A DNA stretch of 64,000 nt, taken from Pedobacter sp. SL55 (GTDB lineage: Bacteria > Bacteroidota > Bacteroidia > Sphingobacteriales > Sphingobacteriaceae). The DNA is taken from contig NZ_CP113059.1 of NCBI RefSeq assembly GCF_026625705.1, forward strand, positions 1,674,001 to 1,738,000, in the 5' to 3' direction. The translations under genes were made by a program, and so were the position numbers. Shown one piece after another: positions 1 through 64,000 of this stretch; position 1 is the stretch's first letter; every line of letters starts with the position of its first letter. The notes under the pieces were generated by a model. That model made no database searches. It was not told where the DNA came from and saw only the letters and a program-made list of their open reading frames with translations.

Positions 1-87
1 GTTAATTTAGCGGGCTATATTTCGAAAAAGCTACCAGAAGCTTATCTTCAATTGAACACACCTCCGCCAGATTTTGTTATTTCTTAG
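1..87 (+). CDS. C-terminal end of an unidentified protein (partial)
   Basis: An open frame enters from the left edge and ends at a TAG at 85-87, giving the last 28 residues of a protein (…LPEAYLQLNTPPPDFVIS). No start is visible and the fragment is too short to assign to a family. The next gene begins about 110 bases downstream on the same strand. Confidence 0.5.
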   Translation, partial: VNLAGYISKKLPEAYLQLNTPPPDFVIS

Positions 88-195
88 CAGAAAAATAAAT
101 CAATACCAATTTTCTTAATAATAAATGTACAGAAATGAAGCTTTTAGTGGGTAACATCACGTTGCTTCCATTTCAAATTATGAACAAATTTTACG

Positions 196-606
196 ATGAA
201 AAAAACACTTTTATTAGGTGCTATTGCTATGGTTGGCTTTGCCCTAAACACCAACGCTCAAACAGTTAAACAAACCGAAATTACTTCTATCAGCAACTCG
301 TTAAACACGGTTTTAAAGCTAACTCCAGTTAATTTTAGCTACGATAAAGATTGGGCTAGCAAATTAAAATTAAGCACGCAAAAACAAAGCGGATTTGCGG
401 TAGAAGAAGTTGCTAAAGTTGCTCCAGAATTGGTAGTTAACCAACAAAAAAGCTACACCGCTGGTAAAAATAGCACCAAAACGGCTACCGTGCCAATGGT
501 AGATTATGAAACACTTATTCCTCTTTTGGTAGGCAGTATTAAAGAACAACAACAACAAATAGAAGCGCTGAAAAAGGAAATCAGCACTTTGAGAAAATCT
601 AAATAG
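196..606 (+). CDS. Secreted protein with C-terminal coiled-coil tail
   Basis: 136 aa. The first ~22 residues form a signal peptide ending NTNAQ, so the product is exported. The middle is polar and unrecognised. The last ~35 residues (LIPLLVGSIKEQQQQIEALK…) form a short coiled coil. In Bacteroidota such a tail typically closes tail-fibre/S74-type intramolecular chaperone proteins, where it follows a beta-rich repeat domain; here that domain is missing, so this may be a stand-alone or reduced relative. The ATG at 196 is directly followed by the lysine-rich signal start. Its stop codon TAG lies inside the 7-bp target duplication of a miniature element that separates the gene from its terminator. 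Function unknown. Confidence 0.75.
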   Translation: MKKTLLLGAIAMVGFALNTNAQTVKQTEITSISNSLNTVLKLTPVNFSYDKDWASKLKLSTQKQSGFAVEEVAKVAPELVVNQQKSYTAGKNSTKTATVPMVDYETLIPLLVGSIKEQQQQIEALKKEISTLRKSK

Positions 607-897
607 CGTGAGTACGGGTTAAGTATCTTTACAATTCTTTAGAAATTCGCATTGAACGTATTTTTTTTAGCTCGGCGCCGCTGGGCTTTTACTTTTTGAC
701 CGCAAAAAGTAACAAAACCGGAGTTTACGGAGCTCATCAGCTTTGCTGATAAACTCTCAGTTGCTTATTTTTCTTTCAAAGAATGTGCCTTGGCTTATTG
801 CTGCGTCCCGAAAAATAAGAGACCGAAAATGAGCTGAACGAAGATTTGAAGCTCTATCGCTAGCAAATAGCATAATTTTCTTATCCCGAACTCACGT
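607..897. mobile_element. Miniature inverted-repeat element, family B, copy 1
   Basis: About 291 bp with terminal inverted repeats: CGTGAGTACGGG on the left and CCCGAACTCACG on the right. It is flanked by a 7-bp direct repeat TAAATAG (600-606 and 898-904). It carries an internal hairpin CTTTTTG/CAAAAAG with loop ACCG, and a second inverted repeat around CTTATTTTTC/GAAAAATAAG. No coding capacity. Homologous copies lie at 7650-7956 and 45374-45628. This copy has an extra internal stretch near 705-755 that includes ATCAGC/GCTGAT. Confidence 0.8.
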
Positions 898-911
898 TAA
901 ATAGCAAATAG

Positions 912-940
912 AAATCCCGATGAAAATCGGGATTTTTTTT
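912..940 (+). terminator. Intrinsic terminator
   Basis: Stem AAATCCCGAT/ATCGGGATTT with a GAAA loop, followed by eight T. It probably terminates the secreted-protein gene ending at 606, from which it is now separated by the miniature element. Confidence 0.85.
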
Positions 941-1035
941 GGAGATATATGTTTTTGCGACTAAATGAAGTATTTTGCAGATGTTTGCGGTATTTAGAAA
1001 ATTTAATGCTATTACTGAATGTAAATCCAAATATC

Positions 1036-2529
1036 ATGTTTAAAAAATTACTTCTCGTTTTTCTTGTTTGTGTATCATCACAACTGAAAGCTCAGATTAA
1101 TAATGGGCCAAAAATACAACGCGAATTTAGGGCAGCTTGGGTGGCCAGCGTTGCAAATATCAATTGGCCAAGTAACCCAGGCTTAACTACGCAGCAACAG
1201 CAAGATGAGGCTATCGCTTTGTTAGATATGCTGAAAAAGAACAACTTTAATGCAGTAATTTTTCAGATTAGACCTCAGGCAGATGCCTTTTATAAAAGCA
1301 GCATTGAGCCGTGGTCATATTATTTAACGGGTGTACAAGGGCAAGCGCCAAATCCGTATTATGATCCTTTAGAGTTTTGGGTAAATGCGGCTCACGAACG
1401 TGGCTTAGAGTTGCATGTTTGGTTAAATCCTTACAGAGCACACCATACAGCTGGCGGCCAAGTGAGCGAGTTTTCTGTAGTGAAAAAATATCCCGATTTG
1501 GTGGTAAAATTAAAGCAAGGTTATTGGTGGTTCGATCCAGCTAAAAAAGGAACGCAAGATTTGGCTTCATCTGTAGTAAAAGATATCGTTAAGCGTTACG
1601 ATATTGATGGTGTACACTTTGACGACTACTTTTATCCCTACGCAGAATACAATGGTGGCGCCGATTTCCCTGATGATGAAAGTTATGCCGCTTATCAAAG
1701 CAAAGGTGGTAAATTATCTAGGGGCGATTTTCGTAGAGATGCTGTGAACAAGTTTGTTGAGCGTGTTTACAAAGAGATTAAAAAAGAGAAAAAACATGTG
1801 AAATTTGGTATCAGTCCTTTTGGGATTTGGCGACCAGGCTACCCAGAGTCTATTAGAGGAATGGACCAATATGATAAACTTTATGCAGATGCAAAACTGT
1901 GGCTAAACAAAGGTTGGATAGATTATTTTATGCCGCAGTTATACTGGCAAATCAATAATATTCCGTTGAGTTTTCCTGTTTTGTTGGGATGGTGGCAGAG
2001 CGAAAATATGAAAGGACGACACTTATGGCCAGGCTTAAACAGTGGTATTGGTGGTGGCGAAAAAAATAGCGACGAAATCATCAACCAGATTATGATTTCG
2101 AGAGGTATTACACCAAAATCGCCAGGTGTAGCACATTGGAGTATTGGCGCTTTAACCAAGCACGAAAGTTTAAGGAACGATTTGCTAGCAGGACCGTACA
2201 AAGAAGAAGCTTTAGTGCCAGTTTCGCCTTGGCTAGATAAAAAAGCACCGCAGGTGCCTTCGGTTACCCAGGAAGATAGAGGTGCTGACATCTACATTAA
2301 ATGGACACCAGAAGATGCAAGCGATGTTTTTAAGTACGTGGTTTACGCACAATATGGTGATAAATGGACGTACAGGACACTAAATGCGAAGAGTAGTTTC
2401 TTTCAGGTGGCAAAAGTAGCTGAAGTAAATCCAAAAACTAAGGCAACTGCACCGTTGAAAGCAATTAAAGTTACTGCGGTTGATAGAGCTGGGAATGAAA
2501 GTGGGGGAGAGTTAATGGCAGTAAATTAG
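1036..2529 (+). CDS. GHL10-type glycosyl hydrolase-like secreted protein
   Basis: 497 aa from the ATG at 1036. The frame is open upstream, but the start is set by the signal peptide MFKKLLLVFLVCVSSQLKAQ. After it comes the family opening REFRAAWVASVANINWPS, characteristic of the glycosyl-hydrolase-like GHL10/YngK group (a TIM barrel related to GH10-type enzymes), covering about residues 28-390. Motifs include HVWLNPYRA, DGVHFDDYFYPY and DYFMPQLYWQ, typical of the barrel strands. The last ~100 residues look like a fibronectin-III-like beta module (VYAQYGDKW…). It is predicted to act outside the inner membrane on a polysaccharide or on peptidoglycan-type glycan; the true substrate cannot be read from sequence. 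Single gene with its own terminator-like hairpin at 2810. Confidence 0.88.
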   Translation: MFKKLLLVFLVCVSSQLKAQINNGPKIQREFRAAWVASVANINWPSNPGLTTQQQQDEAIALLDMLKKNNFNAVIFQIRPQADAFYKSSIEPWSYYLTGVQGQAPNPYYDPLEFWVNAAHERGLELHVWLNPYRAHHTAGGQVSEFSVVKKYPDLVVKLKQGYWWFDPAKKGTQDLASSVVKDIVKRYDIDGVHFDDYFYPYAEYNGGADFPDDESYAAYQSKGGKLSRGDFRRDAVNKFVERVYKEIKKEKKHVKFGISPFGIWRPGYPESIRGMDQYDKLYADAKLWLNKGWIDYFMPQLYWQINNIPLSFPVLLGWWQSENMKGRHLWPGLNSGIGGGEKNSDEIINQIMISRGITPKSPGVAHWSIGALTKHESLRNDLLAGPYKEEALVPVSPWLDKKAPQVPSVTQEDRGADIYIKWTPEDASDVFKYVVYAQYGDKWTYRTLNAKSSFFQVAKVAEVNPKTKATAPLKAIKVTAVDRAGNESGGELMAVN

Positions 2530-2917
2530 CTATTGCTTTATCCGCGAAGTGCTACCGTATGATTTTTAATTGGGTTGTTCGAAACCTTAATTTACTGTAT
2601 AGTCGAAATTAGATGATGTCACTACTTCGTGGTTTAATACTTATCTCAACTACATTTCTATAATGATTTTAGTCTCCAACAATCGGCGCAGGCTCTTCGG
2701 ACTTAAGAAAGCTTTGTTCGGAACACCTTTAATTTGTAATCCAAACTAGCGAAAATCATATTGTTATTCCCGTTTGGCTTTAGCCAACAGATTAGCGGCT
2801 ATATATTAAGGCTTTAGCCACAGCAATTTGGCTAAAGCCTCTTTTTTATGATTTATGAACCTAAAGCAAACGGCAATAAGCCAACAGCACAAATACAATC
2901 GCAATAATAAAACCGAG
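2530..2917. other. Intergenic stretch, no gene seen
   Basis: About 390 bases between convergent genes. I see no coding frame with support. It contains the terminator hairpin at 2810-2847 and a related GGCTTTAGCCA repeat at ~2775-2787. Confidence 0.6.
2810..2847 (+). terminator. Intrinsic terminator of the GHL10-type gene
   Basis: Perfect 11-bp stem GGCTTTAGCCA/TGGCTAAAGCC followed by C and six T. The gene ends ~280 bases upstream, so the assignment is by position only. Confidence 0.65.
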
Positions 2918-4219
2918 CTATTTTTTCTTCATCCCCATATAATCTAAAGTTAAATTGCATAGAGATTTTACACCAAGGTTAAAACTGCTTTCGTCAATAA
3001 AAAAATCTGGAGTGTGATGAGAAGGAGCTTTAAGCGGATCTTGTCCTTTGGGCATTGCGCCTAAAAAGAAAAACAAGCCTGGTACTTTCTCTTGGTAGAA
3101 AGAAAAATCTTCGGCACCGGTAACAGGTGGTTTTAGCTTCACATTATCCGCTCCTGCGGCATATTGCAAAGTAGGCAACATTTTTTCTGTTAAAGCGATG
3201 TCGTTAAACGTTACGGGATAATGCGCACTATAGGGAATTTGCACTTCGGCTTTTGCGCCTGCGGCTTCTGCGGTTTTGGTGGCTATGGTTTTAATACGCT
3301 CAATGAACATGGTTTCATCATCTTTGGTAAAATTTCTAACCGTTCCTAGCATTTCTACTTTCTCTGGAATGATGTTAGACCTTACGCCACCTTGAATGCT
3401 GCCAATGGTTACCACACCCGGATTTTCAGTTACATTTAAGTTTCTGCTCACAATGGTTTGCAGGTTATTTATAATTTGTGCCGAAACCACAATGGGGTCT
3501 ATGCTGCTCCACGGGTAGGCGCCGTGTGCTTGCCTGCCGGTAATGGTAATTTTCATGTCGTTTACTGCTGCCATGGTGCCGCCAGGTTTATAGGTTAGCT
3601 GGCCAACAGGTGTTTGCGAGTTAATGTGTAAGCCAAAAATCACATCCACTTTTGGGTTTTCTAAAACCCCTTCCTTTACCATCAGCTCTGCGCCACCTTC
3701 TTCGCCAACGGGTGCACCTTCTTCGGCTGGCTGAAAAATAAATTTCACGGTGCCTGCCAAATCCTTTTTCATGCCGGTAAGCACTTCGGCTACGCCCATT
3801 AAAATAGCCACGTGCGAATCGTGGCCACAGGCATGCATGGTTCCCACTTCTTGCCCGTTGTAAGTGGTACGTACTTTAGATGCAAATGGTAAGTTTACTC
3901 GTTCGGTTACTGGTAAACCATCCATATCGGCACGTAAGGCCACTACAGGGCCAGGTTTAGCTCCTTTTAAAATGGCAATCACACCGGTTTTGGCCACTCC
4001 AGTTTTTACTTCTAGGCCTAAAGATTGTAGGTGTTTGGCAATAATTGCGGCGGTGCGGGTTTCTTGGTTCCCTAATTCGGGGTGTTGGTGGAAATCTCTA
4101 CGCCAATCAATTACTTTTTGGGTAATGGCCTCGCTACGCTTGGCTGCATCTGTTTTGAGGTTACTTTGGGCTGCGGCAAATAGGGGTAAAGCCGTAGTTA
4201 ACCATAAAAATTTCTTCAT
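2918..4219 (-). CDS. Secreted M20 family amidohydrolase
   Basis: 433 aa. I place the start at the ATG at 4219 because it opens the signal peptide MKKFLWLTTALPLFAAAQ; an upstream in-frame start would bury it. The protein has the M20D amidohydrolase pattern: RADMDGLPV, MHACGHDSHVAIL (metal-binding Cys/His), FIFQPAEEGAPVGEEGGAE (catalytic/metal Glu pair) and a C-terminal SHHTPDFFID. The insert near residues 210-320 is the usual dimerisation lid. Family members hydrolyse N-acyl amino acids, hippurate or related amides using two divalent metals. Export suggests it acts on extracellular or periplasmic peptides or acylated amino acids. Monocistronic. The exact substrate is not predictable. Confidence 0.92.
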   Translation of the reverse strand: MKKFLWLTTALPLFAAAQSNLKTDAAKRSEAITQKVIDWRRDFHQHPELGNQETRTAAIIAKHLQSLGLEVKTGVAKTGVIAILKGAKPGPVVALRADMDGLPVTERVNLPFASKVRTTYNGQEVGTMHACGHDSHVAILMGVAEVLTGMKKDLAGTVKFIFQPAEEGAPVGEEGGAELMVKEGVLENPKVDVIFGLHINSQTPVGQLTYKPGGTMAAVNDMKITITGRQAHGAYPWSSIDPIVVSAQIINNLQTIVSRNLNVTENPGVVTIGSIQGGVRSNIIPEKVEMLGTVRNFTKDDETMFIERIKTIATKTAEAAGAKAEVQIPYSAHYPVTFNDIALTEKMLPTLQYAAGADNVKLKPPVTGAEDFSFYQEKVPGLFFFLGAMPKGQDPLKAPSHHTPDFFIDESSFNLGVKSLCNLTLDYMGMKKK

Positions 4220-4302
4220 GTAGTTTAGGTTTGTACACAAGATAGCTCATTTTAAGTACAGATGTATGGATGATTTCTATAAAGCACAAAAAAACTTAAC
4301 TA

Positions 4303-4339
4303 AGCTTTGTGATTTGTCTTTAAAACAAACCACAAAGCT
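4303..4339 (-). terminator. Probable terminator hairpin
   Basis: AGCTTTGTG/CACAAAGCT stem with further pairing inside (TTTGT/ACAAA). Read on the minus strand it ends 11 bases beyond the stop of the gene at 4350 and is followed, after ~12 bases, by a run of seven T. Confidence 0.55.
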
Positions 4340-4349
4340 GTTTTCACTG

Positions 4350-4838
4350 CTAAAATAGGCCCTTTAGTCTGTCTAGCAAACCGCCACCTTCTTCGCCGTC
4401 TTTTCCACCTCCGCCCAATAGGTCTTTCACATCGTTAAAATCAAATTTGCCATCGGCACCGCCAAGTTTTCCTAAAATCTCTTGCAGGTCAAATGAGCTA
4501 TCATTAGGGTCGGCGGTTTTATTGAAAAACTTAGACATTACCATTGGAATTAATGATGCGCCAATGCTTTTTGCCGTTTCGGCGTTGATACCCAGGGCGC
4601 CTAATTTATCGGTAAAGCTTGCTGTTATTTGTTCAAGCCCGCTGCCGTTACCGCCCTGTGTAAATGAACTGATTACGTCTCCAATGCCGCCAGAGCCAAC
4701 TTTTTCTTTCAAAACATCTACAATAGAGCCAGAGGCCGCCTGTATTACATTTTCATTTTGCTCATTAGGTATCTGGGCGTTGTTAATTACCAGCTCTTGA
4801 GAATTTTCTCTTACTAATTGTTCTAAATTTTCTAACAT
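4350..4838 (-). CDS. Glycine-rich DUF937-like protein
   Basis: 162 aa, no signal peptide. The N-terminal half is helical (MLENLEQLVRENSQELVINN…). The rest alternates small helices with glycine-rich turns (GSGGIGDVISSF, LGGADGKFDFNDVKDLLGGGG), the layout of DUF937/YidB-type proteins. The role is unknown; such proteins are usually small, soluble and conserved. Convergent hairpin at 4303-4339; the 146-base gap to pgi contains the divergent promoters. Family assignment is by overall pattern, not by a diagnostic motif. Confidence 0.75.
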   Translation of the reverse strand: MLENLEQLVRENSQELVINNAQIPNEQNENVIQAASGSIVDVLKEKVGSGGIGDVISSFTQGGNGSGLEQITASFTDKLGALGINAETAKSIGASLIPMVMSKFFNKTADPNDSSFDLQEILGKLGGADGKFDFNDVKDLLGGGGKDGEEGGGLLDRLKGLF

Positions 4839-4952
4839 AGGTTTTGTTTTTATTTACAAGATAGCTCATTTATGCCAAAAAATATACAGTTGATTTCTTC
4901 TATGTGTTATTTCCTTTAAAAAATCTACATCTGTGCATCTGTGGCGTTTTAA

Positions 4953-6632
<1,680 letters not shown>

Positions 6633-6639
6633 ATAATTG

Positions 6640-6896
6640 ATTGTGTCTTGTTTTCCATTGCGTATAGCTTAGATCTCTCTTTAAAGCCAATCCGTCGGTC
6701 TTTTCTGCCCTCATGCCGGGCATTGGCACTCCATTTTGAGCGACCAAAATGGAGGAAAAGTCGTCGGCTGCGCCCTTTGCTTTAAAGGAAATGCTAGAGC
6801 AAATACATCGTTTCCGCAAAGGCCAAGGCCGATTTAAGCTTGTTTAAAGGTTGATGCTAGGGCTTGACATAAAACCGAAGCCCCGGTAATTCACGT
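6640..6896. repeat. Family A miniature element, diverged copy
   Basis: Clearly homologous to 40604-40918 (shared blocks include CCTCATGCCGGGCAT, GGAAAAGTCGTCGGCTGCGC and GCAAAGGCCAAGGCCGAT). The right end TAATTCACGT is preserved at 6887-6896; the left terminal repeat is not recognisable and no target duplication was found, so this copy is truncated or decayed. It lies between the pgi stop and the hairpin at 6902-6955. Confidence 0.75.
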
Positions 6897-6901
6897 AGTT
6901 T

Positions 6902-6955
6902 AAGAAGAAATCTGTCGTTTTAACGTAATATCTTGGGGTTGGCAGATTTCTTCTT
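6902..6955 (+). terminator. Hairpin downstream of pgi
   Basis: Perfect 13-bp inverted repeat AAGAAGAAATCTG/CAGATTTCTTCTT with a 28-base loop. No strong T run follows, so it may stabilise the 3' end rather than terminate on its own. Confidence 0.45.
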
Positions 6956-7011
6956 GTTTAAGTGTTGGTAGTGTTCGTATACCAGCCACTTTTTAGTCTG
7001 GTTTTAGTGTT

Positions 7012-7557
7012 TTACTGCAAGCTATCAATTTCTTTCATGTAAGCCAGATAAGCCTCTTTGTAGTTCATGTTTTTGTGTTCAGGTTTAGAGATAAAGGATA
7101 AGAAATCTTCTAAATCGGCTTCGGTAAAACCTAATCTTCTAAACAAGGCTTGGTCATTTGGCCAATTTTGAGGGTTTACTTTAATACTTGCCATTTGTTT
7201 GTAGAGCAAAATTCCTTTTCTAAACTCTGCATAGCCAATATTTTGCTTAAATGATCTTACTGCAGCAACCAAAGTTTTGTAGGTAACTGTGGTGTCTACG
7301 TTACTATCGCTCAAAATGGTATATAAAATTTGAGGCTTTAGTATTTCGATGTCCAAACTATCTAGCTCTACAAATTTTTTTAAGACATTGATATCCTTTA
7401 CAAAAAGCGTATCGGTGGCTTTTAAGCGGGACTTTAAGAAGTTGGGTTGCTCGGATAGCAGATTGCTATCAACAGCTGCTTGCTGGGCAAGAGTAAAAGT
7501 ACTGGATAGAAAGAGTAAGACAGTTGCTGAAAAAATTAAGTTATAGATAGGTTTCAT
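7012..7557 (-). CDS. Secreted protein of unknown function
   Basis: 181 aa from the ATG at 7557; the frame also opens with a TTG three codons earlier, but the ATG gives the clean signal peptide MKPIYNLIFSATVLLFLSSTFTLAQQ. The mature part is helical and polar, with several Asp/Ser-rich turns (DSNVDTTVTYKTL) and no recognised domain. It is the gene after the terminator hairpin that follows the M28 peptidase, so it is probably transcribed separately. Function unknown. Confidence 0.72.
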   Translation of the reverse strand: MKPIYNLIFSATVLLFLSSTFTLAQQAAVDSNLLSEQPNFLKSRLKATDTLFVKDINVLKKFVELDSLDIEILKPQILYTILSDSNVDTTVTYKTLVAAVRSFKQNIGYAEFRKGILLYKQMASIKVNPQNWPNDQALFRRLGFTEADLEDFLSFISKPEHKNMNYKEAYLAYMKEIDSLQ

Positions 7558-7607
7558 TGTGGGCAAAGGTACATTTAAGCATTTAGGTTTCCCTATATAA
7601 CGAAAAA

Positions 7608-7632
7608 TCCCGCTAGTTAACCTAACGGGATC
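7608..7632 (-). terminator. Terminator of the M28 peptidase gene
   Basis: Stem ATCCCG(T)TAG/CTA(G)CGGGAT around the loop TTAAC; on the minus strand it is followed by TTTTTCG. It lies beyond miniature element B2, which separates it from the gene end at 7956. Confidence 0.75.
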
Positions 7633-7649
7633 GTATTTTTCGTAATTAG

Positions 7650-7956
7650 AATGAGTTCGGGTTAAGCTTGAAAATGAAACTCTTTTAAAACAGTATTAAA
7701 AATGTCCTTTATTAGCTCGCTGCCGCTGGGCTCTTACTTTTTGACCGCAAAAAGTAACAAAAACTCTCGGTTGCTTATTTATTCAGTATTATTTTGTTTT
7801 CAATTGTTTTCATGCTTGCTTCGCAGGTTTCTTTCAAAGAAAGTTTACTTTGGCTTATTGCTGCAACCCGAAAAATAAGAGACCGAAAATTAGCTGAACG
7901 AAGGTTTGAAGCGCTATCGCTAGCGATAGTATTAATCTCCTTATCCCGACTCACGT
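7650..7956. mobile_element. Miniature inverted-repeat element, family B, copy 2
   Basis: About 307 bp, left end ATGAGTTCGGGTTAAG, right end TCCCGACTCACGT. It is flanked by a perfect 7-bp duplication TAATTAG (7643-7649 and 7957-7963). Internal TTACTTTTTG/CAAAAAGTAA hairpin with loop ACCG, and a matching CGGT box ~13 bases downstream. It is inserted exactly at the stop codon of the M28 gene. It carries an insertion relative to copy 3 near 7780-7830. Confidence 0.85.
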
Positions 7957-9574
7957 TAATTAGCTTTCGGTGTTCCGTCGTCGTTTTTATTTACTACCGG
8001 ACGTTTCTCGCCATTGGCTAGTTCCCAAGCGGTATAATAAACTAACTGTGCTCTTTTTGCCAACATTGGGAAATCGATTTTACTTACTTCGTCTCCTGGT
8101 TGGTGGTAATCTTTGTGTACGCCGTTAAAGTAAAAAATTACTGGAATACCATGTTTAGCAAAGTTGTAATGATCTGAACGATAATAAAAACGATTAGGAT
8201 CAGTACGGTTGTTGTACTTTTCGTCTAAAACAATGTTTACATAATCCGTATTTGCTTTTTTACCAATTCTATCCAAGTCGTCGCTAAGCATGTTAGAACC
8301 AATAATGTAAACAAAGTTGTTATCGCCTGGGCGGTCATCATCGCCACGACCAATCATATCAATATTTAAGTTGGTAATGGTGTTTGCCAAAGGAAATACC
8401 GGATGGTCTGAATACCACTCAGAACCCCAAAGCCCTTTTTCTTCGCCAACCACTGTCATAAACAAGATGCTGCGCTTAGGGCCTTTGCCCGCTTTCTTCG
8501 CCTTTGCAAAAGCTTCTGCCAACATCAATACGCCTGTGGTTCCAGAACCATCATCATCAGCGCCGTTGTTTACTTTGTCGGTTGCATTTGGATCTTGTAC
8601 TAAACCAATGTGATCGTAGTGGCCAGTTACTACCAATACTTCATTTTTAAGCTTAGGATCAGCACCTTCTAAGAAACCTAAAACGTTATCTGCTTTGATG
8701 TCTTCTTCTACTAATTTAGCGGCAAAGGCAACAGGAGTTTTGATTGTTACCGTTGCTGGTTTCAAAGTTTCAGTAATTTTCTTCTTTACATCAACTAAAT
8801 TAGTATTGGCCTCTGCTAAAATTTGGTTGGCTACGGCAGTACCCACAACCACTACAGGTAATGTATTTGAATTTTTAGCTTCATCTTCCCTTTTAAGCCA
8901 GCTACACCTTCTGCTAAATATGCTTTGGCCGCATCAGTAAGGTTATCTACTCTCTCGTTAATTACCAAAACGCCAGCCGCTTTATGGTCTGTTAAATATT
9001 TGATTTTCGCTTGTTGGCTGCCCACACTACTTGGTGCTCTTCTGCCCTGTGTTGGTGCAGGAGCTTTTGCGGTTGGATCGCCGGTAGCGAAAATTAACAC
9101 TACTTTGCCAGCCACGTCTATGCCTGCATATTCGTTAAAATCATCTTTATTTAGGCCATATCCAGCAAAAATGATTTCGTTGGCTTTTACGTTAAAACCA
9201 CCAGCGGGGGTGGTTTGAGCCATTACGTAATAATCTTTTAAGTTTTCTTTAGTTTGCGCTCCTACGCTTAGCGTAACGTCTGCTAATTGCTTTGAAGAAA
9301 TACCAACAGGTTGCAGGTATGGGTCTTTGCTGCCTTTAACTGGGCCTGTTAAACCAAAGCTCTGGAATTGTTTCTTGATGTATTCGGCTGCCATCCAAGC
9401 GCCTTTTTTACCAGTTTCGCGGCCTTCGTACTCATCAGATGCTAAAATAGATAGGTGCTGGTAGGCCCTTTCTTTATTAACGGGCGCACTAAATTTGATG
9501 GCGTTTTTATCTTGCGCCATTGCACCAAAACTAAGCGCCAAAGCTAGTGAGGTGTAAACAAATTTTTTATTCAT
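7956..9574 (-). pseudogene. M28 family aminopeptidase, interrupted by a frameshift
   Basis: Two consecutive minus-strand frames (9574-8852 and 8852-7956) together encode one secreted M28 metallopeptidase. The first frame has the signal peptide MNKKFVYTSLALALSFGAMA and a protease-associated domain (KVVLIFATGDPTA…). The second has the zinc ligands VVTGHYDHIG, NGADDDGSGTTG, VVGEEKGLWGSEWY, NIDMIGRGDD and SDHYNFAKHGIP. Adding one base in the AAAAGGG run (8888-8894) restores one continuous protein of about 540 aa reading …GLKREDEAKNSNTLPVVVV. All catalytic residues are intact, so either the gene is recently broken or the base was lost in sequencing. The product would be a periplasmic/extracellular aminopeptidase. 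Confidence 0.9.
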
Positions 9575-9706
9575 TTTTATGTTATTGTTAGTTGTTGGTG
9601 TTAGGGATTAGGTGTCAGGTGTTAGGGATCAGGTATTAGGTATCAGTTGGTAGGTATTAAGTATGAAGTATCAAGATTTTGTCTTAGCGTTGTTAGTGCT
9701 GACACC
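9575..9706. repeat. Degenerate TTAGGTATCAG-type short tandem repeats
   Basis: From ~9588 to 9700 variants of TTAGG(T/G)(A/G)TCAGG repeat back to back. Similar stretches occur at 10196-10260, 39785-39830 and 60570-60650, always between genes. No gene is seen here. Confidence 0.7.
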
Positions 9707-10144
9707 TTAGCAAGATATTTTGTTTACCCTGTTGGCGTGCCTGCCGCCTTCAAAAGGGGTTGCTAAAAAAGTAGTCACCATTTCTTTTGCCAATTCTGGC
9801 GCTACAAAACGTGCCGGGATACAAATTACATTGGCATTGTTGTGTTGTCTTGATAATTTAGCGATGTCGGTAAGCCAAGCAACGGCAGCTCTAATGCCTT
9901 GGTGTTTATTTGCGGTAATGGCTACGCCTTGTGCACTGCCACATACTAGCACGCCAAAATCGGCTTCGCCTTTTTCTACTGCGCTAGCTACTGGGTGTGC
10001 AAAATCGGGATAGTCTACCGAGTCTAATGAGTGTGTGCCGAAATCGGTTACTTCATGCTCGGCCAGAAATTCTTTTAAGATCTCTTTATACTCGAAACCT
10101 GCATGATCGGCCCCGATGGCTATTTTTAATTTTGCTGAAGACAT
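9707..10144 (-). CDS. rpiB: Ribose-5-phosphate isomerase B
   Basis: 145 aa from the ATG at 10144; a TTG two codons upstream is less likely. RpiB interconverts ribose-5-phosphate and ribulose-5-phosphate in the pentose phosphate pathway. Visible are IAIGADHAGFEYKE, DYPDFAHPVASAV, VCGSAQGVAITANKHQGIRAA with the catalytic Cys, and GGRHANRVNKI at the C-terminus. The GSAQGVAITA loop differs from the more common GSGxGMxIAA form. Head-to-tail with tatC (151 bases between), so possibly co-transcribed. Confidence 0.95.
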   Translation of the reverse strand: MSSAKLKIAIGADHAGFEYKEILKEFLAEHEVTDFGTHSLDSVDYPDFAHPVASAVEKGEADFGVLVCGSAQGVAITANKHQGIRAAVAWLTDIAKLSRQHNNANVICIPARFVAPELAKEMVTTFLATPFEGGRHANRVNKISC

Positions 10145-10295
10145 ATTCAAATTTATATAGAATTATGCTAATGATTGGTAAATATTTTGTTGCCTTTTAG
10201 GTTATAAGTAATAGGTTCTAGGTGATACGTTATAAGTGATGAGTTCTAGGTAATAAGTTTGAACGCGGTACCGCCTATCATGTAAGACTTTGAAC

Positions 10296-11177
10296 CTATT
10301 TCTTGTAAAATGCTAGTTCTGCCTTTTGTTTTTTCTTCTCGATACGGGCAGAGATCATGATACTCAATTCGTATAATAAGAATAGCGGGAAGGCCACAAT
10401 AAGCATGGTGTACGGATCGGCAGTTGGTGTTACTACAGCGGCTACAATAAGAATGAGTACTGCGGCATATCTTCTGGTAGAGCGCATGAACTTTGGTGTC
10501 ATTATGCCCAACTTAGACAGGATGTAGATGATTACCGGCAATTGGAAGATGATGCCAGAGCCCAATGCCAGGGTTAAAACCGTAGATAAATAAGACGAGA
10601 TGGTAAAGGTGTTCTCGATACTGGTATCTACTGTATAATTAACCAAAAAGTTGATGGATAAGGGGCAAATGATATAATAACCGAACAATAAGCCTAATGC
10701 AAATAATACCGAGGCAAATGCCACAAAACCACTTGCCGATTTGCGTTCGTTCTCTAAAAGCGCAGGTTTAATGAACAACCAGATTTCGAAAAGTAAGTAA
10801 GGCACACCCAATATGATACCAGCCATAATGCAGGAGTTCATTTGCAGGGTAAATTGGCCAGACATTTCGGTGTTGATGATTTTAGCTTTGATATCGGTAA
10901 TGCAGAACTCGTTTCCTATTGAGGGAAAAGCCTCTACCAATTTACACATCATGCGGTAGGTCCAAAAATCAGCGTTTTTGGGTGCCATTATTACATCGTG
11001 CCAAATAAAATCGGTAAAGTAAAAGGCTACTATTACCAATAAGGTAATTACGGCTAAGGCCCTTAGCAAATGTTTGCGAAGTATGTCTAGGTGGTCGAAA
11101 AAAGACATTTCTGCCTCTAGGTTTTTCCCTTTGTTTTTTATTGAATCGATTAAATCTTTCGCTTTGTTGCTGCTCAT
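10296..11177 (-). CDS. tatC: Sec-independent translocase subunit TatC
   Basis: 293 aa integral membrane protein of the twin-arginine translocase, which recognises RR signal peptides and forms the core of the translocon with TatA/B. The N-terminal cytoplasmic MSFFDHLDILRKHLLRAL is the conserved TatC opening, followed by about six hydrophobic segments. Between the first and second lies a periplasmic loop longer than in E. coli, as usual in Bacteroidota. The basic C-terminal tail (ARIEKKKQKAELAFYKK) is cytoplasmic. tatA/B are not in this window. Confidence 0.96.
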   Translation of the reverse strand: MSSNKAKDLIDSIKNKGKNLEAEMSFFDHLDILRKHLLRALAVITLLVIVAFYFTDFIWHDVIMAPKNADFWTYRMMCKLVEAFPSIGNEFCITDIKAKIINTEMSGQFTLQMNSCIMAGIILGVPYLLFEIWLFIKPALLENERKSASGFVAFASVLFALGLLFGYYIICPLSINFLVNYTVDTSIENTFTISSYLSTVLTLALGSGIIFQLPVIIYILSKLGIMTPKFMRSTRRYAAVLILIVAAVVTPTADPYTMLIVAFPLFLLYELSIMISARIEKKKQKAELAFYKK

Positions 11178-11275
11178 TTTTACTATTTGAAAAACAAAAA
11201 TACCATTCTATTTGGTTTGATAGGTATTTACGGTTAAATTCTAATAAAAGATTTACTTAGTTGTGAGTGGGGTGG

Positions 11276-11448
11276 TGATTTGTTTTATCTGGTAATTCGT
11301 TGATTTGTGTATGTGGCAGTTTGCGCTATTGATGGAAATGGTGGGTTGCGTCAATTATTCGTTGATTTGTTTTATTTGGTAATTCGCTGATTTGTGTATG
11401 TGGCAGTTTGCGCTATTGATGGAAATGGTGGGTTGCGTTAATTATTTA
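11276..11448. repeat. 87-bp tandem duplication next to the IS insertion
   Basis: Two near-identical 87-bp units (11276-11362 and 11363-11449) with the core GCGCTATTGATGGAAATGG. A third, single copy of the core is at ~42150-42185, where it also precedes tRNA-Glu. The IS is inserted at the end of the second unit. Confidence 0.8.
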
Positions 11449-11481
11449 GGATCAAGCAAATAATCTGGGGGGCTAGAAAGA

Positions 11482-12468
11482 TTACGCATATATTTTGGCT
11501 AATCTGTACATAAAGAATTCAACATTTCTGACTCCTCTGAATTGAGTTCTTAGTGCTTTGATTTTAGCATTGAACGATTCTGCAGAAGCATTTGTATGCC
11601 TGTTGTCAAAGTAGTTCAGGATGGTGTGGTAGTGGTTCTGTATGGTTCTTGCCACGGTTGAAAATGCTTTTATGGCTGATTTTTCAACCTCATCATACCA
11701 TTTGGCGAGCCTGGTAAAACCGATGCCCTTCTCCTTTGTGTTTGAAAAGATATGAGACAGTTTCCTGCTCAGCCGATAGGCTTTCTCTAATAAGGGATAC
11801 CTGGCAAACAGCAGCTCTGACCTGTGCTGTTGGGAAGCTGTCCAGTTTGTTTCATCTTTAAATAACAGGTGCCTGCTACGGGCCAGTAATTGCTTTAAAC
11901 TATCTCCGTTTTCTAATATATCAGGCACATGGGGATGGTTTAGCTGTTTTGCCAGCTCCATTTCACTGTTTTCCTGATCGATAGCTTCCCATCGGTATTG
12001 AATGCGGATTTGTTGAACAGCATCTGCTGCAAGCTGCTGCACGTGAAAGCGGTCAGATACCAGTCTTGCCTTGGGGAAGGCACGCCTGGCAATACGCTCC
12101 ATCGTTGGAGCCAGATCCAAAGTAACCTCCTTTACTTCTTTACGAAGACGATAGGGAATGCGTTCAAGTATAGCAATCACCTGATCGCTGATGGTTCCTT
12201 TTACCATAGCCAGTAAAGCACCCTTTTTCCCCTTTGCATCCTTATTGGTGAGTACCGTATAGAGTTCTCCCCGGGACAGGCATACTTCATCCAGGCTTAG
12301 GTATTCTCCAATATTTTGTTCGAATAGAACCCAGTGGCCTGCATGAGAACGTTGGTCCCAGTCCATGAAATCACTTAGGTAACGAATATATTGTTCCTGC
12401 AACCGCCTGCCATCAAGCCCATACAGCTGACCCAATAGTTTGCAGCTGATAGGATGGTTATCGATCAA
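11482..12468 (-). CDS. ISL3-like transposase, inverted copy
   Basis: 328 aa, identical in translation to the copy at 12949-13935. DDE transposase of the ISL3/ISAon1 type: EVTLDLAPTMERIARRAFPKARLVSDRFHVQQL contains the catalytic Asp residues, and ASAESFNAKIKALRTQFRGVRNVEFFMYRLAKIYA the terminal Glu region. The frame opens with TTG at 12468; there is no ATG. In this copy the preceding N-terminal orfA is reduced to a remnant, so production of a functional full transposase from here is doubtful. Confidence 0.9.
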   Translation of the reverse strand: MIDNHPISCKLLGQLYGLDGRRLQEQYIRYLSDFMDWDQRSHAGHWVLFEQNIGEYLSLDEVCLSRGELYTVLTNKDAKGKKGALLAMVKGTISDQVIAILERIPYRLRKEVKEVTLDLAPTMERIARRAFPKARLVSDRFHVQQLAADAVQQIRIQYRWEAIDQENSEMELAKQLNHPHVPDILENGDSLKQLLARSRHLLFKDETNWTASQQHRSELLFARYPLLEKAYRLSRKLSHIFSNTKEKGIGFTRLAKWYDEVEKSAIKAFSTVARTIQNHYHTILNYFDNRHTNASAESFNAKIKALRTQFRGVRNVEFFMYRLAKIYA

Positions 12469-12545
12469 ATTCTTTTAAAAAAGCAGCGAACTCTGCGGTT
12501 AAACGCGTGCCCTCTGCCACCGTATTCCATGAACTGTAAACGGAT
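12458..12545 (-). pseudogene. Remnant of transposase orfA
   Basis: Mirror image of 12872-12959, the last ~29 codons of orfA (…GTRLTAEFAAFLKEFDR stop). It is cut off at GTAAACGGAT, where the inner terminal repeat GGATCAAG begins; the shared GGAT marks the junction. Confidence 0.8.
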
Positions 12546-12611
12546 CAAGCAAATAATCTGGGGGGATTCATTTAGATTTTTATTTTTGTTGTTCACTCTT
12601 GATTTATTTTT

Positions 12612-12959
12612 TTGGAACAGCAGGAACTACTCAAACTACTTCTACCGACAGAACTTATCGAACATTTTGACCTTATCCGCATCGAACCGATGGAAGATGG
12701 TTATCATTTATTTCTTGACCAGCATAATATTCCACCTGCGGAATTTGCCAGCCACAAGTTGGAATCCAAAGGATTTTTAGATCAGGCAATTATCCGTGAT
12801 TTTCCCTTGCGTGGCAAAGCCTGTTTCCTTCATCTTCGCCGTCGCAAATGGCATGACCATGATACCGGCGAATCCGTTTACAGTTCATGGAATACGGTGG
12901 CAGAGGGCACGCGTTTAACCGCAGAGTTCGCTGCTTTTTTAAAAGAATTTGATCGATAA
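12612..12959 (+). CDS. IS N-terminal transposase region protein (orfA)
   Basis: 115 aa, matching the separate N-terminal region protein that accompanies ISAon1-type transposases. It contains a small helical DNA-binding-like part and a basic KACFLHLRRRKWHDHDTGE segment. The frame is closed upstream by a TGA at 12600; the only plausible start is TTG at 12612, about 70 bases inside the left end. It overlaps orfB by 11 bases, with orfB in the +1 frame. Together they probably make one transposase by frameshifting or coupled re-initiation. Confidence 0.82.
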   Translation: MEQQELLKLLLPTELIEHFDLIRIEPMEDGYHLFLDQHNIPPAEFASHKLESKGFLDQAIIRDFPLRGKACFLHLRRRKWHDHDTGESVYSSWNTVAEGTRLTAEFAAFLKEFDR

Positions 12960-13935
12960 CCATCCTATCAGCTGCAAACTATTGGGTCAGCTGTATGGGC
13001 TTGATGGCAGGCGGTTGCAGGAACAATATATTCGTTACCTAAGTGATTTCATGGACTGGGACCAACGTTCTCATGCAGGCCACTGGGTTCTATTCGAACA
13101 AAATATTGGAGAATACCTAAGCCTGGATGAAGTATGCCTGTCCCGGGGAGAACTCTATACGGTACTCACCAATAAGGATGCAAAGGGGAAAAAGGGTGCT
13201 TTACTGGCTATGGTAAAAGGAACCATCAGCGATCAGGTGATTGCTATACTTGAACGCATTCCCTATCGTCTTCGTAAAGAAGTAAAGGAGGTTACTTTGG
13301 ATCTGGCTCCAACGATGGAGCGTATTGCCAGGCGTGCCTTCCCCAAGGCAAGACTGGTATCTGACCGCTTTCACGTGCAGCAGCTTGCAGCAGATGCTGT
13401 TCAACAAATCCGCATTCAATACCGATGGGAAGCTATCGATCAGGAAAACAGTGAAATGGAGCTGGCAAAACAGCTAAACCATCCCCATGTGCCTGATATA
13501 TTAGAAAACGGAGATAGTTTAAAGCAATTACTGGCCCGTAGCAGGCACCTGTTATTTAAAGATGAAACAAACTGGACAGCTTCCCAACAGCACAGGTCAG
13601 AGCTGCTGTTTGCCAGGTATCCCTTATTAGAGAAAGCCTATCGGCTGAGCAGGAAACTGTCTCATATCTTTTCAAACACAAAGGAGAAGGGCATCGGTTT
13701 TACCAGGCTCGCCAAATGGTATGATGAGGTTGAAAAATCAGCCATAAAAGCATTTTCAACCGTGGCAAGAACCATACAGAACCACTACCACACCATCCTG
13801 AACTACTTTGACAACAGGCATACAAATGCTTCTGCAGAATCGTTCAATGCTAAAATCAAAGCACTAAGAACTCAATTCAGAGGAGTCAGAAATGTTGAAT
13901 TCTTTATGTACAGATTAGCCAAAATATATGCGTAA
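12949..13935 (+). CDS. ISL3-like transposase (orfB), intact IS copy
   Basis: 328 aa DDE transposase. The catalytic region contains EVTLDLAPTMERIARRAF, LVSDRFHVQQLAADAVQQIR and the C-terminal NASAESFNAKIKAL. It opens with TTG at 12949 inside the end of orfA (…AAA GAA TTT GAT CGA TAA), with no ATG before it; its frame is open only from 12943. It therefore depends on orfA translation, by a +1 shift or re-initiation. It cuts and rejoins DNA at the ~24-bp terminal repeats. Confidence 0.92.
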   Translation: MIDNHPISCKLLGQLYGLDGRRLQEQYIRYLSDFMDWDQRSHAGHWVLFEQNIGEYLSLDEVCLSRGELYTVLTNKDAKGKKGALLAMVKGTISDQVIAILERIPYRLRKEVKEVTLDLAPTMERIARRAFPKARLVSDRFHVQQLAADAVQQIRIQYRWEAIDQENSEMELAKQLNHPHVPDILENGDSLKQLLARSRHLLFKDETNWTASQQHRSELLFARYPLLEKAYRLSRKLSHIFSNTKEKGIGFTRLAKWYDEVEKSAIKAFSTVARTIQNHYHTILNYFDNRHTNASAESFNAKIKALRTQFRGVRNVEFFMYRLAKIYA

Positions 13936-14003
13936 TCTTTCTAGCCCCCCCCAGATTATTTGCTTGATCCATTATTTGCTCTTTGTTTGGTGTTTTTGGC
14001 CAT

Positions 14004-14037
14004 AAAAAAACATCAACCTTGTTTAGTGATTGATGTT
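14004..14037 (-). terminator. Terminator of tRNA-Glu
   Basis: On the minus strand AACATCAA/TTGATGTT forms a hairpin followed by a T run, immediately after the tRNA 3' end. Confidence 0.8.
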
Positions 14038-14042
14038 TAATG

Positions 14043-14115
14043 TAGCCCGTAGGGGAATCGAACCCCTGTTTCCAGAATGAAAATCTGGCGTCCTCACCCC
14101 CTAGACGAACGGGCC
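14043..14115 (-). tRNA. tRNA-Glu (anticodon TTC), copy 1
   Basis: Minus strand, 73 nt without encoded CCA. Acceptor GGCCCGT pairs with ACGGGCT (first pair G-U). Anticodon stem-loop CCAGA-TTTTCAT-TCTGG with anticodon TTC. T arm CAGGG/CCCTA-type with GTTCGATTC. It has five G in the D-loop (GGGGGT) where the second copy at 42258 has four; otherwise the two genes look identical. Confidence 0.93.
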
Positions 14116-14319
14116 ATTTTATGTGGCTTTTGGCCTAATGGTCTGCAAAAGTAGGAGTTTAATATTATTTTGTCAAGAGCAATTTTTAGAATATTTTGAT
14201 TGTTGATTTTTGGGGGTGCTATACTGGTGCCATGCCTTGGTTGGGTATGGTTGTTGGATCATTGTTGATGAGTTGATTTGGTTAAAGCGTTCTGTAAACT
14301 GCAGAACGCTTTATCGATT

Positions 14320-14508
14320 TTATATACAGGTTTTTTGCACTAACTCGATATCTATGCCTGTGTACTCAGAAAATTCGGTAAGGGTAACGTACTGGTCTTT
14401 TCGCTTGTTCATGGCGTCTTTAATGGTTTGCAAGAGTTTTTGTGCATGGCGAACGCTCTTGCCTGTAAGGATACTTACGTCTTTTGGATAAATACATGCT
14501 CTTTTCAT
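14320..14508 (-). CDS. Small helix-turn-helix-like protein
   Basis: 62 aa. The pattern KDVSILTGKSVRHAQKLLQTIKDAMNK…VTLTEFSEYTGIDIELVQ suggests two helix-turn-helix-like helical pairs and a basic surface, reminiscent of excisionase/MerR-type DNA-binding proteins. The start ATG at 14508 gives a complete small domain. It stands between the tRNA-Glu/IS locus and the repeat arrays, so it may belong to the accessory element. No partner gene is visible. Confidence 0.65.
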   Translation of the reverse strand: MKRACIYPKDVSILTGKSVRHAQKLLQTIKDAMNKRKDQYVTLTEFSEYTGIDIELVQKTCI

Positions 14509-14813
14509 GCTAGTTGATGTTTTTTATGCCCCAGCAGGTGGTGCTGGAAAGTATGGGTGTTGCTAATTGTTATGCAAGCATAATATGGTACTCTCGTTGT
14601 ACTCTATCCCTACTTGAAACCTAGCTTTAACCTAAACTAAACCTACCTGAGCATGGTGTATAAAAAAGGGGTTAATTATAGTTACTCTAAGATAGAGTTG
14701 GTTTTTCTTGTGTGCAAGGTCATTTTGTGCACATTTGCGCAGTTTTTAACAGAATAGGGTGTTTTGCGAATAATGCGAAGTTTGAGGTTTAGGATGAACT
14801 AGTTTTTTCTTGT

Positions 14814-15190
14814 TCTTTTGGCTTGAACCAAAAGTTAACCAACCTGAGCGCTAGCGAAAGCTTGGCTGCCTATGAAAATAAAAACTAAAAAGGCATGATA
14901 TTGTGTTCTTTTGGCTTGAACCAAAAGAACCAAAAGTTCAAGGCTTCCGATATTTTGTTGCAAATCCACAAGCTGGGCTATTGATGCGCAAGAAAAAGGA
15001 GCGTGAATGTTGGAGTGGTATTTTGAGTTGGTAAAACGCTCTGCTTTCTTGCTTGTGGGTGTGAGCTTGAACGTTAATGCGATGCCCTGCTTGGTCTTTC
15101 CTTCCAAAATTTCGGAGGCCGGGGTGGCGTTCTTGGGAATGGAGGTGGTGTTTGCACAAGCCATGTCCCCCTTTGGAGGGGGTTGGGGGA
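14814..15190. repeat. R1 hairpin repeat unit, copy 1
   Basis: A hairpin CTTTTGG/CCAAAAG near 14814 is followed by a GAGCGCTAGCGAAAGC segment. Then comes the main hairpin GTTCTTTTGG/CCAAAAGAAC (loop CTTGAA at 14915-14920) with its complement TTCAAG at 14937. A long imperfect stem follows (GCAAGAAA…GGAGCG against CGCTCTGCTTTCTTGC), and the unit ends with the box GGCCGGGGTGGCGTTCTTGG. Non-coding; frames crossing it differ between copies. Confidence 0.8.
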
Positions 15191-15308
15191 GGATTGTATG
15201 TCTGAATGTCTCTTCAATTTCGGAATTTGCTCTTTGGAGAGTTTAAGTCTTTGATGTTTTTTAGCCTCATCCCGATTTTATGCGGGACAGGTTTTGCGGC
15301 TGGCCTAG

Positions 15309-15680
15309 TTCTTTTGGTTTGAACTAAAAGTTAACCAACCTGAGCGCTAGCGAAAGCATGGCTTCCTGTGAAAATAAAAACTAAAAAGGCATGATATCGT
15401 GTTCTTTTGGCTTGAACCAAAAGAACCAAAAGTTCAAGGCTTCCGATATTTTGTTGCAAATCCACAAGCTGGGCTATTGATGCGCAAGAAAAAGGAGCGT
15501 GAATGTTGGAGTGGTATTTTGAGTTGGTAGATCGCTCTGCTTTCTTGCTTGTGGGTGTGAGCTTGAACGTTAATGCGATGCCCTGCTTGGTCTTTCCTTC
15601 CAAAATTTCGGAGGCCGGGATGGCGTGCTTGGGAAAGGTGGTGGTTTTTGCACAAGCCATGTCCCCTCCGATGTATCGGA
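15309..15680. repeat. R1 hairpin repeat unit, copy 2
   Basis: About 95% identical to the unit 496 bases upstream. Main hairpin at 15401-15426 with loop CTTGAA, complement TTCAAG at 15433, the same long core stem, and end box GGCCGGGATGGCGTGCTTGG near 15615. Confidence 0.8.
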
Positions 15681-15766
15681 GCAGGCTCTTTGGAGAGTTT
15701 ATTCCGATGTAATCGGAAGGGTTGGGGGAGGAATGGTAACCGTTTTTTATTTTTTTTAGCAGTAAT

Positions 15767-16000
15767 AAACTTTGTCTTGATACAAAGTTTGACAAAAATC
15801 AAGGCTTGCACTTTTTCTTGAATTAAGCTGCCAACACATCTATAACGCAAGAAAAAGGCGTTTACTTCCCGCATGGCTATTGTTCACGCTGCTTTCTTGC
15901 TTGTAAGTACTATGTGTAAGTTAGTGCAAATGTGTTTAGCGCTTTCTCCTGCGAAAATCTGCTAGGCCGGGATGGCGTTCTTGGGAATGGAGGTGGTGTG
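15767..16000. repeat. R1-related hairpin repeat unit with a shortened core
   Basis: Hairpin AAACTTTGT/ACAAAGTTT with loop CTTGAT (15776-15781) and complement ATCAAG at 15798. Core stem AACGCAAGAAA…GGCGT against ACGCTGCTTTCTTGC preserves the R1 pairing with different bases. Ends with GGCCGGGATGGCGTTCTTGG near 15965. Confidence 0.75.
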
Positions 16001-16206
16001 TAATATCTGCTCCTTAACCGTCATCTCGACGATCCGTAGGAAGGAGAGATCTAGCATGATATATGAATGACGGCTAAATTGGGTATTGATGATTTCTTAT
16101 GTGTTCATTTTAGGCTGTTTGGTGTGCTTTTGCGCAGGATGTGTTGTTTTGCGAAGGGGCTTTTTTGTGAAGTATGGAATTTTGTATCGATGTAAATGCA
16201 AATATT

Positions 16207-16959
16207 ATGGCACATCAGGACAGTTTCATTAAATTAAAAGGAAGGATCGGGGATCTGACTTTTTACAAAACCAAAAGTGGTTACCTCGCTAGAGAAAAAG
16301 GCGGAATTGATGGTAACCGCATTGCCAATGACCCTAGGTTTCAACGTACCCGTGAAAACGGTGCGGAGTTTGGCAGGGCTGGCAGCGCCGCTAAATTGTT
16401 GAGGGATAGCTTAACGAGTATCATCAGCAATGGCAAGGATAGCGCCATGAGCAATCGGCTGACTAAGTTGATGCTGAAAGTGGTACAGGCAGATGCCATT
16501 AACGACCGTGGTATGCGTATGGTGCTGGATGCGGAAACGGAAATGCTGAAAGGCTTTGAGTTTAATGCGAATGCGCAAATTAATTCGGTGCTCTCGGTTA
16601 CTATCACCTCTAATATTGACCGTGCCACGGGAAGCTTAAAGGTAGAACTCCCAGAATTTGACCCAAGGGTGTTTGTGAAGACGCCACAGGGTGCTACGCA
16701 TTTTCAATTTAAGGCGATGGGCCTGGCCTTGAATTTTAGCACTGGCGCCAAGGAGCTGAATTTGCAAATGGGTGCTTTGCAACCGCTAGATGCCATAAGC
16801 ACGGCATTGAGCTTGGATTGTGACTTAACTGCCAATGCTAGCGATCCTCTCTTTTTGGTGTTTGGCGTAGAGTTTTACCAAATGGTAAATGGCAAAAATT
16901 ATCCTTTAAACAATGGTGCCCATAATGGTGTGTGCATCTTAAATGTGGCTGGTATTTAA
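16207..16959 (+). CDS. Conserved protein of unknown function (SFIKLKGRIGDLTFYK type)
   Basis: 250 aa from the ATG at 16207; the open frame begins 11 codons earlier, but MAHQDSFIKLKGRIGDLTFYK is the natural opening. No signal peptide or membrane segment. The N-terminal ~90 residues are basic and helical (REKGGIDGNRIANDPRFQRTRENGAEFGRA). The C-terminal ~130 are beta-rich with regular alternation (VTITSNIDRATGSLKVELPEFDPRVF…), suggesting a beta-sandwich or structural subunit. It overlaps the next gene by one base (TAATG), so the two are translationally coupled. It heads a small gene set enclosed by repeat arrays. I recognise it as a recurring Bacteroidota hypothetical, but no function can be given. 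Confidence 0.82.
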   Translation: MAHQDSFIKLKGRIGDLTFYKTKSGYLAREKGGIDGNRIANDPRFQRTRENGAEFGRAGSAAKLLRDSLTSIISNGKDSAMSNRLTKLMLKVVQADAINDRGMRMVLDAETEMLKGFEFNANAQINSVLSVTITSNIDRATGSLKVELPEFDPRVFVKTPQGATHFQFKAMGLALNFSTGAKELNLQMGALQPLDAISTALSLDCDLTANASDPLFLVFGVEFYQMVNGKNYPLNNGAHNGVCILNVAGI

Positions 16960-17363
16960 TGGAGCTGGTGCTAAAAAGGCAGTATTACGCCGAGGGCTGT
17001 AATGGTGCGATCTTTTTAAATGGTACGCAAATCTGTGAAACAATTGAGCTGCCGTGGCGCAATAATAAACGCAGTGTTAGCTGTATCCCAGAGGGTAGGT
17101 ATAGGTTGGTAAAGCGCTATCACCACCAGCGTGGCGAGCATTTGATGTTGGCCAATGTGCCGCAAAGGGAACTGATCTTGATACACCCCGCCAACTTTGC
17201 GCTGCGAGAGCTACAAGGTTGCATTGCTCCGGTTACTAAATGTACTGGCCCCGGTAAAGGGGATTATAGTAGGGTTGCGCTGGAGCGCTTGCAGGGGGTG
17301 GTATATCCGGTTTTGGATGATGGGGAGGAGGTGTGGTTAAGGGTGACAAGTGTTTCATCGTAG
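16959..17363 (+). CDS. DUF5675 family protein
   Basis: 134 aa from the ATG at 16959, which overlaps the previous stop. Sequence features include ICETIELPWRNNKRSVSCIPEGRYRLVKR, HPANFALRELQGCIAPVTKC and VALERLQGVVYPVLDDGEEVWLRV. This fits DUF5675, small beta-rich proteins often near phage lysis or structural genes. The conserved ELPW…SCIPEGRY and HPAN…L.GCIA motifs with Cys and His suggest an enzyme-like pocket, similar in layout to L,D-transpeptidase-like or hydrolase folds, but activity is unproven. Coupled to the upstream 250-aa gene. Confidence 0.82.
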   Translation: MELVLKRQYYAEGCNGAIFLNGTQICETIELPWRNNKRSVSCIPEGRYRLVKRYHHQRGEHLMLANVPQRELILIHPANFALRELQGCIAPVTKCTGPGKGDYSRVALERLQGVVYPVLDDGEEVWLRVTSVSS

Positions 17364-17492
17364 CGAAAGCACTAATTCATTTCCGTCATTGCTGCCTGTA
17401 CCAACTATTCGGAAAACGGAAGTGTTAGAATTGGAGAAGGAGATGCAGTCTTTTTGATAAGGTTCTTAGCCTCATTGCCGGCGGGGCTAGTC

Positions 17493-17829
17493 CTTTTCTC
17501 TTGAAAGAAAAGTACCAAAAGTTCAAGGCTGCATAAAATCTTCCTAAAAGCTGGAAGCCTTTAGCTAAATAAAAAGAACTCGCTACGCTCAGACAGCTTT
17601 TTATTCTTAACGCTAAGGCTTCCGCTTTCTTAACGTTGATTTGATGAGGCCGGGATGGTGTTCTTGGGAGTGGTGGTGGTTTTATGCACAAGCCATGTCC
17701 CCCTTTGGAGGGGGTTGGGGGAGGATCGTACAACTAACTGCACATCTCCTTAATTCGAAGCAGGCTCTTTGGAGAGTTTATTCCGGTGTAATCGGAAGGG
17801 TTGGGGGGAGGATTTATCCTTAATTATTT
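17493..17829. repeat. R2 hairpin repeat unit, copy 1
   Basis: Hairpin CTTTTCT/AGAAAAG with loop CTTGAA (17500-17505) and complement TTCAAG at 17522. The core is a long imperfect stem (GGAAGCCTTTAGC…AAATAAAAAG against CTTTTTATTC…GCTAAGGCTTCC), then the end box GGCCGGGATGGTGTTCTTGG and CACAAGCCATGTCCCC. Directly followed by a truncated copy of the small gene found intact at 19002. Confidence 0.8.
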
Positions 17830-17886
17830 ATGAAAAAAGTAAATATTGACATGGTTTTACCGCCTTCGGGGAAGTGGGGTGCCTAA
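17830..17886 (+). pseudogene. 5' fragment of the 69-aa gene, copy 1
   Basis: Reads MKKVNIDMVLPPSGKWGA then TAA. The first ~15 codons match the gene at 19002; after TTCGGGGAA the sequence switches to repeat DNA. Confidence 0.7.
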
Positions 17887-17902
17887 TGGGTTGTCTCTTT
17901 TA

Positions 17903-18251
17903 CTTTTGTCTTGATACAAAAGAAACAATCTTGAGCTTTAGCGAAAGCATGAATACCATTGAAAACAACTACAACTGATGAATAACATCAAGGCTGCATA
18001 AAATCTTCCTAAAAGCTGGAAGCCTTTAGCTAAATAAAAAGAACTCGCTACGCTCAGACAGCTTTTTATTCTTAACGCTAAGGCTTCCGCTTTCTTAACG
18101 TTGATTTGATGAGGCCGGGAGGGCGTTCTTGGGAATGGTGGTGGTTTTATGCACAAGCCATGTCCCCTCCGATGTATCGGAGCAGGCTCTTTGGAGAGTT
18201 TATTCCGATGTAATCGGGAGGGTTGGGGGGAGGATTTATCCTTAATTATTT
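17903..18251. repeat. R2 hairpin repeat unit, copy 2
   Basis: Hairpin CTTTTGT/ACAAAAG, loop CTTGAT (17910-17915). The complement ATCAAG lies 72 bases further on at 17987, after an inserted CTTGAGCTTTAGCGAAAGC segment. Same core and end box as copy 1. The distance to the next unit is 423 bases. Confidence 0.8.
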
Positions 18252-18401
18252 ATGAAAAAAGTAAATGTTGACATGGTTTTACTCGCCTTCGGCGAAGTGG
18301 GGTGCCTAATGGGTTGTCTCTTTTACTTTTGTCTTGATACAAAAGAAACAATCTTGAGCTTTAGCGAAAGCATGAATACCATTGAAAACAACTACAACTG
18401 A
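18252..18401 (+). pseudogene. 5' fragment of the 69-aa gene, copy 2 (frameshifted)
   Basis: Starts MKKVNVDMVL, then an extra C (ACTCGCC instead of ACCGCC) shifts the frame and it runs 49 codons into repeat DNA before TGA. Confidence 0.6.
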
Positions 18402-18673
18402 TGAATAACATCAAGGCTGCATAAAATCTTCCTAAAAGCTGGAAGCCTTTAGCTAAATAAAAAGAACTCGCTACGCTCAGACAGCTTTTTATTCTTAACG
18501 CTAAGGCTTCCGCTTTCTTAACGTTGATTTGATGAGGCCGGGATGGTGTTCTTGGGAATGGTGGTGGTTTTTGCTCAAGCCATGTCCCCTCCGATGTATC
18601 GGAGCAGGCTCTCTGGAGAGTTTATTCCGGTGTAATCGGAAGGGTTGGGGGTAGGATTTATCCTTAATTATTT
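18326..18673. repeat. R2 hairpin repeat unit, copy 3
   Basis: Hairpin loop CTTGAT at 18333-18338, complement ATCAAG at 18410, then the R2 core and end box at ~18535. Unit spacing to the next copy is 421 bases. Confidence 0.8.
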
Positions 18674-18730
18674 ATGAAAAAAGAAAATGTTGAAATGGTT
18701 TTACCGCCTTCGGGGAAGTGGGGTGCCTAA
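18674..18730 (+). pseudogene. 5' fragment of the 69-aa gene, copy 3
   Basis: Reads MKKENVEMVLPPSGKWGA then TAA; same break point as copy 1. Confidence 0.7.
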
Positions 18731-18746
18731 TGGGTTGTCTCTTTTA

Positions 18747-18995
18747 CTTTTGTCTTGATACAAAAGAAACAATCTTGAGCTTTAGCGAAAGCATGAATAC
18801 CATTGAAAACAACTACAACTGATGAATAACATCAAGGCTGCATAAAATCTTCCTAAAAGCTGGAAGCCTTTAGCTAAATAAAAAGAACTCGCTGCGCTCA
18901 GACAGCTTTTTATTCTTAACGCTAAGGTTTCCGCTTTCTTAACGTTGATTTGATGAGGCCGGGATGGCGTTCTTGGGAATGGTGGTGCTGGAGTG
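18747..18995. repeat. R2 hairpin repeat unit, copy 4
   Basis: Loop CTTGAT at 18754-18759, complement ATCAAG at 18831, core, then end box GGCCGGGATGGCGTTCTTGG at ~18957. It is followed by the intact 69-aa gene instead of a fragment. Confidence 0.8.
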
Positions 18996-19001
18996 TAATT
19001 T

Positions 19002-19211
19002 ATGAAAAAAGTAAATGTTGAAATGGTTTCACCACCTTCGGGGAAAGGTTGGTGGCCAAAAGTTAAAAATGTGGTTAAAAAGGTTGGCGCTGTGGCGGCT
19101 ATCGTTGTGGCTTCGCCGCTGAAATTGCCTAAGGCTGTAAAGGGTGTTGCGCAATATCTTGCCTTACTGGCGGGGTTAGTGGAGGCTAGTAAAGACCAAA
19201 AGGATGAATAG
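19002..19211 (+). CDS. 69-aa small amphipathic/membrane-associated protein
   Basis: MKKVNVEMVSPPSGKGWW… followed by a basic stretch (PKVKNVVKKVG) and a hydrophobic helix (AVAAIVVASPLKLPKAVKGVAQYLALLAGLVEA), ending in a charged tail. This layout suggests a small protein that inserts in or lies on the membrane, as seen in holin-like or toxin-like peptides; that is inference only. The ATG and first ~15 codons are repeated three times upstream at the end of each R2 unit. Overlaps the next gene by eight bases (GATGAATAG). Confidence 0.7.
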   Translation: MKKVNVEMVSPPSGKGWWPKVKNVVKKVGAVAAIVVASPLKLPKAVKGVAQYLALLAGLVEASKDQKDE

Positions 19212-19368
19212 TATTAGGAGTGGAACGCTTGCTGGTGCTACATTGAGCATCTTGCATCTTTTGCCTTGGGATAAGTTGCTAGAGACGGTCTTTTTAGCCG
19301 CAGTTGGCGCTAGTGCCAGTTTTTTAGTGAGTAGGTTGTGGCATCGGTTTTTTAAGCCTAAGTCGTAA
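19204..19368 (+). CDS. 54-aa putative membrane protein
   Basis: Starts at the ATG inside the end of the 69-aa gene (ATG 19204, previous stop 19209-19211), so it is translationally coupled. It contains two hydrophobic stretches (GTLAGATLSILHLLPW and TVFLAAVGASASFLVSRLW) and a basic C-terminus RFFKPKS, compatible with a small holin-like membrane protein. A strong terminator follows at once. With the 250-aa and DUF5675 genes it makes a four-gene set resembling a reduced phage structural/lysis module. Confidence 0.68.
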   Translation: MNSIRSGTLAGATLSILHLLPWDKLLETVFLAAVGASASFLVSRLWHRFFKPKS

Positions 19369-19372
19369 TTTG

Positions 19373-19408
19373 AACGGGTATCGTGAGGAACGGTACCCGT
19401 TTTTTTTG
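19373..19408 (+). terminator. Intrinsic terminator
   Basis: Stem AACGGGTATCGT/ACGGTACCCGTT with GAGGA loop, followed by eight or nine T; ends the small-gene operon. Confidence 0.9.
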
Positions 19409-19420
19409 TTTTACTTTACT

Positions 19421-19680
19421 TTACTTTTGGCTTGAACCAAAAGTAACAAAAGTTCAAGGCTGCCGATATTTTGTCGCAAATCCACAAGCTGGGCTATTGA
19501 TGCGCAAGAAAAAGGAGCGTTAGCGTTGGTGCTGTATCTGGGTTGGTAGATCGCTCTGTTTTCTTGCTTGTAGGTGCAACCTCTAGCGTTAATGCGATGC
19601 CCCGCTTGGTCTTTAATCCAAAATCTCGAAGGCCGGGATTAGGTGCTTTGGAATGGAGGTGGTTTTTGAAAGGTGTTGTT
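19421..19680. repeat. R1-type hairpin repeat unit after the operon
   Basis: Hairpin TTACTTTTGG/CCAAAAGTAA with loop CTTGAA (19431-19436), complement TTCAAG at 19453, the R1 core (GCAAGAAAAAGGAGCG…CGCTCTGTTTTCTTGC) and a worn end box near 19633. Confidence 0.78.
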
Positions 19681-19707
19681 TTTTTACTTTGTTTTTAATT
19701 GATAGGA

Positions 19708-20575
19708 GGTATAAACTTTGTCTTGATAAAAAGTTTGACAAAAATCAAGGCTTGTATCTATTTTGGTAAAAATTCGTCGAACCACTCTCGAAAATAATTT
19801 AAGGTTTTACCCTGTACTTTGGCCACCACACAACTGAAAATTATTTTGTGTAATGCGATTTGAGTGGAACTACAGGTGGTTTCAACGATTTTCCCTCAAA
19901 ATATCTACTAGGCCAATCCGTGCTTGGCTAAGGTTGTACCATTGTTTGAGTGACAACCAGACCTAATACTTAATTTTTGTTTTACTTTTTTATTAGTTGG
20001 GACTTTAAACTTTGTCTTGATACAAAGTTTGACAAAAATCAAGGCTTGTATCTATTTTGGTAAAAATTCGTCGAACCACTCTCGAAAATAATTTAAGGTT
20101 TTACCCTGTACTTTGGCCACCACACGACTGAAAATTATTTTGTGTAATGCGATTTGAGTGGAACTACAGGTGGTTTCAACGATTTTTCCTCAAAATATCT
20201 ACTAGGCCAATCCGTGCTTGGCTAAGGTTGTACCATTGTTTGAGTGACAACCAGACCTAATACTTAATTTTTGTTTTACTTTTTTATTAGTTGGGACTTT
20301 AAACTTTGTCTTGATACAAAGTTTGACAAAAATCAAGGCTTGTATCTATTTTGGTAAAAATTCGTCGAACCACTCTCGAAAATAATTTAATGTTTTACCC
20401 TGTACTTTGGCCACCACACACTGAAAATTATTTTGTGTAATGCGGTTTGAGTGGAACTACAGGTGGTTTCAACGATTTTCCCTCAAAATATCTACTAGGC
20501 CAATCCGTGCTTGGCTAAAGTTGTACTTTTGTTTGAGTGACAACCAGACCTAATACTTGATTTTAATGCTTTTGC
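19708..20575. repeat. R3 array: three 294-bp tandem hairpin units
   Basis: Units start with AAACTTTGT/ACAAAGTTT (loop CTTGAT) at about 19713, 20007 and 20301; the first has lost part of the stem. Each has the complement ATCAAG, then a core with GTCGAACCAC/GTGGTTTCAAC, CCACTC/GAGTGG and AAAATAATTT/AAATTATTTT pairings. Units are >95% identical. No coding frame. The following ~250 bases to the gene at 20843 hold another worn end box (~20630) and a GATATC hairpin (~20742-20766). Confidence 0.85.
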
Positions 20576-20842
20576 CCTAGGTACAGGTGCTGAGATTTTG
20601 TCGCAAATTCACAAGCCAAAATCTCGAAGGCTGGGAGGAGTGATTGGGAATGGTAGTGGTTTTTCACTGTTGTGCGCTATATGACCTATTAAGTGTTAGC
20701 TGAAATGTATGGGTTATCTCTTGAGCAAACCTATGCCTTGAATGGATATCGTGATTAGTGATATCTGTTTTTACCTGTTTATTGGTATTTACCAAATACT
20801 TAAAGCTCAGTAAATTTGTTTTGAACCATTAAAACTCAAATC

Positions 20843-21403
20843 ATGAAAAGAATTTTATTTTTCCTTGTGATATCAGGAATGCTTGTAGGGGGTTCCCACG
20901 CTCAACAACAAAAAGATGATATTGAAACTTTTGAATTGAAAGAGATTGTATCTTTAATTAACAACAGTTTAGAAAAAGCTTCAAAGGAACTTGATGTTAG
21001 CATGCAGCCAAAGTTGCAATCTGCGGAGATTACGTTAAGCACCATTTACAATAAGACTGGCGGTGGCGGCTTTAAGATTATTGCTAAAGCTTCAAAAAAA
21101 TGGCAATTAGAAAGATCAACTACATTGACCTTTAGTTATGAAAAAAATAATAATAAAGGGTTGCTGACACTATCATTTGAAGTTCATTTAAAGGATGCGG
21201 TTGTGGCTGCTTCGCAACAATGGGCAGGTGCTAGCACTGGGGTTACAGGTCTATCTAAAAAAGAATTCTCGGTAGAGTTATCTTTTAGCCTAAAGAAATC
21301 GGGTTCGGGAGGCGTAGAATTTGAAGTTTGGGGAATTGGTATTGATGCATCAGTAGATGTAGATAAAACTGTGGCTCATAAAGTAAAGCTTACTTTCAAA
21401 TAA
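20843..21403 (+). CDS. Secreted trypco2-like domain protein
   Basis: 186 aa. Signal peptide MKRILFFLVISGMLVGGSHAQ. The rest resembles the trypsin-co-occurring domain 2 (trypco2): an amphipathic helix (LKEIVSLINNSLEKASKELD), a strand with AEITLSTIY, and the closing GGVEFEVWGIGIDAS…AHKVKLTFK, where that family ends in a G-V-x-F-x-V…H-V-L pattern. In other bacteria the domain is linked to predicted conflict/defence proteins and proteases. Here it is stand-alone and exported, which is unusual. The middle (residues ~70-140) is a longer beta-rich insert. Assignment is by motif recognition only. Confidence 0.72.
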   Translation: MKRILFFLVISGMLVGGSHAQQQKDDIETFELKEIVSLINNSLEKASKELDVSMQPKLQSAEITLSTIYNKTGGGGFKIIAKASKKWQLERSTTLTFSYEKNNNKGLLTLSFEVHLKDAVVAASQQWAGASTGVTGLSKKEFSVELSFSLKKSGSGGVEFEVWGIGIDASVDVDKTVAHKVKLTFK

Positions 21404-21554
21404 TTTTTAGATTAACAATGTGTACGGCAAAGGGTAGAGTGATGAACTGTACCTGTTTTTTACATTGCTTTTTTCATTAGAGGTAGGCGTTTTTAATTGT
21501 ATTGATATCTTCGATGGTTTTCAAGAACTCAGCTTTTCAGCTTCGGTTTAAGAA

Positions 21555-21640
21555 TGCTTCTCAGTTTGGCTTGAGCCAAAAGTGACAAAATCCCGATAAC
21601 TATCCTATCATTAAACGTTGTACTTTTTCTTGAATAAAGC
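21555..21640. repeat. Decayed fragment of the hairpin repeat
   Basis: TTTGGCTTGAGCCAAAAGTGACAAAA-type hairpin (loop CTTGAG) followed by CTTTTTCTTGAATAAAGCTG as in the unit at 15767; the complementary box is lost. Confidence 0.55.
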
Positions 21641-21739
21641 TGTTTGTTAAACAAAAGGAAGGTTGATTTGTTAAGGTAATGATGTTATATTCCAATAGCA
21701 AAACAGTAAAGCATTGGTTTGTAATAAGTTTAAATTATT

Positions 21740-21769
21740 TTTGTTAATAAAAAAATGTACGTACATTTG
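21740..21769 (+). promoter_or_regulatory. Bacteroidota-type promoter
   Basis: TTTG (21740-21743) and TACATTTG (21762-21769) with 18 bases between, matching the TTTG/TAnnTTTG promoter pattern. It faces rightward into a short segment with no gene on that strand. Confidence 0.55.
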
Positions 21770-21775
21770 CATTGC

Positions 21776-21842
21776 TCATTCTGCCATACTCGGAGAAAGG
21801 AGTTTCGAAGCCCGATACATCACGAAATGTACCGGGCTTTGC
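21776..21842 (+). ncRNA. Candidate small RNA with terminator stem
   Basis: A promoter 7 bases upstream and a strong stem AAGCCCGATACAT/ATGTACCGGGCTT (21808-21839) delimit a ~65-nt transcript. The same stem can serve as terminator for the minus-strand gene ending at 21846. No family recognised. Confidence 0.35.
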
Positions 21843-21845
21843 GGT

Positions 21846-22376
21846 TTAAAGTACATTACTTAGTTTTTTCTTTAGCTTGTTAAGAATTTGCTTTTTACCC
21901 CCTGGTTGGTTTAAATGATAAGCCGTAAGCAAATAATAATCCATGCCACTACGTTGTGGCTCTAGGATGATTACATATTCTTGCTCTACATCGTAAATAT
22001 AGGTTCTATTGATGCTTTTGCCGTTAACCCTGTCTTCGTAGCTAAATACTTCAATATTGCCCACTTTTCTCTCATCAATATGATGTTTGATCCAATGTAG
22101 TCTTTGTGAACGAGCCAATTCAAAACTTCTTGTACCAGTTTTTTTACCTTTATTATCAAGGTCATCAACAGTAGTTAAGTGCCTAAAAAGTAACTCCATA
22201 GCAGAAACTCCTTCTTCCTTTTTTAAAGGTCTAATTTGTTTGGCTCTAAATTTAAAGGATGTATTTTCCTCAATATTATTTTTAAAAACACCTAACAGTG
22301 AAAGTGTTCTCTGTTTCTCGTTTAGCTGTACAATTTCTAATAATGCAGGATATACTTTGATAAGATTTAAGGGCAT
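21846..22376 (-). CDS. BECR-fold (PBECR2-like) nuclease domain protein
   Basis: 176 aa. The C-terminal half has the layout of barnase/EndoU/colicin-E5/RelE-like (BECR) RNases of the phage-linked PBECR type: SQRLHWIKHHIDE, VEVFSYED-like strand, YIYDVEQEYVIILEPQRSGMDYYLLTAYHLNQPGGKKQI with conserved Tyr, Arg and a closing strand. The N-terminal ~80 residues are unassigned. Its start overlaps the end of the DUF3800 gene by 10 bases, so the two are coupled. A paired nuclease/RNase-H-like protein suggests a toxin or defence unit; activity is inferred. Confidence 0.72.
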   Translation of the reverse strand: MPLNLIKVYPALLEIVQLNEKQRTLSLLGVFKNNIEENTSFKFRAKQIRPLKKEEGVSAMELLFRHLTTVDDLDNKGKKTGTRSFELARSQRLHWIKHHIDERKVGNIEVFSYEDRVNGKSINRTYIYDVEQEYVIILEPQRSGMDYYLLTAYHLNQPGGKKQILNKLKKKLSNVL

Positions 22377-23056
22377 GCCGAATTATTTGAGATCAATAAA
22401 AAAAGATTAAATTTTGTTGAATCTTTAGTTGTGGAATGTGTAAGTGGAGATTTGCTATGCGCTTGAATCTTCTCGATGATCTTATTTTTTGCAATAACGG
22501 TGTTGTGCCCTCTCAAATGATAGCCAATAGCTCCCATAATTACGTCAGTAAGTTGCATTAATTCGCTTTCATGAGATTGTATGGTATGTAAGTTTCTTAC
22601 AGCAATAAAATTAAGGTTTAAGTATTTCTTTAGGCTGGCGGCTTTTTTGTAACTCTGCGTATCCTTAATATCAAGATATATATTGTAACTATGCTCTGGA
22701 AAAATTTTCTTATTTAATAGTTGATAATACATTTTGTCGTAAAAATCATTATGGCTCTGATTAAATTCAGCATGCTTCAATTTTGATTTATCTATAACAA
22801 TAGCTCTGAATTGCAAATCAGTAGCAAAAAAATATTCAATCAATTCACTATAAAAGGGGTATTGAGATTTTGAAAGACTGCTCCACTTAATTTCACCCTT
22901 AATGAAATGCTTCAGTTTAATTGCCCTGATATTATTGCTGTGTAATTTTACTTGATTGTAAGCGCAGCTGATGTAAGAAATGAGCATAAATGGAAAAGAA
23001 TCATTTTCCAAATGGCAGCTCTCATCACAGTAAAAATTATAAGTCTTGTTTGGCAT
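22367..23056 (-). CDS. DUF3800 domain protein (RNase H-like fold)
   Basis: 229 aa. The opening NFYCDESCH, the internal YNIYLDIKDTQSYKK and the C-terminal LMQLTDVIMGAIGYHLRG place it in DUF3800, predicted RNase H-fold proteins with acidic active-site residues (Asp11, Asp near 123, Asp near 171). Family members occur in defence and mobile-element settings. First gene of a coupled pair with the BECR-like protein. A worn GGCCGGGATGG-type box lies just upstream at ~23150. Confidence 0.85.
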   Translation of the reverse strand: MPNKTYNFYCDESCHLENDSFPFMLISYISCAYNQVKLHSNNIRAIKLKHFIKGEIKWSSLSKSQYPFYSELIEYFFATDLQFRAIVIDKSKLKHAEFNQSHNDFYDKMYYQLLNKKIFPEHSYNIYLDIKDTQSYKKAASLKKYLNLNFIAVRNLHTIQSHESELMQLTDVIMGAIGYHLRGHNTVIAKNKIIEKIQAHSKSPLTHSTTKDSTKFNLFLLISNNSACP

Positions 23057-23272
23057 ATTTACGAAGATAAAATTCTAATTATTATTTATTTGAACAATGA
23101 TTAGAATAAATTGAAATTCAATACTTGTAGTGCTCTTTGTAAAATCTCGAATGCTGGGATTTTGAACGGTAGTGGTTTAGGTTAGTGTTCTTAATCGATA
23201 TATTTTAGGATTAGGTTGGATGGTTGTTTTTCCGTAAAATATTTATCTTAGCCTTATCTAATTAATAGTGAC

Positions 23273-24235
23273 TTGCAAAACCCAACGCTCCAAAAATACG
23301 CCAAAGCCTTTGCCAAACTCAAACGAGGTGGCACCAAATACGGTGCGGCACCGCATAAACCTATCTTGCTGTTAAGCATCATTGAACTCATAGAAAAAGA
23401 CATCGTAACCGATAACCGAGTAGGGGTAGATGCCCAACTGGTAGGTACCTTTAAAGAGAACTGGCTCTTGCTGGTAACTACCGCACATCAAGAAGATTTT
23501 ACACAACCTTTCTATTACCTACAAAATGAAAAGATAGCAGGCCAAGGCTATTGGTTTTTACAGCCTATGCTGGGCTGCCAAATTAATGCCCATATCAAAT
23601 CGGTAAGTGTATTGGCTAGCGTTTGCGAATTTGGTTACTTGGCAACAGATTTATGGCTCTTGTTAAACGATGCGGTAAGCCGAAGCTATTTAAGGCAGGT
23701 ATTGCTTGATACCTATTTTGCAGCAACCAAAAATAACCTTCTCAATGCCAAACAGCAGGGACAAGGCTATTTGAACGACCAAACTTCCGATCTGCTCGAA
23801 GAACCCGAAGCAAAATACAAACACATCAGCAAATACACAGAAGAGGATGTTTTTGTGCGCAATGGCCTGTTTAAACGCCTAGTGCCCAAACTTTACCAGC
23901 AGCAGTGTAGCTTTACAGGTATGAGCTTAAGTAGCATGTACAAGCATAGTTTTATAGATGCCTGCCACATTGTACCTTTTAGCCGTACCCAAAACGATAG
24001 CGTTACCAACGGCATTGCGCTTTGCCCTAATATGCACCGTGCTTTTGACCGTGGCTTGCTCAGCATAGATGAAACCTACCGTATTTTAGTTTCCGAACAT
24101 TTAACGGAAGATAAAAAACATCCTTATGCGCTTAGTGCATTAAAGGGACGACCAATCCTATTGCCGCAACAACAAAACCACTACCCAGCGCAGGAAGCTT
24201 TGGCTTGGCATAGGAGTGAGGTGTTTAAAGGATAA
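23273..24235 (+). CDS. HNH endonuclease
   Basis: 320 aa beginning at a TTG (23273), as no ATG is found for more than 200 codons. The N-terminal ~170 residues are helical (KYGAAPHKPILLLSIIELIE), a specificity-type domain common to HNH restriction endonucleases. The C-terminal HNH_2 motif is CHIVPFSRTQNDSVTNGIALCPNMHRAFDRGLLSID with the metal-binding His, Asn and His residues. Likely a DNA-cutting restriction/defence enzyme. No methyltransferase partner is present, so it may target modified DNA or act as a stand-alone nuclease. Confidence 0.92.
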   Translation: MQNPTLQKYAKAFAKLKRGGTKYGAAPHKPILLLSIIELIEKDIVTDNRVGVDAQLVGTFKENWLLLVTTAHQEDFTQPFYYLQNEKIAGQGYWFLQPMLGCQINAHIKSVSVLASVCEFGYLATDLWLLLNDAVSRSYLRQVLLDTYFAATKNNLLNAKQQGQGYLNDQTSDLLEEPEAKYKHISKYTEEDVFVRNGLFKRLVPKLYQQQCSFTGMSLSSMYKHSFIDACHIVPFSRTQNDSVTNGIALCPNMHRAFDRGLLSIDETYRILVSEHLTEDKKHPYALSALKGRPILLPQQQNHYPAQEALAWHRSEVFKG

Positions 24236-24241
24236 ATCCAG

Positions 24242-24400
24242 ATGTTTAAAGTAATTAAATTAATATGGAAAGACCCCGTTTGGAGTAAACTGATCTCCGT
24301 TGGATTGTTGGCCATTATAGCATTGGTCTATAACTTTATATCAGGATTTTATAACTTTTGGGCGAAAGGAATTGAAAGTCTAAGCTTAGTAAATTACTAA
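24242..24400 (+). CDS. 52-aa single-pass membrane protein
   Basis: MFKVIKLIWKDPVWSKLIS followed by a hydrophobic helix GLLAIIALVYNFISGFYNF. It begins four bases after the HNH stop (TAA 24233-24235). The WKDPVWSKxIS motif is one I associate with the membrane-anchoring ends of larger Bacteroidota defence or signalling proteins; here it stands alone. Could be a partner of the HNH protein or a remnant of a larger gene. Confidence 0.55.
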   Translation: MFKVIKLIWKDPVWSKLISVGLLAIIALVYNFISGFYNFWAKGIESLSLVNY

Positions 24401-24470
24401 GTCCAGTAAACTTTAATCTACTTTTAATCGTTATTGAACTGAGCTAAATTATTATTAAATTTAAGTTTAT

Positions 24471-24478
24471 TACCTTTG
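24471..24478 (+). promoter_or_regulatory. -7 box of the sce7726 operon
   Basis: TACCTTTG, matching TAnnTTTG, ends five bases before the ATG at 24483, so the transcript would be leaderless or nearly so. No clear -33 box. Confidence 0.5.
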
Positions 24479-24482
24479 CTCT

Positions 24483-25367
24483 ATGCTTACTAAAGCAACG
24501 CAATCTTCCGCCAATCTCAATTCATTAGCCAAATTAATCTCTAATGCTGGCTTTAAACGTCTTATGCAAAATGATGAGCATAGGAAGTATGCTAGGCAAA
24601 TGAAATCCCTGCTTAGTAAGAATGGTGCTGCTATCAAAGATAAGTGTAGTATTAAAGACCTTATCCAGTTTTCTTACGATTACCTGTTGGCAAATTATAG
24701 ACATGAATATGTTTATAAGAGCGCATTGCTAAACACATTCATTCTAAAAGATCATTCGCTTTCCGATACCGTATTGCTAAACGAATTTAAAATTGGGAAT
24801 TCTAAAGCTGATACCATTTTAGTTAATGGTACTAATAAAGTTTTTGAAATTAAAACGGAATTGGATAGTCCAGCTAGATTAAAAAGCCAGTTAGATGACT
24901 ATTACAAAGGTTTTTCAGAGGTTTATTTGTTGGTTCATCACTCTCTAGTAGATAGATATATGGGGGTAGTAGATCCGCATGTAGGTATCATGGCATTTTC
25001 TCCATTAAATGAGATAGAAGTAGTTTATAGGGCAACTCCAGATAATTCAAAACTGGATTATGCCACTATGCTGAGATCTTTGCGTAAAGACGAATATTTA
25101 AGTGTGATTAAAAATTTAATAGGTTACGTGCCAACTGTCCAGCCTATCCGTTTATTTAACGAATGCCTTGAAATTGCCAAATCTTTTGACGCAGAAACAG
25201 TACAAGCTGAATTTTTGAAGGTAATTAAGTATCGCATAAATGATGAAACAAATTTAGTTACTACTAAGGCTAATTTGCCAGATTATATAAGACTAGCTTG
25301 CTATCATGCTAATTTAACTGAAAATGATTATCTTGCATTAACAAAAAGATTAAATAACCAAATCTAG
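24483..25367 (+). CDS. sce7726 family protein
   Basis: 294 aa. Contains a PD-(D/E)XK nuclease-like core: LNEFKIGNSKADTILVNGTNKVFEIKTELDSPARLKSQLDDYYKGFSEVYLLV, where the Asp and the ExK pair fit the catalytic pattern. The N-terminal helices and the C-terminal helical domain flank it. sce7726 is a named but uncharacterised family. It is followed after 8 bases by its usual neighbour sce7725 and then by a HEPN/RES protein, forming an operon. Probably a nuclease-like component of a defence or toxin system. Confidence 0.88.
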   Translation: MLTKATQSSANLNSLAKLISNAGFKRLMQNDEHRKYARQMKSLLSKNGAAIKDKCSIKDLIQFSYDYLLANYRHEYVYKSALLNTFILKDHSLSDTVLLNEFKIGNSKADTILVNGTNKVFEIKTELDSPARLKSQLDDYYKGFSEVYLLVHHSLVDRYMGVVDPHVGIMAFSPLNEIEVVYRATPDNSKLDYATMLRSLRKDEYLSVIKNLIGYVPTVQPIRLFNECLEIAKSFDAETVQAEFLKVIKYRINDETNLVTTKANLPDYIRLACYHANLTENDYLALTKRLNNQI

Positions 25368-25375
25368 TTAATGCC

Positions 25376-26317
25376 ATGTATCTACCCTATCTCAGGGGCA
25401 AACAGTTTGAACTCTTAGCGCTGCGAGAGCTTTCTTCGCTACCTATAGACCCATCAAAAATTTCGCCCATTATTGAACCCTTAAAAAAAGAACTAAAAAG
25501 TGTTGAAACTGCCATTAGGGCGTTACACCGCCAGCAGGTTAACGTGCAACTAATTGTTAGTCCAGAACACGGCGATCTAAAAAGGACTTTTCAACCAGTT
25601 GTTGATCTCATTAATCGTTTAATTGGCGTGGGCGTAGATAACATCACGCCAACCTTTTTAATTAATGGCGAGCGTGATTTTCAACTCTTTAATGCAGTTG
25701 CGAATGCCGAAGATTATGTAACCAGTGGTTATTCCTTGGTGCACCTTAACCAAGTACATAGCAGTACTGAACTGAAGCAGCTCGCTAATAGTACCAACTT
25801 AAAGTATAACCTTATCCATGTAAACCACCTAATTTCTATGCGAAGGGGTTTTACAAATGGTAACTTAGGTTTTATAGCCGACCCTTTTGTTAGGCAGAAG
25901 CGAAATGCGGACTATGAACATTATGATGATGAGTTTTTTTCCAACGATTATTTCTACTATACACAAGAGGGCTTTTCCGCATTTGCAGATTATTTAACCA
26001 TAGGCGCCGAATTTATAGAAGGCGGTATGCTACCTTATGCGGTGGTGATACACCTAACCTATAAAGATAGGGGAAGTGAAGATATTAGAATTAAACATTT
26101 CCTTTCTGATAACAATTTAGACGCAAGTGATACCGCAGGTAAATTTGGGGAAGCATTAGAAAAATTAATCGCCTTTGTAGATGCGGAAGGTATCAATACC
26201 ATAGCAGTACAGCACTTTAGAGATTATCATGCAAGAGGTGCTTTTCCTGGTTTAGGTGTAATTAAGAAATTATCAATTATGCACCACATAGAACTGGTGC
26301 AAAGTCTACTTCCTTAG
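25376..26317 (+). CDS. sce7725 family protein
   Basis: 313 aa beginning MYLPYLRGKQFELLALRELSSL, the typical sce7725 opening. It continues as an alternating alpha/beta protein (VNVQLIVSPEHGDLKR, DNITPTFLINGERD, YNLIHVNHL), suggestive of a TIM-barrel-like fold. No catalytic motif is obvious. Eight bases after sce7726 and eight before the HEPN/RES gene. Function unknown, but always part of this gene set, so it is likely a partner or sensor. Confidence 0.88.
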   Translation: MYLPYLRGKQFELLALRELSSLPIDPSKISPIIEPLKKELKSVETAIRALHRQQVNVQLIVSPEHGDLKRTFQPVVDLINRLIGVGVDNITPTFLINGERDFQLFNAVANAEDYVTSGYSLVHLNQVHSSTELKQLANSTNLKYNLIHVNHLISMRRGFTNGNLGFIADPFVRQKRNADYEHYDDEFFSNDYFYYTQEGFSAFADYLTIGAEFIEGGMLPYAVVIHLTYKDRGSEDIRIKHFLSDNNLDASDTAGKFGEALEKLIAFVDAEGINTIAVQHFRDYHARGAFPGLGVIKKLSIMHHIELVQSLLP

Positions 26318-26325
26318 TTTCTGCT

Positions 26326-27396
26326 ATGAATTGTTGTGCAAATTGCTTTTCTGATCAAGGATTGAAAAGCAGAATTCAGGCAATGAATTGGGATTTTGGT
26401 AAATGTAATTTCTGCGAAAGTGAAGCTGAATTCATTGTGCGATGTGAAGATTTAGCAGTACATTTCGATCCATTATTTGAGCTTTATGTTAACCATGCAG
26501 AAAATAGTCATTCGTTAAATCCCGATAGAACGTATCTTTTGGATGAGCATTTACAATTGTATTGGAGCAAACTCTTTAATACCAAGTTGCTAAAAGCAAA
26601 AGACATTAAGCATCTCATCAATCAAATTGGCAGAGGCGGTGGTTTCTTTTCAGAAGCTTTGTTTGAACAGCCCGTAGAACTCAAGGTATTAATGGAGACT
26701 GAACTAATGCCTGCCTTGGATTTACAGCTCAAATGGCAATCCTTTTCTGATGAAATCAAAGAAAAGAATAGGTTTTTCCTCAGTGAAAAAATAGATACAG
26801 ATGAGTTGCAATCTATTTTTGAACGTTTAGCGGTTACTTATCCAAAAGATACTACATTTTATAGGGCACGTATTTCCGATGAACCACTTCCTATTGCCCA
26901 ACTCGGTAAACCGCCGCAAAAAAGTACTACACCTGGCAGGGCCAACCCAGTAGGTATTCCCTACCTATACGTTTCAGAAAGTGAAAAAACAACCCTTTAC
27001 GAAACGAGGATTGCACTACATGAAGGTATAACCATTGGTAAGTTTGTTGCGAAAGAGCCGCTGAATTTAGTCTCTTTAAAAAACATAGCAGATTATGGGC
27101 CATTTGAGATTTTAGATAGGGGCTTTTCATTAGAAGAGTTTATACAGTACCGACCTTATCTACAAAGCTTAGAACACGAATTGTCTAAACCTGTACGCAA
27201 GCAAGATGTACATTTAGATTATCTGCCTACGCAATTTCTTTGTGAGCTGATTAAATCATTAGGTTTTGATGCCGTAGAGTATAAAAGTGCCATGCATGCC
27301 AATGGATATAATTTAGCAGTATTTAATGATGAAAAACTAGAGTGTTTAGATGCTAAATTCTATACGGTAAAAGATTTGGAATATAAATGGGGGTAA
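26326..27396 (+). CDS. HEPN/RES N-terminal domain plus RES domain toxin-like protein
   Basis: 356 aa. The N-terminal ~75 residues have Cys pairs (CCANCF…CNFCESEAEF) and the HEPN/RES N-terminal domain pattern. The RES domain covers about residues 180-345, with TFYRARISDE, GRANPVGIPYLYVSESEKTTLYETR and FDAVEYKSAMHANGYNLAVF. RES domains degrade NAD+ (as in Xre-RES toxin-antitoxin systems) through a conserved Arg, Glu and Ser; here Arg, Glu (LYETR) and a Ser are present. No Xre antitoxin is adjacent; instead sce7726 and sce7725 precede it. Likely the killing effector of an anti-phage system. Confidence 0.88.
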   Translation: MNCCANCFSDQGLKSRIQAMNWDFGKCNFCESEAEFIVRCEDLAVHFDPLFELYVNHAENSHSLNPDRTYLLDEHLQLYWSKLFNTKLLKAKDIKHLINQIGRGGGFFSEALFEQPVELKVLMETELMPALDLQLKWQSFSDEIKEKNRFFLSEKIDTDELQSIFERLAVTYPKDTTFYRARISDEPLPIAQLGKPPQKSTTPGRANPVGIPYLYVSESEKTTLYETRIALHEGITIGKFVAKEPLNLVSLKNIADYGPFEILDRGFSLEEFIQYRPYLQSLEHELSKPVRKQDVHLDYLPTQFLCELIKSLGFDAVEYKSAMHANGYNLAVFNDEKLECLDAKFYTVKDLEYKWG

Positions 27397-27408
27397 ATAG
27401 GATATCTA

Positions 27409-28038
27409 ATGAATAATTTAATGAATTTTGAGATTTATAAGCCGCTGATTCCTTTTGTCTTAGGGTTGCTTTTGAAAATAGCTTTGGACGTGAATTTAGG
27501 AAAGTGTTTTGTGAAATTCTTTTTTTGGATTTCTTTTAGAGGCATTTTTAGAAAAACAAGCGTAAAAGTTTCAGGTGTCTACAAACAGTATTGGCACATT
27601 GGAAAGAATGAAAGGTATCCGAAAGTATGCCAACGTCAAAGTTTAGTGACCTTAAAGCAACTTAATAATTATTGCTACGGCGAGTTTTATGCTAAAGAGG
27701 GTTTGGAAAGATATTATTTATTTGGAGAGATTATAGATAGAAAAATAATTGGTCATTGGAGTAGCTACGAAAGTAAACTTGACTATTTCGGTTCATTTGA
27801 ATTGACAATTCTAAGTAGTAAGAAAATTAAAGGTGTTTGGATTGGGCATTCGAGTGAAAATCCTGCCGTTATTAATCAGCACGATTGGATGTTTACTGCG
27901 GTCGTTCCAAATTATAAATTCTTAGTTCCAATTTTATTTAATATAAAAATGAAACGTCTAATAAAACAGCTCACTAGAACACAGAAGAAAGCTGCTAAAG
28001 GACTTTCAAGTAAACACAGTAATAATAAAGGAGTTTAA
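27409..28038 (+). CDS. N-terminal membrane-anchored beta-rich protein
   Basis: 209 aa. An N-terminal hydrophobic region (IPFVLGLLLKIALDVNLG and KCFVKFFFWISFRG) is followed by a ~115-residue beta-rich domain with regular strands (SVKVSGVYKQYWHIG, NNYCYGEFYAK, YYLFGEIIDRKIIGHWSS, YFGSFELTIL, KKIKGVWIGHS) and a basic tail. The layout (two TM segments plus small beta-barrel) resembles Cap15-type CBASS effectors or other TM/lipocalin-like sensors, but no cyclase gene lies nearby. Start 27409, 12 bases after the RES gene, so probably the same operon. Confidence 0.6.
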   Translation: MNNLMNFEIYKPLIPFVLGLLLKIALDVNLGKCFVKFFFWISFRGIFRKTSVKVSGVYKQYWHIGKNERYPKVCQRQSLVTLKQLNNYCYGEFYAKEGLERYYLFGEIIDRKIIGHWSSYESKLDYFGSFELTILSSKKIKGVWIGHSSENPAVINQHDWMFTAVVPNYKFLVPILFNIKMKRLIKQLTRTQKKAAKGLSSKHSNNKGV

Positions 28039-28048
28039 AGCATTAAAT

Positions 28049-29218
28049 ATGGCAGAAAAGATTTACAAAACGATAGATGAAACGCAGCTCAGTAAATTCT
28101 ATTTTCTCTCCAAGGCTTATTACAATGGTTTTGTTAACTTTTACACTGATGGCCAGCAGAAATATTATACAGATATAATTTTTGAAGGAGATTTGTATAA
28201 AGAAGAATTAGGGCTTTTGACAAATGTTAAGTTAGATAGTGAAAAGCTAATTCATTTAAAGGAAGACGATGTTAATCTAGCTGTTCAAAATGGTTATTCG
28301 CCATTGCTAATGGGTAATAAAGTAAGATTACCAGAATATTTGTATCAATACACTAGCTCCCAGGGCTTAATGGGTGTTCTAGAATGTAAAAAACTGTGGG
28401 CTACACATGCAAATTATCTAAATGATAAATCTGAACTATATTATGCTATAAACTTAACCAAGCAGTGCATTAAAGAAGAAGTACAAATTTTTGATGAAGA
28501 AGCACAGAGGTATTTGATAGATTTTTTAGGATATCAAATTGGTGATTATCCTGGTCTAAACGATGTATTCGTTACAAGTTTTAGTGAAAATGGAGACTTG
28601 CTTAGTCAATGGCGAGGATATGGAGCCAATGGATGTGGCTTTTCTATTGGATTTAAATCATATTTGATTGATCTAACTCCGACAGAGACTGAACGTGATT
28701 ATTTCATATGCAAGGTCGTCTATAATCCTGCTACACAAAAAGAGTTAATTAAAAAGAATCTACACGATTTTTTCTTAATAGTCTTAAGAGATGGTGGGAA
28801 AAGTTTACATGAAGTTAAAAAGTATATTGACGAAATTTATGATAATTCATATATGGATTTTCTCAACAGTATTATCATAGATTTATTAACTATGAAAAAC
28901 CCGGTCTTTTCTGAAGAGGCAGAATGGCGCTTAGTTGCTTTAAAACCAAGTGCTTATTTTGAGAAATGTTATGACAATATAAAATTTAGAATTGACGCTA
29001 GAAAGAGTATTGATAATATAATACCTTATATAGAAATAGATTATTTGCCAAAATTAGAAGGTTTGTTAACAGACTCTCCAATTGGGGAAATAATCGTTGG
29101 ACCACAAAACGATTTTCAGAAAAGCAAATATAGTGTTAGTATATTGGCTAAGAAATACATACGAGGAGGTGAAATGGTATATGTTAAGGAATCTAGAGCT
29201 TCTTCCTATAGAGGGTAA
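28049..29218 (+). CDS. DUF2971 domain protein
   Basis: 389 aa. DUF2971 signatures: LYQYTSSQGLMGVLECKKLWATHANYLNDKSELYYA, FVTSFSENGDLLSQWRGYGANGCGFSIGFKS and EEAEWRLVALKPS. The family is common in accessory and defence regions; its biochemical activity is not established to my knowledge. The N-terminal ~90 residues precede the domain and are unassigned. Ten bases after the TM beta-rich gene, so the run sce7726-DUF2971 may be one transcript. Confidence 0.88.
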   Translation: MAEKIYKTIDETQLSKFYFLSKAYYNGFVNFYTDGQQKYYTDIIFEGDLYKEELGLLTNVKLDSEKLIHLKEDDVNLAVQNGYSPLLMGNKVRLPEYLYQYTSSQGLMGVLECKKLWATHANYLNDKSELYYAINLTKQCIKEEVQIFDEEAQRYLIDFLGYQIGDYPGLNDVFVTSFSENGDLLSQWRGYGANGCGFSIGFKSYLIDLTPTETERDYFICKVVYNPATQKELIKKNLHDFFLIVLRDGGKSLHEVKKYIDEIYDNSYMDFLNSIIIDLLTMKNPVFSEEAEWRLVALKPSAYFEKCYDNIKFRIDARKSIDNIIPYIEIDYLPKLEGLLTDSPIGEIIVGPQNDFQKSKYSVSILAKKYIRGGEMVYVKESRASSYRG

Positions 29219-29367
29219 TTGCATCGATTATTTTAATATATCATTTTGTAAGTCAAAATTTAAGCGTTCGTTGTTTTGTCTGCAATAAAAAATTGTTTTA
29301 AAATAAATTTGTTGGGTATTTTTTAATGTATGTCTTAAAAATTAAATCTTATACTTAACGCATCCAC

Positions 29368-30576
29368 ATGAACAGATTAATATTAGTTGGTAACGGTTTT
29401 GATTTAGCCCATGGTTTAAAAACAAGCTATAAGGATTTTATTTTTTGGTATTTGGATGATTGTTTTGATAAAGCTGGTATTTATCCAACAACACCCTTTG
29501 AAAACGAATTCGTTTATATAAGAGTGACAGATCATTACAGATTAACAAATCTATCGAATATGTTAAACAAGCAGAGTTTTTGTAGCTTCTTACACAGTAA
29601 AGGGATTTTACATAGATATTTAGATACTGAGCTGAACGAAAGCGCAGAGCGTTTAACTCAACAACAAAATTCTATATACTATGGGGTTTTAAATGCCGTC
29701 GCTCATGAAGTGAAATTTAAATCTGATTTTTTTAAGCACTTAATTTTTTGTTGCACAGACAATAACTGGGTTGACATAGAAAATGAGTATTTCGATCAGC
29801 TTAAAGCCTGTAAAATTAAAGATGAATTTGATGAAGAAAAGGTAAGGCTTTTAAATAGCGAATTTGCTTACCTGAAGCAACAACTAGAAGAATATTTAAC
29901 TATACAACAAGAACAATCTTATGTTAAGGTTATTCCAGAACTTTTAAGTGCAATAGGTTCTAAATTTGATATAGCAGATTTTGAGCCATTAATGGGATAC
30001 GAAAATACACGGATTAGTTTAGGCCATAAGAGAGTAGGGCCGGTTGTAAAACATCTTCTTTACTTTTTAAACTTTAACTATACTGATGTAATACAAAAGT
30101 ATCATGATGAGTTAGGTACTAGACCAACAGGTTTTTCAAAAATTGAAGTAAATTACATTCACGGTCAATTAAATAAGACTGATAACCCCATCATTTTTGG
30201 TTTTGGCGATGAACATGATACGCAATATTTAGAATTTGAAGAGCACCGTAACAATGCGCTTTTTGAACATATTAAATCTTATCAATATTTGCGCACACCC
30301 AATTATCGTAATTTATTGAGGTTTTTAAATAGCGGTTTTTACCAAGTTTTTGTAATGGGGCACTCCTGTGGTTTATCAGATCGTACCATGTTTAAGGAAA
30401 TTTTAGAACACCAAAATTGCAAATCTATAAGGCTGTTTCATTATAACGGCGATTTTCACGATAAAGCCATTAATGTAAGTAAGCATTTCAGCAATAAAGG
30501 ACATGTGCGTAAACTTATTGTTGATTATAAAGCGGAAGATGCTTTTCCGCAAGGGGGAGCAAATGCTAACCGTTAA
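29368..30576 (+). CDS. AbiH-type abortive infection protein
   Basis: 402 aa. It opens with MNRLILVGNGFDLAHGLKTSYKDF, the glycine-containing strand-turn-helix with Asp typical of AbiH. Also seen: NFNYTDVIQKYH, VNYIHGQL, FGFGDEHD and VFVMGHSCGLSDRTMFKEIL. AbiH proteins give resistance to phages through abortive infection; the fold is related to SIR2-like NAD-binding proteins, as the GNGFD and Asn/His motifs suggest. About 150 bases after DUF2971, so possibly its own promoter. Confidence 0.9.
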   Translation: MNRLILVGNGFDLAHGLKTSYKDFIFWYLDDCFDKAGIYPTTPFENEFVYIRVTDHYRLTNLSNMLNKQSFCSFLHSKGILHRYLDTELNESAERLTQQQNSIYYGVLNAVAHEVKFKSDFFKHLIFCCTDNNWVDIENEYFDQLKACKIKDEFDEEKVRLLNSEFAYLKQQLEEYLTIQQEQSYVKVIPELLSAIGSKFDIADFEPLMGYENTRISLGHKRVGPVVKHLLYFLNFNYTDVIQKYHDELGTRPTGFSKIEVNYIHGQLNKTDNPIIFGFGDEHDTQYLEFEEHRNNALFEHIKSYQYLRTPNYRNLLRFLNSGFYQVFVMGHSCGLSDRTMFKEILEHQNCKSIRLFHYNGDFHDKAINVSKHFSNKGHVRKLIVDYKAEDAFPQGGANANR

Positions 30577-30697
30577 TATTCAATGTAGACGTAATAGTCA
30601 CCAGCAAATGCTGGCGCCAGAAGGGGGCTCCAATTGATTCCAAAGCACAATCTCTGTTAATAAACAGCCTCAAGACAAAAAGTTAACTGTAAACTAA

Positions 30698-31471
30698 ATG
30701 AGAAAACATATGTTTCCTATATTTTTAGCAATATTAGCAGCCATAGCCACAATAGGAGGAGCTATTTGGCAAGCTATTGAAAAAAATGAAGCTGATAGAA
30801 AAGCTGATGCAAATCAATTGAAAGCGGATAAAAGCCAAGCGGAGGCTGTTGAATATTTGAAGCAACTAAATGCTAAGAATGCTGAAATACAAGAACTGCA
30901 AAAGCTTAATATCTCTAAAGCTGAGAAAATTATTAAAGATCAGAACGAGACTTTTAAGCATGTAACAGGAGATGGTGTCCCAGAAGTTTGGATCGGTGGT
31001 AGCAAGATCGATAAATACCTAGTATCCACTCATAATACATCTAATTATCCTCTATATGATCTTCAAATCGATCAAATTGATTTAAGCGAATTAGTAAAAC
31101 AACCATTGATTGCTGTTGGCGGTGTTGATTATTTCGATGATGCAGTATTAGAATCTTTGACAGTTCCGTTCGTAAGTGCGACTGTAATGCCTCCAAAAAC
31201 ACAAATAGACATTCCTATTAAACTGTTTAAGAAAAAAGAGATGAGCTTTGTTATGTACAAAATACATACTAGGCATGGCTTATTCTTCCAATATTGTGCT
31301 ATTCTAAATATTCCAGAACACAACCTGATAAGTTTTAAATTTGTTATTTTTAAATGGGTTGACGGGAAATATATTGAGGTTAGAAGTAATACTGATGCAA
31401 AGAGTAAAGAGTTCTTATCGAAGAATTGCCCATATTATAAAAAGGAGATCAAAGTCTTTAAGTCACAGTAA
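30698..31471 (+). CDS. TM plus coiled-coil protein of unknown function
   Basis: 257 aa. One N-terminal membrane segment (FPIFLAILAAIATIGGAIWQAI), then ~55 residues of charged coiled coil (NEADRKADANQLKADKSQAE…), then a beta-rich domain (~residues 85-255) with VPEVWIGGSKIDKYLVSTHNT and IPIKLFKKKEMSF. Its membrane-anchor/coiled-coil/sensor layout is frequent in defence islands. No family recognised. Confidence 0.65.
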   Translation: MRKHMFPIFLAILAAIATIGGAIWQAIEKNEADRKADANQLKADKSQAEAVEYLKQLNAKNAEIQELQKLNISKAEKIIKDQNETFKHVTGDGVPEVWIGGSKIDKYLVSTHNTSNYPLYDLQIDQIDLSELVKQPLIAVGGVDYFDDAVLESLTVPFVSATVMPPKTQIDIPIKLFKKKEMSFVMYKIHTRHGLFFQYCAILNIPEHNLISFKFVIFKWVDGKYIEVRSNTDAKSKEFLSKNCPYYKKEIKVFKSQ

Positions 31472-31570
31472 TTACTATTCGATCTGAAGGTTTCAGCAAA
31501 ATAATATCAGATTTGCTGAAAGATTGATTTGCCGTAATCTATCTCCTAATATAAATATATCCACCTCTTT

Positions 31571-31660
31571 CTTTAAGATCACAATTTGTGATCTTAAAGA
31601 ACCATATTCTTCTTGCGTTAGCTCAAACATAAAATCTTCAGGAAAACGATCTAATTTTCC
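31571..31660 (-). pseudogene. Fragment of an ORF6N domain gene
   Basis: On the minus strand the frame reads …RFPEDFMFELTQEEYGSLRSQIVILK, the core of the ORF6N phage-type domain, then diverges. Upstream sequence is occupied by the TM protein gene ending at 31651. A leftover of a larger phage-related gene. Confidence 0.6.
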
Positions 31661-32376
31661 ACCGACGCTTCTTCTATATTTTCCAGATGATCTTGAATCA
31701 AGTCTTCTGGGGGTTGTTGTTTTGCATAAAGTATATGATAAATATCAGTCTTAAAATCTTTAAATATATTTTTTAAATCATTATCGTCTATGCCAAAGAC
31801 AATATTTAAGTATTCCTCCAATCGAGGTGTTTCTTTTACAGGTTCAAGATCGCCAATTTGTAATTTTGAAAGTAATTCGACTGAATTTTGAGCCCAAAAA
31901 AGCAACTTCTCCTTGTCGTCCGGATTATAAGCGTATAATGTGCAAAATGCTGATAACGACCACTGAAAAGAAGCTGGTTTATTATCATCATTCCTAGTGT
32001 GAAAATACATTGATCTTTGAACATCATAAGCAATGGACATCAGTTCATTACTCAACCAATTTTGCTCGTTAACTAATTCGTCTTTTACAGCCTTAATTTT
32101 TTCATCAGTGTGAGCTTTGCCATCAGTCTCAATTTTTTCAAGTTTATATTGTAACCACTTCCAACTAAAAAATCCTGCCGCTCCTACAAATAATGCAAAA
32201 ACTCCAAGCTGAAGAGAAATTATTTCACTAAAGAAGCCTGTACTTATCTCCGTCTTTTCCACAACTTTCTCAAGGCTGTCTACCTTGACCTGTAATGACG
32301 TAACTACCTTTTGAAGTGTGTCTGCTCTTGTTGGGGCATGCTGGTTTATTACTTCGATAGTTGACGTGATTTGCAT
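31651..32376 (-). CDS. TM protein with coiled coils, unknown function
   Basis: 241 aa. The N-terminal coiled coil (LQKVVTSLQVKVDSLEKVVEK) is followed by one membrane segment (LQLGVFALFVGAAGFFSWKWL), a second charged coil and a helical C-terminal domain (~120 residues). No enzyme motif. Downstream of the XRE gene (32 bases) and in the same direction, suggesting a regulator-effector pair. Its C-terminus overlaps the ORF6N remnant. Confidence 0.65.
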   Translation of the reverse strand: MQITSTIEVINQHAPTRADTLQKVVTSLQVKVDSLEKVVEKTEISTGFFSEIISLQLGVFALFVGAAGFFSWKWLQYKLEKIETDGKAHTDEKIKAVKDELVNEQNWLSNELMSIAYDVQRSMYFHTRNDDNKPASFQWSLSAFCTLYAYNPDDKEKLLFWAQNSVELLSKLQIGDLEPVKETPRLEEYLNIVFGIDDNDLKNIFKDFKTDIYHILYAKQQPPEDLIQDHLENIEEASVEN

Positions 32377-32408
32377 AATGTTGAATTAGTATTATTTAGG
32401 CTTTGTTT

Positions 32409-32765
32409 TTATTCTATCTCTCTAATCTCGGTTATCCTTTCTTCAAACTGCTTGCTCTCGCTACCGTCTTTATTAAGCTTAGGAACTTTTTCATAAGTGA
32501 TTTCAATCATATCGTGTTCTTGAATGCCTTTCGGAATTAATTCGGTGACCGATTTTATCCTTAGTGCTTTGGCTATTAAGTTTAAATGTCTTATGCTATA
32601 CTTATCTGGTTGCCCTAATGCCTCAACTTTTCCAACAAAACTTTTGCTAAGCTTCATTTCTTCGCTCAAATCTCTCTGGGAAAAGCCTTTTTCTTCCCTT
32701 AATTGTTTGATTTTAAGAATTATCTTATAATCTAACTCGGATATGATTGTTGAATATTTTTCCAT
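32409..32765 (-). CDS. XRE family helix-turn-helix regulator
   Basis: 118 aa. The HTH is at about residues 17-70: IKQLREEKGFSQRDLSEEMKLSKSFVGKVEALGQPDKYSIRHLNLIAKAL, followed by an acidic/basic tail. Probably controls its own operon with the downstream TM protein. The hairpin GCTCC/GGAGC just upstream (32771-32790) could be an operator or a terminator. Confidence 0.9.
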   Translation of the reverse strand: MEKYSTIISELDYKIILKIKQLREEKGFSQRDLSEEMKLSKSFVGKVEALGQPDKYSIRHLNLIAKALRIKSVTELIPKGIQEHDMIEITYEKVPKLNKDGSESKQFEERITEIREIE

Positions 32766-34162
32766 AAAAATGCTCCGATTATTTGGAGCGTTATTTTATT
32801 TTACTATATTTGCTATCAGTTAATTATAGCGACAAAATAGAGTGGGGTTATAAGCCTTACTTTTTACGATGTCACTCATGAAACGAAACCGTCAATTTCC
32901 TCCATGAGCCGATCGTGAGTTCGCTTTCTATTGAATTTTGTATCTTCGCATACTTATTCAATGGAGCGAATTTCGCGTCAGTCTTTTGGGGGGCTCAGAT
33001 TTATCTGAGTAGGTTCTTGACGGTACCAGTTTCAAAAGTAGCGGAGTTCGCTCTATTGGTTTTTTACCAATTCGGTTTTCTTCCTTTGCTTTTCGGGTAT
33101 CATCGTTACATAACTTAAATTAAGCGTTATGCCAACGAAAAAATTAAGCTCCGTCATTTACCATTACCTCAAGGAGGCTAGGTATGGTTTTTCCCATTCC
33201 ATTATCATAAAGAACGTAATCTGTTCTCCTACATAGCTGTTTGCTGAAAACGCCTAGGATAAATAGAAAGCCAACAAAAAAGGCCTGTTGTGAAGGAGAG
33301 CGCACAAATAGGTCTGTTGAGGGTTATATTTAGCCAAGTGCCAGCCCCATTTGCTTACAGGCAAACAAGTACAGCTACTTTAGTATCGCAATTCCAAGGT
33401 AGGTATTATTTTCCAAAAAGCAAATCCGGTTTCCCGTAAGGGCGTGTAAAACACGCCCCTAGGGCTGGTCTATGGCCTAATTTTTTTTCAACAAGGGTAA
33501 AAAGTGATGGATGTCACTGGTAACAGAGTTCAAAGATCTCTCCGCTACGCTTTCTTTCAGTTCTCTGTTTCGTTGCACTTCAATCGAGATGAAGTATGGG
33601 AAATGGGATGGTGCGATGGAACCTAGAGATTGCCGCGGCTCGCTCATACCAATGCCTCGCAATGACGTGCTGGGCGAAAGGGGGACTTGGATAGTGCAAA
33701 GGAGCAATACCGTTGCTAAGAACGACGGACGGCCTTATTGGATTCCGCAGTAATAGGCAGTGAAACTTGTGTAGGAACGAGCATACAGTAGAGATAAGAA
33801 ATTAGGCAGTCGAGCGAGAGGAAAAAGGGGAGGGAAGACCTTCTAATTTCGCCCTAAAAGTTTCGCTAGGCTAGTACAAGGAAGGCAATGAAGCCTTGAT
33901 TTTTTCCTTCTTTTTTATCAAGAAAAAAGAAGATGCCCCCACGGCATAAAGTGGGTAAAACACCGACTACCGCATTAGGTCCCGAAGCGAGTTCGGGAGA
34001 CGGTAAGTGGGATGGGTCGTGCTGATGAACTTGGAGATATCTCCTCCCTACTGATCGTCGATATGACGTGCTGGGGGCAGAGGATGACAGGGAGCAGAGA
34101 AGCATGACGATTCCGTATCGAGTACGGAATGACGAAAACTGAAATTTAACTAACAAAACAAT
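32766..34162. other. Gene-poor region rich in inverted repeats
   Basis: About 1.4 kb without a supported gene. It holds a paired GTTCGCT…ATTGAAT/ATTCAAT…AGCGAA structure at ~32929-32980, the palindrome CTCAGATTTATCTGAG at ~32996, GGGCGTGT/ACACGCCC at ~33443, and Bacteroidota-type dispersed repeats (CCTCGCAATGACG at ~33656; ATTCCGTA/TACGGAAT at ~34111). A 35-codon frame starting MPTKKLSSVIYHYLK at 33129-33236 is noted but unsupported. Confidence 0.5.
33893..33932 (-). repeat. Hairpin/complement repeat, minus orientation
   Basis: On the minus strand: CTTCTTTTTT, loop CTTGAT, AAAAAAGAAG, then GGAAAAA and the complement ATCAAGGC. Same design as the repeats at 14.9-20.3 kb but with a different stem sequence. 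Confidence 0.75.
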
Positions 34163-34225
34163 ATGAACCACAACTATTACAACTTCGACCGCATTTATGC
34201 GCTCAAACCTAAAAACCCTGTATAA
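34163..34225 (+). CDS. 20-codon ORF upstream of susC-like gene
   Basis: ATG at 34163 reads MNHNYYNFDRIYALKPKNPV and stops. Just upstream is AACAAAACAATATG, a favourable A-rich context. It is followed by the AATGGCGGCC/GGCCGCCATT inverted repeat. May be a leader peptide, a short secreted/precursor peptide or chance. I cannot assign it. Confidence 0.35.
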   Translation: MNHNYYNFDRIYALKPKNPV

Positions 34226-34238
34226 ACTTCCATAAATT

Positions 34239-34291
34239 AATGGCGGCCAGATTTAGGTAAATGGTTAATAATTAAAATAAAGGCCGCCATT
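34239..34291 (+). promoter_or_regulatory. Inverted repeat in the leader of the SusC operon
   Basis: Perfect 10-bp AATGGCGGCC/GGCCGCCATT separated by 33 bases, between the 20-codon ORF and susC. Confidence 0.45.
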
Positions 34292-34336
34292 TACACCTCC
34301 CACATTTCAACCTAAAATGATTTAATCACAAAAAAG

Positions 34337-34377
34337 CCTGCAAGCCAGGCCAATCAAATAACAAACTGGTTTGCAGG
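34337..34377 (+). promoter_or_regulatory. Leader hairpin before susC-like gene
   Basis: CCTGCAAGCCAG pairs with CTGGTTTGCAGG, followed by TTTTC, 22 bases before the ATG at 34399. It could be a weak terminator/attenuator or a translation-controlling stem. Confidence 0.5.
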
Positions 34378-34398
34378 TTTTCATAACCTACAAACCTT

Positions 34399-37260
34399 AT
34401 GAAAAAACTAACGATATTCATCGTACTGGCTATGCTTTGCCTTAATTTTTGTGCCGTTGCACAAAAAAATAAGGCGCAACCAGCAGACACCATAAAGAAA
34501 AATACAAAGCCCAAGCTGCAAGATACCACGTTCCATTTGCAAGAAGTAGAAATCAACGCAGGCTATTACACGGTGAAAGAGAAACTGCTTACCGGAAACA
34601 TTACGAAGATAAGCGCTAAAGATTTGGAGCGGCAACCTGTAAGCAATGCTTTGGCCGCATTACAGGGACGTGTGCCAGGTATGGTCATTACCCAAACCAG
34701 TGGCGTAGCAGGTTCAACTTTTAATGTGCAGATACGTGGACAAAGTGCCTTAGACTTGGGGCTTTCTAAAAACAACCCGCTTTTTATTATAGACGGAGTG
34801 CCCTTTGAACAAGGTAACGAGGCTACCAATAGGCTCACTTCAGCAGCTAATTTAGGTTCGGCAGGTGGTGGGCTAAGTCCCCTAAACATGCTCAACCCAC
34901 AGGAGATTGCAAGTATAGAAGTACTCAAAGATGCCGATGCCACAGCTATCTATGGCAGTAGGGGTGCCAATGGGGTAATACTGATCACCACAAAGAAAGG
35001 GAATGGGCAGCGAACCAATTACAGCTTAACGGCCTACACGGGGCATAGCAGGGCGGGTAGAACCATGGCCATGTTAGATACCGAAGCATTTTTAGCCATG
35101 AGAAAAGAAGCTTTTGCGAATGACGGGTTAACCATGACCACAGGCAATGCGCCCGATATGCTCCTTTGGGACAATAGCAGGTACACTGATTTTAAAAAGG
35201 AGCTGATAGGACATACCGCAACAGACAATAGGTTACAACTGTCTATCAATGGTGGTAATACACAAACCAATTTTAGGTTAGGGGCAGGTTATTTTAGGCA
35301 GACTTCAGTTTTCGCTACCAACTTCGCCAACCAAATTGCCTCACTCAACTTTGCCATCGGTCATAAAAGTATAGACCAAAAGTTCGAAATGCAGTTTTCG
35401 GGAAGCTATGCCAGCGACAACAATAAATTGCCTACTACCGATCCCAGCCGTTATTTGGCACTGCCGCCAAACATCAGAATGTATAACGACGATGGCAGCT
35501 ACGCTTGGGCAGATGAAGGGATAGTTTACAATACACTGGGCAGTGATATCGTAAATCCCTTTGCCCTAAGAGAAGAAAGATTTAGGGCGCTTAGCCAAAA
35601 TTTAACGGGCAATATGGTGCTAGGCTACTCGCTGATAAAAGACTTAAAGCTGAGCTTAAATTTAGGCTACAATACCTTGTTTACTACAGAATATGCGGGC
35701 AAGCCCACTGCAGCCATAGATCCTAACCTTACAGCGCTATTTGGCATCCTGCCTTCGGCATCTTTTGCCAATACCAACCTACAAAGCTACATAGCAGAGC
35801 CAAAACTCAATTATAATTGGAACAGCGGTCGCCATCGCGTCAGTGTATTGCTGGGAGGTGTTTGGCAGCACAAGGGCTCCGCATTAAATTATCAATATGG
35901 TACCAATTACAGTTCCGACCTATTATTGGAAACAATCGCGGCCGCGGGCACCATCAATGCCTCCAACGAAGAAAATACATACCGTTACACTGCGCTTTTT
36001 TCGAGGTTAAACTATAACTATGCAGATAAATACCTCATCAATCTTACAGGAAGACGGGATGGTTCTAGCAGATTTGGTCCAAACAAGCGAATGGCTAACT
36101 TCTCTGCAATTGGTATAGCTTGGCTATTTGCAAATGAAGCATTCATACAAAGTGCCTTTCCATGGTTAAGCACAGGTAAGATAAGGGCTAGTTTCGGCGT
36201 AACTGGCAACGATCAAATCGGAGAGTACAAATACCTTAACCTATGGAGCAACACCACCAACACTTATGATGGGTTGCCTGCGCTATATCCTCGGAATGTT
36301 TTTAATGCAAATTACAATTGGGAGCGTATCCGTAAATGGGAGCTGGGCTTAGACTTTGGCTTTTTCAGGGATAGGCTAACATTGGGTACAGCTTATTATG
36401 TAAATAGAAGTAGCAACCAGTTGGTGAACTATAACCTGCCCACACAAACAGGGTTTTCACAAGTGGTAATGAACCTACCAGCTTTGGTAGAGAATAGGGG
36501 TTTGGAACTGATGCTTAACGGTACTTGGATAAGAGGCAAGAAGCTGAACTGGTCTACCGCTTTTAACATTTCCTTTAACCGTAACAAGCTTATCGACTTT
36601 CCGGCTATTGAAAGTTCAAGCTATCGCAACACCTATATCGTTGGTAGGCCACTTAATCTTTTACAGGGCCTGCACTATTTGGGGGTAGACCCTCAAACTG
36701 GCGTTTATAAATTTGAGGATGTAAATGGTGATGGCCTGCTAAACACTGCCGACTATAGATACATAGGCGAAAATGGGCCAAGATATACAGGTGGTATGCA
36801 ACAAAATATCAGTTACAAAGGCTTTGAATTGAACTTCTTTTTTCAGTTTACCAAGCAGTTGGGGCTAAGCTATATCCATCAGTTATCTTCGGCTGCACCC
36901 GGTCGTATCTATAACCAGCCAGAAATTGTACTGGAACGTTGGCAACGTAGCGGAGATATAAGTAATGTACAGCGTTTTACTGCACAAAGTGGTGCGGTAG
37001 CAGGGGCATTAAGTTACCTGCGTCAGTCAGATGCTTCTTATACCGATGCCTCTTTTATTAAATTAAGGAACGTGAATTTTTCTTACGCCTTCAAAGGCTC
37101 ACGCTTAGGGAAAACGCCGCTAGATGGTCTAAAAATTTATGTGCAGGCACAAAACCTTTTTACCATTACCAATTACCTCGGTGCCGATCCAGAAACACAG
37201 AACTTTTATAAACTACCGCCATTACGTACAACGGTATTTGGTATCCAACTCAATATGTAA
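34399..37260 (+). CDS. SusC/RagA family TonB-linked outer membrane protein
   Basis: 953 aa with signal peptide MKKLTIFIVLAMLCLNFCAVAQ. The plug domain includes GRVPGMVITQ…NVQIRGQSA, PLFIIDGVPFEQ and SIEVLKDADATAIYGSRGANGVILITTKKG, all classical SusC plug motifs. The rest is a ~22-strand barrel. It lacks the N-terminal carboxypeptidase-D-like and STN domains found in many relatives, so it is on the short side. With SusD it imports an oligosaccharide or peptide across the outer membrane, energised by TonB. No sigma/anti-sigma pair or sensor lies beside it; the substrate is unknown. Confidence 0.96.
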   Translation: MKKLTIFIVLAMLCLNFCAVAQKNKAQPADTIKKNTKPKLQDTTFHLQEVEINAGYYTVKEKLLTGNITKISAKDLERQPVSNALAALQGRVPGMVITQTSGVAGSTFNVQIRGQSALDLGLSKNNPLFIIDGVPFEQGNEATNRLTSAANLGSAGGGLSPLNMLNPQEIASIEVLKDADATAIYGSRGANGVILITTKKGNGQRTNYSLTAYTGHSRAGRTMAMLDTEAFLAMRKEAFANDGLTMTTGNAPDMLLWDNSRYTDFKKELIGHTATDNRLQLSINGGNTQTNFRLGAGYFRQTSVFATNFANQIASLNFAIGHKSIDQKFEMQFSGSYASDNNKLPTTDPSRYLALPPNIRMYNDDGSYAWADEGIVYNTLGSDIVNPFALREERFRALSQNLTGNMVLGYSLIKDLKLSLNLGYNTLFTTEYAGKPTAAIDPNLTALFGILPSASFANTNLQSYIAEPKLNYNWNSGRHRVSVLLGGVWQHKGSALNYQYGTNYSSDLLLETIAAAGTINASNEENTYRYTALFSRLNYNYADKYLINLTGRRDGSSRFGPNKRMANFSAIGIAWLFANEAFIQSAFPWLSTGKIRASFGVTGNDQIGEYKYLNLWSNTTNTYDGLPALYPRNVFNANYNWERIRKWELGLDFGFFRDRLTLGTAYYVNRSSNQLVNYNLPTQTGFSQVVMNLPALVENRGLELMLNGTWIRGKKLNWSTAFNISFNRNKLIDFPAIESSSYRNTYIVGRPLNLLQGLHYLGVDPQTGVYKFEDVNGDGLLNTADYRYIGENGPRYTGGMQQNISYKGFELNFFFQFTKQLGLSYIHQLSSAAPGRIYNQPEIVLERWQRSGDISNVQRFTAQSGAVAGALSYLRQSDASYTDASFIKLRNVNFSYAFKGSRLGKTPLDGLKIYVQAQNLFTITNYLGADPETQNFYKLPPLRTTVFGIQLNM

Positions 37261-37264
37261 AGCC

Positions 37265-38647
37265 ATGAAAAAAATTAAACTTATGATTACCTGCTGTATA
37301 GCCATAGTGGCTACAGCTTGCAAAGATTATGTAGCGGTACCTCCGCCTAAAAATTTGGCAGAGCTAAGCCGTATTTTCGAAACAGATCAAACAGCCATGT
37401 CGGCAGCTGCTGGCGTGTATGCACAAATGGTAGCATCAAGTCTTACGTTTTGCAATGGAGGCATTACGGTATACGCCGGGCTTTCATCAGACGAACTGCA
37501 GAACGTAAATGCCAGTGTTACCGTAGATGCCTTTAGAAATAATACCTTACTGGCCGATAATGCCACCATTTTAGCTACCTTCTGGAATAATCCTTACAAG
37601 AATATCTTCCATATCAATGCGGTTATAGAGGGGATTGAAAATAGCACAAGCCTAAGTGCAGCTATAGCTGGGCAGCTCATGGCAGAAATGCGCTACGCAA
37701 GAGCACTGCATTACTTTTATATGGTAAACTTATTTGGCGATGTGCCTTTGATAGAAAATACCAATTATGAAACCAACCGCATAATACCTCGTGAAAATGC
37801 TACAAAAATTATCACCGCCGTTATCGCCGATCTCTTAAAAGCCAAAGAACAGTGGCCTTATGCCAACAACATAACACCCAATAAAAATAGACCAGGCATA
37901 GATGCCATCCATGCACTTTTGGCAAGGGTCTATCTTTATCAGGGTAATTGGCAGCAGGCCTATAATTATGCTGGTTTAGTAATTGACTCTAACCGCTACC
38001 AGCTAGAAGCGCCTAATACAGTATTTCTTAGCAGTGCTAAAGAAACTATTTTTTCTTTGATGAAACCAAATGCCAATACGGCCGAGGGGGCGTCGTTTAA
38101 TCCTTCAAGTGCAACGGTTAGGCCTAGCTATGTGCTATCCAGTTTCTTGCTCAACGAATTTGAAGCTAATGATAAACGCAGGATAGAATGGACAAAAACA
38201 AATGTAGTAAGTGGCCAGAGCTATGTTTATCCCTATAAATATAGAGTACGCACTGGTACTGCCGTTACCGAAAATTATATAGTGCAACGTTTGGCAGAGC
38301 TGTATTTGATCAGGGCCGAGGCCAGTGCACAGTTGAATGATTTGGAGGGGGCAATCAAAGATTTGGATAAAATAAGGAGCAGAGCGGGGATAACATTGCA
38401 GGCAACTCTAAATCCGAACATTGCTAAACCAGATTTAATAGAAAAGGTGTACAAAGAAAGACAGTTAGAACTGTTCTGCGAATGGGGAACAAGGTGGTTA
38501 GATTTAAAGAGAACTGGCAAAGCAGATGCAGTGTTGGGCCTAGTCAAGCAGCCTCATTGGCAGCCTTACGCCAAGCTTTATCCAATCCCATTAAGCGAGA
38601 TCAGGAAGAATGTTTTTTTGACACAGAATGATGGCTATTTTAATTAA
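37265..38647 (+). CDS. SusD/RagB family nutrient-binding lipoprotein
   Basis: 460 aa from the ATG at 37265, four bases after susC. The frame is open further upstream inside susC, but MKKIKLMITCCIAIVATACKDY is a lipoprotein signal with the lipidated Cys at residue 19. SusD features: the helical MRYARALHYFYMVNLFGDVPLIE segment, IHALLARVYLYQGNWQQAYNYA and RLAELYLIRAEASAQLNDLEGA. It caps the SusC barrel on the cell surface and captures the ligand. Typical length is ~500 aa. Confidence 0.95.
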   Translation: MKKIKLMITCCIAIVATACKDYVAVPPPKNLAELSRIFETDQTAMSAAAGVYAQMVASSLTFCNGGITVYAGLSSDELQNVNASVTVDAFRNNTLLADNATILATFWNNPYKNIFHINAVIEGIENSTSLSAAIAGQLMAEMRYARALHYFYMVNLFGDVPLIENTNYETNRIIPRENATKIITAVIADLLKAKEQWPYANNITPNKNRPGIDAIHALLARVYLYQGNWQQAYNYAGLVIDSNRYQLEAPNTVFLSSAKETIFSLMKPNANTAEGASFNPSSATVRPSYVLSSFLLNEFEANDKRRIEWTKTNVVSGQSYVYPYKYRVRTGTAVTENYIVQRLAELYLIRAEASAQLNDLEGAIKDLDKIRSRAGITLQATLNPNIAKPDLIEKVYKERQLELFCEWGTRWLDLKRTGKADAVLGLVKQPHWQPYAKLYPIPLSEIRKNVFLTQNDGYFN

Positions 38648-38654
38648 TGAGAAC

Positions 38655-39221
38655 ATGAAGAAAGAAATTGTGATGATACTACTTGTTTTTAAATTTTGCC
38701 AAACCGCCATGGCCCAGCAAAATTATCCGGTAGTGGGGCAGCCCTTACCGGCTGTTCATTTTCCTGAAGTGCAATACCATGAAAAATCTAGTTTGGCTAA
38801 TAGCGATTTTAAAGGGAAGTGGTTGATATTATACGGCTGGAATAGGTATTGCTCGCTTTGTTTAGGCAAGATGCCTTTGTTGAGCCACTTGCAGGAAAAT
38901 TATAAAGATCAGTTAAATATCATTTTGGTAGGCTATAATGGTTCGCGGTATACCAAGCGTAGTGATGATTCTGCAATACGTAGCCTTTACGAAAGAAATA
39001 GGATAGAGGAAAAACTGAACTTATCCATTGCTTATGATTCGCTAATGTTTCATCGGTTTAATTTGGGACCAAGTCCCTACATCATCATTGCAGACCCAAA
39101 GGGTGTGGTACGTTACCTTACTTCGGGATTTAATGGAAAGCAGTTGGAAGAGATTTTGCAGGGTAAAGACGTAGTATTGAAGAAAGCGTATCGTAGAGAT
39201 GAGCGTTTAAATCGAAATTAG
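38655..39221 (+). CDS. Secreted thioredoxin-like protein (TlpA/redoxin type)
   Basis: 188 aa from the ATG at 38655, seven bases after susD; the signal peptide is MKKEIVMILLVFKFCQTAMAQ. Redoxin fold: GKWLILYGWNRYCSLCLGKMPLLSHL with a CSLC redox pair, then PSPYIIIADPKGVVRYLTSGF with the cis-Pro. It probably reduces or isomerises disulfides of the associated transporter or its ligand in the periplasm. Many Sphingobacteriaceae SusCD operons end with such a gene. Confidence 0.88.
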   Translation: MKKEIVMILLVFKFCQTAMAQQNYPVVGQPLPAVHFPEVQYHEKSSLANSDFKGKWLILYGWNRYCSLCLGKMPLLSHLQENYKDQLNIILVGYNGSRYTKRSDDSAIRSLYERNRIEEKLNLSIAYDSLMFHRFNLGPSPYIIIADPKGVVRYLTSGFNGKQLEEILQGKDVVLKKAYRRDERLNRN

Positions 39222-39244
39222 CCTTGGGATTTGTGTAATAAAAT

Positions 39245-39266
39245 AGGCAGCACATTTGTGCTGCCT
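39245..39266. terminator. Bidirectional hairpin between convergent genes
   Basis: AGGCAGCACA/TGTGCTGCCT with a TT loop; on the minus strand it is followed by ATTTTATT. It serves the SusCD operon and the gene ending at 39274. Confidence 0.75.
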
Positions 39267-39273
39267 AACATTG

Positions 39274-39603
39274 CTAATTAGCAGGTTTTTGAATCCTGTT
39301 TTCAGTAAGCGTAGCATCTGGAAAACTAGTAATTGGACTATCAAATCCCCTTAAACAGTCTAAGTCATTTCCTTCGTCGCAAGGAGATTCTACCTGATCT
39401 TGTTCGGCATGGTCAAAAATAGGCGTACCCGATTTGATATAACCGTCAGGATAATTTAGAGGATCATCATAAGAAACCTCGTACCAGTACATTGCCGCTT
39501 TCTGAGTGTTTTTGGCGTCGCTCTTGAAAGCACTTGCTGTAAATACCAGGCCGAACGCCACTACCAGCGCTGCAAGGCCAAAAAGAATTTTGTTCTTTTT
39601 CAT
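39274..39603 (-). CDS. Small secreted protein (DUF6520-like)
   Basis: 109 aa. Signal-like N-terminus MKKNKILFGLAALVVAFGLVFTASAF, then a short acidic mature part (YEVSYDDPLNYPDGYIKSG…DQVESPCDEGNDLDC) with two Cys. This fits the small Bacteroidota DUF6520 group in size and layout, though motifs are weak. Function unknown. It probably has its own promoter in the repeat-containing region at 39604-39720. Confidence 0.72.
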   Translation of the reverse strand: MKKNKILFGLAALVVAFGLVFTASAFKSDAKNTQKAAMYWYEVSYDDPLNYPDGYIKSGTPIFDHAEQDQVESPCDEGNDLDCLRGFDSPITSFPDATLTENRIQKPAN

Positions 39604-39969
39604 GTTTGTTGACTGCTTTGTTGCATTTGAAAAAGCAGACGAAAAAGTTTTGGTTAAAGATTAGGTTATTGTTTCCATAGGGTAGAGATTGCCACGTCGT
39701 GCCTCCTCGCAATGACGTGAGTTATGATGGCCTCTTTGGTGGGCTGGTACCTGCTGCGGCTGGCTCATGGAGCTGGCGGAAGCTTTTTAGTTATCAGTCG
39801 TTAGGTGTTAGTTACTAGGGGTTAGGGGTTAGTTAGTTCAGTAGTTTACCGAAGTGTCGGTATTACTTCGTTAGCCCTTTTGGGTTTCGCGTTGCTCAAC
39901 ATTTGTTATTGTTGGCAAAACAGGGCAGCCGTGTTACCAGCACCGGCCACGGCTAGCCTTGTTTTTTAA
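39604..39969. repeat. Intergenic stretch with dispersed repeats
   Basis: Carries the common CGTCATTGCGAGGAGGCACGA-type repeat (minus sense, 39684-39722) and TTAGG-type short repeats at 39785-39830. No gene is seen. Confidence 0.55.
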
Positions 39970-40341
39970 TCAGTAAGTGATTTCGAACTCTACTTCGCCG
40001 CTGGCGTCTACGTTTCCGTCGCCGTCTGCATCGCCTTCGGCTTTGCTTTTGTCGCGGATGAGTTTTGTGCCCCGTGCATGGGCGCCATCTGGCTTGGTTA
40101 ATTTTACAGGCAAGCTGTTTGCTACTGCAAAACCTACTTGTGCGGCGGCAAGCTGTAGAAAGGATTCGTTTAAGTTGTAGAGGTAGCTAACCTGACTTGG
40201 TGCGAGCTCGAAAGTTTGGGTAAGCCAGATTTTAAAATCGGCAGTAATTTGTGCGGCTAGTTCTTGTAGCTGCTGATTGTTTAATGGTTGAAGACTGAGC
40301 TGCCATGCGGCTACGCCTTCTGTTGTAAAGGGGTGTTTCAT
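39970..40341 (-). CDS. Conserved small protein, unknown function
   Basis: 123 aa from the ATG at 40341 (MKHPFTTEGVAAWQLSLQPLNNQQLQEL); upstream codons in the frame read into non-conserved sequence. Helical first half (LQELAAQITADFKIWLTQTFELAPSQ), second half with a polar SKAEGDADGDGNVDASGEVEFEITY tail that contains an Asp-rich, calcium-loop-like stretch. No signal peptide. I recognise no family. Confidence 0.65.
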   Translation of the reverse strand: MKHPFTTEGVAAWQLSLQPLNNQQLQELAAQITADFKIWLTQTFELAPSQVSYLYNLNESFLQLAAAQVGFAVANSLPVKLTKPDGAHARGTKLIRDKSKAEGDADGDGNVDASGEVEFEITY

Positions 40342-40603
40342 AGTTCTTGTGAAAATTAAATTGTGATTTTGCTGTGCACTAGCATTTGTTGAGACCAAAA
40401 TTAGAGCGGTTTTACTGCAAACTGAAAGGTTTGGGGCACCTTGTTACATGAACGATGAAAGTTATTGTACAAGTGATTAAGCACCGTGCCGGGTTAGGGA
40501 TTTGAATTTTCGAAGGTTAAACTTACTGTATACAGCTTTGCCTGCCTTTTGGGGCCAACTGTTTTGTAGCTCTTTCTACAGCGGCAAAATTTAGGTTAGG
40601 TTT
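40342..40603. other. Intergenic stretch, no gene seen
   Basis: Upstream region of the gene ending at 39970, up to the family A element at 40604. I see no supported gene or named element. Confidence 0.4.
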
Positions 40604-40918
40604 AACGTGAATTATGGATCTAATTTTCATTATATATAGCTAAAATCGCTTTTATAACCCATCCCGCAGTCTTTCCTGCCCTCATGCCGGGCATCGGCAC
40701 TACATTTTTTCGTTTTCTATTTATTTTTTTCGGCGGTACTCAAGATCGCTTCGCTGTTTGAGCGACCAAAATGGAGGAAAAGTCGTCGGCTGCGCCCTTT
40801 GCTTTAAAGTAAGAGCTAGAGCAAATAAATCGGTACCGCAAAGGCCAAGGCCGATTTTGAGCTGATTTAAAGGTCAATACTAGGGCTTGACATAAAATCG
40901 AAGACCGATAATTCACGT
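40604..40918. mobile_element. Miniature inverted-repeat element, family A, intact copy
   Basis: 315 bp with ends AACGTGAATTAT and ATAATTCACGT and a perfect 7-bp target duplication TAGGTTT (40597-40603 and 40919-40925). Internal CATTTT…AAAATG and CTTTAAAG pairings. Homologous to 6640-6896, with an extra ~45-bp AT-rich insert at ~40707-40760. Confidence 0.9.
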
Positions 40919-41116
40919 TAGGTTTAAGAAACTGGTCAAATTTCTGAGGCTAAAAATAGAGGACTTATGCAGGGGTTTCTGATTTGTGAGAAAGCTTAGG
41001 CTACAAATTTTAATACGTTAACCCTGTTAAGGATATGGCGGAGCTAGGCTTTAGATAATTTTTTATAACTTAGGCTAATCTGCTCACTGTGCCATTACGG
41101 CGAAAACCTCTCTCGC

Positions 41117-42027
41117 ATGAATTTTAATGCCAAACTTTTGCGGCAAGCGCTTAGCTCAATTACTTTAAAAGATTTTTTTTGGCTGGTTTTATTCTCTCTT
41201 TTTGCCGGACATTACTTGGTTTCGCACCAGGAAGCTGAATATTTTTGGGAACTGTGGATGATGCGGAGCTATTATCCGGCGATGTTGGGCAGTTTTATGA
41301 TTGCCTTTTGCCTGTGTTTTGTGATTTGTTGCATTGACTGCTGTTTAAATTTAGTTTGGCCGTGGATGGAGTAAGCTTTTATGTACGGTTGCTAAGGCAG
41401 GTGCAATTTGGTGTTGTTTTACCGTTGTGCTTGCTGCCGCTATTGGTTTGGACCTACTTTAGCTTAAGAGGCGAGCCGCTTGACTTTGTGGAGTATATTA
41501 GGGTTGATTTTGGCATTAGTGCCATTTTAATTGTTTTGCTGAATGTATTTTATGTATGTCGATATTTTTTTGAGCTGTTGAAAATCTATTATCAGCCTGT
41601 TAGCGAGCAGTTTTTACATGTGGAGGAGGGCGGAGCGGAAGGGGAGAACGAGCAGGAGGTATTGGCGTTGCCCGAGCCTAGCGTTGAGCTATCGGGCTTG
41701 TACAAGATGGTTTATTTTTACCATAGCAACCGTGTAAATTGGGCGATAAATAGGCTTGGAGAAATGAAAGATGCGGGGCTATTGATGGATGAATTAGAGG
41801 CTTTGTTGCCGAAATCTGATTTTTTTAGGGTACAGCCGGGCTTTATTGTGCATCGAAAATCTATTACAAAACCGATGAAGGCTTCTTCTCATCGATTATT
41901 ATTGTATTTGAACACGGCTTATCATAAGGCCTTGCCTTTTACTGAAATTAAGGGGAAGAAGAAGAATTATGTGGCGGTATCGCAACGCAAAGTAGGTGCT
42001 TTTAGGAAGTGGTATGAGGAGAAGTGA
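41117..42027 (+). pseudogene. TM-LytTR regulator, interrupted by a frameshift
   Basis: Two overlapping frames (41117-41374 and 41356-42027) read as one membrane-anchored LytTR protein. The first holds two TM segments (DFFWLVLFSLFAGHYLV, MLGSFMIAFCLCFVICCID); the second holds two more (FGVVLPLCLLPLLVWTYF, GISAILIVLLNVFYVCRYF) and a C-terminal LytTR DNA-binding domain (FFRVQPGFIVHRKSITKP…KGKKKNYVAVSQRKVGAFRKWY). The second frame has no ATG, only a TTG, and the break falls at WPWME|SFYVR (41365-41378) where one missing base would restore a ~300-aa protein. Either decayed or a sequencing error; a coupled two-gene arrangement is less likely. Confidence 0.7.
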
Positions 42028-42216
42028 AGGGGCGTTGTTTGTTTATTCGTCTTTCGCTACTCGTTCATCGTTGTTGGGTTATTCGAGAATGCGTGGATTT
42101 GTTAATTCGTTGTTCGCTCGTCGTTGTTCGTTGATTGGTGTATGTGGCGGTTTGTGCTATTGATGGAAATGGTGGGTTGCGCCAATTATTCGCTCTTTGT
42201 TTGGTGTTTTTGGCAT

Positions 42217-42251
42217 AAAAAAAGCACCAATCTTTATGAGATTGATGCTTT
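42217..42251 (-). terminator. Terminator of tRNA-Glu copy 2
   Basis: AAAGCATCAATCT/AGATTGGTGCTTT on the minus strand, then a T run; same design as at 14004. Confidence 0.8.
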
Positions 42252-42257
42252 AACCTG

Positions 42258-42329
42258 TAGCCCGTAGGGGAATCGAACCCCTGTTTCCAGAATGAAAATC
42301 TGGCGTCCTCACCCCTAGACGAACGGGCC
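42258..42329 (-). tRNA. tRNA-Glu (anticodon TTC), copy 2
   Basis: 72 nt on the minus strand, same sequence as the copy at 14043 except for four instead of five G in the D-loop. Upstream flanking DNA (GCGCTATTGATGGAAATGG…CTCTTTGTTTGGTG) is shared with the 11-14 kb locus, so the locus was duplicated as a block. Confidence 0.95.
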
Positions 42330-42363
42330 ATTAAATTAAGAAGTGTCATTTCAACTTCTTCTT

Positions 42364-42439
<76 letters not shown>

Positions 42440-42708
42440 CTCTATACAATTCAATTTTTTGTTGTTAAATCCTTAACACTTGTTCCGAATTGGAATGCAA
42501 AGATAGGAACGTTTTTTTGTAATGCAAATCTTTTAAAAAAAAATGAAATAAGTTTTTAAAACCTAAATAAACTGCGGTTAAACAGCGTAGGGTACTATAT
42601 ATAGCGTTTTAAACTTAGCGATAGATGTAAAAAAGACAGGTGCATGAACGTGTTGCCGTGCATTTTGCGTATTATTGCAGCTTATTTAATACCCTTATCA
42701 AAAATATC

Positions 42709-43599
42709 ATGGCACACAAGGCAGGTTTTGTTAGCATTATAGGTAAGCCCAACGTAGGTAAATCTACCTTAATGAATGCACTAGTGGGCGAGAAGCTATC
42801 TATCATTACACCAAAGGCGCAAACTACTCGCCACCGCATATTGGGCATTGTGAACGAAGAAGACTTTCAAATCGTTTTTTCTGATACCCCGGGGATCATT
42901 AAGCCGCTTTATGGTTTGCAAGATTCGATGATGTCTGCCGTAAGTGGTGCATTGAGCGATGCAGACTTGATCTTATTCGTTACCGATATCCACGAAAAAC
43001 ATGATGAGAATGATGTTTTAGAGAAAATTACCAACACTACTATCCCTTTGGTGGTATTGTTGAATAAAATTGATAACGCTACGCAAGAAGAGGTGGATGA
43101 GAAGTTCGCCTATTGGCAAGAAAAATTAAACCCGAAACACATTTATGCCATTTCGGCATTACATCAATACAATTTAGATGGCATTTTGCCGATGATTTTG
43201 GAGAATATCCCGGAACACCCGGCCTATTATGATAAAGAAGAGCTAACCGACCGCAGTCAGCGTTTCTTCGTTTCAGAAATTATTCGCGAAAAGATATTCT
43301 TTAACTACAAAAAAGAAATTCCGTACAGTACCGAAGTAATTGTGACTTCATTTAAAGAAGAGGAAACCAAAAGTGGTCTAATGATCCGTATCACTTCAGA
43401 AATTATTGTAGAAAGAGACTCGCAAAAGAATATCCTCATTGGTACTGGTGGCGCTATGCTTAAAAAAGTAGGCATGGAAGCCAGAAAAGACATCGAGAAG
43501 TTTTTAGATAGCAAAGTGTTTTTAGAAACTTTTGTGAAAGTTATTCCAGATTGGAGAAGCAAAAAGAATTATTTGAAGAACTTCGGCTACGATAGCTAA
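42709..43599 (+). CDS. era: GTPase Era
   Basis: 296 aa from the ATG at 42709; the frame extends 23 codons upstream, but [21 protein letters not shown] is the true opening. Ras-like G domain with GKPNVGKST (P-loop), DTPGI, NKID and SALHQYNLDG; a KH domain follows (ILIGTGGAMLKKVGMEARKDIEKFLDSKVFLETFVKVIPDW). Era binds the 3' end of 16S rRNA and helps assemble the 30S subunit. It lies 225 bases upstream of der. Confidence 0.97.
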   Translation: MAHKAGFVSIIGKPNVGKSTLMNALVGEKLSIITPKAQTTRHRILGIVNEEDFQIVFSDTPGIIKPLYGLQDSMMSAVSGALSDADLILFVTDIHEKHDENDVLEKITNTTIPLVVLLNKIDNATQEEVDEKFAYWQEKLNPKHIYAISALHQYNLDGILPMILENIPEHPAYYDKEELTDRSQRFFVSEIIREKIFFNYKKEIPYSTEVIVTSFKEEETKSGLMIRITSEIIVERDSQKNILIGTGGAMLKKVGMEARKDIEKFLDSKVFLETFVKVIPDWRSKKNYLKNFGYDS

Positions 43600-43604
43600 T
43601 TTGG

Positions 43605-43710
43605 TTACGAGTTGCGGGTTAACGGTTGCGAGTTGTATTTTCGATATACTCCAGTAATACCTTTATGGGTAATAAATCCAACAAGTTGTAACTCATAACC
43701 CATAACTAAA
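43605..43710. repeat. Intergenic imperfect palindrome (ACGAGTTGCGGGTTA type)
   Basis: GGTTACGAGTTGCGGGTTA…CAACTCATAACCCATAAC pairs imperfectly with itself; a relative is at 62069-62145. No gene. Confidence 0.5.
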
Positions 43711-43720
43711 AAAATAACAG

Positions 43721-43728
43721 TACCTTTG
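43721..43728 (+). promoter_or_regulatory. -7 box upstream of der
   Basis: TACCTTTG, 97 bases before the der ATG, matching the Bacteroidota -7 pattern; no convincing -33 box. Confidence 0.45.
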
Positions 43729-43824
43729 CGAGTTCAAACCCTGGGTTTGTAAAAATCGACGATTCTAATTTTATTGACAGGTGTCTATTAAATCTAAAAT
43801 CGTCATTCTAAAATCGTAAATACA

Positions 43825-45126
43825 ATGAGTAATATCATCGCCATAGTAGGTAGACCAAATGTTGGTAAATCAACCCTTTTTAACCGTTTAACCGAAAGTC
43901 GTAAGGCTATTGTGGATGACTTTAGCGGGGTAACTAGAGATAGGCACTATGGCAAAGCAGAGTGGACAGACAAAGAATTTACCGTAATTGATACAGGTGG
44001 TTATGTGGCCAACTCTGAAGATTTGTTTGAGGTTGCTATACGCGAACAGGTAGTAATAGCTATTGAAGAAGCTACGGTTATTATTTTTATGGTAGATGTA
44101 ACTACCGGCATTACCGATTTAGACGACGATATTGCAAATTTACTGCGCAAAGGCAAAAAACCTGTTTTTGTAGTGGTAAACAAGGTTGATAATACTGCTT
44201 TAGAGAACGAAGCTTCGGTTTTTTATAGTTTTGGCTTGGGCGAAATTCATACCATTTCTTCGATGACGGGTTCTGGCACCGGAGATTTGTTAGATGAGGT
44301 TATCAAACATTTCGAAGATATCCCGGAAGAAGAAAACAACTTGCCTAAAATTACCATTGTAGGTAGGCCAAACGTAGGTAAATCGTCGTTAATTAATGCG
44401 TTAATTGGCAAAGACAGGAATATTGTAACGCCAATTGCGGGTACTACCAGAGATTCTATCCATATTCATTACAACCAGTTTGGTCATGAGTTTATGTTTA
44501 TTGATACTGCTGGTTTACGTAAGAAAACTAAGGTAAAGGAAAACATTGAGTTTTACTCGGTAATGCGTACCATTAAGGCTTTAGAAGACTCTGATGTGGT
44601 AATGCTGATGCTTGATGCGCAGGAAGGCATCGAATCGCAGGATATTAATATTTTTCACTTGGCAGAAAAGAACAAAAAAGGTATTGTAATTTTAGTGAAC
44701 AAGTGGGATTTAATTGAGAAAAACAATAAAACCATTAAAGAGTTTGAGGAGCAGATTAAGCTGAAATTACAACCGTTTACTGATGTGCCTATTATTTTTA
44801 TCTCGGTGTTAAATAAGCAGAGGATTTTCCAAGCGATAGAGAAAGCGCTAGAAGTGCAGAAAAACCGTAGCAAGAAAATACCTACATCTAAACTTAACGA
44901 TGTGCTGCTACCAATTATTGAGGCTTATCCGCCGCCAGCATTAAAAGGTAAATATATCAAAATCAAATACATTACACAGATTAATGGTGTGGCGCCAATG
45001 TTTGCGTTCTTCTGTAACCTGCCACAATACATCAAAGATCCTTATAAACGTTTCTTGGAGAATAAACTTCGTGAAAATTTCGATTTTTCTGGTGTGCCTA
45101 TTCAGATCTTTTTTAGACAGAAATAA
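43825..45126 (+). CDS. der: GTPase Der (EngA)
   Basis: 433 aa with two consecutive G domains: [14 protein letters not shown] … DTGGYV … NKVD (domain 1) and [16 protein letters not shown] … [11 protein letters not shown] … NKWD (domain 2). A C-terminal KH-like domain ([26 protein letters not shown]) follows. Der acts in 50S subunit assembly. Single start ATG at 43825. Followed by two miniature elements and then a terminator. Confidence 0.98.
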
Positions 45127-45157
45127 GCATCCATTTCATACTCTCTGTAGCATTTAT

Positions 45158-45355
45158 CGTGAGTTTTGGGTGTTTGTTTTTGTTTATCAGTGGCTTATGT
45201 TTTTAGTTGTATTTGGGATGTCGTCATTTCGAGCGTAGTCGAGAACTGAAAGAAAGAAGAGCTAAATCTTTGGGTCATTTGTCAGGAATTATCCCTCTAA
45301 AGTTTTCTCAGTCGTTCCTCCTTCGAAATGACGAGTCAAGACCCAAAACTCACGT
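45158..45355. mobile_element. Miniature inverted-repeat element, family C
   Basis: 198 bp with perfect 14-bp terminal repeats CGTGAGTTTTGGGT/ACCCAAAACTCACG and a near-perfect 7-bp duplication (CATTTAT 45151-45157; TATTTAT 45356-45362). It encloses a second inverted repeat TCGTCATTTCGA/TCGAAATGACGA, a motif frequent in Bacteroidota genomes. Confidence 0.85.
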
Positions 45356-45373
45356 TATTTATTTGCTAATAAC

Positions 45374-45628
45374 CTGAGTTCGGGTTAAGTATTTTTACAA
45401 TTCTTGAGAAATTCGCATTGAACGTATTTTTTTTAGCTCGCCGCCGCTGGGCTCTTACTTTTTGACCGCAAAAAGTAACAAAAACTCTCGGTTGCTTATT
45501 TTTCTTTCAAAGAAAGTGCTTTAGCTTATTGGTGCGGCCCGAAAAATAAGAGACCGAAAATTAGCTGAACGAAGATTTGAAGCGCTATCGCTAGCAGATA
45601 GCATAATTTTATTATCCCGAACTCACGT
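45374..45628. mobile_element. Miniature inverted-repeat element, family B, copy 3
   Basis: 255 bp, left end CTGAGTTCGGGTTAAG, right end CCCGAACTCACGT. Flanks TAATAAC and TAATAGA (5 of 7 match). Shortest and cleanest of the three copies: TTACTTTTTG/CAAAAAGTAA with loop ACCG, matching CGGT downstream, and CGGTTGCTTATTTTTC/GAAAAATAAGAGACCG. Confidence 0.8.
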
Positions 45629-45638
45629 TAATAGAGCT

Positions 45639-45681
45639 AAAAAAGAAAGTCAATCTAAATCCTAGATTGACTTTCTTTTTT
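45639..45681. terminator. Strong bidirectional terminator
   Basis: 19-bp stem AAAAAAGAAAGTCAATCTA/TAGATTGACTTTCTTTTTT with AATCC loop; T runs on both strands. Ends der (after the inserted elements) and the OsmC-family gene. Confidence 0.92.
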
Positions 45682-45699
45682 TAAGGATATTATGTTAAA

Positions 45700-46176
45700 T
45701 TACCCGCCAATTGCCGTACAAACCGCCTTATGTTTTACTGGAAAGTTTAAGGAACTGGCAATAAAGCACATGTTATTGGCTTCTGCGTGTAAAGAGTTTG
45801 CCCAAGAAATATCTTCGGGTTTAGAGATGACTACCTCGGGGCGCAACAGTATTTCGGTAAACTTACCGCTGCCATCGGGCATTTCGGTCATGGTGCCTTT
45901 TGCTCTGTCTTTATATTCTATCACTACAATGCCGTTTTTTGAGCACAGGTGTAAATACCACAACATGTGACAAGAAGAAACAGCAGTCAGCATCAGATCT
46001 TCGGGGTTGTATTTAGACTTGTCGCCCAGAAAGATAGAATCAGAAGAACCAGAAAGGGCATCTTTGCCGTCAATTTCTACGGTAAAATCTCTGTCGTAAG
46101 AACGGTAATCCATTGTTCCAGAACCTTTGTTTCCTGTCCAAATTAAATTGGTTTCGTAAATATGTTGCTTTGCCAT
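45700..46176 (-). CDS. OsmC family peroxiredoxin-like protein
   Basis: 158 aa. OsmC fold: a beta-rich N-terminus (FTVEIDGKDALSGSSD), SKYNPEDLMLTAVSSCHMLWYLHLCSKNG with the first conserved Cys in the central helix, and NNMCFIASSLNFPVKH with the second. These two Cys reduce organic hydroperoxides in this family. The start ATG at 46176 is clear. Convergent with der. Confidence 0.92.
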   Translation of the reverse strand: MAKQHIYETNLIWTGNKGSGTMDYRSYDRDFTVEIDGKDALSGSSDSIFLGDKSKYNPEDLMLTAVSSCHMLWYLHLCSKNGIVVIEYKDRAKGTMTEMPDGSGKFTEILLRPEVVISKPEDISWANSLHAEANNMCFIASSLNFPVKHKAVCTAIGG

Positions 46177-46272
46177 AAATTAGATATGAGTATGGAGATA
46201 TGAGAATTGAGACTAAGCCTCTCCTCACACCTCTGCCTTAAATTGTTTTGTTTATAGCAGCAATTTATGAAA

Positions 46273-47202
46273 TTATCCGCTGATTTTAGCCAATTTCTCG
46301 GCTAAAACCTCAGAAATTTTGCGGTACAAATCGAAAGTCCAGCCAGCAATGTGCGGTGTTAAAATTACTTTCTCATTGGTTTTCAGCGCATCATACCATT
46401 GCTGCTCGGCCAATGTCGGAAATTTTTCAGTCTCTAATACATCTAAACCAGCGCCTAAAATTTTGCCGTTGGTTATGTTATTTAACACCGCTTTGGTGTT
46501 TACAATTTCGCCACGGGCAGTATTGATGAAGAAAATTGGTTTTTTGAAGTGGAAGAAATATTCATCGTTAACCATTTGTTTGGTTTCGCGAGTTAAAGGG
46601 ATGTGCAAGCTCAACACATCGCTGTGTTTTACAATTTCTTCCATGCTTACTTCTTTGGCAAACTCATCGCTAAAGGCTGTTTTGTACTTGTCGTAAGCCA
46701 TAACGTTAACCCCAAAGCCAGCAAGTTTGCGGGCAAAGCTTTGGCCCATATAGCCGTAACCAATAATCCCAACGGTCTTACCTTTCAACTCGTAACCTCG
46801 GTTGCCTTCTCTGTCCCAAATCCCTTTTCTAATCTCCAAATCCGCTTTGCGAAAGTTGTTCATTAGCGACAAGAGCAAGCCTACAGCATGTTCGCCCACG
46901 GCATCCATATTGCCCTCGTTGGCCGCCAAAAGTGCAATGCCCTTCGCTTTAGCAATGTCGATATCGATGTTGTCTAATCCAGCGCCTGCTCTAGCTACAA
47001 ATTTTAACTGAGGAGCTGCATCAAAAAGTTCTTTATCAATCCTAAACTTGGTGCGTACGGCAATGCCATCGTAATCTTTAATTGCGGCCAAAGTTTCGGC
47101 TCTGGTAATTTCAGGTCTGTCATCAACGTGGTAACCTAAAGCTTCGGCTTTTTCTTTAAAAATGGGATGTAAATCGTCTACAATTAATATCTTTTTACTC
47201 AT
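46273..47202 (-). CDS. D-2-hydroxyacid dehydrogenase (phosphoglycerate dehydrogenase-like)
   Basis: 309 aa. Rossmann NAD-binding motif GYGYMGQSFARKLAGFG (~residues 148-165), substrate/NAD residues in FINTARGEIV (catalytic Arg), Glu in the following region, and TPHIAGWTFDLY with the catalytic His. The N-terminal domain (IKDYDGIAVRTKFRID) is typical. The length without an ACT domain points to a short SerA-like or other 2-hydroxyacid dehydrogenase. The gene is one base from the next minus-strand stop (47204), so it lies directly downstream of the broken S41 gene and may be co-transcribed. Confidence 0.92.
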   Translation of the reverse strand: MSKKILIVDDLHPIFKEKAEALGYHVDDRPEITRAETLAAIKDYDGIAVRTKFRIDKELFDAAPQLKFVARAGAGLDNIDIDIAKAKGIALLAANEGNMDAVGEHAVGLLLSLMNNFRKADLEIRKGIWDREGNRGYELKGKTVGIIGYGYMGQSFARKLAGFGVNVMAYDKYKTAFSDEFAKEVSMEEIVKHSDVLSLHIPLTRETKQMVNDEYFFHFKKPIFFINTARGEIVNTKAVLNNITNGKILGAGLDVLETEKFPTLAEQQWYDALKTNEKVILTPHIAGWTFDLYRKISEVLAEKLAKISG

Positions 47203-47203
47203 G

Positions 47204-48357
47204 TTAAGGTCTTTTTTTGATGTAATCTAAGGTTTGTTCAATCCAATCGCTTTTAAAAAGATCTAAGGCAACATCGGGATTGAGGCCTTTACTTTCGTAA
47301 GCCAAATCTCTCTCTAGCCCTTTCATGTCTGTAGGATAGAGCGTAAAGCGACCACTTGGCAGCACTATTTTGGTGCCATAATTACTGCCAAAGGTAATCA
47401 TGCCTTTGGTTTGTTCTCCTAAAGTGGTTACGTTTTTTAAGGGTTTTAGCTCTAAAATAAATTGTTCGGCATTGCTTACTGTGGCCGAGTTCTGTAAAAT
47501 AAAAATTTGGCCTTTGTATTTCTTTAATAGGGTTAGAAACTTACCCGAAGTTTTATATCCGCCTCCCGTGTTCCCCCTTAAATCTACTATTAAGTTTGCT
47601 GTACTTAACTTGTCTGCCATCGTTGCGAAAAACTCTTCCGATTTTTTAATGTTGATATTGCTTGAGCTAAAGCTGCTCAGCCTTAAATAGCTAACGTTGT
47701 CATTAAGGGTTTTATATTCGAAATTATCGTTGCTTTTCTCAAGTATAGAAAACTTATGCTCTTTATATTTTGTAAATGGTGTCCCTAACAGGGTTCCATT
47801 AACTAACCTTGCATTTTTGATTAAATTGTAAGGTACTGGCTTGCCTGAGTATAAGAGCAAATCGTAACCGTTATAAAGGTCTGAAAAAGTTCGCCCATTA
47901 AAACGCCATTCTTTAAGCTTACAATTTGATAGCTTTTATCGCCGCTGGCAAATAATCCAAATTCATGATTGCTGGCATAATAAATACCTTCTAAGTCGCT
48001 TTTATCTTTTGGTATTAATTGTTTTTTTAAGGAATCTACGTTTAAGGGCAAAGAAATGAAAACAGGTTTAAGTGTAGTATCTGGTGTGCGATAAAATCCT
48101 AAATGATTATCATTAATTGCAGAAACTAATAGCGCCAACTGCTTAAATGTTGTTCTCTCATCTGCGTTTTCAATTTTTAGTTTTACCTCATCGTACAACT
48201 GTTGATAGGCCTTGTTGCCTTTTAGTAGCTTTTTGTAGGAAGGGGTTTTCTGTATGGCAGTAAATAGAGCGTTTAAATCTTCTACGTTTGGGTTATGTTG
48301 TGCTTTGGCATTTAAAAAAGTAAGGAAAAGCAGTACTAAGTAAATCAGTTTTTTCAT
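47204..48357 (-). pseudogene. S41 family peptidase, interrupted by a frameshift
   Basis: Two frames (48357-47821 and 47860-47204) make one secreted C-terminal-processing-protease-like protein of ~385 aa. The first has the signal peptide MKKLIYLVLLFLTFLNAKAQ. The second has LIVDLRGNTGGGYKTSGKFL, IFILQNSATVSNAEQFILELK (catalytic Ser region) and TLGEQTKGM…PSGRFTLYPTDMKG. Adding one T in the run of five at 47884-47888 restores …GELFSDLYNGYDLLLYSGKP. The catalytic part is intact, so this may be a sequencing error in a homopolymer. Confidence 0.82.
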
Positions 48358-48392
48358 AACCAAAAGACGCATATCAAACCGTTATAGTTGCA

Positions 48393-49169
48393 TTATCTGG
48401 TGGCTAAAAAATTCGTGAGTTCAACAAAATCGGCTACGCTCAAAGTTTCAGCTCGTTTTTCATAAAATGGATGTTCGCCAAGTTTGTCTTTAGGCACTAC
48501 CGCAGAAACAGCATTGCGTAAGGTTTTTCTACGTTGGTTAAAGCCTGCTTTTACTACTCGCCAAAACAATTTTTCGTCGCAATCTAAATGTTCCACATTG
48601 TTTCTGCTTAAACGGATAACACCAGAATTTACCTTTGGCGGCGGATTAAAAGTTCCCGGTTTTACGGTAAACAAATATTCGATATCGTAATAAGCCTGAA
48701 TAAACACACTTAAAATGCCATATTCTTTAGTGCCAGGTTTAGAGGCACACCGCTCGGCCACTTCTTTTTGGAACATACCCACCATTTCTACAATGTTATG
48801 GCGGTTTTCTAAAATTTTAAATAAAATTTGCGAAGAGATGTTGTAAGGAAAATTACCAATTACAGCAAACTTACCGGGAAAGATATCTGCAAAGTTGAGT
48901 TTTAAGAAATCGCCGTTAATTAGTCTATCGCCCAGTTGGGGATATTTTTCTCTCAAAAACTGGAATGATTCTACATCGATATCAATGAGAAAAGTTTCCA
49001 AATTTTCACGCTGCAGCAAGATATCTGATAAAATGCCCATGCCTGGACCAACTTCTAGCACCTGATGGTATTTGTCGGTATGGATTAAACCATCCACAAT
49101 TCGTTGCGCAATGTTTTTATCGGTTAAAAAATGCTGCCCTAAATGTTTCTTTGCCTTAACTAAACTCAT
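48393..49169 (-). CDS. rsmA: 16S rRNA dimethyladenosine transferase RsmA/KsgA
   Basis: 258 aa. Methylates the two adjacent adenines in helix 45 of 16S rRNA. Opening KKHLGQHFLTDKNIAQRIVD, SAM motif VLEVGPGMGILSDILL, NFPYNISSQILFKIL (catalytic NxPY) and C-terminal FNQRRKTLRNAVS are all characteristic. It lies just upstream of the S41 gene in the same direction and divergently from pdxA. Confidence 0.97.
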   Translation of the reverse strand: MSLVKAKKHLGQHFLTDKNIAQRIVDGLIHTDKYHQVLEVGPGMGILSDILLQRENLETFLIDIDVESFQFLREKYPQLGDRLINGDFLKLNFADIFPGKFAVIGNFPYNISSQILFKILENRHNIVEMVGMFQKEVAERCASKPGTKEYGILSVFIQAYYDIEYLFTVKPGTFNPPPKVNSGVIRLSRNNVEHLDCDEKLFWRVVKAGFNQRRKTLRNAVSAVVPKDKLGEHPFYEKRAETLSVADFVELTNFLATR

Positions 49170-49332
49170 ATAACTCCCAACCCCTAAAGGGGCTTTAAAA
49201 TTTAAAGTTCAAAGTTACGAAATTAGTCCGAGGTGGGATGTTAGAAGTCTGACGATATGGTGCAAATCTTACATCTCATATCTCATATCTCATATCTAAT
49301 GATTATTTTGCGCTAAATTTTAAACATCAGGC

Positions 49333-50412
49333 ATGAGCAACAAAGTTAAGATAGGCATAAGTATAGGAGACGTTAACGGTATTGGTTTAGAAGTTATTTT
49401 AAAAACACTTGCCGAGAGCAAGATTTTAGATTATTGTACACCAATAGTTTATGGACATACTAAAGTTGCTTCTTTTCACAGAAAGGCTTTACACTTGAGC
49501 GATTTCATGTTTAATGTAGTGCCAAATGCCGAAGCGGCTGTGGCGCACAAAGCCAACATGATTAACTGCTGGGAAGAAGATGTGAAGATTGAGCTGGGCA
49601 CGGCTAACGAAACTGGTGGCAAGTATGCTTTCCTATCATTACAAAAGGCAACTGATGATTTGGTGCGTGGTGCTATTGATGCTTTGGTAACTGCTCCAAT
49701 TAATAAAAATAACATCCAATCGGATGATTTTAAATTTCCGGGACATACCGAATATTTACAAGAACGTGGCGGCAGCAATGATGTATTGATGTTTTTGGTG
49801 AGCGATACTTTACGTGTTGGCGTGGTAACGGGACATATCCCGGTAACTGAGGTAGCCAAAAGCATTACTAAGGAGAAAATCGTTAAAAAACTACAGCTCA
49901 TTAACGAAAGCTTGAAGAAAGATTTTTGGGTAGAGAAACCTAAGATTGCAGTGCTTGGTTTAAATCCGCATGCGAGCGATAATGGTTTGTTGGGCAGCGA
50001 AGAAGCAGAAGTGATTTCGCCAGCTATTCAAGAAGCGTTTGATAAAGGGATCATTTGTTTTGGTCCGTACCCTGCCGATGGCTTTTTTGGCAATGGCACC
50101 TACAAACAATTTGATGCGGTTTTAGCGATGTACCACGATCAAGGTTTAATTCCTTTTAAAACTATTGCTTTTGAAACTGGCGTAAACTATACCGCAGGCT
50201 TAAAGTTTGTACGTACTTCGCCAGATCATGGTACGGGTTATGGAATTGCAGGCAAAGGCGAGGCAGATGCTACTTCGTTTATGGAAGCACTTTTTACGGC
50301 TATCCACATCGTGAAAAACCGTAGGGAGCAGGAAAGTTTGTTGCGCAACCAATTAAGAACTGGTGGTAAAATTATAGAGACTGCTGGCGATATTAAGGAT
50401 GATGCGAATTGA
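49333..50412 (+). CDS. pdxA: 4-hydroxythreonine-4-phosphate dehydrogenase
   Basis: 359 aa. Converts 4-phosphohydroxy-L-threonine in pyridoxal-5-phosphate synthesis. Motifs: IGISIGDVNGIGLEVILK, TAPINKNNIQ, FPGHTEYLQ (metal His), LGLNPHASDNG, YHDQGLIPFK (metal His) and FVRTSPDHGTGYGIAGKG. ATATTTTGC-like -7 sequence just upstream. Followed after 10 bases by the NHL/T9SS gene. Confidence 0.97.
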   Translation: MSNKVKIGISIGDVNGIGLEVILKTLAESKILDYCTPIVYGHTKVASFHRKALHLSDFMFNVVPNAEAAVAHKANMINCWEEDVKIELGTANETGGKYAFLSLQKATDDLVRGAIDALVTAPINKNNIQSDDFKFPGHTEYLQERGGSNDVLMFLVSDTLRVGVVTGHIPVTEVAKSITKEKIVKKLQLINESLKKDFWVEKPKIAVLGLNPHASDNGLLGSEEAEVISPAIQEAFDKGIICFGPYPADGFFGNGTYKQFDAVLAMYHDQGLIPFKTIAFETGVNYTAGLKFVRTSPDHGTGYGIAGKGEADATSFMEALFTAIHIVKNRREQESLLRNQLRTGGKIIETAGDIKDDAN

Positions 50413-50422
50413 TAAGTAAGTC

Positions 50423-52681
50423 ATGAAACTAATTAACCCTCTCTCTTTTTTAATCATTACCCACCTGCTAACGTTCTTTTATCAAGGCGTTACACCTCAG
50501 CATGCTTTTTATCAACAAAATTCGTGTAGCGTAAGCTTAAGCGGCGGTAGCTGTGTTGGAGAGGTGCTTACTGTAAACAGTTCCGAGCCTGTTCAATCTA
50601 TCATGTGGATGTTAAATGGTGTTTCCATATTAGAGCAAAATATAGCTAGGCAGAACAATGGGGTGGTGGTAGCAGGTGGAAACGGAGCGGGAGTTGCACA
50701 AAATCAGTTCCAAAATCCAGCGGCAATTTTCATAGACAAAGATGGTAATTTGTTTGTTCCCGACATGACAAATAACAGAATACAGAAATGGGCTCCAGGC
50801 GCAGTTACTGGCACAACTGTAGCTGGTGGAAATGGAATTGGAAATGGTGCGCATCAATTTAACAGGCCAACCGGAGTGGCGGTTGATAAAGATGGTAATA
50901 TCTATGTAGCCGACCAAAACAATAGAAGGGTGCAAAAATGGGCGCCAGGAGCCACAAGCGGTGTAACTTTGGCATCTGGTATTGGATCGCCTACTAGACT
51001 TTGTTTTGATGGCAACGGAAACTTATATGTTTCTGCTCAAAGTGATGATAGAATTTTGATGTTCGCTAATGCTACCGGTGCTGCGAGGGTTGTTGCCGGA
51101 GGGAATGGTAACGGCAGAGGTGCTAACCAGCTTGCTAGTCCTACAGGGATTTTTGTAGACGATAGAAATAACCTTTATATCTGCGACACCGACAACACCA
51201 GGATTCAAAAGTGGGTGCTTGGCGAAAGTTCTGGCAGGACGGTAGCTACATTAAGTACAAATCCGTTAGGTATACTTGTTGATAAAACCGACAATATGTA
51301 TATATGTGATTACACAGGATATGCCGTTTTAAAATGGCCTTTAGGGGCTTCCTCGGGAACAATAATTGCTGGTGGAAATGGACCTGGTAGCAATCCTAAT
51401 CAGATTAAGCCTGTAGGTATTTTTATGGATGAGCACAATAGTTTATTTGTAAGTGATTTCGACAATGCTAGGGTAATCAAGTTCTCAAATATTTATACTG
51501 GCAGCTATACCACACTACAATCTGGGGTTTATACCGCTAAAATTACTACCGCTAATGGGTGCACCAGCATTTCCAATCCTATTACAATAGTAGATAAGAT
51601 TGTACCGCAAATTAATATTACTGCAGATAGAGCTATTACTTGCACCAACTTCCCTTTGTTATTTACGGCCAATATTAGGAATGGTGGCTCTGCCCCAAAA
51701 CTCCAATGGAGGGTAAATGGTGCTGATATTCCTAATGCTAATGCCGCCACTTTTAGTAGTGCGAGTATAAAAGGAGGCGATGTAGTGAGTTGTACTTTAA
51801 CCAATCTTGATCAATGTGTAAGCAATGCAGTGGTGCTGAGCAATACCCTTGTGCCTCAAGATCCTTTGGAGGAGCCTAACGTTCAGATTAGCCTAGATCA
51901 AGATGATGTATGTAAAGGTTCTTTGCAAACTTTCCAGGCAATGGCCCAAAATGCAGGAACTAATCCAACTTACCAATGGTTGCTTAACGGGCTACCAATT
52001 ATTGGAGCGCAGAATAGTCGTGTTTTCAAGTCTAATGTGCTTAATCACAATGATGTAGTTGCTTGCGTAGTTACGAGTAGCGCCATGTATTGCCAAGCCA
52101 ATTCAACTGCCGTCAGTAATGAGTTAACTGTCAAAATTAAACCAATTTTAACGCCCACAATAGCTATATCCACTAATGAAAAAAAGATATATGAAGGTTT
52201 AACAGTAAGCTTTAATGCGGTAACACAGCACGATGGAGATGATGCAAGTTATGTCTGGAAAATTAACGGCAATATAGTTTACATAGGTGGAAAGAACTTT
52301 ACTACGAACACCCTCAAGGCTGGAGATAAAATAAGTTGCGAAATGACTGTAAACACACCTTGTGTAAGCTCGAACAAGGTGTTGTCGAATTTGTTGCCAG
52401 TTAACGTTATTAAAATTGAAAAGGTTATTCCACCAAATGCTTTTACACCAAATGGAGACGGTATTAACGATGTGTGGAATATAGATGAGTTGAGGGTTTT
52501 TCCAAATTGTACGGTAAAGGTTTTTGCAAAAAATGGGAGTGAAGTTTTTACATCTAAGGGCTATAAAAAGCCTTGGGATGGCTTTTATAAAGGTAAAGTC
52601 TGCCCCGTTGGGGTATACTATTATTTGATTGTTTTAGATGGCCGGCAAAAACTATCGGGAAGTTTAACGATTATTAAATAA
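50423..52681 (+). CDS. NHL-repeat surface protein with T9SS (gliding-motility) C-terminal domain
   Basis: 752 aa. N-terminal hydrophobic stretch (PLSFLIITHLLTFFYQG) as export signal. Residues ~90-355 form a six-bladed NHL-type propeller with repeats of the form GxNGxG…QFxxPxGIxVDxxGNLYVxDxxNxRIQKWxPG. Then three to four ~90-residue Ig-like modules with paired Cys (ITCTNFPLLF…LTNLDQCVSN; QMAQNAGTNPTYQW). The C-terminus NAFTPNGDGINDVWNIDEL…WDGFYKGKVCPVGVYYYLI is the CHU_C/type B sorting domain recognised by the type IX secretion system. Likely a surface-attached or secreted adhesin/carbohydrate-binding protein. Confidence 0.93.
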   Translation: MKLINPLSFLIITHLLTFFYQGVTPQHAFYQQNSCSVSLSGGSCVGEVLTVNSSEPVQSIMWMLNGVSILEQNIARQNNGVVVAGGNGAGVAQNQFQNPAAIFIDKDGNLFVPDMTNNRIQKWAPGAVTGTTVAGGNGIGNGAHQFNRPTGVAVDKDGNIYVADQNNRRVQKWAPGATSGVTLASGIGSPTRLCFDGNGNLYVSAQSDDRILMFANATGAARVVAGGNGNGRGANQLASPTGIFVDDRNNLYICDTDNTRIQKWVLGESSGRTVATLSTNPLGILVDKTDNMYICDYTGYAVLKWPLGASSGTIIAGGNGPGSNPNQIKPVGIFMDEHNSLFVSDFDNARVIKFSNIYTGSYTTLQSGVYTAKITTANGCTSISNPITIVDKIVPQINITADRAITCTNFPLLFTANIRNGGSAPKLQWRVNGADIPNANAATFSSASIKGGDVVSCTLTNLDQCVSNAVVLSNTLVPQDPLEEPNVQISLDQDDVCKGSLQTFQAMAQNAGTNPTYQWLLNGLPIIGAQNSRVFKSNVLNHNDVVACVVTSSAMYCQANSTAVSNELTVKIKPILTPTIAISTNEKKIYEGLTVSFNAVTQHDGDDASYVWKINGNIVYIGGKNFTTNTLKAGDKISCEMTVNTPCVSSNKVLSNLLPVNVIKIEKVIPPNAFTPNGDGINDVWNIDELRVFPNCTVKVFAKNGSEVFTSKGYKKPWDGFYKGKVCPVGVYYYLIVLDGRQKLSGSLTIIK

Positions 52682-52845
52682 GACTATATAAATCTTCGTT
52701 TTTAAAGTAGCCTTTTGTTGCTATCCATATTGTAAAGGCAGTAGATAGCAAGAGGTTTGTTAATTTGCTAATTAAGAAGCGATGGTAAAAGTTATATAAG
52801 TCGCCAGCAATATGAATAACGATGCGAATTAGATCATAAAAGAAG

Positions 52846-53709
52846 ATGGGTGAAATTTCTCCGATTATACAGCCTGAAGAGCTACTTCATTTAAAGCAAA
52901 GCGATGAAAACTTTATTCTTATTGATGCCGATGGAGGTGGAAAACAACGTTACCTTTCCAAGCATTTAGAGGGTGCTTATTTTGTAGACCTAGAGGCCGA
53001 TCTGTCTGTAGCGGTGGCAAATCCTGCAAATGGGGGCAGACATCCGTTGCCTGATCCAAAGGTATTTGCAGCAACTATCAGTAAACTAGGTATTGGGCCT
53101 AAAACTCATGTTGTTATTTATGATGATAAAAATGGAGCCAATGCCGCTGCCAGATTTTGGTAGATGTTGCGAGCAATTGGTTACGAAAATGTGCAGGTTT
53201 TAAGTGGTGGTTTTAACGCGGCTTTAAATATTGGCTTTCCAAGCAATGCTGATATTAAAACTCCGAGGCCTGTAAAAATTGACACCTCAATTTCAGAATG
53301 GCAACTCCCATTGGTTTCAATGGATGAAGTTAAGGTAGCTAGCGAAAAACGAACTAGACCTATTGTAGATGTAAGAGCAAAAGAGAGATTTGATGGCATT
53401 GTAGAACCACTAGACTTAGTTGCTGGGCACATTCCTAATGCAATTAACGTTCCGCTGACGGAAAACCTTGATGAATTTGGAGGCTTTAAAAATCCAATCT
53501 TATTAAGAGAGAAATACGAAAGCTTATTTGAAAATCTTGATAGCAAAAACATCATTGTTCATTGTGGCTCGGGCGTAACAGCCTGCCATACCTTATTGGC
53601 TTTCGACTATGCAGGTCTGCCAATTCCTAATTTATATGTAGGTTCTTGGAGCGAGTGGTCTAGAAGTGGGAACGAAATGATCCTGAGCACCAACCAAAGC
53701 AGCAATTAA
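52846..53709 (+). pseudogene. Thiosulfate/3-mercaptopyruvate sulfurtransferase with in-frame TAG
   Basis: A two-domain rhodanese of ~287 codons interrupted in frame by TAG at 53161-53163. Before it: …KNGANAAARFW; after it: MLRAIGYENVQVLSGGF. Relatives read …RFWWMLRAIG there, so TGG has become TAG. Domain 2 carries the catalytic Cys in IIVHCGSGVTACHTLL. Domain 1 is the inactive rhodanese half. Either a recent nonsense mutation, or two separate products if the downstream ATG is used; a domain 2 product alone would still have the active Cys. Confidence 0.85.
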
Positions 53710-53818
53710 CCTATATTTGAAAGGTGCATATGATTCTAAATTTTCATAGGTGGCAATCTATATGAATACCAATCCAGTGTATAAAACCGATTGCCTAGAT
53801 TAAACAATTTATAACAAT

Positions 53819-54352
53819 ATGAAAAAAATATCAGTAATAACACTTCTATCGTTGATTGCCTTAAACATTAATGCGCAAACTAAGGTAAACCAACAAGGTT
53901 CAATGCTGACTATCCCAAAAGGAGCTGTTAAGTTAAAGGATGTTCAAGATAAAGAAAAGTTAGCATCTAAATTTCAGATCAATGGAGATATTGGAAAGTT
54001 ATCTGACGCATCTAATGATTATGTGGTTGATGGGATGTACCTTTCGTTATTTTATCATCGTAAGTCGTATCAACCGGACTACCTTTTGACATTGAAAACG
54101 GATTTAGAAAAAAGGAGAAAACGCCTTGGACTTAAAGACAGCTATTTTACAAGTTCAGTCCTAAAAGATAAGGAAAAAGAAGCGCTAATCGTGAGAAATC
54201 ATGGTCCAGAATGGAACTACTACAGCTTTGATGTCGTAAATACCGAATACAGTGCTAGTGTACATGGAATACTCAAATTTTCTGGTGGAGAAGAGACAAA
54301 AGCAAAGCAAAAAATTGAAGAAATTATAGAGTCGGTACAATTTCAGAGATAG
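53819..54352 (+). CDS. Secreted protein of unknown function
   Basis: 177 aa with signal peptide MKKISVITLLSLIALNINAQ. Mature part: GSMLTIPKGAVKLKDVQDKEKLASKFQ, a helical middle (YQPDYLLTLKTDLEKRRKRLG) and a beta-rich C-terminal half (ALIVRNHGPEWNYYSFDVVNTEYSASVHGIL…KIEEIIESVQFQR). No domain recognised. Stands alone between the sulfurtransferase and the ribosomal/lipid operon. Confidence 0.75.
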   Translation: MKKISVITLLSLIALNINAQTKVNQQGSMLTIPKGAVKLKDVQDKEKLASKFQINGDIGKLSDASNDYVVDGMYLSLFYHRKSYQPDYLLTLKTDLEKRRKRLGLKDSYFTSSVLKDKEKEALIVRNHGPEWNYYSFDVVNTEYSASVHGILKFSGGEETKAKQKIEEIIESVQFQR

Positions 54353-54510
54353 TTAAAATATGTGTTTGCTAACGTAGTAAAGCGGAAAGAAGGGCTGCTT
54401 TTGCCAAGATTTACCTACGCAGTTTTTCGAATCATTTGAAGAAAGATGTTTAACAACAAAATTCTACTCCTCATTTTTCTAAAAACATTTTCTTTTCAGA
54501 AAATATTTCA

Positions 54511-54518
54511 TACCTTTG
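54511..54518 (+). promoter_or_regulatory. -7 box of the yceD-rpmF operon
   Basis: TACCTTTG followed by CA, 30 bases before the ATG at 54548; preceded by a T-rich stretch at the -33 distance. Confidence 0.6.
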
Positions 54519-54547
54519 CAGGCTAAAATTTAGTTACAATTGACACC

Positions 54548-55078
54548 ATGAAAGCGTTGAAACAATTTTCTATCCCCTTTACAGGTTTAAAATTGGGAAA
54601 ACACAATTTCGAATTTGAAATTGACAAAAGCTTTTTTGATGAATTTGAGCATTCTTTGGTAAAAGATGGAAAGCTTAAGGCAGAAGTTGAACTAGATAGG
54701 CAAGAAACCATGTTGGTTTTAAGTTTTCGCATTGCTGGAACTATAAAACTTAATTGTGATACTTGTCTGTCTGATTTTGATCAGCCAATTGAACTAGAGG
54801 AAAGACAGATTGTGAAATTTGTTGAGGCGGTAGAAGAAGATGAGATCGAAGATTTAGAAATCATTGTTTTACCTAGGAAAGAAACAGCTATAGACGTTGC
54901 TGAATTGATTTATGAATTCATTACCGTAGCCGTACCTTTCATTAACAAATGTGAGCAAGCTGGGCAAGCCTGCGACGAGCAAATGCTAAGTACTTTAGAT
55001 AAGCTGGCAGCAGGTAACGAAGAGCAAGAAGAACAAACAGACGACCCGCGTTGGGAAGCGTTGAAAAAATTAAAATAG
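54548..55078 (+). CDS. DUF177 / YceD family protein
   Basis: 176 aa. YceD family members precede rpmF in most bacteria and affect 23S rRNA stability or processing. Typical features: LNCDTCLSDFDQPIELEERQIVKF and the acidic middle (VEEDEIEDLEIIVL), then VAELIYEFITVAVPFINKC and an acidic C-terminus ending ALKKLK. 19 bases before rpmF. Confidence 0.88.
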   Translation: MKALKQFSIPFTGLKLGKHNFEFEIDKSFFDEFEHSLVKDGKLKAEVELDRQETMLVLSFRIAGTIKLNCDTCLSDFDQPIELEERQIVKFVEAVEEDEIEDLEIIVLPRKETAIDVAELIYEFITVAVPFINKCEQAGQACDEQMLSTLDKLAAGNEEQEEQTDDPRWEALKKLK

Positions 55079-55097
55079 TAATTAAAAAAATCAAGTA

Positions 55098-55289
55098 ATG
55101 GCACATCCAAAACGTAAGATTTCTAAACAAAGAAGAAATAAAAGAAGAACGCACTACAAAGCTGAAGCGCCTTCATTAACTACTTGCCAAACTACTGGTG
55201 CGGTACACGTACCACACACAGCTTATAACGTTGATGGTAACCTTTACTACAACGGTAAATTAGTTATTGAAAACACTTCGATAGGTTAA
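55098..55289 (+). CDS. rpmF: 50S ribosomal protein L32
   Basis: 63 aa. MAHPKRKISKQRRNKRRTHYKAEAP is the L32 opening; a TCQTTGAVHVPHTAYNVDGNLYYNGK segment follows with one Cys retained of the usual four-Cys zinc site (zinc-free form). Structural component of the large subunit. It sits between yceD and plsX, the usual order. Confidence 0.96.
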   Translation: MAHPKRKISKQRRNKRRTHYKAEAPSLTTCQTTGAVHVPHTAYNVDGNLYYNGKLVIENTSIG

Positions 55290-55383
55290 TTTTCTGAAAA
55301 ATTTTTGTGTTTTCCGTTAGTTTAAGTTTAACTTAGTCTGATAGAAATAAAGCAGTTTAGCTTAACACAAAAGATTTTTTACT

Positions 55384-56322
55384 ATGAAAATAGGTCTAGA
55401 TATTATGGGTGGAGACTATGCTCCCAAAGCTATTGTTTTGGGAGCTATAGAAGCCCATCAATCTCTTTCTCCAAATGAGCATTTAGTGCTAATTGGAGAT
55501 ACTGAGCAGATTAAACCACTGCTTTCCGAAAAAGGATTCAACCCCGATCATTTCGAATTCGTACATACCGAAGAAGTTATTGGTATGGGCGAACACGCCA
55601 CAAAAGCAATCCTTCAAAAACCCAATTCAAGTATTTCTGTAGGCTTCCAATTATTAAAGGAAGGCAAAATAGATTCGTTTGCAAGCGCAGGTAATTCTGG
55701 TGCAATGTTAGTTGGCGCTGTTTTTAGCGTTAAACCTATTGCGGGCATTTCTAGGCCTTGCTTGTGTACCATTGTGCCTAAATTAAAAGGTGGTGCAGGG
55801 TTGCTATTAGATGTTGGCGCCAATGCAGATTGCAAACCAGACAACTTATTAGAATTTGGTGTTTTGGGAAGTCTGTATGCCGAATATGTGATGCAAATCA
55901 ACAATCCAAAAGTAGCTTTAATGAACATTGGCGAAGAAGACGAAAAAGGTAACATGCTTACCTTGGCAAGTCATCGTTTGATGAAAGAAAAAGCTTCTTT
56001 TAATTTTGTGGGCAATGTAGAGGGCAGAGATTTGTTTAACGACAAAGCCGATGTGATTGTTTGCGATGGTTTTACGGGAAATATTATGCTGAAACTGGCA
56101 GAATCTTTCTACGTACTTACTATCAAAAAAGGATTGAAAGACGAATTCTTCGATAGATTTAACTACGAAAATTATGGTGGCAGCCCGGTATTGGGGGTAA
56201 ATGCCCCAGTTTTAATTGGACACGGTATATCGAGCCCAGAAGCGGTAAAGAACATGATCTTCCAGTCTAGGGATATGATTACGACTGGATTGGTAGGTAA
56301 AATACAAGCCGCATTCAAATAA
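55384..56322 (+). CDS. plsX: Phosphate acyltransferase PlsX
   Basis: 312 aa. Converts acyl-ACP to acyl-phosphate for phospholipid synthesis at the membrane. Motifs: MKIGLDIMGGDYAPKAIV, GEHATKAILQKPNSSI, SAGNSGAMLVGAVF, LLLDVGANADCKPDNL, NIGEEDEKGN and VCDGFTGNIMLKLAES. 95 bases after rpmF and 18 before fabH; standard operon. Confidence 0.97.
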   Translation: MKIGLDIMGGDYAPKAIVLGAIEAHQSLSPNEHLVLIGDTEQIKPLLSEKGFNPDHFEFVHTEEVIGMGEHATKAILQKPNSSISVGFQLLKEGKIDSFASAGNSGAMLVGAVFSVKPIAGISRPCLCTIVPKLKGGAGLLLDVGANADCKPDNLLEFGVLGSLYAEYVMQINNPKVALMNIGEEDEKGNMLTLASHRLMKEKASFNFVGNVEGRDLFNDKADVIVCDGFTGNIMLKLAESFYVLTIKKGLKDEFFDRFNYENYGGSPVLGVNAPVLIGHGISSPEAVKNMIFQSRDMITTGLVGKIQAAFK

Positions 56323-56340
56323 TTAAATACAGAATAAAAA

Positions 56341-57336
56341 ATGAGTAAAATTCACGCTGCTATTACCGCAGTTCACGGTTACGTTCCAGATTATGTGTTA
56401 ACCAATCAAGAGCTAGAAAGTCTTGTAGATACATCTGACGAGTGGATTACATCGAGAACGGGTATTAAAGAGCGAAGAATATTAAAAGGCGAAGGTTTAG
56501 GTACTTCAGATTTAGCTGTGCCTGCGGTAAATGGTCTTTTAAAGAAGAGGGGCATTGATGCCAAAGAGATTGATTTAATCATCTTTTGTACTACTACGCC
56601 AGATTTTACTTTCCCTGCTACGGCCAATGTACTTGCCGATAAAATTGGAGCAACAAATGCTTGGGGATATGATTTGCAGGCGGCCTGTTCCGGTTTCCTT
56701 TTTGGATTAACCACCGGAGCGCAATTCATAGAATCTGGAAAACATAAAAAAGTATTGGTAGTGGGTGGCGATAAAATGTCGTCTATCATTAACTACGAAG
56801 ACCGAACCACTTGTATCATTTTTGGCGATGGTTGCGGTTGCGCACTTTTAGAACCTAACGAAGAAGGGTTGGGCTTACAGGATTCTATTTTAAGAACCGA
56901 TGGTGCAGGCGGTAAATTTTTAGGCATGAAAGCTGGCGGATCTGTAAAGCCGGCAAGCCACGAAACAATTGATGCCAAAGAGCATTTTGCACACCAAGAA
57001 GGACAAACGGTATTTAAGTTTGCCGTAACCAATATGGCCGATGTAGCTGCAGAAATTATGGAAAGAAACAGTCTTTCTGCTAATGATGTAGCGTGGTTGG
57101 TACCGCACCAAGCCAACAAGCGTATTATCGATGCTACCGCCTCTAGAATGGGCGTAGATTCTGACAAAGTAATGATTAACATTGAACGCTACGGCAACAC
57201 CACAAATGGTACTATTCCTTTATGTTTATGGGAGTGGGAAAGCCAGCTTAAAAAAGGCGATAATATTATTTTAGCAGCATTTGGTGGTGGTTTTACTTGG
57301 GGTTCAGTTTACCTAAAGTGGGCTTATAATAGTTAG
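56341..57336 (+). CDS. fabH: Beta-ketoacyl-ACP synthase III
   Basis: 331 aa. Starts fatty-acid synthesis by condensing acetyl-CoA with malonyl-ACP. Catalytic triad visible: Cys116 in [10 protein letters not shown], His256 in VPHQANKRI and Asn286 in [11 protein letters not shown](F)TWGS at the C-terminus completes the active site. Start ATG at 56341. Confidence 0.97.
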
Positions 57337-57495
57337 TTTTTTGGTTGGTTAGATGGTTAGTTGTTTAGTAAGTTGTATCGAACAGAACAACACCCCTAAA
57401 AACTAAAAAACCAAACACCTAAAAAACTAATTACAAAACCTTAACTTTGCTAATTCAAACAAGACATAACAATTATTTAACATAACCAAAAGAGA

Positions 57496-57978
57496 ATGGA
57501 TATCAAACAAATTCAGGAACTTATAAAATTTGTTTCTCGATCAGGAGTAAATGAAGTTTCTTTAGAGCAAGAAAACTTCAAGATTACCATTAAAACTAAC
57601 CAAGCCCCTGTTTATGTAAATGCAGCAGTACCGTCAGCTTCAACACAAGTTGTAATGACGCCACCTGCACCAGTTACATCGCCTGCTCAAGCAGCACCTG
57701 CAGCGGCAGCAGCTCCGGCTACAGAAGACACCTCTAAATACATTACCATAAAATCTCCAATGATTGGTACTTTCTACCGTTCTGCAAGTCCTGAGAAACC
57801 TTCGTTTGTAAACGTTGGCGACGAGATAGGTACTGGCAAAGTGGTTTGTATCATCGAAGCAATGAAATTGTTTAACGAAATTGAGAGCGAAGTTTCTGGC
57901 CGTATCGTTAAAATATTGGTAGACAATGCGTCGCCGGTAGAGTATGACCAACCGTTATTCTTAGTTGAACCTATCTAA
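57496..57978 (+). CDS. accB: Biotin carboxyl carrier protein of acetyl-CoA carboxylase
   Basis: 160 aa. The N-terminal helix (MDIKQIQELIKFVSRSGVNEV) is followed by a Pro/Ala-rich linker (residues ~42-76) and the biotinyl domain with Lys124 in VCIIEAMKLFNEI, the biotin attachment site. Works with the biotin carboxylase gene 89 bases downstream. Part of the fatty-acid operon. Confidence 0.97.
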   Translation: MDIKQIQELIKFVSRSGVNEVSLEQENFKITIKTNQAPVYVNAAVPSASTQVVMTPPAPVTSPAQAAPAAAAAPATEDTSKYITIKSPMIGTFYRSASPEKPSFVNVGDEIGTGKVVCIIEAMKLFNEIESEVSGRIVKILVDNASPVEYDQPLFLVEPI

Positions 57979-58066
57979 GGGATTTCACAGATTATTAGAT
58001 CACACAGATAAGATTAAATACATCGGTGTAATCATTAAATCAGTGCAATCATTTTAAATTAGAATT

Positions 58067-59407
58067 ATGTTTAAAAAAATATTAATTGCCAACAGGGGCG
58101 AAATCGCTTTGCGTATTATCCGTACTTGTAAGGAGATGGGCATTAAAACGGTAGCAGTTTACTCTACAGCTGATAGAGAAAGCTTACACGTTCGTTTTGC
58201 CGACGAGGCTGTTTGTATTGGCCCACCGCCAAGCAAAGACTCTTATTTAAGTATCCCAAACATTATATCTGCAGCAGAATTAACCAATGCAGACGCCATA
58301 CATCCTGGTTACGGTTTCTTGTCAGAAAATGCTAAGTTTTCTTCGGTTTGCCGTGATTATGGAATTAAATTTATTGGTGCTACGCCAGAGCAAATCAATG
58401 GTATGGGCGATAAAGCCTCTGCTAAAGAAACCATGAAAATTGCTGGTGTACCAACTATTCCAGGTTCTGAAGGCTTACTAGAAAACGTTAAAGATGGTAT
58501 TAAACTAGCTAACGAAGTAGGTTATCCGGTAATCTTAAAAGCTACAGCAGGCGGCGGTGGTCGTGGTATGCGTGTAGTTTGGAAAGATGAAGAATTTGAA
58601 AATGCTTGGGACAGTGCACGTCAGGAATCTGGTGCTGCTTTTGGTAACGATGGTTTGTATTTAGAGAAATACATCGAAGATCCTCGCCACATCGAAATCC
58701 AAATCATTGGTGATCAATTTGGCAAAGCTTGTCACTTATCAGAAAGAGATTGTTCTATCCAACGTCGCCACCAAAAATTAGTAGAAGAAGCGCCTTCTCC
58801 TTTCATGACTGATGAGTTACGTCAGAAAATGGGTGAGGCAGCAATTAAAGGTGCTTTAGCGGTACAATACGAAGGTGCTGGAACAGTTGAGTTTTTGGTA
58901 GATAAACATCGTAATTTCTACTTCATGGAGATGAATACCCGTATCCAAGTAGAACATCCAGTTACCGAAGAGGTAATTAACTTCGATTTGATTAAAGAGC
59001 AGATTAAAGTAGCCGCAGGTATTCCAATTTCTGGTAAAAATTATACGCCAGATATGCATGCCATCGAGTGCCGTATTAATGCAGAAGATCCTTTTAACAA
59101 CTTCCGCCCTTCGCCAGGAAAAATCACGAATTTCCATTCTCCAGGCGGTCATGGTGTACGTGTAGACACTCACGTTTATGCAGGTTATCAAATTCCACCT
59201 AACTACGATTCGATGATTGCAAAGCTGATTACTGTAGCACAAACTAGAGAAGAAGCCATTTGTACTATGGAGCGTGCTTTAAGCGAGTTCGTAATTGAAG
59301 GTATTAAAACTACCATTCCATTCCACTTGAAATTAATGAAAGACCCTAACTTTAGAGCTGGTAATTTTACCACTAAGTTTATGGAAACTTTCGATTTTGC
59401 GGAATAA
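58067..59407 (+). CDS. accC: Biotin carboxylase of acetyl-CoA carboxylase
   Basis: 446 aa. Opening [36 protein letters not shown]-grasp with [67 protein letters not shown]-terminal domain. ATP-dependent carboxylation of biotin on AccB. Terminator follows at 59429. Confidence 0.98.
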
Positions 59408-59428
59408 GGACTGTTAAAATAATATAAG

Positions 59429-59458
59429 ATGCCTCGACAAATTGTTGGGGCATTTTTA
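59429..59458 (+). terminator. Terminator after accC
   Basis: TGCCTCGACAA/TTGTTGGGGCA stem (with G-T pairs) followed by TTTTTATTTT. Confidence 0.85.
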
Positions 59459-59477
59459 TTTTGCACGCTCCACAACT

Positions 59478-59572
59478 TACGGCGTCATTCCCGCGTAGGC
59501 GGGAATCGTAATGCGATAAAAATACAACGCTTTAAGATCCCAAACTAAATTTGGGATGACGACTATGCGTAT
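59478..59572. repeat. Dispersed palindromic repeat (CGTCATTCCCGC type)
   Basis: Contains ATTCCCGCGTAGGCGGGAAT and, 50 bases on, ATCCCAAACT…TTGGGAT; together CGTCATTCCC and TGGGATGACG pair as an outer stem. A widespread bacterial intergenic repeat type. Confidence 0.7.
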
Positions 59573-59649
59573 AAGCAGCAATTAGCTCAGATTACTTTAC
59601 ACTTTTCACTTTCAACTCTCAACTTTCAACGCTACCTTTACAATAAAAT

Positions 59650-60570
59650 ATGCAGGGATTAGTTATAAAATCTACAGGAAGTTGGTACCAAGTATTTGCC
59701 GAAGACGGTAATACCTACTCGTGCCGAATTAAAGGCAAGTTTAGGATTAAAGGGATACAGACCACCAACCCTATTGCTGTTGGCGACCAAGTAGATTTTG
59801 AGCTAGAACCTAATGCAGATACGGGAGTAATTCATCAACTCCATGATCGTAAGAACTACATTATTCGCAAGTCGATTAACTTGAGCAAGCAATCGCAAAT
59901 TATTGCAGCCAATTTAGACCAAGCTTTTTTGATTGTAACCCTTGCCTCGCCTCGCACATCCTTAGGTTTTATTGACAGATTTTTGGTAGTTGCCGAAGCT
60001 TATGATATTCCAACTTCGTTGATTTTTAACAAGCTGGATTTGTACAACGAAGATGGTTTAGCAATTCTGGCCGACTACAAATCTATTTACGAAAACATCG
60101 GTTATCCATGCTATGAAGTTTCTGCATTAGAAGGCACCAATATTTCTCAGATAGAAGGTTTACTGAAAAACAAGACTACTTTATTCTCGGGTCATTCTGG
60201 CGTGGGTAAATCGAGTTTAATTAATGCCATTTTACCAGATTTTGAATTAAAGACGGGAGAAGTAAGTGAATGGAGCGATAAAGGGCAGCATACTACCACT
60301 TTTGCCGAGATGCACCAATTGCCATTTGGTGGTTATTTGGTAGATACGCCAGGAATTAGAGAGTTGGGCATTGTGGATATTGAAAAAGAAGAATTGAGCC
60401 ACTTTTTTGTAGAGATGAGGGAAAGGCTTAACCAATGCAGGTTTAACAATTGTAGGCATATTAACGAGCCTGGTTGTGCTGTAATTGAAGCTGTAGAAGA
60501 TGGAGAGATAGAACCTTCGCGTTACGATAGTTACCAAAGTATTTATTTTGGTAACGATACGAGAGCTTAA
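59650..60570 (+). CDS. rsgA: Ribosome small subunit GTPase RsgA
   Basis: 306 aa. Circularly permuted GTPase with OB fold at the N-terminus (LVIKSTGSWYQVFAEDG), G4 NKLD, G1 [16 protein letters not shown]3 DTPGIREL and the C-terminal zinc site CRFNNCRHINEPGC. Acts in late 30S maturation. Start ATG at 59650. Confidence 0.97.
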   Translation: MQGLVIKSTGSWYQVFAEDGNTYSCRIKGKFRIKGIQTTNPIAVGDQVDFELEPNADTGVIHQLHDRKNYIIRKSINLSKQSQIIAANLDQAFLIVTLASPRTSLGFIDRFLVVAEAYDIPTSLIFNKLDLYNEDGLAILADYKSIYENIGYPCYEVSALEGTNISQIEGLLKNKTTLFSGHSGVGKSSLINAILPDFELKTGEVSEWSDKGQHTTTFAEMHQLPFGGYLVDTPGIRELGIVDIEKEELSHFFVEMRERLNQCRFNNCRHINEPGCAVIEAVEDGEIEPSRYDSYQSIYFGNDTRA

Positions 60571-60650
60571 TCAGGGGTCAGGGATTAGGTATCAGGAGCT
60601 AGGGGTCAGTAGTCAGGTATCAGTGGTCAGTTATCAGCTTGCAATTTTCA
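60570..60650. repeat. Short TAGGTATCAG-type repeats
   Basis: GGTCAGGGATTAGGTATCAGG… as at 9588-9700. Confidence 0.65.
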
Positions 60651-60684
60651 GTTAACCGATTAACCAATTAACCAATTCAAACAG

Positions 60685-61209
60685 TTAACCTGCCAGTTTT
60701 ATCTCAAACAAGTTCAAAGTAATGCCTTCATAATGTTTAGGCAGGCCGCTATTAGGTTCAATTTTGATATTTCCTACGTGGTTAAAGCCACAGCCTGTGT
60801 AGTATTTCAGTAAACGCTGGTTATCTGCCCAAGTATCCATGCGGATATAATCTAAAGGCATGGTTTTACTGTATGTTTTTGCCCAATCGATAATTACTTT
60901 CACGAAACCGTAGCCTCTAAAGTTTGGATGGGTAACAATACGATGAATGTACACTGCCGCTTCATCATCTTTGCCTGGCCAAATTTGCGGATCGCTGTAG
61001 GTTACTGCGAAAATTGCTGCCACAGTTCCATCTGCCAATATTTTATACTGGCGGCCTTCGGCAATTTCTTGCTGTACCAACGCTCTGCTAAACCCTTGCC
61101 ATTGTTTAGGCGAAACTTTCTTTTGATGTTCGATGGCCAAGTCATAAAATTCAAAAATGGTATCGATATCGGAAGGCAAGTTGTGGAGCACCTGTATAGA
61201 ATTTTGCAT
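60685..61209 (-). CDS. GNAT family N-acetyltransferase
   Basis: 174 aa. Acetyl-CoA binding motif VTHPNFRGYGFVKVIIDWAK (R-G-x-G pattern), with a beta-strand YVHRIV before it and a C-terminal LKYYTGCGFNHVGNIK typical of the fold. The substrate is unknown. Convergent with rsgA. Confidence 0.88.
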   Translation of the reverse strand: MQNSIQVLHNLPSDIDTIFEFYDLAIEHQKKVSPKQWQGFSRALVQQEIAEGRQYKILADGTVAAIFAVTYSDPQIWPGKDDEAAVYIHRIVTHPNFRGYGFVKVIIDWAKTYSKTMPLDYIRMDTWADNQRLLKYYTGCGFNHVGNIKIEPNSGLPKHYEGITLNLFEIKLAG

Positions 61210-61521
61210 GGGATAAAATTAGCAAAGTTCTTTTTTGTAATTGTGTTTTACTTGTAACTTTTAATTGGGTAGTGCTGCAGGCTACAAGTTGTTTTTAGCA
61301 AGGATTTAAGTAAAACAAACCTGATTGCAGCGAACACGGAGCGAAGTGTAACGAGCGAAGTAAAGCGTAAAGCAGGGCTGTAGTGAACGAAGAACTACAG
61401 GCTTTGCTTTTCAAAAAAAATGGAAATATGATTTTGGTTATAACTAGACCAACTGTAACTAATTTTTAGCGTATTTATTTGCTTTTTTGGTTTAAGGCTT
61501 ATATCTTCGTTTTTAACAGCG
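61210..61521. other. Intergenic stretch before greA
   Basis: About 310 bases with no gene. It contains a dispersed stem CTGTAGT/ACTACAG within AAAGCAGGGCTGTAGT…CTACAGGCTTTGC (61370-61407), a type of repeat that recurs in related genomes. Confidence 0.5.
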
Positions 61522-61568
61522 CAAGACTATGTAGGTTTAACACCCCATGTAGTCTTGTTTGTTTTTTA
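61522..61568 (+). promoter_or_regulatory. Terminator-like leader hairpin of greA
   Basis: CAAGACTA/TAGTCTTG stem followed by TTTGTTTTTTATA, ending 27 bases before the ATG of greA. If active it would truncate or attenuate the greA transcript. Confidence 0.6.
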
Positions 61569-61594
61569 TAGGATTAAAGAAAAGAAATAGCGCT

Positions 61595-62068
61595 ATGGCA
61601 GATATTACCTATTACACCAAAGAAGGGTTAGATAAATTAAAGGAAGAATTACATCAGTTAAAGACTGAGGGAAGGGCTTCGATTGCAAAAGCAATTGCAG
61701 AGGCTCGTGATAAAGGCGATTTATCGGAAAATGCAGAGTACGATGCGGCAAAGGAAGCACAGGGTTTGCACGAAGCAAAAATTGCGAAATTGGAGACGGT
61801 GTTGGCCAACTCTAGGTTGTTAGACGAATCGAAATTGGACTTGTCTAAAGTATTGGCATTATCTATTGTAAAGATTAAAAACGTAAAGAATGGCGCTACC
61901 ATGACCTACCAATTGGTTGCCGAAAGTGAAGCTGATTTGAAATCGGGAAAAATCTCGGTAAAATCGCCTATTGCACAAGGTTTGTTGGGTAAATCTGTAG
62001 GTGATAAAACCGAAATACAAGTGCCAGCAGGCAAAATTGAATTCGAAATTCTGGAAATCTCTAGATGA
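61595..62068 (+). CDS. greA: Transcription elongation factor GreA
   Basis: 157 aa from the ATG at 61595 (MADITYYTKEGLDKLKEELHQLK); the upstream frame overlaps the leader hairpin. The N-terminal antiparallel coiled coil contains DKGDLSENAEYDAAKEAQGLHEAKIAKLE with the acidic tip residues that reach into RNA polymerase to trigger RNA cleavage. The C-terminal domain (SPIAQGLLGKSVGDKTEIQVPAGKIEFEILEI) binds the polymerase. Hairpin upstream suggests attenuation, similar in idea to the E. coli greA leader. Confidence 0.97.
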   Translation: MADITYYTKEGLDKLKEELHQLKTEGRASIAKAIAEARDKGDLSENAEYDAAKEAQGLHEAKIAKLETVLANSRLLDESKLDLSKVLALSIVKIKNVKNGATMTYQLVAESEADLKSGKISVKSPIAQGLLGKSVGDKTEIQVPAGKIEFEILEISR

Positions 62069-62145
62069 TAATTGTTACGAGTTACGGGTTAAATGTTGCA
62101 AGTTTAGCAGCTTAACCCGTAACAGGTAACTCATAACTTGTAACC
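62069..62145. repeat. Intergenic imperfect palindrome
   Basis: GTTACGAGTTACGGGTTAA…TTAACCCGTAAC…GTAACTCATAAC; relative of 43605-43710. Confidence 0.5.
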
Positions 62146-62148
62146 AAA

Positions 62149-62547
62149 ATGAGTAGCATTTTCTCTAAAATAGTAGCAGGCGATATTCCGGCGCATAAAG
62201 TAGCCGAAACGGATGATTTTTTAGCGTTTTTAGATATTAGTCCGCTGGTTTTGGGACACGTTTTGGTTATACCCAAAAAAGAGGTTGATTATATTTTTGA
62301 CCTAGAGGATGATCTGTATAAAGGCTTGATGTTGTTTGCTAAACATGTTTCTACGGGTATTAAAAAAGCTTATCCGTGTGATAGGGTGGGTGTGGCTGTA
62401 ATTGGTTTGGAAGTGCCCCACGCACATGTGCATTTGATACCCATTAATACTATGAACGATATGAATTTTGCCAACCCGAAACTGAAACTGAGCCAAGAGG
62501 AATTGGCAGAGGTTGCGGCTAAGATAAAAAGGGAATTAACCCCCTAG
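62149..62547 (+). CDS. HIT family nucleotide hydrolase/transferase
   Basis: 132 aa. HIT motif H-x-H-x-H is seen as PHAHVHLIPI, preceded by VGHVLVIPKKEV. Family members (Hint-like) hydrolyse purine nucleoside phosphoramidates. Immediately downstream of greA (80 bases) and likely co-transcribed. Followed by an inverted repeat CCCTAAAGGGGA/TCCCCTTTAGGG at 62550-62602. Confidence 0.93.
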   Translation: MSSIFSKIVAGDIPAHKVAETDDFLAFLDISPLVLGHVLVIPKKEVDYIFDLEDDLYKGLMLFAKHVSTGIKKAYPCDRVGVAVIGLEVPHAHVHLIPINTMNDMNFANPKLKLSQEELAEVAAKIKRELTP

Positions 62548-62647
62548 CCCCCTAAAGGGGAGATGCCTTACATAGCGACTATAGAATAAGTCCCCTTTAG
62601 GGATTTAACTTCTCATTATTTCTGTGCCTTTCGGCATCGCGGATTTT

Positions 62648-63016
62648 CTAAACGCCTAGCACGATATCGGCATCTATATTTAGTTTCTTGCTGATTTCTC
62701 TTGCTTTTTTTAAGGTGGGTTCGCTTTTGCCAGATAAGTATTCGCTAATTCTTGAAGGACTAGTATTTAAAAGCTTAGATAATTTTTCTTGAGTAAGTCC
62801 CATTTCGAACATCCTTAAGTTGATGACCTCTGGCAATGTAGGCTTTTTCACTTCAAAATGTATTTGTTCGTAATCGTAAACTAAGTCAGATAGTAAGTCT
62901 AATTCAATAAAATTTTTATCATCTTCAGAAGTTTCGTTGCCAACCAACATCAATAATTCCTCGATTCTTTCGCAAGTTGCAGTATATTGTTTTTCTGTTT
63001 GAATTCCCTTTTTCAT
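62648..63016 (-). CDS. higA: HigA-type antitoxin (XRE domain)
   Basis: 122 aa. Its N-terminal helical part (EERIEELLMLVGNET-like segment) precedes a Cro/CI HTH: LTQEKLSKLLNTSPSRISEYLSGKSEPTLKKAREISKKLNI. It follows the toxin gene by three bases, giving the toxin-first order of HigBA systems. Neutralises HigB and represses the operon. Confidence 0.88.
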   Translation of the reverse strand: MKKGIQTEKQYTATCERIEELLMLVGNETSEDDKNFIELDLLSDLVYDYEQIHFEVKKPTLPEVINLRMFEMGLTQEKLSKLLNTSPSRISEYLSGKSEPTLKKAREISKKLNIDADIVLGV

Positions 63017-63019
63017 CTG

Positions 63020-63316
63020 TTAAATTTTTGAACAGTCTTTTATCTTGTCGTATTGTTTGTGCGTTCCTATAAACCGGATGTAGACTTTCTTAGACGCAAA
63101 GATGATGATTGCAATTAATCTATATTCGTTACCCCTGATGTTAAAAACAAACCTGTTATTCCCAACACTGTCCACACTTCCAAATGTATTTTTTATATCT
63201 GCAAAGCAAGTCCAATTACTTTTTTCTGTTTTTTTATACCAATCTCTCAAAGCAATATCAGCATCATGATGCTCCCTTGTAAATTCACTGATTTTTGCGA
63301 AAGTTACTATTCTCAT
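63020..63316 (-). CDS. higB: HigB-type toxin (RelE-like mRNA interferase)
   Basis: 98 aa. HigB toxin pattern: MRIVTFAKISEFTREHHDADIALRDWYK, DIKNTFGSVDSVGNNRFVFNIRGNEYRLIAII and VYIRFIGTHKQYDKI. Family members cleave mRNA on ribosomes. First gene of the higBA operon. Confidence 0.9.
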   Translation of the reverse strand: MRIVTFAKISEFTREHHDADIALRDWYKKTEKSNWTCFADIKNTFGSVDSVGNNRFVFNIRGNEYRLIAIIIFASKKVYIRFIGTHKQYDKIKDCSKI

Positions 63317-63452
63317 ATTGATTGATTAGACAAATATAAAAATTTGTTCTGAAATATGTAATTATATTCTGTTTTACAGAAAATACTTGTTTTGTTTTAA
63401 CGTATGATTTGAATTACAAAAGCTCAACCTTTTAGATTTCTCAACTTTCTGC

Positions 63453-63779
63453 CTATTTCAACTTTTCATTATTCTTGTGCCTTTCGGCATCGCGGATGGA
63501 TTTTTTCTCTAAGTTTTTAACCAGCGCTTCATCTAAATTGATGCCTGTTTGATTGGCCAGGCACATCAGTACAAAAAGTACATCGGCCATTTCGTCGGCT
63601 AGGTTTACCTCTTCGTCGCTTTTCTTAAAAGACTGCTCGCCGTATTTGCGAGCCATAATACGGGCAACTTCGCCCACTTCTTCCATTAAAATGGCTGTAT
63701 TGGTTAGTTCGTTAAAATAGCGAATGCCGGTGGTATTGATCCAACGGTCTATGGTTTCTTGAGCTTCGGTAATGGTCAT
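63453..63779 (-). CDS. MazG-like nucleotide pyrophosphohydrolase
   Basis: 108 aa from the ATG at 63779. Metal-binding helices: MEEVGEVARIMARKYGEQSF and EVNLADEMADVLFVLMCLAN, giving the E-x-x-E/E-x-x-D pattern of all-alpha NTP pyrophosphohydrolases (MazG/dCTPase type). Cleans abnormal or excess nucleotides. Confidence 0.9.
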   Translation of the reverse strand: MTITEAQETIDRWINTTGIRYFNELTNTAILMEEVGEVARIMARKYGEQSFKKSDEEVNLADEMADVLFVLMCLANQTGINLDEALVKNLEKKSIRDAERHKNNEKLK

Positions 63780-63853
63780 GAACAAATATAAGGATTGAAT
63801 TAATTACCAATGAACAATAATCAATTTCCAAACAACGAAAAACCAAAGAACCA

Positions 63854-64000
63854 CTAAATCATCATCAATTCCATAGCTTCTAGCTTAATACCCATAGAGA
63901 AAAAGGTGCCTAAGATAATTTTAGATGCTTTAAGCGATTGCGGCAAATAGCCGAAAAATTTTTTGAAAGCGTTAGTGAAATGAGTGGCATGTTTGTAGCC
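63854..64000 (-). CDS. AraC family regulator, C-terminal end (partial)
   Basis: The last 48 residues of a protein that continues beyond the window: GYKHATHFTNAFKKFFGYLPQSLK… is the second HTH of an AraC/XylS DNA-binding domain. Ends in a helical tail (LGTFFSMGIKLEAMELMMI). Confidence 0.88.
   Translation of the reverse strand, partial: GYKHATHFTNAFKKFFGYLPQSLKASKIILGTFFSMGIKLEAMELMMI

Follow-up and report, generated by a model that had tools for sequence, protein, structure and literature searches.

Comparison of a repeat from a Pedobacter genome with its relatives shows it to be a dispersed non-coding element of ~160–250 nt with selected base pairing. Its folded strand probably carries a knot and a triple helix, a signature kept phylum-wide. 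The preliminary description of this DNA, a hairpin whose six-base loop matches a complementary box downstream, had captured only one end of the unit, which consists of a pseudoknot plus a long irregular hairpin (P3); the latter follows the box, reads GGCT...AGGCC and is closed by GGC/GCC. The unit is widespread in Bacteroidota and also occurs in Balneolaceae, and the expectation that relatives would carry it was borne out across the whole phylum. Evolutionary evidence for a tertiary fold is seldom as direct as base-triple covariation on this scale; if the fold is real, the unit would represent either an unrecognised Bacteroidota non-coding RNA family or mobile DNA with a triple-helix-pseudoknot recognition signal.

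Units in the Pedobacter window

The window analysed comprises 64,000 nt of Pedobacter sp. SL55 (NZ_CP113059.1, positions 1,674,001 to 1,738,000). A scan accepting any 6-base loop with its complement at most 90 nt away and a stem of at least 6 pairs retrieved 11 units of shared design plus two unrelated matches, against 0–5 matches (mean 1) in 20 shuffled windows. Adding the unit at 19712, which has a stem mismatch, brought the total with a loop–box match to 12, 11 of them in an array and one at 33895–33932. For the motif CTTGAW..WTCAAGGC the window has 9 occurrences where 0.09 are expected, and none of 100 shuffles reached 9. Perfect stems found by the scan span 7–10 bp, the range originally reported.

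All array units lie on the minus strand, strand being given here as the one inferred to fold. Complete units occupy 14905–15120 (pseudoknot at 14905–14942, P3 reaching the GGCC at 15117–15120; 60.8 bits), 15401–15616 (pseudoknot at 15401–15438 and P3; 60.8 bits), 15766–15968 (15766–15803 and P3; 47.0 bits), 17490–17651 (17490–17527 and P3; 56.3 bits) and 19421–19634 (19421–19458 and P3; 60.0 bits). They are followed by a complete unit with one stem mismatch at 19712–19914 (39.0 bits) and by two of the 294-bp tandem copies, also complete, at 20006–20208 and 20300–20501 (47.0 bits each). The complete unit in the opposite orientation, at 33731–33932 on the plus strand, has the best score of the window (62.4 bits) and comprises GGCC at 33731–33734, P3 and the pseudoknot at 33895–33932.

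Three further array units, of the R2 type, retain stem, loop and P3: one at 17900–18116 (34.6 bits, over model positions 10–38) and its tandem copies at 18323–18539 and 18744–18960 (34.6 bits each). In the first of these ~60 nt are inserted ahead of the box, and the A-tract beside the box, present in the other nine units of the window, is missing from all three. The displaced box does keep its match to the loop, as previously proposed, but this is one duplicated variant without A-tract; the three units are closely similar tandem copies and therefore count as one event. The preliminary observation holds for the 12 loop–box units but not for two boxless hairpins on the minus strand: one of the same kind at 14815–14834 (24.5 bits), missing from the loop–box list, and one with the loop TTTGAA at 15311–15330 (10.5 bits, E 0.96). 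A remnant on the same strand at 20588–20636 consists of outer P3 arms of the 14905 type without pseudoknot (repeat families D14, D15 and D7).

Covariation of loop, stem and linker

We extracted 232 unique cores, and 212 were kept after dropping 20 with fewer than 5/6 inner stem pairs. Loop base 6 pairs with box base 1 in 206 of the 212 (A-T 48, C-G 34, T-A 124), in 220 of the 232 before the stem filter and in 14 of the 20 dropped cores; both positions were free in the extraction, but the retrieval of some loci had required A/T at the two. The window itself contains only the A-T and T-A states, to which other genomes add C-G. The assertion that the loop always has a matching box fails for the two boxless hairpins of the window. 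CTTGA, AA and TCAAGGC are set by the search pattern, so that the invariance of these bases is no evidence, and the support for this helix (S2) comes from the single pair that varies, the remaining five of its six pairs being dictated by the pattern.

The stem filter acted on the inner pairs, so that pairs 1–6 are partly ascertained. Pairs 7–10, which the filter did not use, are Watson–Crick in 180–190 of 212 cores versus 71–111 expected if the arms were independent. We also aligned 63 of the 77 unique cores with the commonest spacing (held by 105 of the 212); 98.6% of their cells were paired and the covariation score was 0.388, whereas shuffled alignments gave 0.086, with 0 of 500 reaching 0.388, and slid versions at most 0.070. 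Loop–box pairing, stem pairs 7–10 and the covariation score support the selection on a hairpin plus pseudoknot put forward at the outset, and two interlocked helices are backed by covariation.

The linker between stem and box, first taken for a plain spacer, varies in register with the stem. On the strand first described it is A-rich and follows the stem base by base, as expected of the third strand of a triple helix. The length of the linker run equals that of the T-A run of the stem in 188 of 212 cores (shuffles: mean 114, maximum 130). Among 180 distinct types, a T-A at pair 2 faces a linker A in 63 of 64 cases and a C-G faces G in 10 of 10; at pair 6, T-A faces A in 164 of 167 and C-G faces C in 12 of 13; at pair 7, T-A faces A in 45 of 48 and C-G faces C in 93 of 104. 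The antiparallel register (position −1 with pair 7) gave no signal (mutual information 0.045 versus a shuffled mean of 0.042), and an alternative in which the linker pairs with the 5′ arm of the stem was rejected because its register is wrong. From pair 8 outward the rule loosens (at T-A the linker has A 37, C 23, G 8 and T 1 times), and outer positions yield off-diagonal signals of similar size, such as −8 with pair 7 (mutual information 0.39), which indicates that shared descent inflates the linker–stem values. On the folded strand, C-G pairs 6–8 face a linker G where the canonical base would be C+.

These compensated changes bear on the view that the units are passive intergenic repeats, hairpins duplicating in tandem or by recombination in permissive regions under no present selection. 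Tandem copies in the window and in other genomes would fit that view, as would the five relatives in which many units lie in a ~20–30 kb region of interspersed housekeeping genes and variable cargo, and the occurrence of several stem types within one P3 cluster, from which modules seem to reassort between copies. However, many lineages show compensated changes in loop and box, stem and linker, and these call for selection or for a selected source from which the copies were made; the covariation of the 63 cores also disfavours passive duplication, which we consider quite unlikely.

Folded strand and proposed architecture

The distribution of wobble pairs points to the strand opposite the one first described. 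We therefore infer, with good support, that it is the reverse complement of the sequence in the preliminary description that folds. For the strand tests, 331 units were reduced to 295 with a P3 end, 236 unique ones and finally 139 in 16 clusters; because the best-folding GCC was taken as the P3 end, P3 pairing provides no independent test. The opposite strand had the lower consensus energy in every one of the 16 clusters. With structures predicted free of GU pairs, G.T columns numbered 74 on that strand versus 42 on the other, with clusters divided 13 to 1 and two ties. Energy z-scores gave it a slight edge (mean −4.72 versus −4.42, 70 of 113 representatives, p 0.08).

Read 5′ to 3′, the folded strand would start with GGCC, the long irregular hairpin P3 and AGCC, continue with the S2 strand CUUGAN, a U-rich linker and the first S1 strand, and finish with NUCAAG, the partner of CUUGAN, and the A-rich S1 strand. 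This order corresponds to an H-type pseudoknot in which the linker runs parallel to the A-rich strand with one base per S1 pair, an arrangement expected of deep-groove U.A-U triples. At 38 nt, the core lends itself to immediate synthesis and testing.

Triple-helix H-type pseudoknots occur in telomerase RNA, SAM-II and SAM-V riboswitches and ENE elements. Our unit resembles them in its inferred strand order and in a U-rich loop that runs alongside an A-rich strand of the stem, parallel to it; it differs in being dispersed and multi-copy, with no regulated-gene neighbour and no Rfam match. Triplex-stabilised pseudoknots in arrays are also formed by type III toxin-antitoxin RNAs (ToxI), whereas the unit is ~160–250 nt long with one pseudoknot each. 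The initial impression that it belongs to no named family was supported by searches with Rfam covariance models (the families considered including Flavo-1, Pedo-repair, SAM-II and STAXI): no unit was matched in the window at the gathering score, in 14000–21500 at E ≤1, or in 18 Bacteroidota loci at the gathering score. Literature searches with sequence strings and topics, in mostly open-access coverage without preprints, retrieved no paper describing it. The STAXI motif (RF01728) of Enterobacteriales consists of two or three repeated pseudoknots near DNA-handling genes, for which the authors weigh single-stranded DNA against RNA (PMC2864571); it shares the pseudoknot basis with our unit, on which it had no match. 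Flavo-1 RNA (RF01705), a structured Bacteroidetes motif whose matches lie sense, antisense or outside transcripts (PMC9723704), has another sequence and a single hairpin, and at one locus (L254) two Flavo-1 copies lie beside a unit, not on it.

A cis-regulatory RNA, either a SAM-II-like riboswitch or an attenuator, would suit the inferred topology, which falls in the SAM-II pseudoknot class. It is nevertheless highly improbable given the lack of Rfam matches and the position of the units: among genes past the A-rich end, 39 run in the direction of the folded strand and 33 against it (p 0.56), and a riboswitch is largely refuted by the lack of a consistent site upstream of a regulated gene.

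A structured RNA of another kind deserves more weight, as a real possibility that we would sooner doubt than accept. The unit would be transcribed from a neighbouring or unrecognised promoter as a small RNA or stability element, with its 3′ end held in a U.A-U triple helix, and recombination or some unknown enzyme would account for a secondary spread of its copies. A 3′ end is likewise enclosed in a U.A-U triple helix by the ENE elements found in RNAs of viruses and transposons. The U.A-U register and the G.U wobbles on one strand, the strong folding (z about −4.7) and the phylum-wide retention of the A/U tract of stem and linker, beyond the needs of a passive repeat, speak for such an RNA. 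Against it, T.A-T triples and G.T pairs form in DNA as well, gene placement and orientation lack significance, and T-runs are no commoner past the A-rich end (10 of 105) than upstream (8). The promoter motif TAnnTTTG showed no enrichment around the unit (0 of 105 cases within 20 nt for the folded strand, 2 of 104 for the other), which gives no encouragement to the earlier suggestion of transcripts starting at the hairpin.

Proposed mobility and candidate partners

We suggest, less firmly than for the fold, a non-autonomous mobile element similar to REPs or MITEs, whose folded single strand would be the form recognised, with copying in trans. Our best overall explanation, a tentative one that stops just short of being probable, combines a selected dispersed element, a fold on the opposite strand, a mobile unit copied in trans and Y1 enzymes as candidates for the copying. 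The boldest reading, that the unit stands for a novel class of structured nucleic acid spanning Bacteroidota, mobile and made of a 3′-terminal U.A-U triple-helix pseudoknot and a fast-evolving long hairpin, seems to us possible but doubtful. If true, it would be, as far as our searches show, the first bacterial mobile element recognised via a triple-helix fold, in RNA or single-stranded DNA.

Within the genus, the best candidate partners are chromosomal HUH Y1 transposases, which might act on the unit as single-stranded DNA. Of 145 congeneric genomes, 75 have both element and Y1, 8 the element only, 7 Y1 only and 55 neither, an odds ratio of 74 that ignores kinship among genomes sharing ancestry. 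In the same genomes DDE_Tnp_1 (odds ratio 1.2) and RVT_1 (1.1) showed no tie to the element, and a reverse transcriptase was rejected as partner on the latter value. The genus-level tie provides a concrete candidate; across the phylum the link is weak, Y1 being present in 21 of 25 genomes with at least three hits, counted by eye and with chance hits included, versus 271 of 395 overall (Fisher p 0.12). Y1 was not detected in two genomes with 15 and 12 hits. No whole unit flanked the Y1 genes in the loci checked, with ~1.5 kb on each side: the loop–box scan found no unit in 34 loci, and BLAST on 63 loci gave matches of 23–85 nt only, none across the pseudoknot.

A close parallel is that of REP/BIME sequences and their RAYT (Y1) enzymes, which the unit resembles as a short, dispersed intergenic hairpin with many copies, tandem clusters and a Y1 co-occurrence that is strong in this genus but weak across the phylum; in contrast, inspection showed no tag tetranucleotide at the hairpin foot, and no copies flanked the Y1 genes examined. 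To our knowledge, neither the pseudoknot nor the triple register has been described for REPs. Pseudoknot-and-triplex scaffolds next to the guide occur in IS605/TnpB systems, and Y1 genes co-occur with the unit, so that a guide-RNA scaffold of this type without its nuclease could be imagined. It is very hard to credit, as TnpB (PF07282) is found in just 2 of the 145 genomes, which largely refutes a TnpB guide RNA for this genus.

Around two Parabacteroides plasmid copies we noticed a cassette of HU, DUF4248 and amidase genes, which was discarded as partner because of its rarity in 120 named loci (HU in 2, more than 3.5 kb from a unit; DUF4248 in 1; amidase in none). Window positions 16174–16959 belong to a family that appeared in 2 of the same 120 loci.

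Inspection of the flanks revealed no fixed tag tetranucleotide outside S1 and GGCC, no fixed cleavage tetranucleotide or target duplication at the unit ends and no inverted repeats joining them. Empty sites were sought in one interval of two relatives, too rearranged to show ends, and phage records had no match to one unit plus its surroundings. No position or orientation relative to genes was significantly fixed, and a look at replication-strand bias showed mixed strands among six copies that one genome has within 150 kb. Mobility is favoured by the many copies, tandem as well as dispersed and in both orientations, 0 of 83 of which fall within a long ORF, and by a genome in which one of ten copies read matches the reference copy from S1 to GGCC only.

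Pairing and extent of the repeat unit

The simple sequence pattern of the dispersed repeat matched nine times in the window against 0.09 matches expected, which puts it far above chance and confirms the repeat. A search admitting any loop sequence found 11 units of the described design plus two others. The preliminary description had proposed a covariance-model search; a model trained on cores (pseudoknot segments) from the window and from other genomes recovered the same units, 12 in all: nine full pseudoknots with at least 39 bits and the three R2 copies (tandem units with an insertion before the box) with 34.6 bits. It also scored two hairpins without a box, so that the proposed constant match between loop and box holds for the 12 units but not for these two. 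Apart from three weaker matches that belong to another element (see below), the remaining ones had E-values near or above 0.03.

The covariation expected for a selected hairpin and pseudoknot was borne out in a 63-row alignment, in which 98.6% of the cells were paired, 147 cells had changed on both sides versus 42 after shuffling, and the signal collapsed upon a one-column slide. Loop base 6 agreed with box base 1 in 206 of the 212 unique cores; this is the single varying pair of the loop/box helix, the other five being set by the search pattern. In the stem (S1), compensated changes occurred at pairs 1, 2, and 7–10, and pairs 3–6 were T-A nearly throughout; pairs 1–6 had partly served as a filter, and the pattern dictates one side of two of them. 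The base pairing of the unit is well supported.

Both the sequence and the repeat tables show that each unit continues after the box with a long irregular hairpin closed by GGCT...AGGCC. This layout recurs in other genomes: 175 of the 195 units examined fold with a GGC/GCC closure, the hairpin measuring 110–199 nt in 146 of them, and 236 unique units, measured from S1 to GGCC, have a median length of 195 (5–95% range 162–252). We read ten copies from one genome with 51 pattern matches, taking one copy as reference. Seven shared 472–500 bp with it, an eighth shared 254 bp plus 60, and in another the shared stretch was just 192 bp, running from the S1 foot to slightly beyond GGCC. Because that single copy shares nothing but this stretch, we placed the ends of the unit there. 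Its extent is well supported.

Linker register and probable folded strand

The A-rich linker preceding the box is also constrained. In 188 of 212 cores, its A-run and the stem's T-A run are equally long, and linker position -k tracks stem pair k+1: the linker base is A at T-A pairs, C where pair 6 or 7 is C-G, and either A or G at pair 2, the rule loosening farther out. Linker and 5' arm match in parallel; at linker position -1 there was no sign of the antiparallel register that alternative base pairing predicts. On the complementary strand, a U/T-tract would run parallel to the A-tract, with U.A-U where the stem has T-A and C.G-C where pair 2 is C-G. H-type pseudoknots with a deep-groove pyrimidine triple helix have this geometry; the G opposite far-end C-G pairs is non-canonical for it. 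Shared descent contributes to the linker-stem signal, since off-diagonal signals appear at outer positions. From these patterns we infer linker-stem contacts, and the covariation supports a putative triple helix.

The strand that folds is probably the complement of the one first described. RNAalifold gave it the lower energy in 16 of 16 clusters, a difference partly accounted for by composition, and it showed 100 wobble columns versus 47 A.C columns, the other strand having 44 versus 62. Because GU folding by itself favours one strand, we repeated the test with GU-free structures: 74 versus 42 columns favoured the complementary strand, as did 13 clusters versus 1, with 2 ties (binomial p = 0.004). 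Without the conserved-pair filter, the counts were 418 versus 358 columns and 13 versus 2 clusters, with 1 tie.

Distribution and candidate mobility partners

Of 145 genomes in the genus, 83 contain the exact pattern, with 414 matches in total; the reversed pattern used as control gave 12 matches, counted by hand. A stricter pattern matched 13 times in the genome of strain SL55 itself. Phylum-wide, 113 of 395 genomes had at least one match to a looser pattern, many of them by chance, and a scan of one genome per species (84,980 species) yielded at least 120 matching stretches; among the matches listed (80 titles), all were Bacteroidota or Balneolaceae, judged by their names. Plasmid matches came from three records of Parabacteroides distasonis, and IMG/VR contained 20 matching stretches. 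The wide spread of the unit is well supported.

Across the same 145 genomes, the unit and the Y1 transposase domain (PF01797, Y1_Tnp) were found together in 75, the unit alone in 8, Y1 alone in 7, and neither in 55. The corresponding counts revealed no association for DDE_Tnp_1 (36, 47, 24, and 38) or RVT_1 (42, 41, 30, and 32), and TnpB is nearly absent from the genus. Since the unit goes with Y1_Tnp and not with DDE_Tnp_1 or RVT_1, this co-occurrence, which ignores ancestry, supports Y1 enzymes as its partners in this genus. No units adjoined the Y1 genes examined, and the phylum-wide link is weak, with clear exceptions. Further short palindromic repeats lie near units, and these may be what the Y1 enzymes actually act on. 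We tentatively read the unit as a mobile element that is non-autonomous and is recognised in the form of a folded single strand, a reading that falls somewhat short of an even chance. The main rival, that the unit is a structured RNA, is somewhat less likely.

Genomic surroundings and neighbouring elements

None of 83 units in the named loci lay within a long ORF. Along the folded strand, the next gene on the A-rich side was co-directed in 39 cases and opposed in 33 (p = 0.56); for the gene on the GGCC side, the figures were 38 and 25 (p = 0.13). Many units of five relatives are concentrated in a ~20–30 kb region in which variable cargo is interspersed with housekeeping genes. In the window, positions 20843–33866, which separate the array from the inverted unit, hold variable cargo including a Trypco2-domain protein, DUF3800, and an AbiH-like gene, and resemble a defence-type island with units at its borders. 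Next to the array, in inverted orientation, lie two ISL3-type transposase genes that match in length and score (11482–12468, minus strand; 12949–13935, plus strand). On one Parabacteroides plasmid, a unit begins six bases past an HU-family gene; on a second, a unit follows a partial copy of such a gene, with another inverted nearby.

One protein family neighbours units in this genome (16174–16959, without any Pfam match), two congeners, Flavobacterium stagni, and Leeuwenhoekiella marinoflava, its other copies lying at 2526–3278 in locus L261, 1178–1924 in L267, 5905–6723 in L137, and 7205–7948 in L141. A small ORF (14320–14508 in the window) has a relative in L261 as well.

Three weaker covariance-model matches (21.9–25.2 bits) belong to another element of ~250–300 bp, with copies at 600–900, 7640–7960, and 45370–45640. 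It has inverted-repeat-like ends (GAGTTCGGGTTAA and TTATCCCGAACTC in the 45.4 kb copy) and a unit-like hairpin (TTACTTTTTG/CAAAAAGTAA) that carries a CAAAA tail and a different loop, ACCG, followed by CGGT in two of the three copies; perhaps this element is related to the unit and has a loop/box pair of its own. Locus L254 carries two Flavo-1 (RF01705) hairpins (3400–3483, minus strand; 4267–4350, plus strand), one directly adjoining a unit; Flavo-1 may likewise be a dispersed element, sharing the habitat of the units. In L132 and L136, loci of two species, the interval bounded by one and the same pair of genes holds units at what is probably a matching place. These differ in stem sequence and are 74.6% identical over the unit, while parts of their flanks are 93% identical; modules may have been exchanged between copies. 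In L132 (~5130–5600), a palindromic repeat is interrupted by a terminal-inverted-repeat insertion with ends CCTATCGTGTGGACACATC and GATGTGTCCACACGATAGG.
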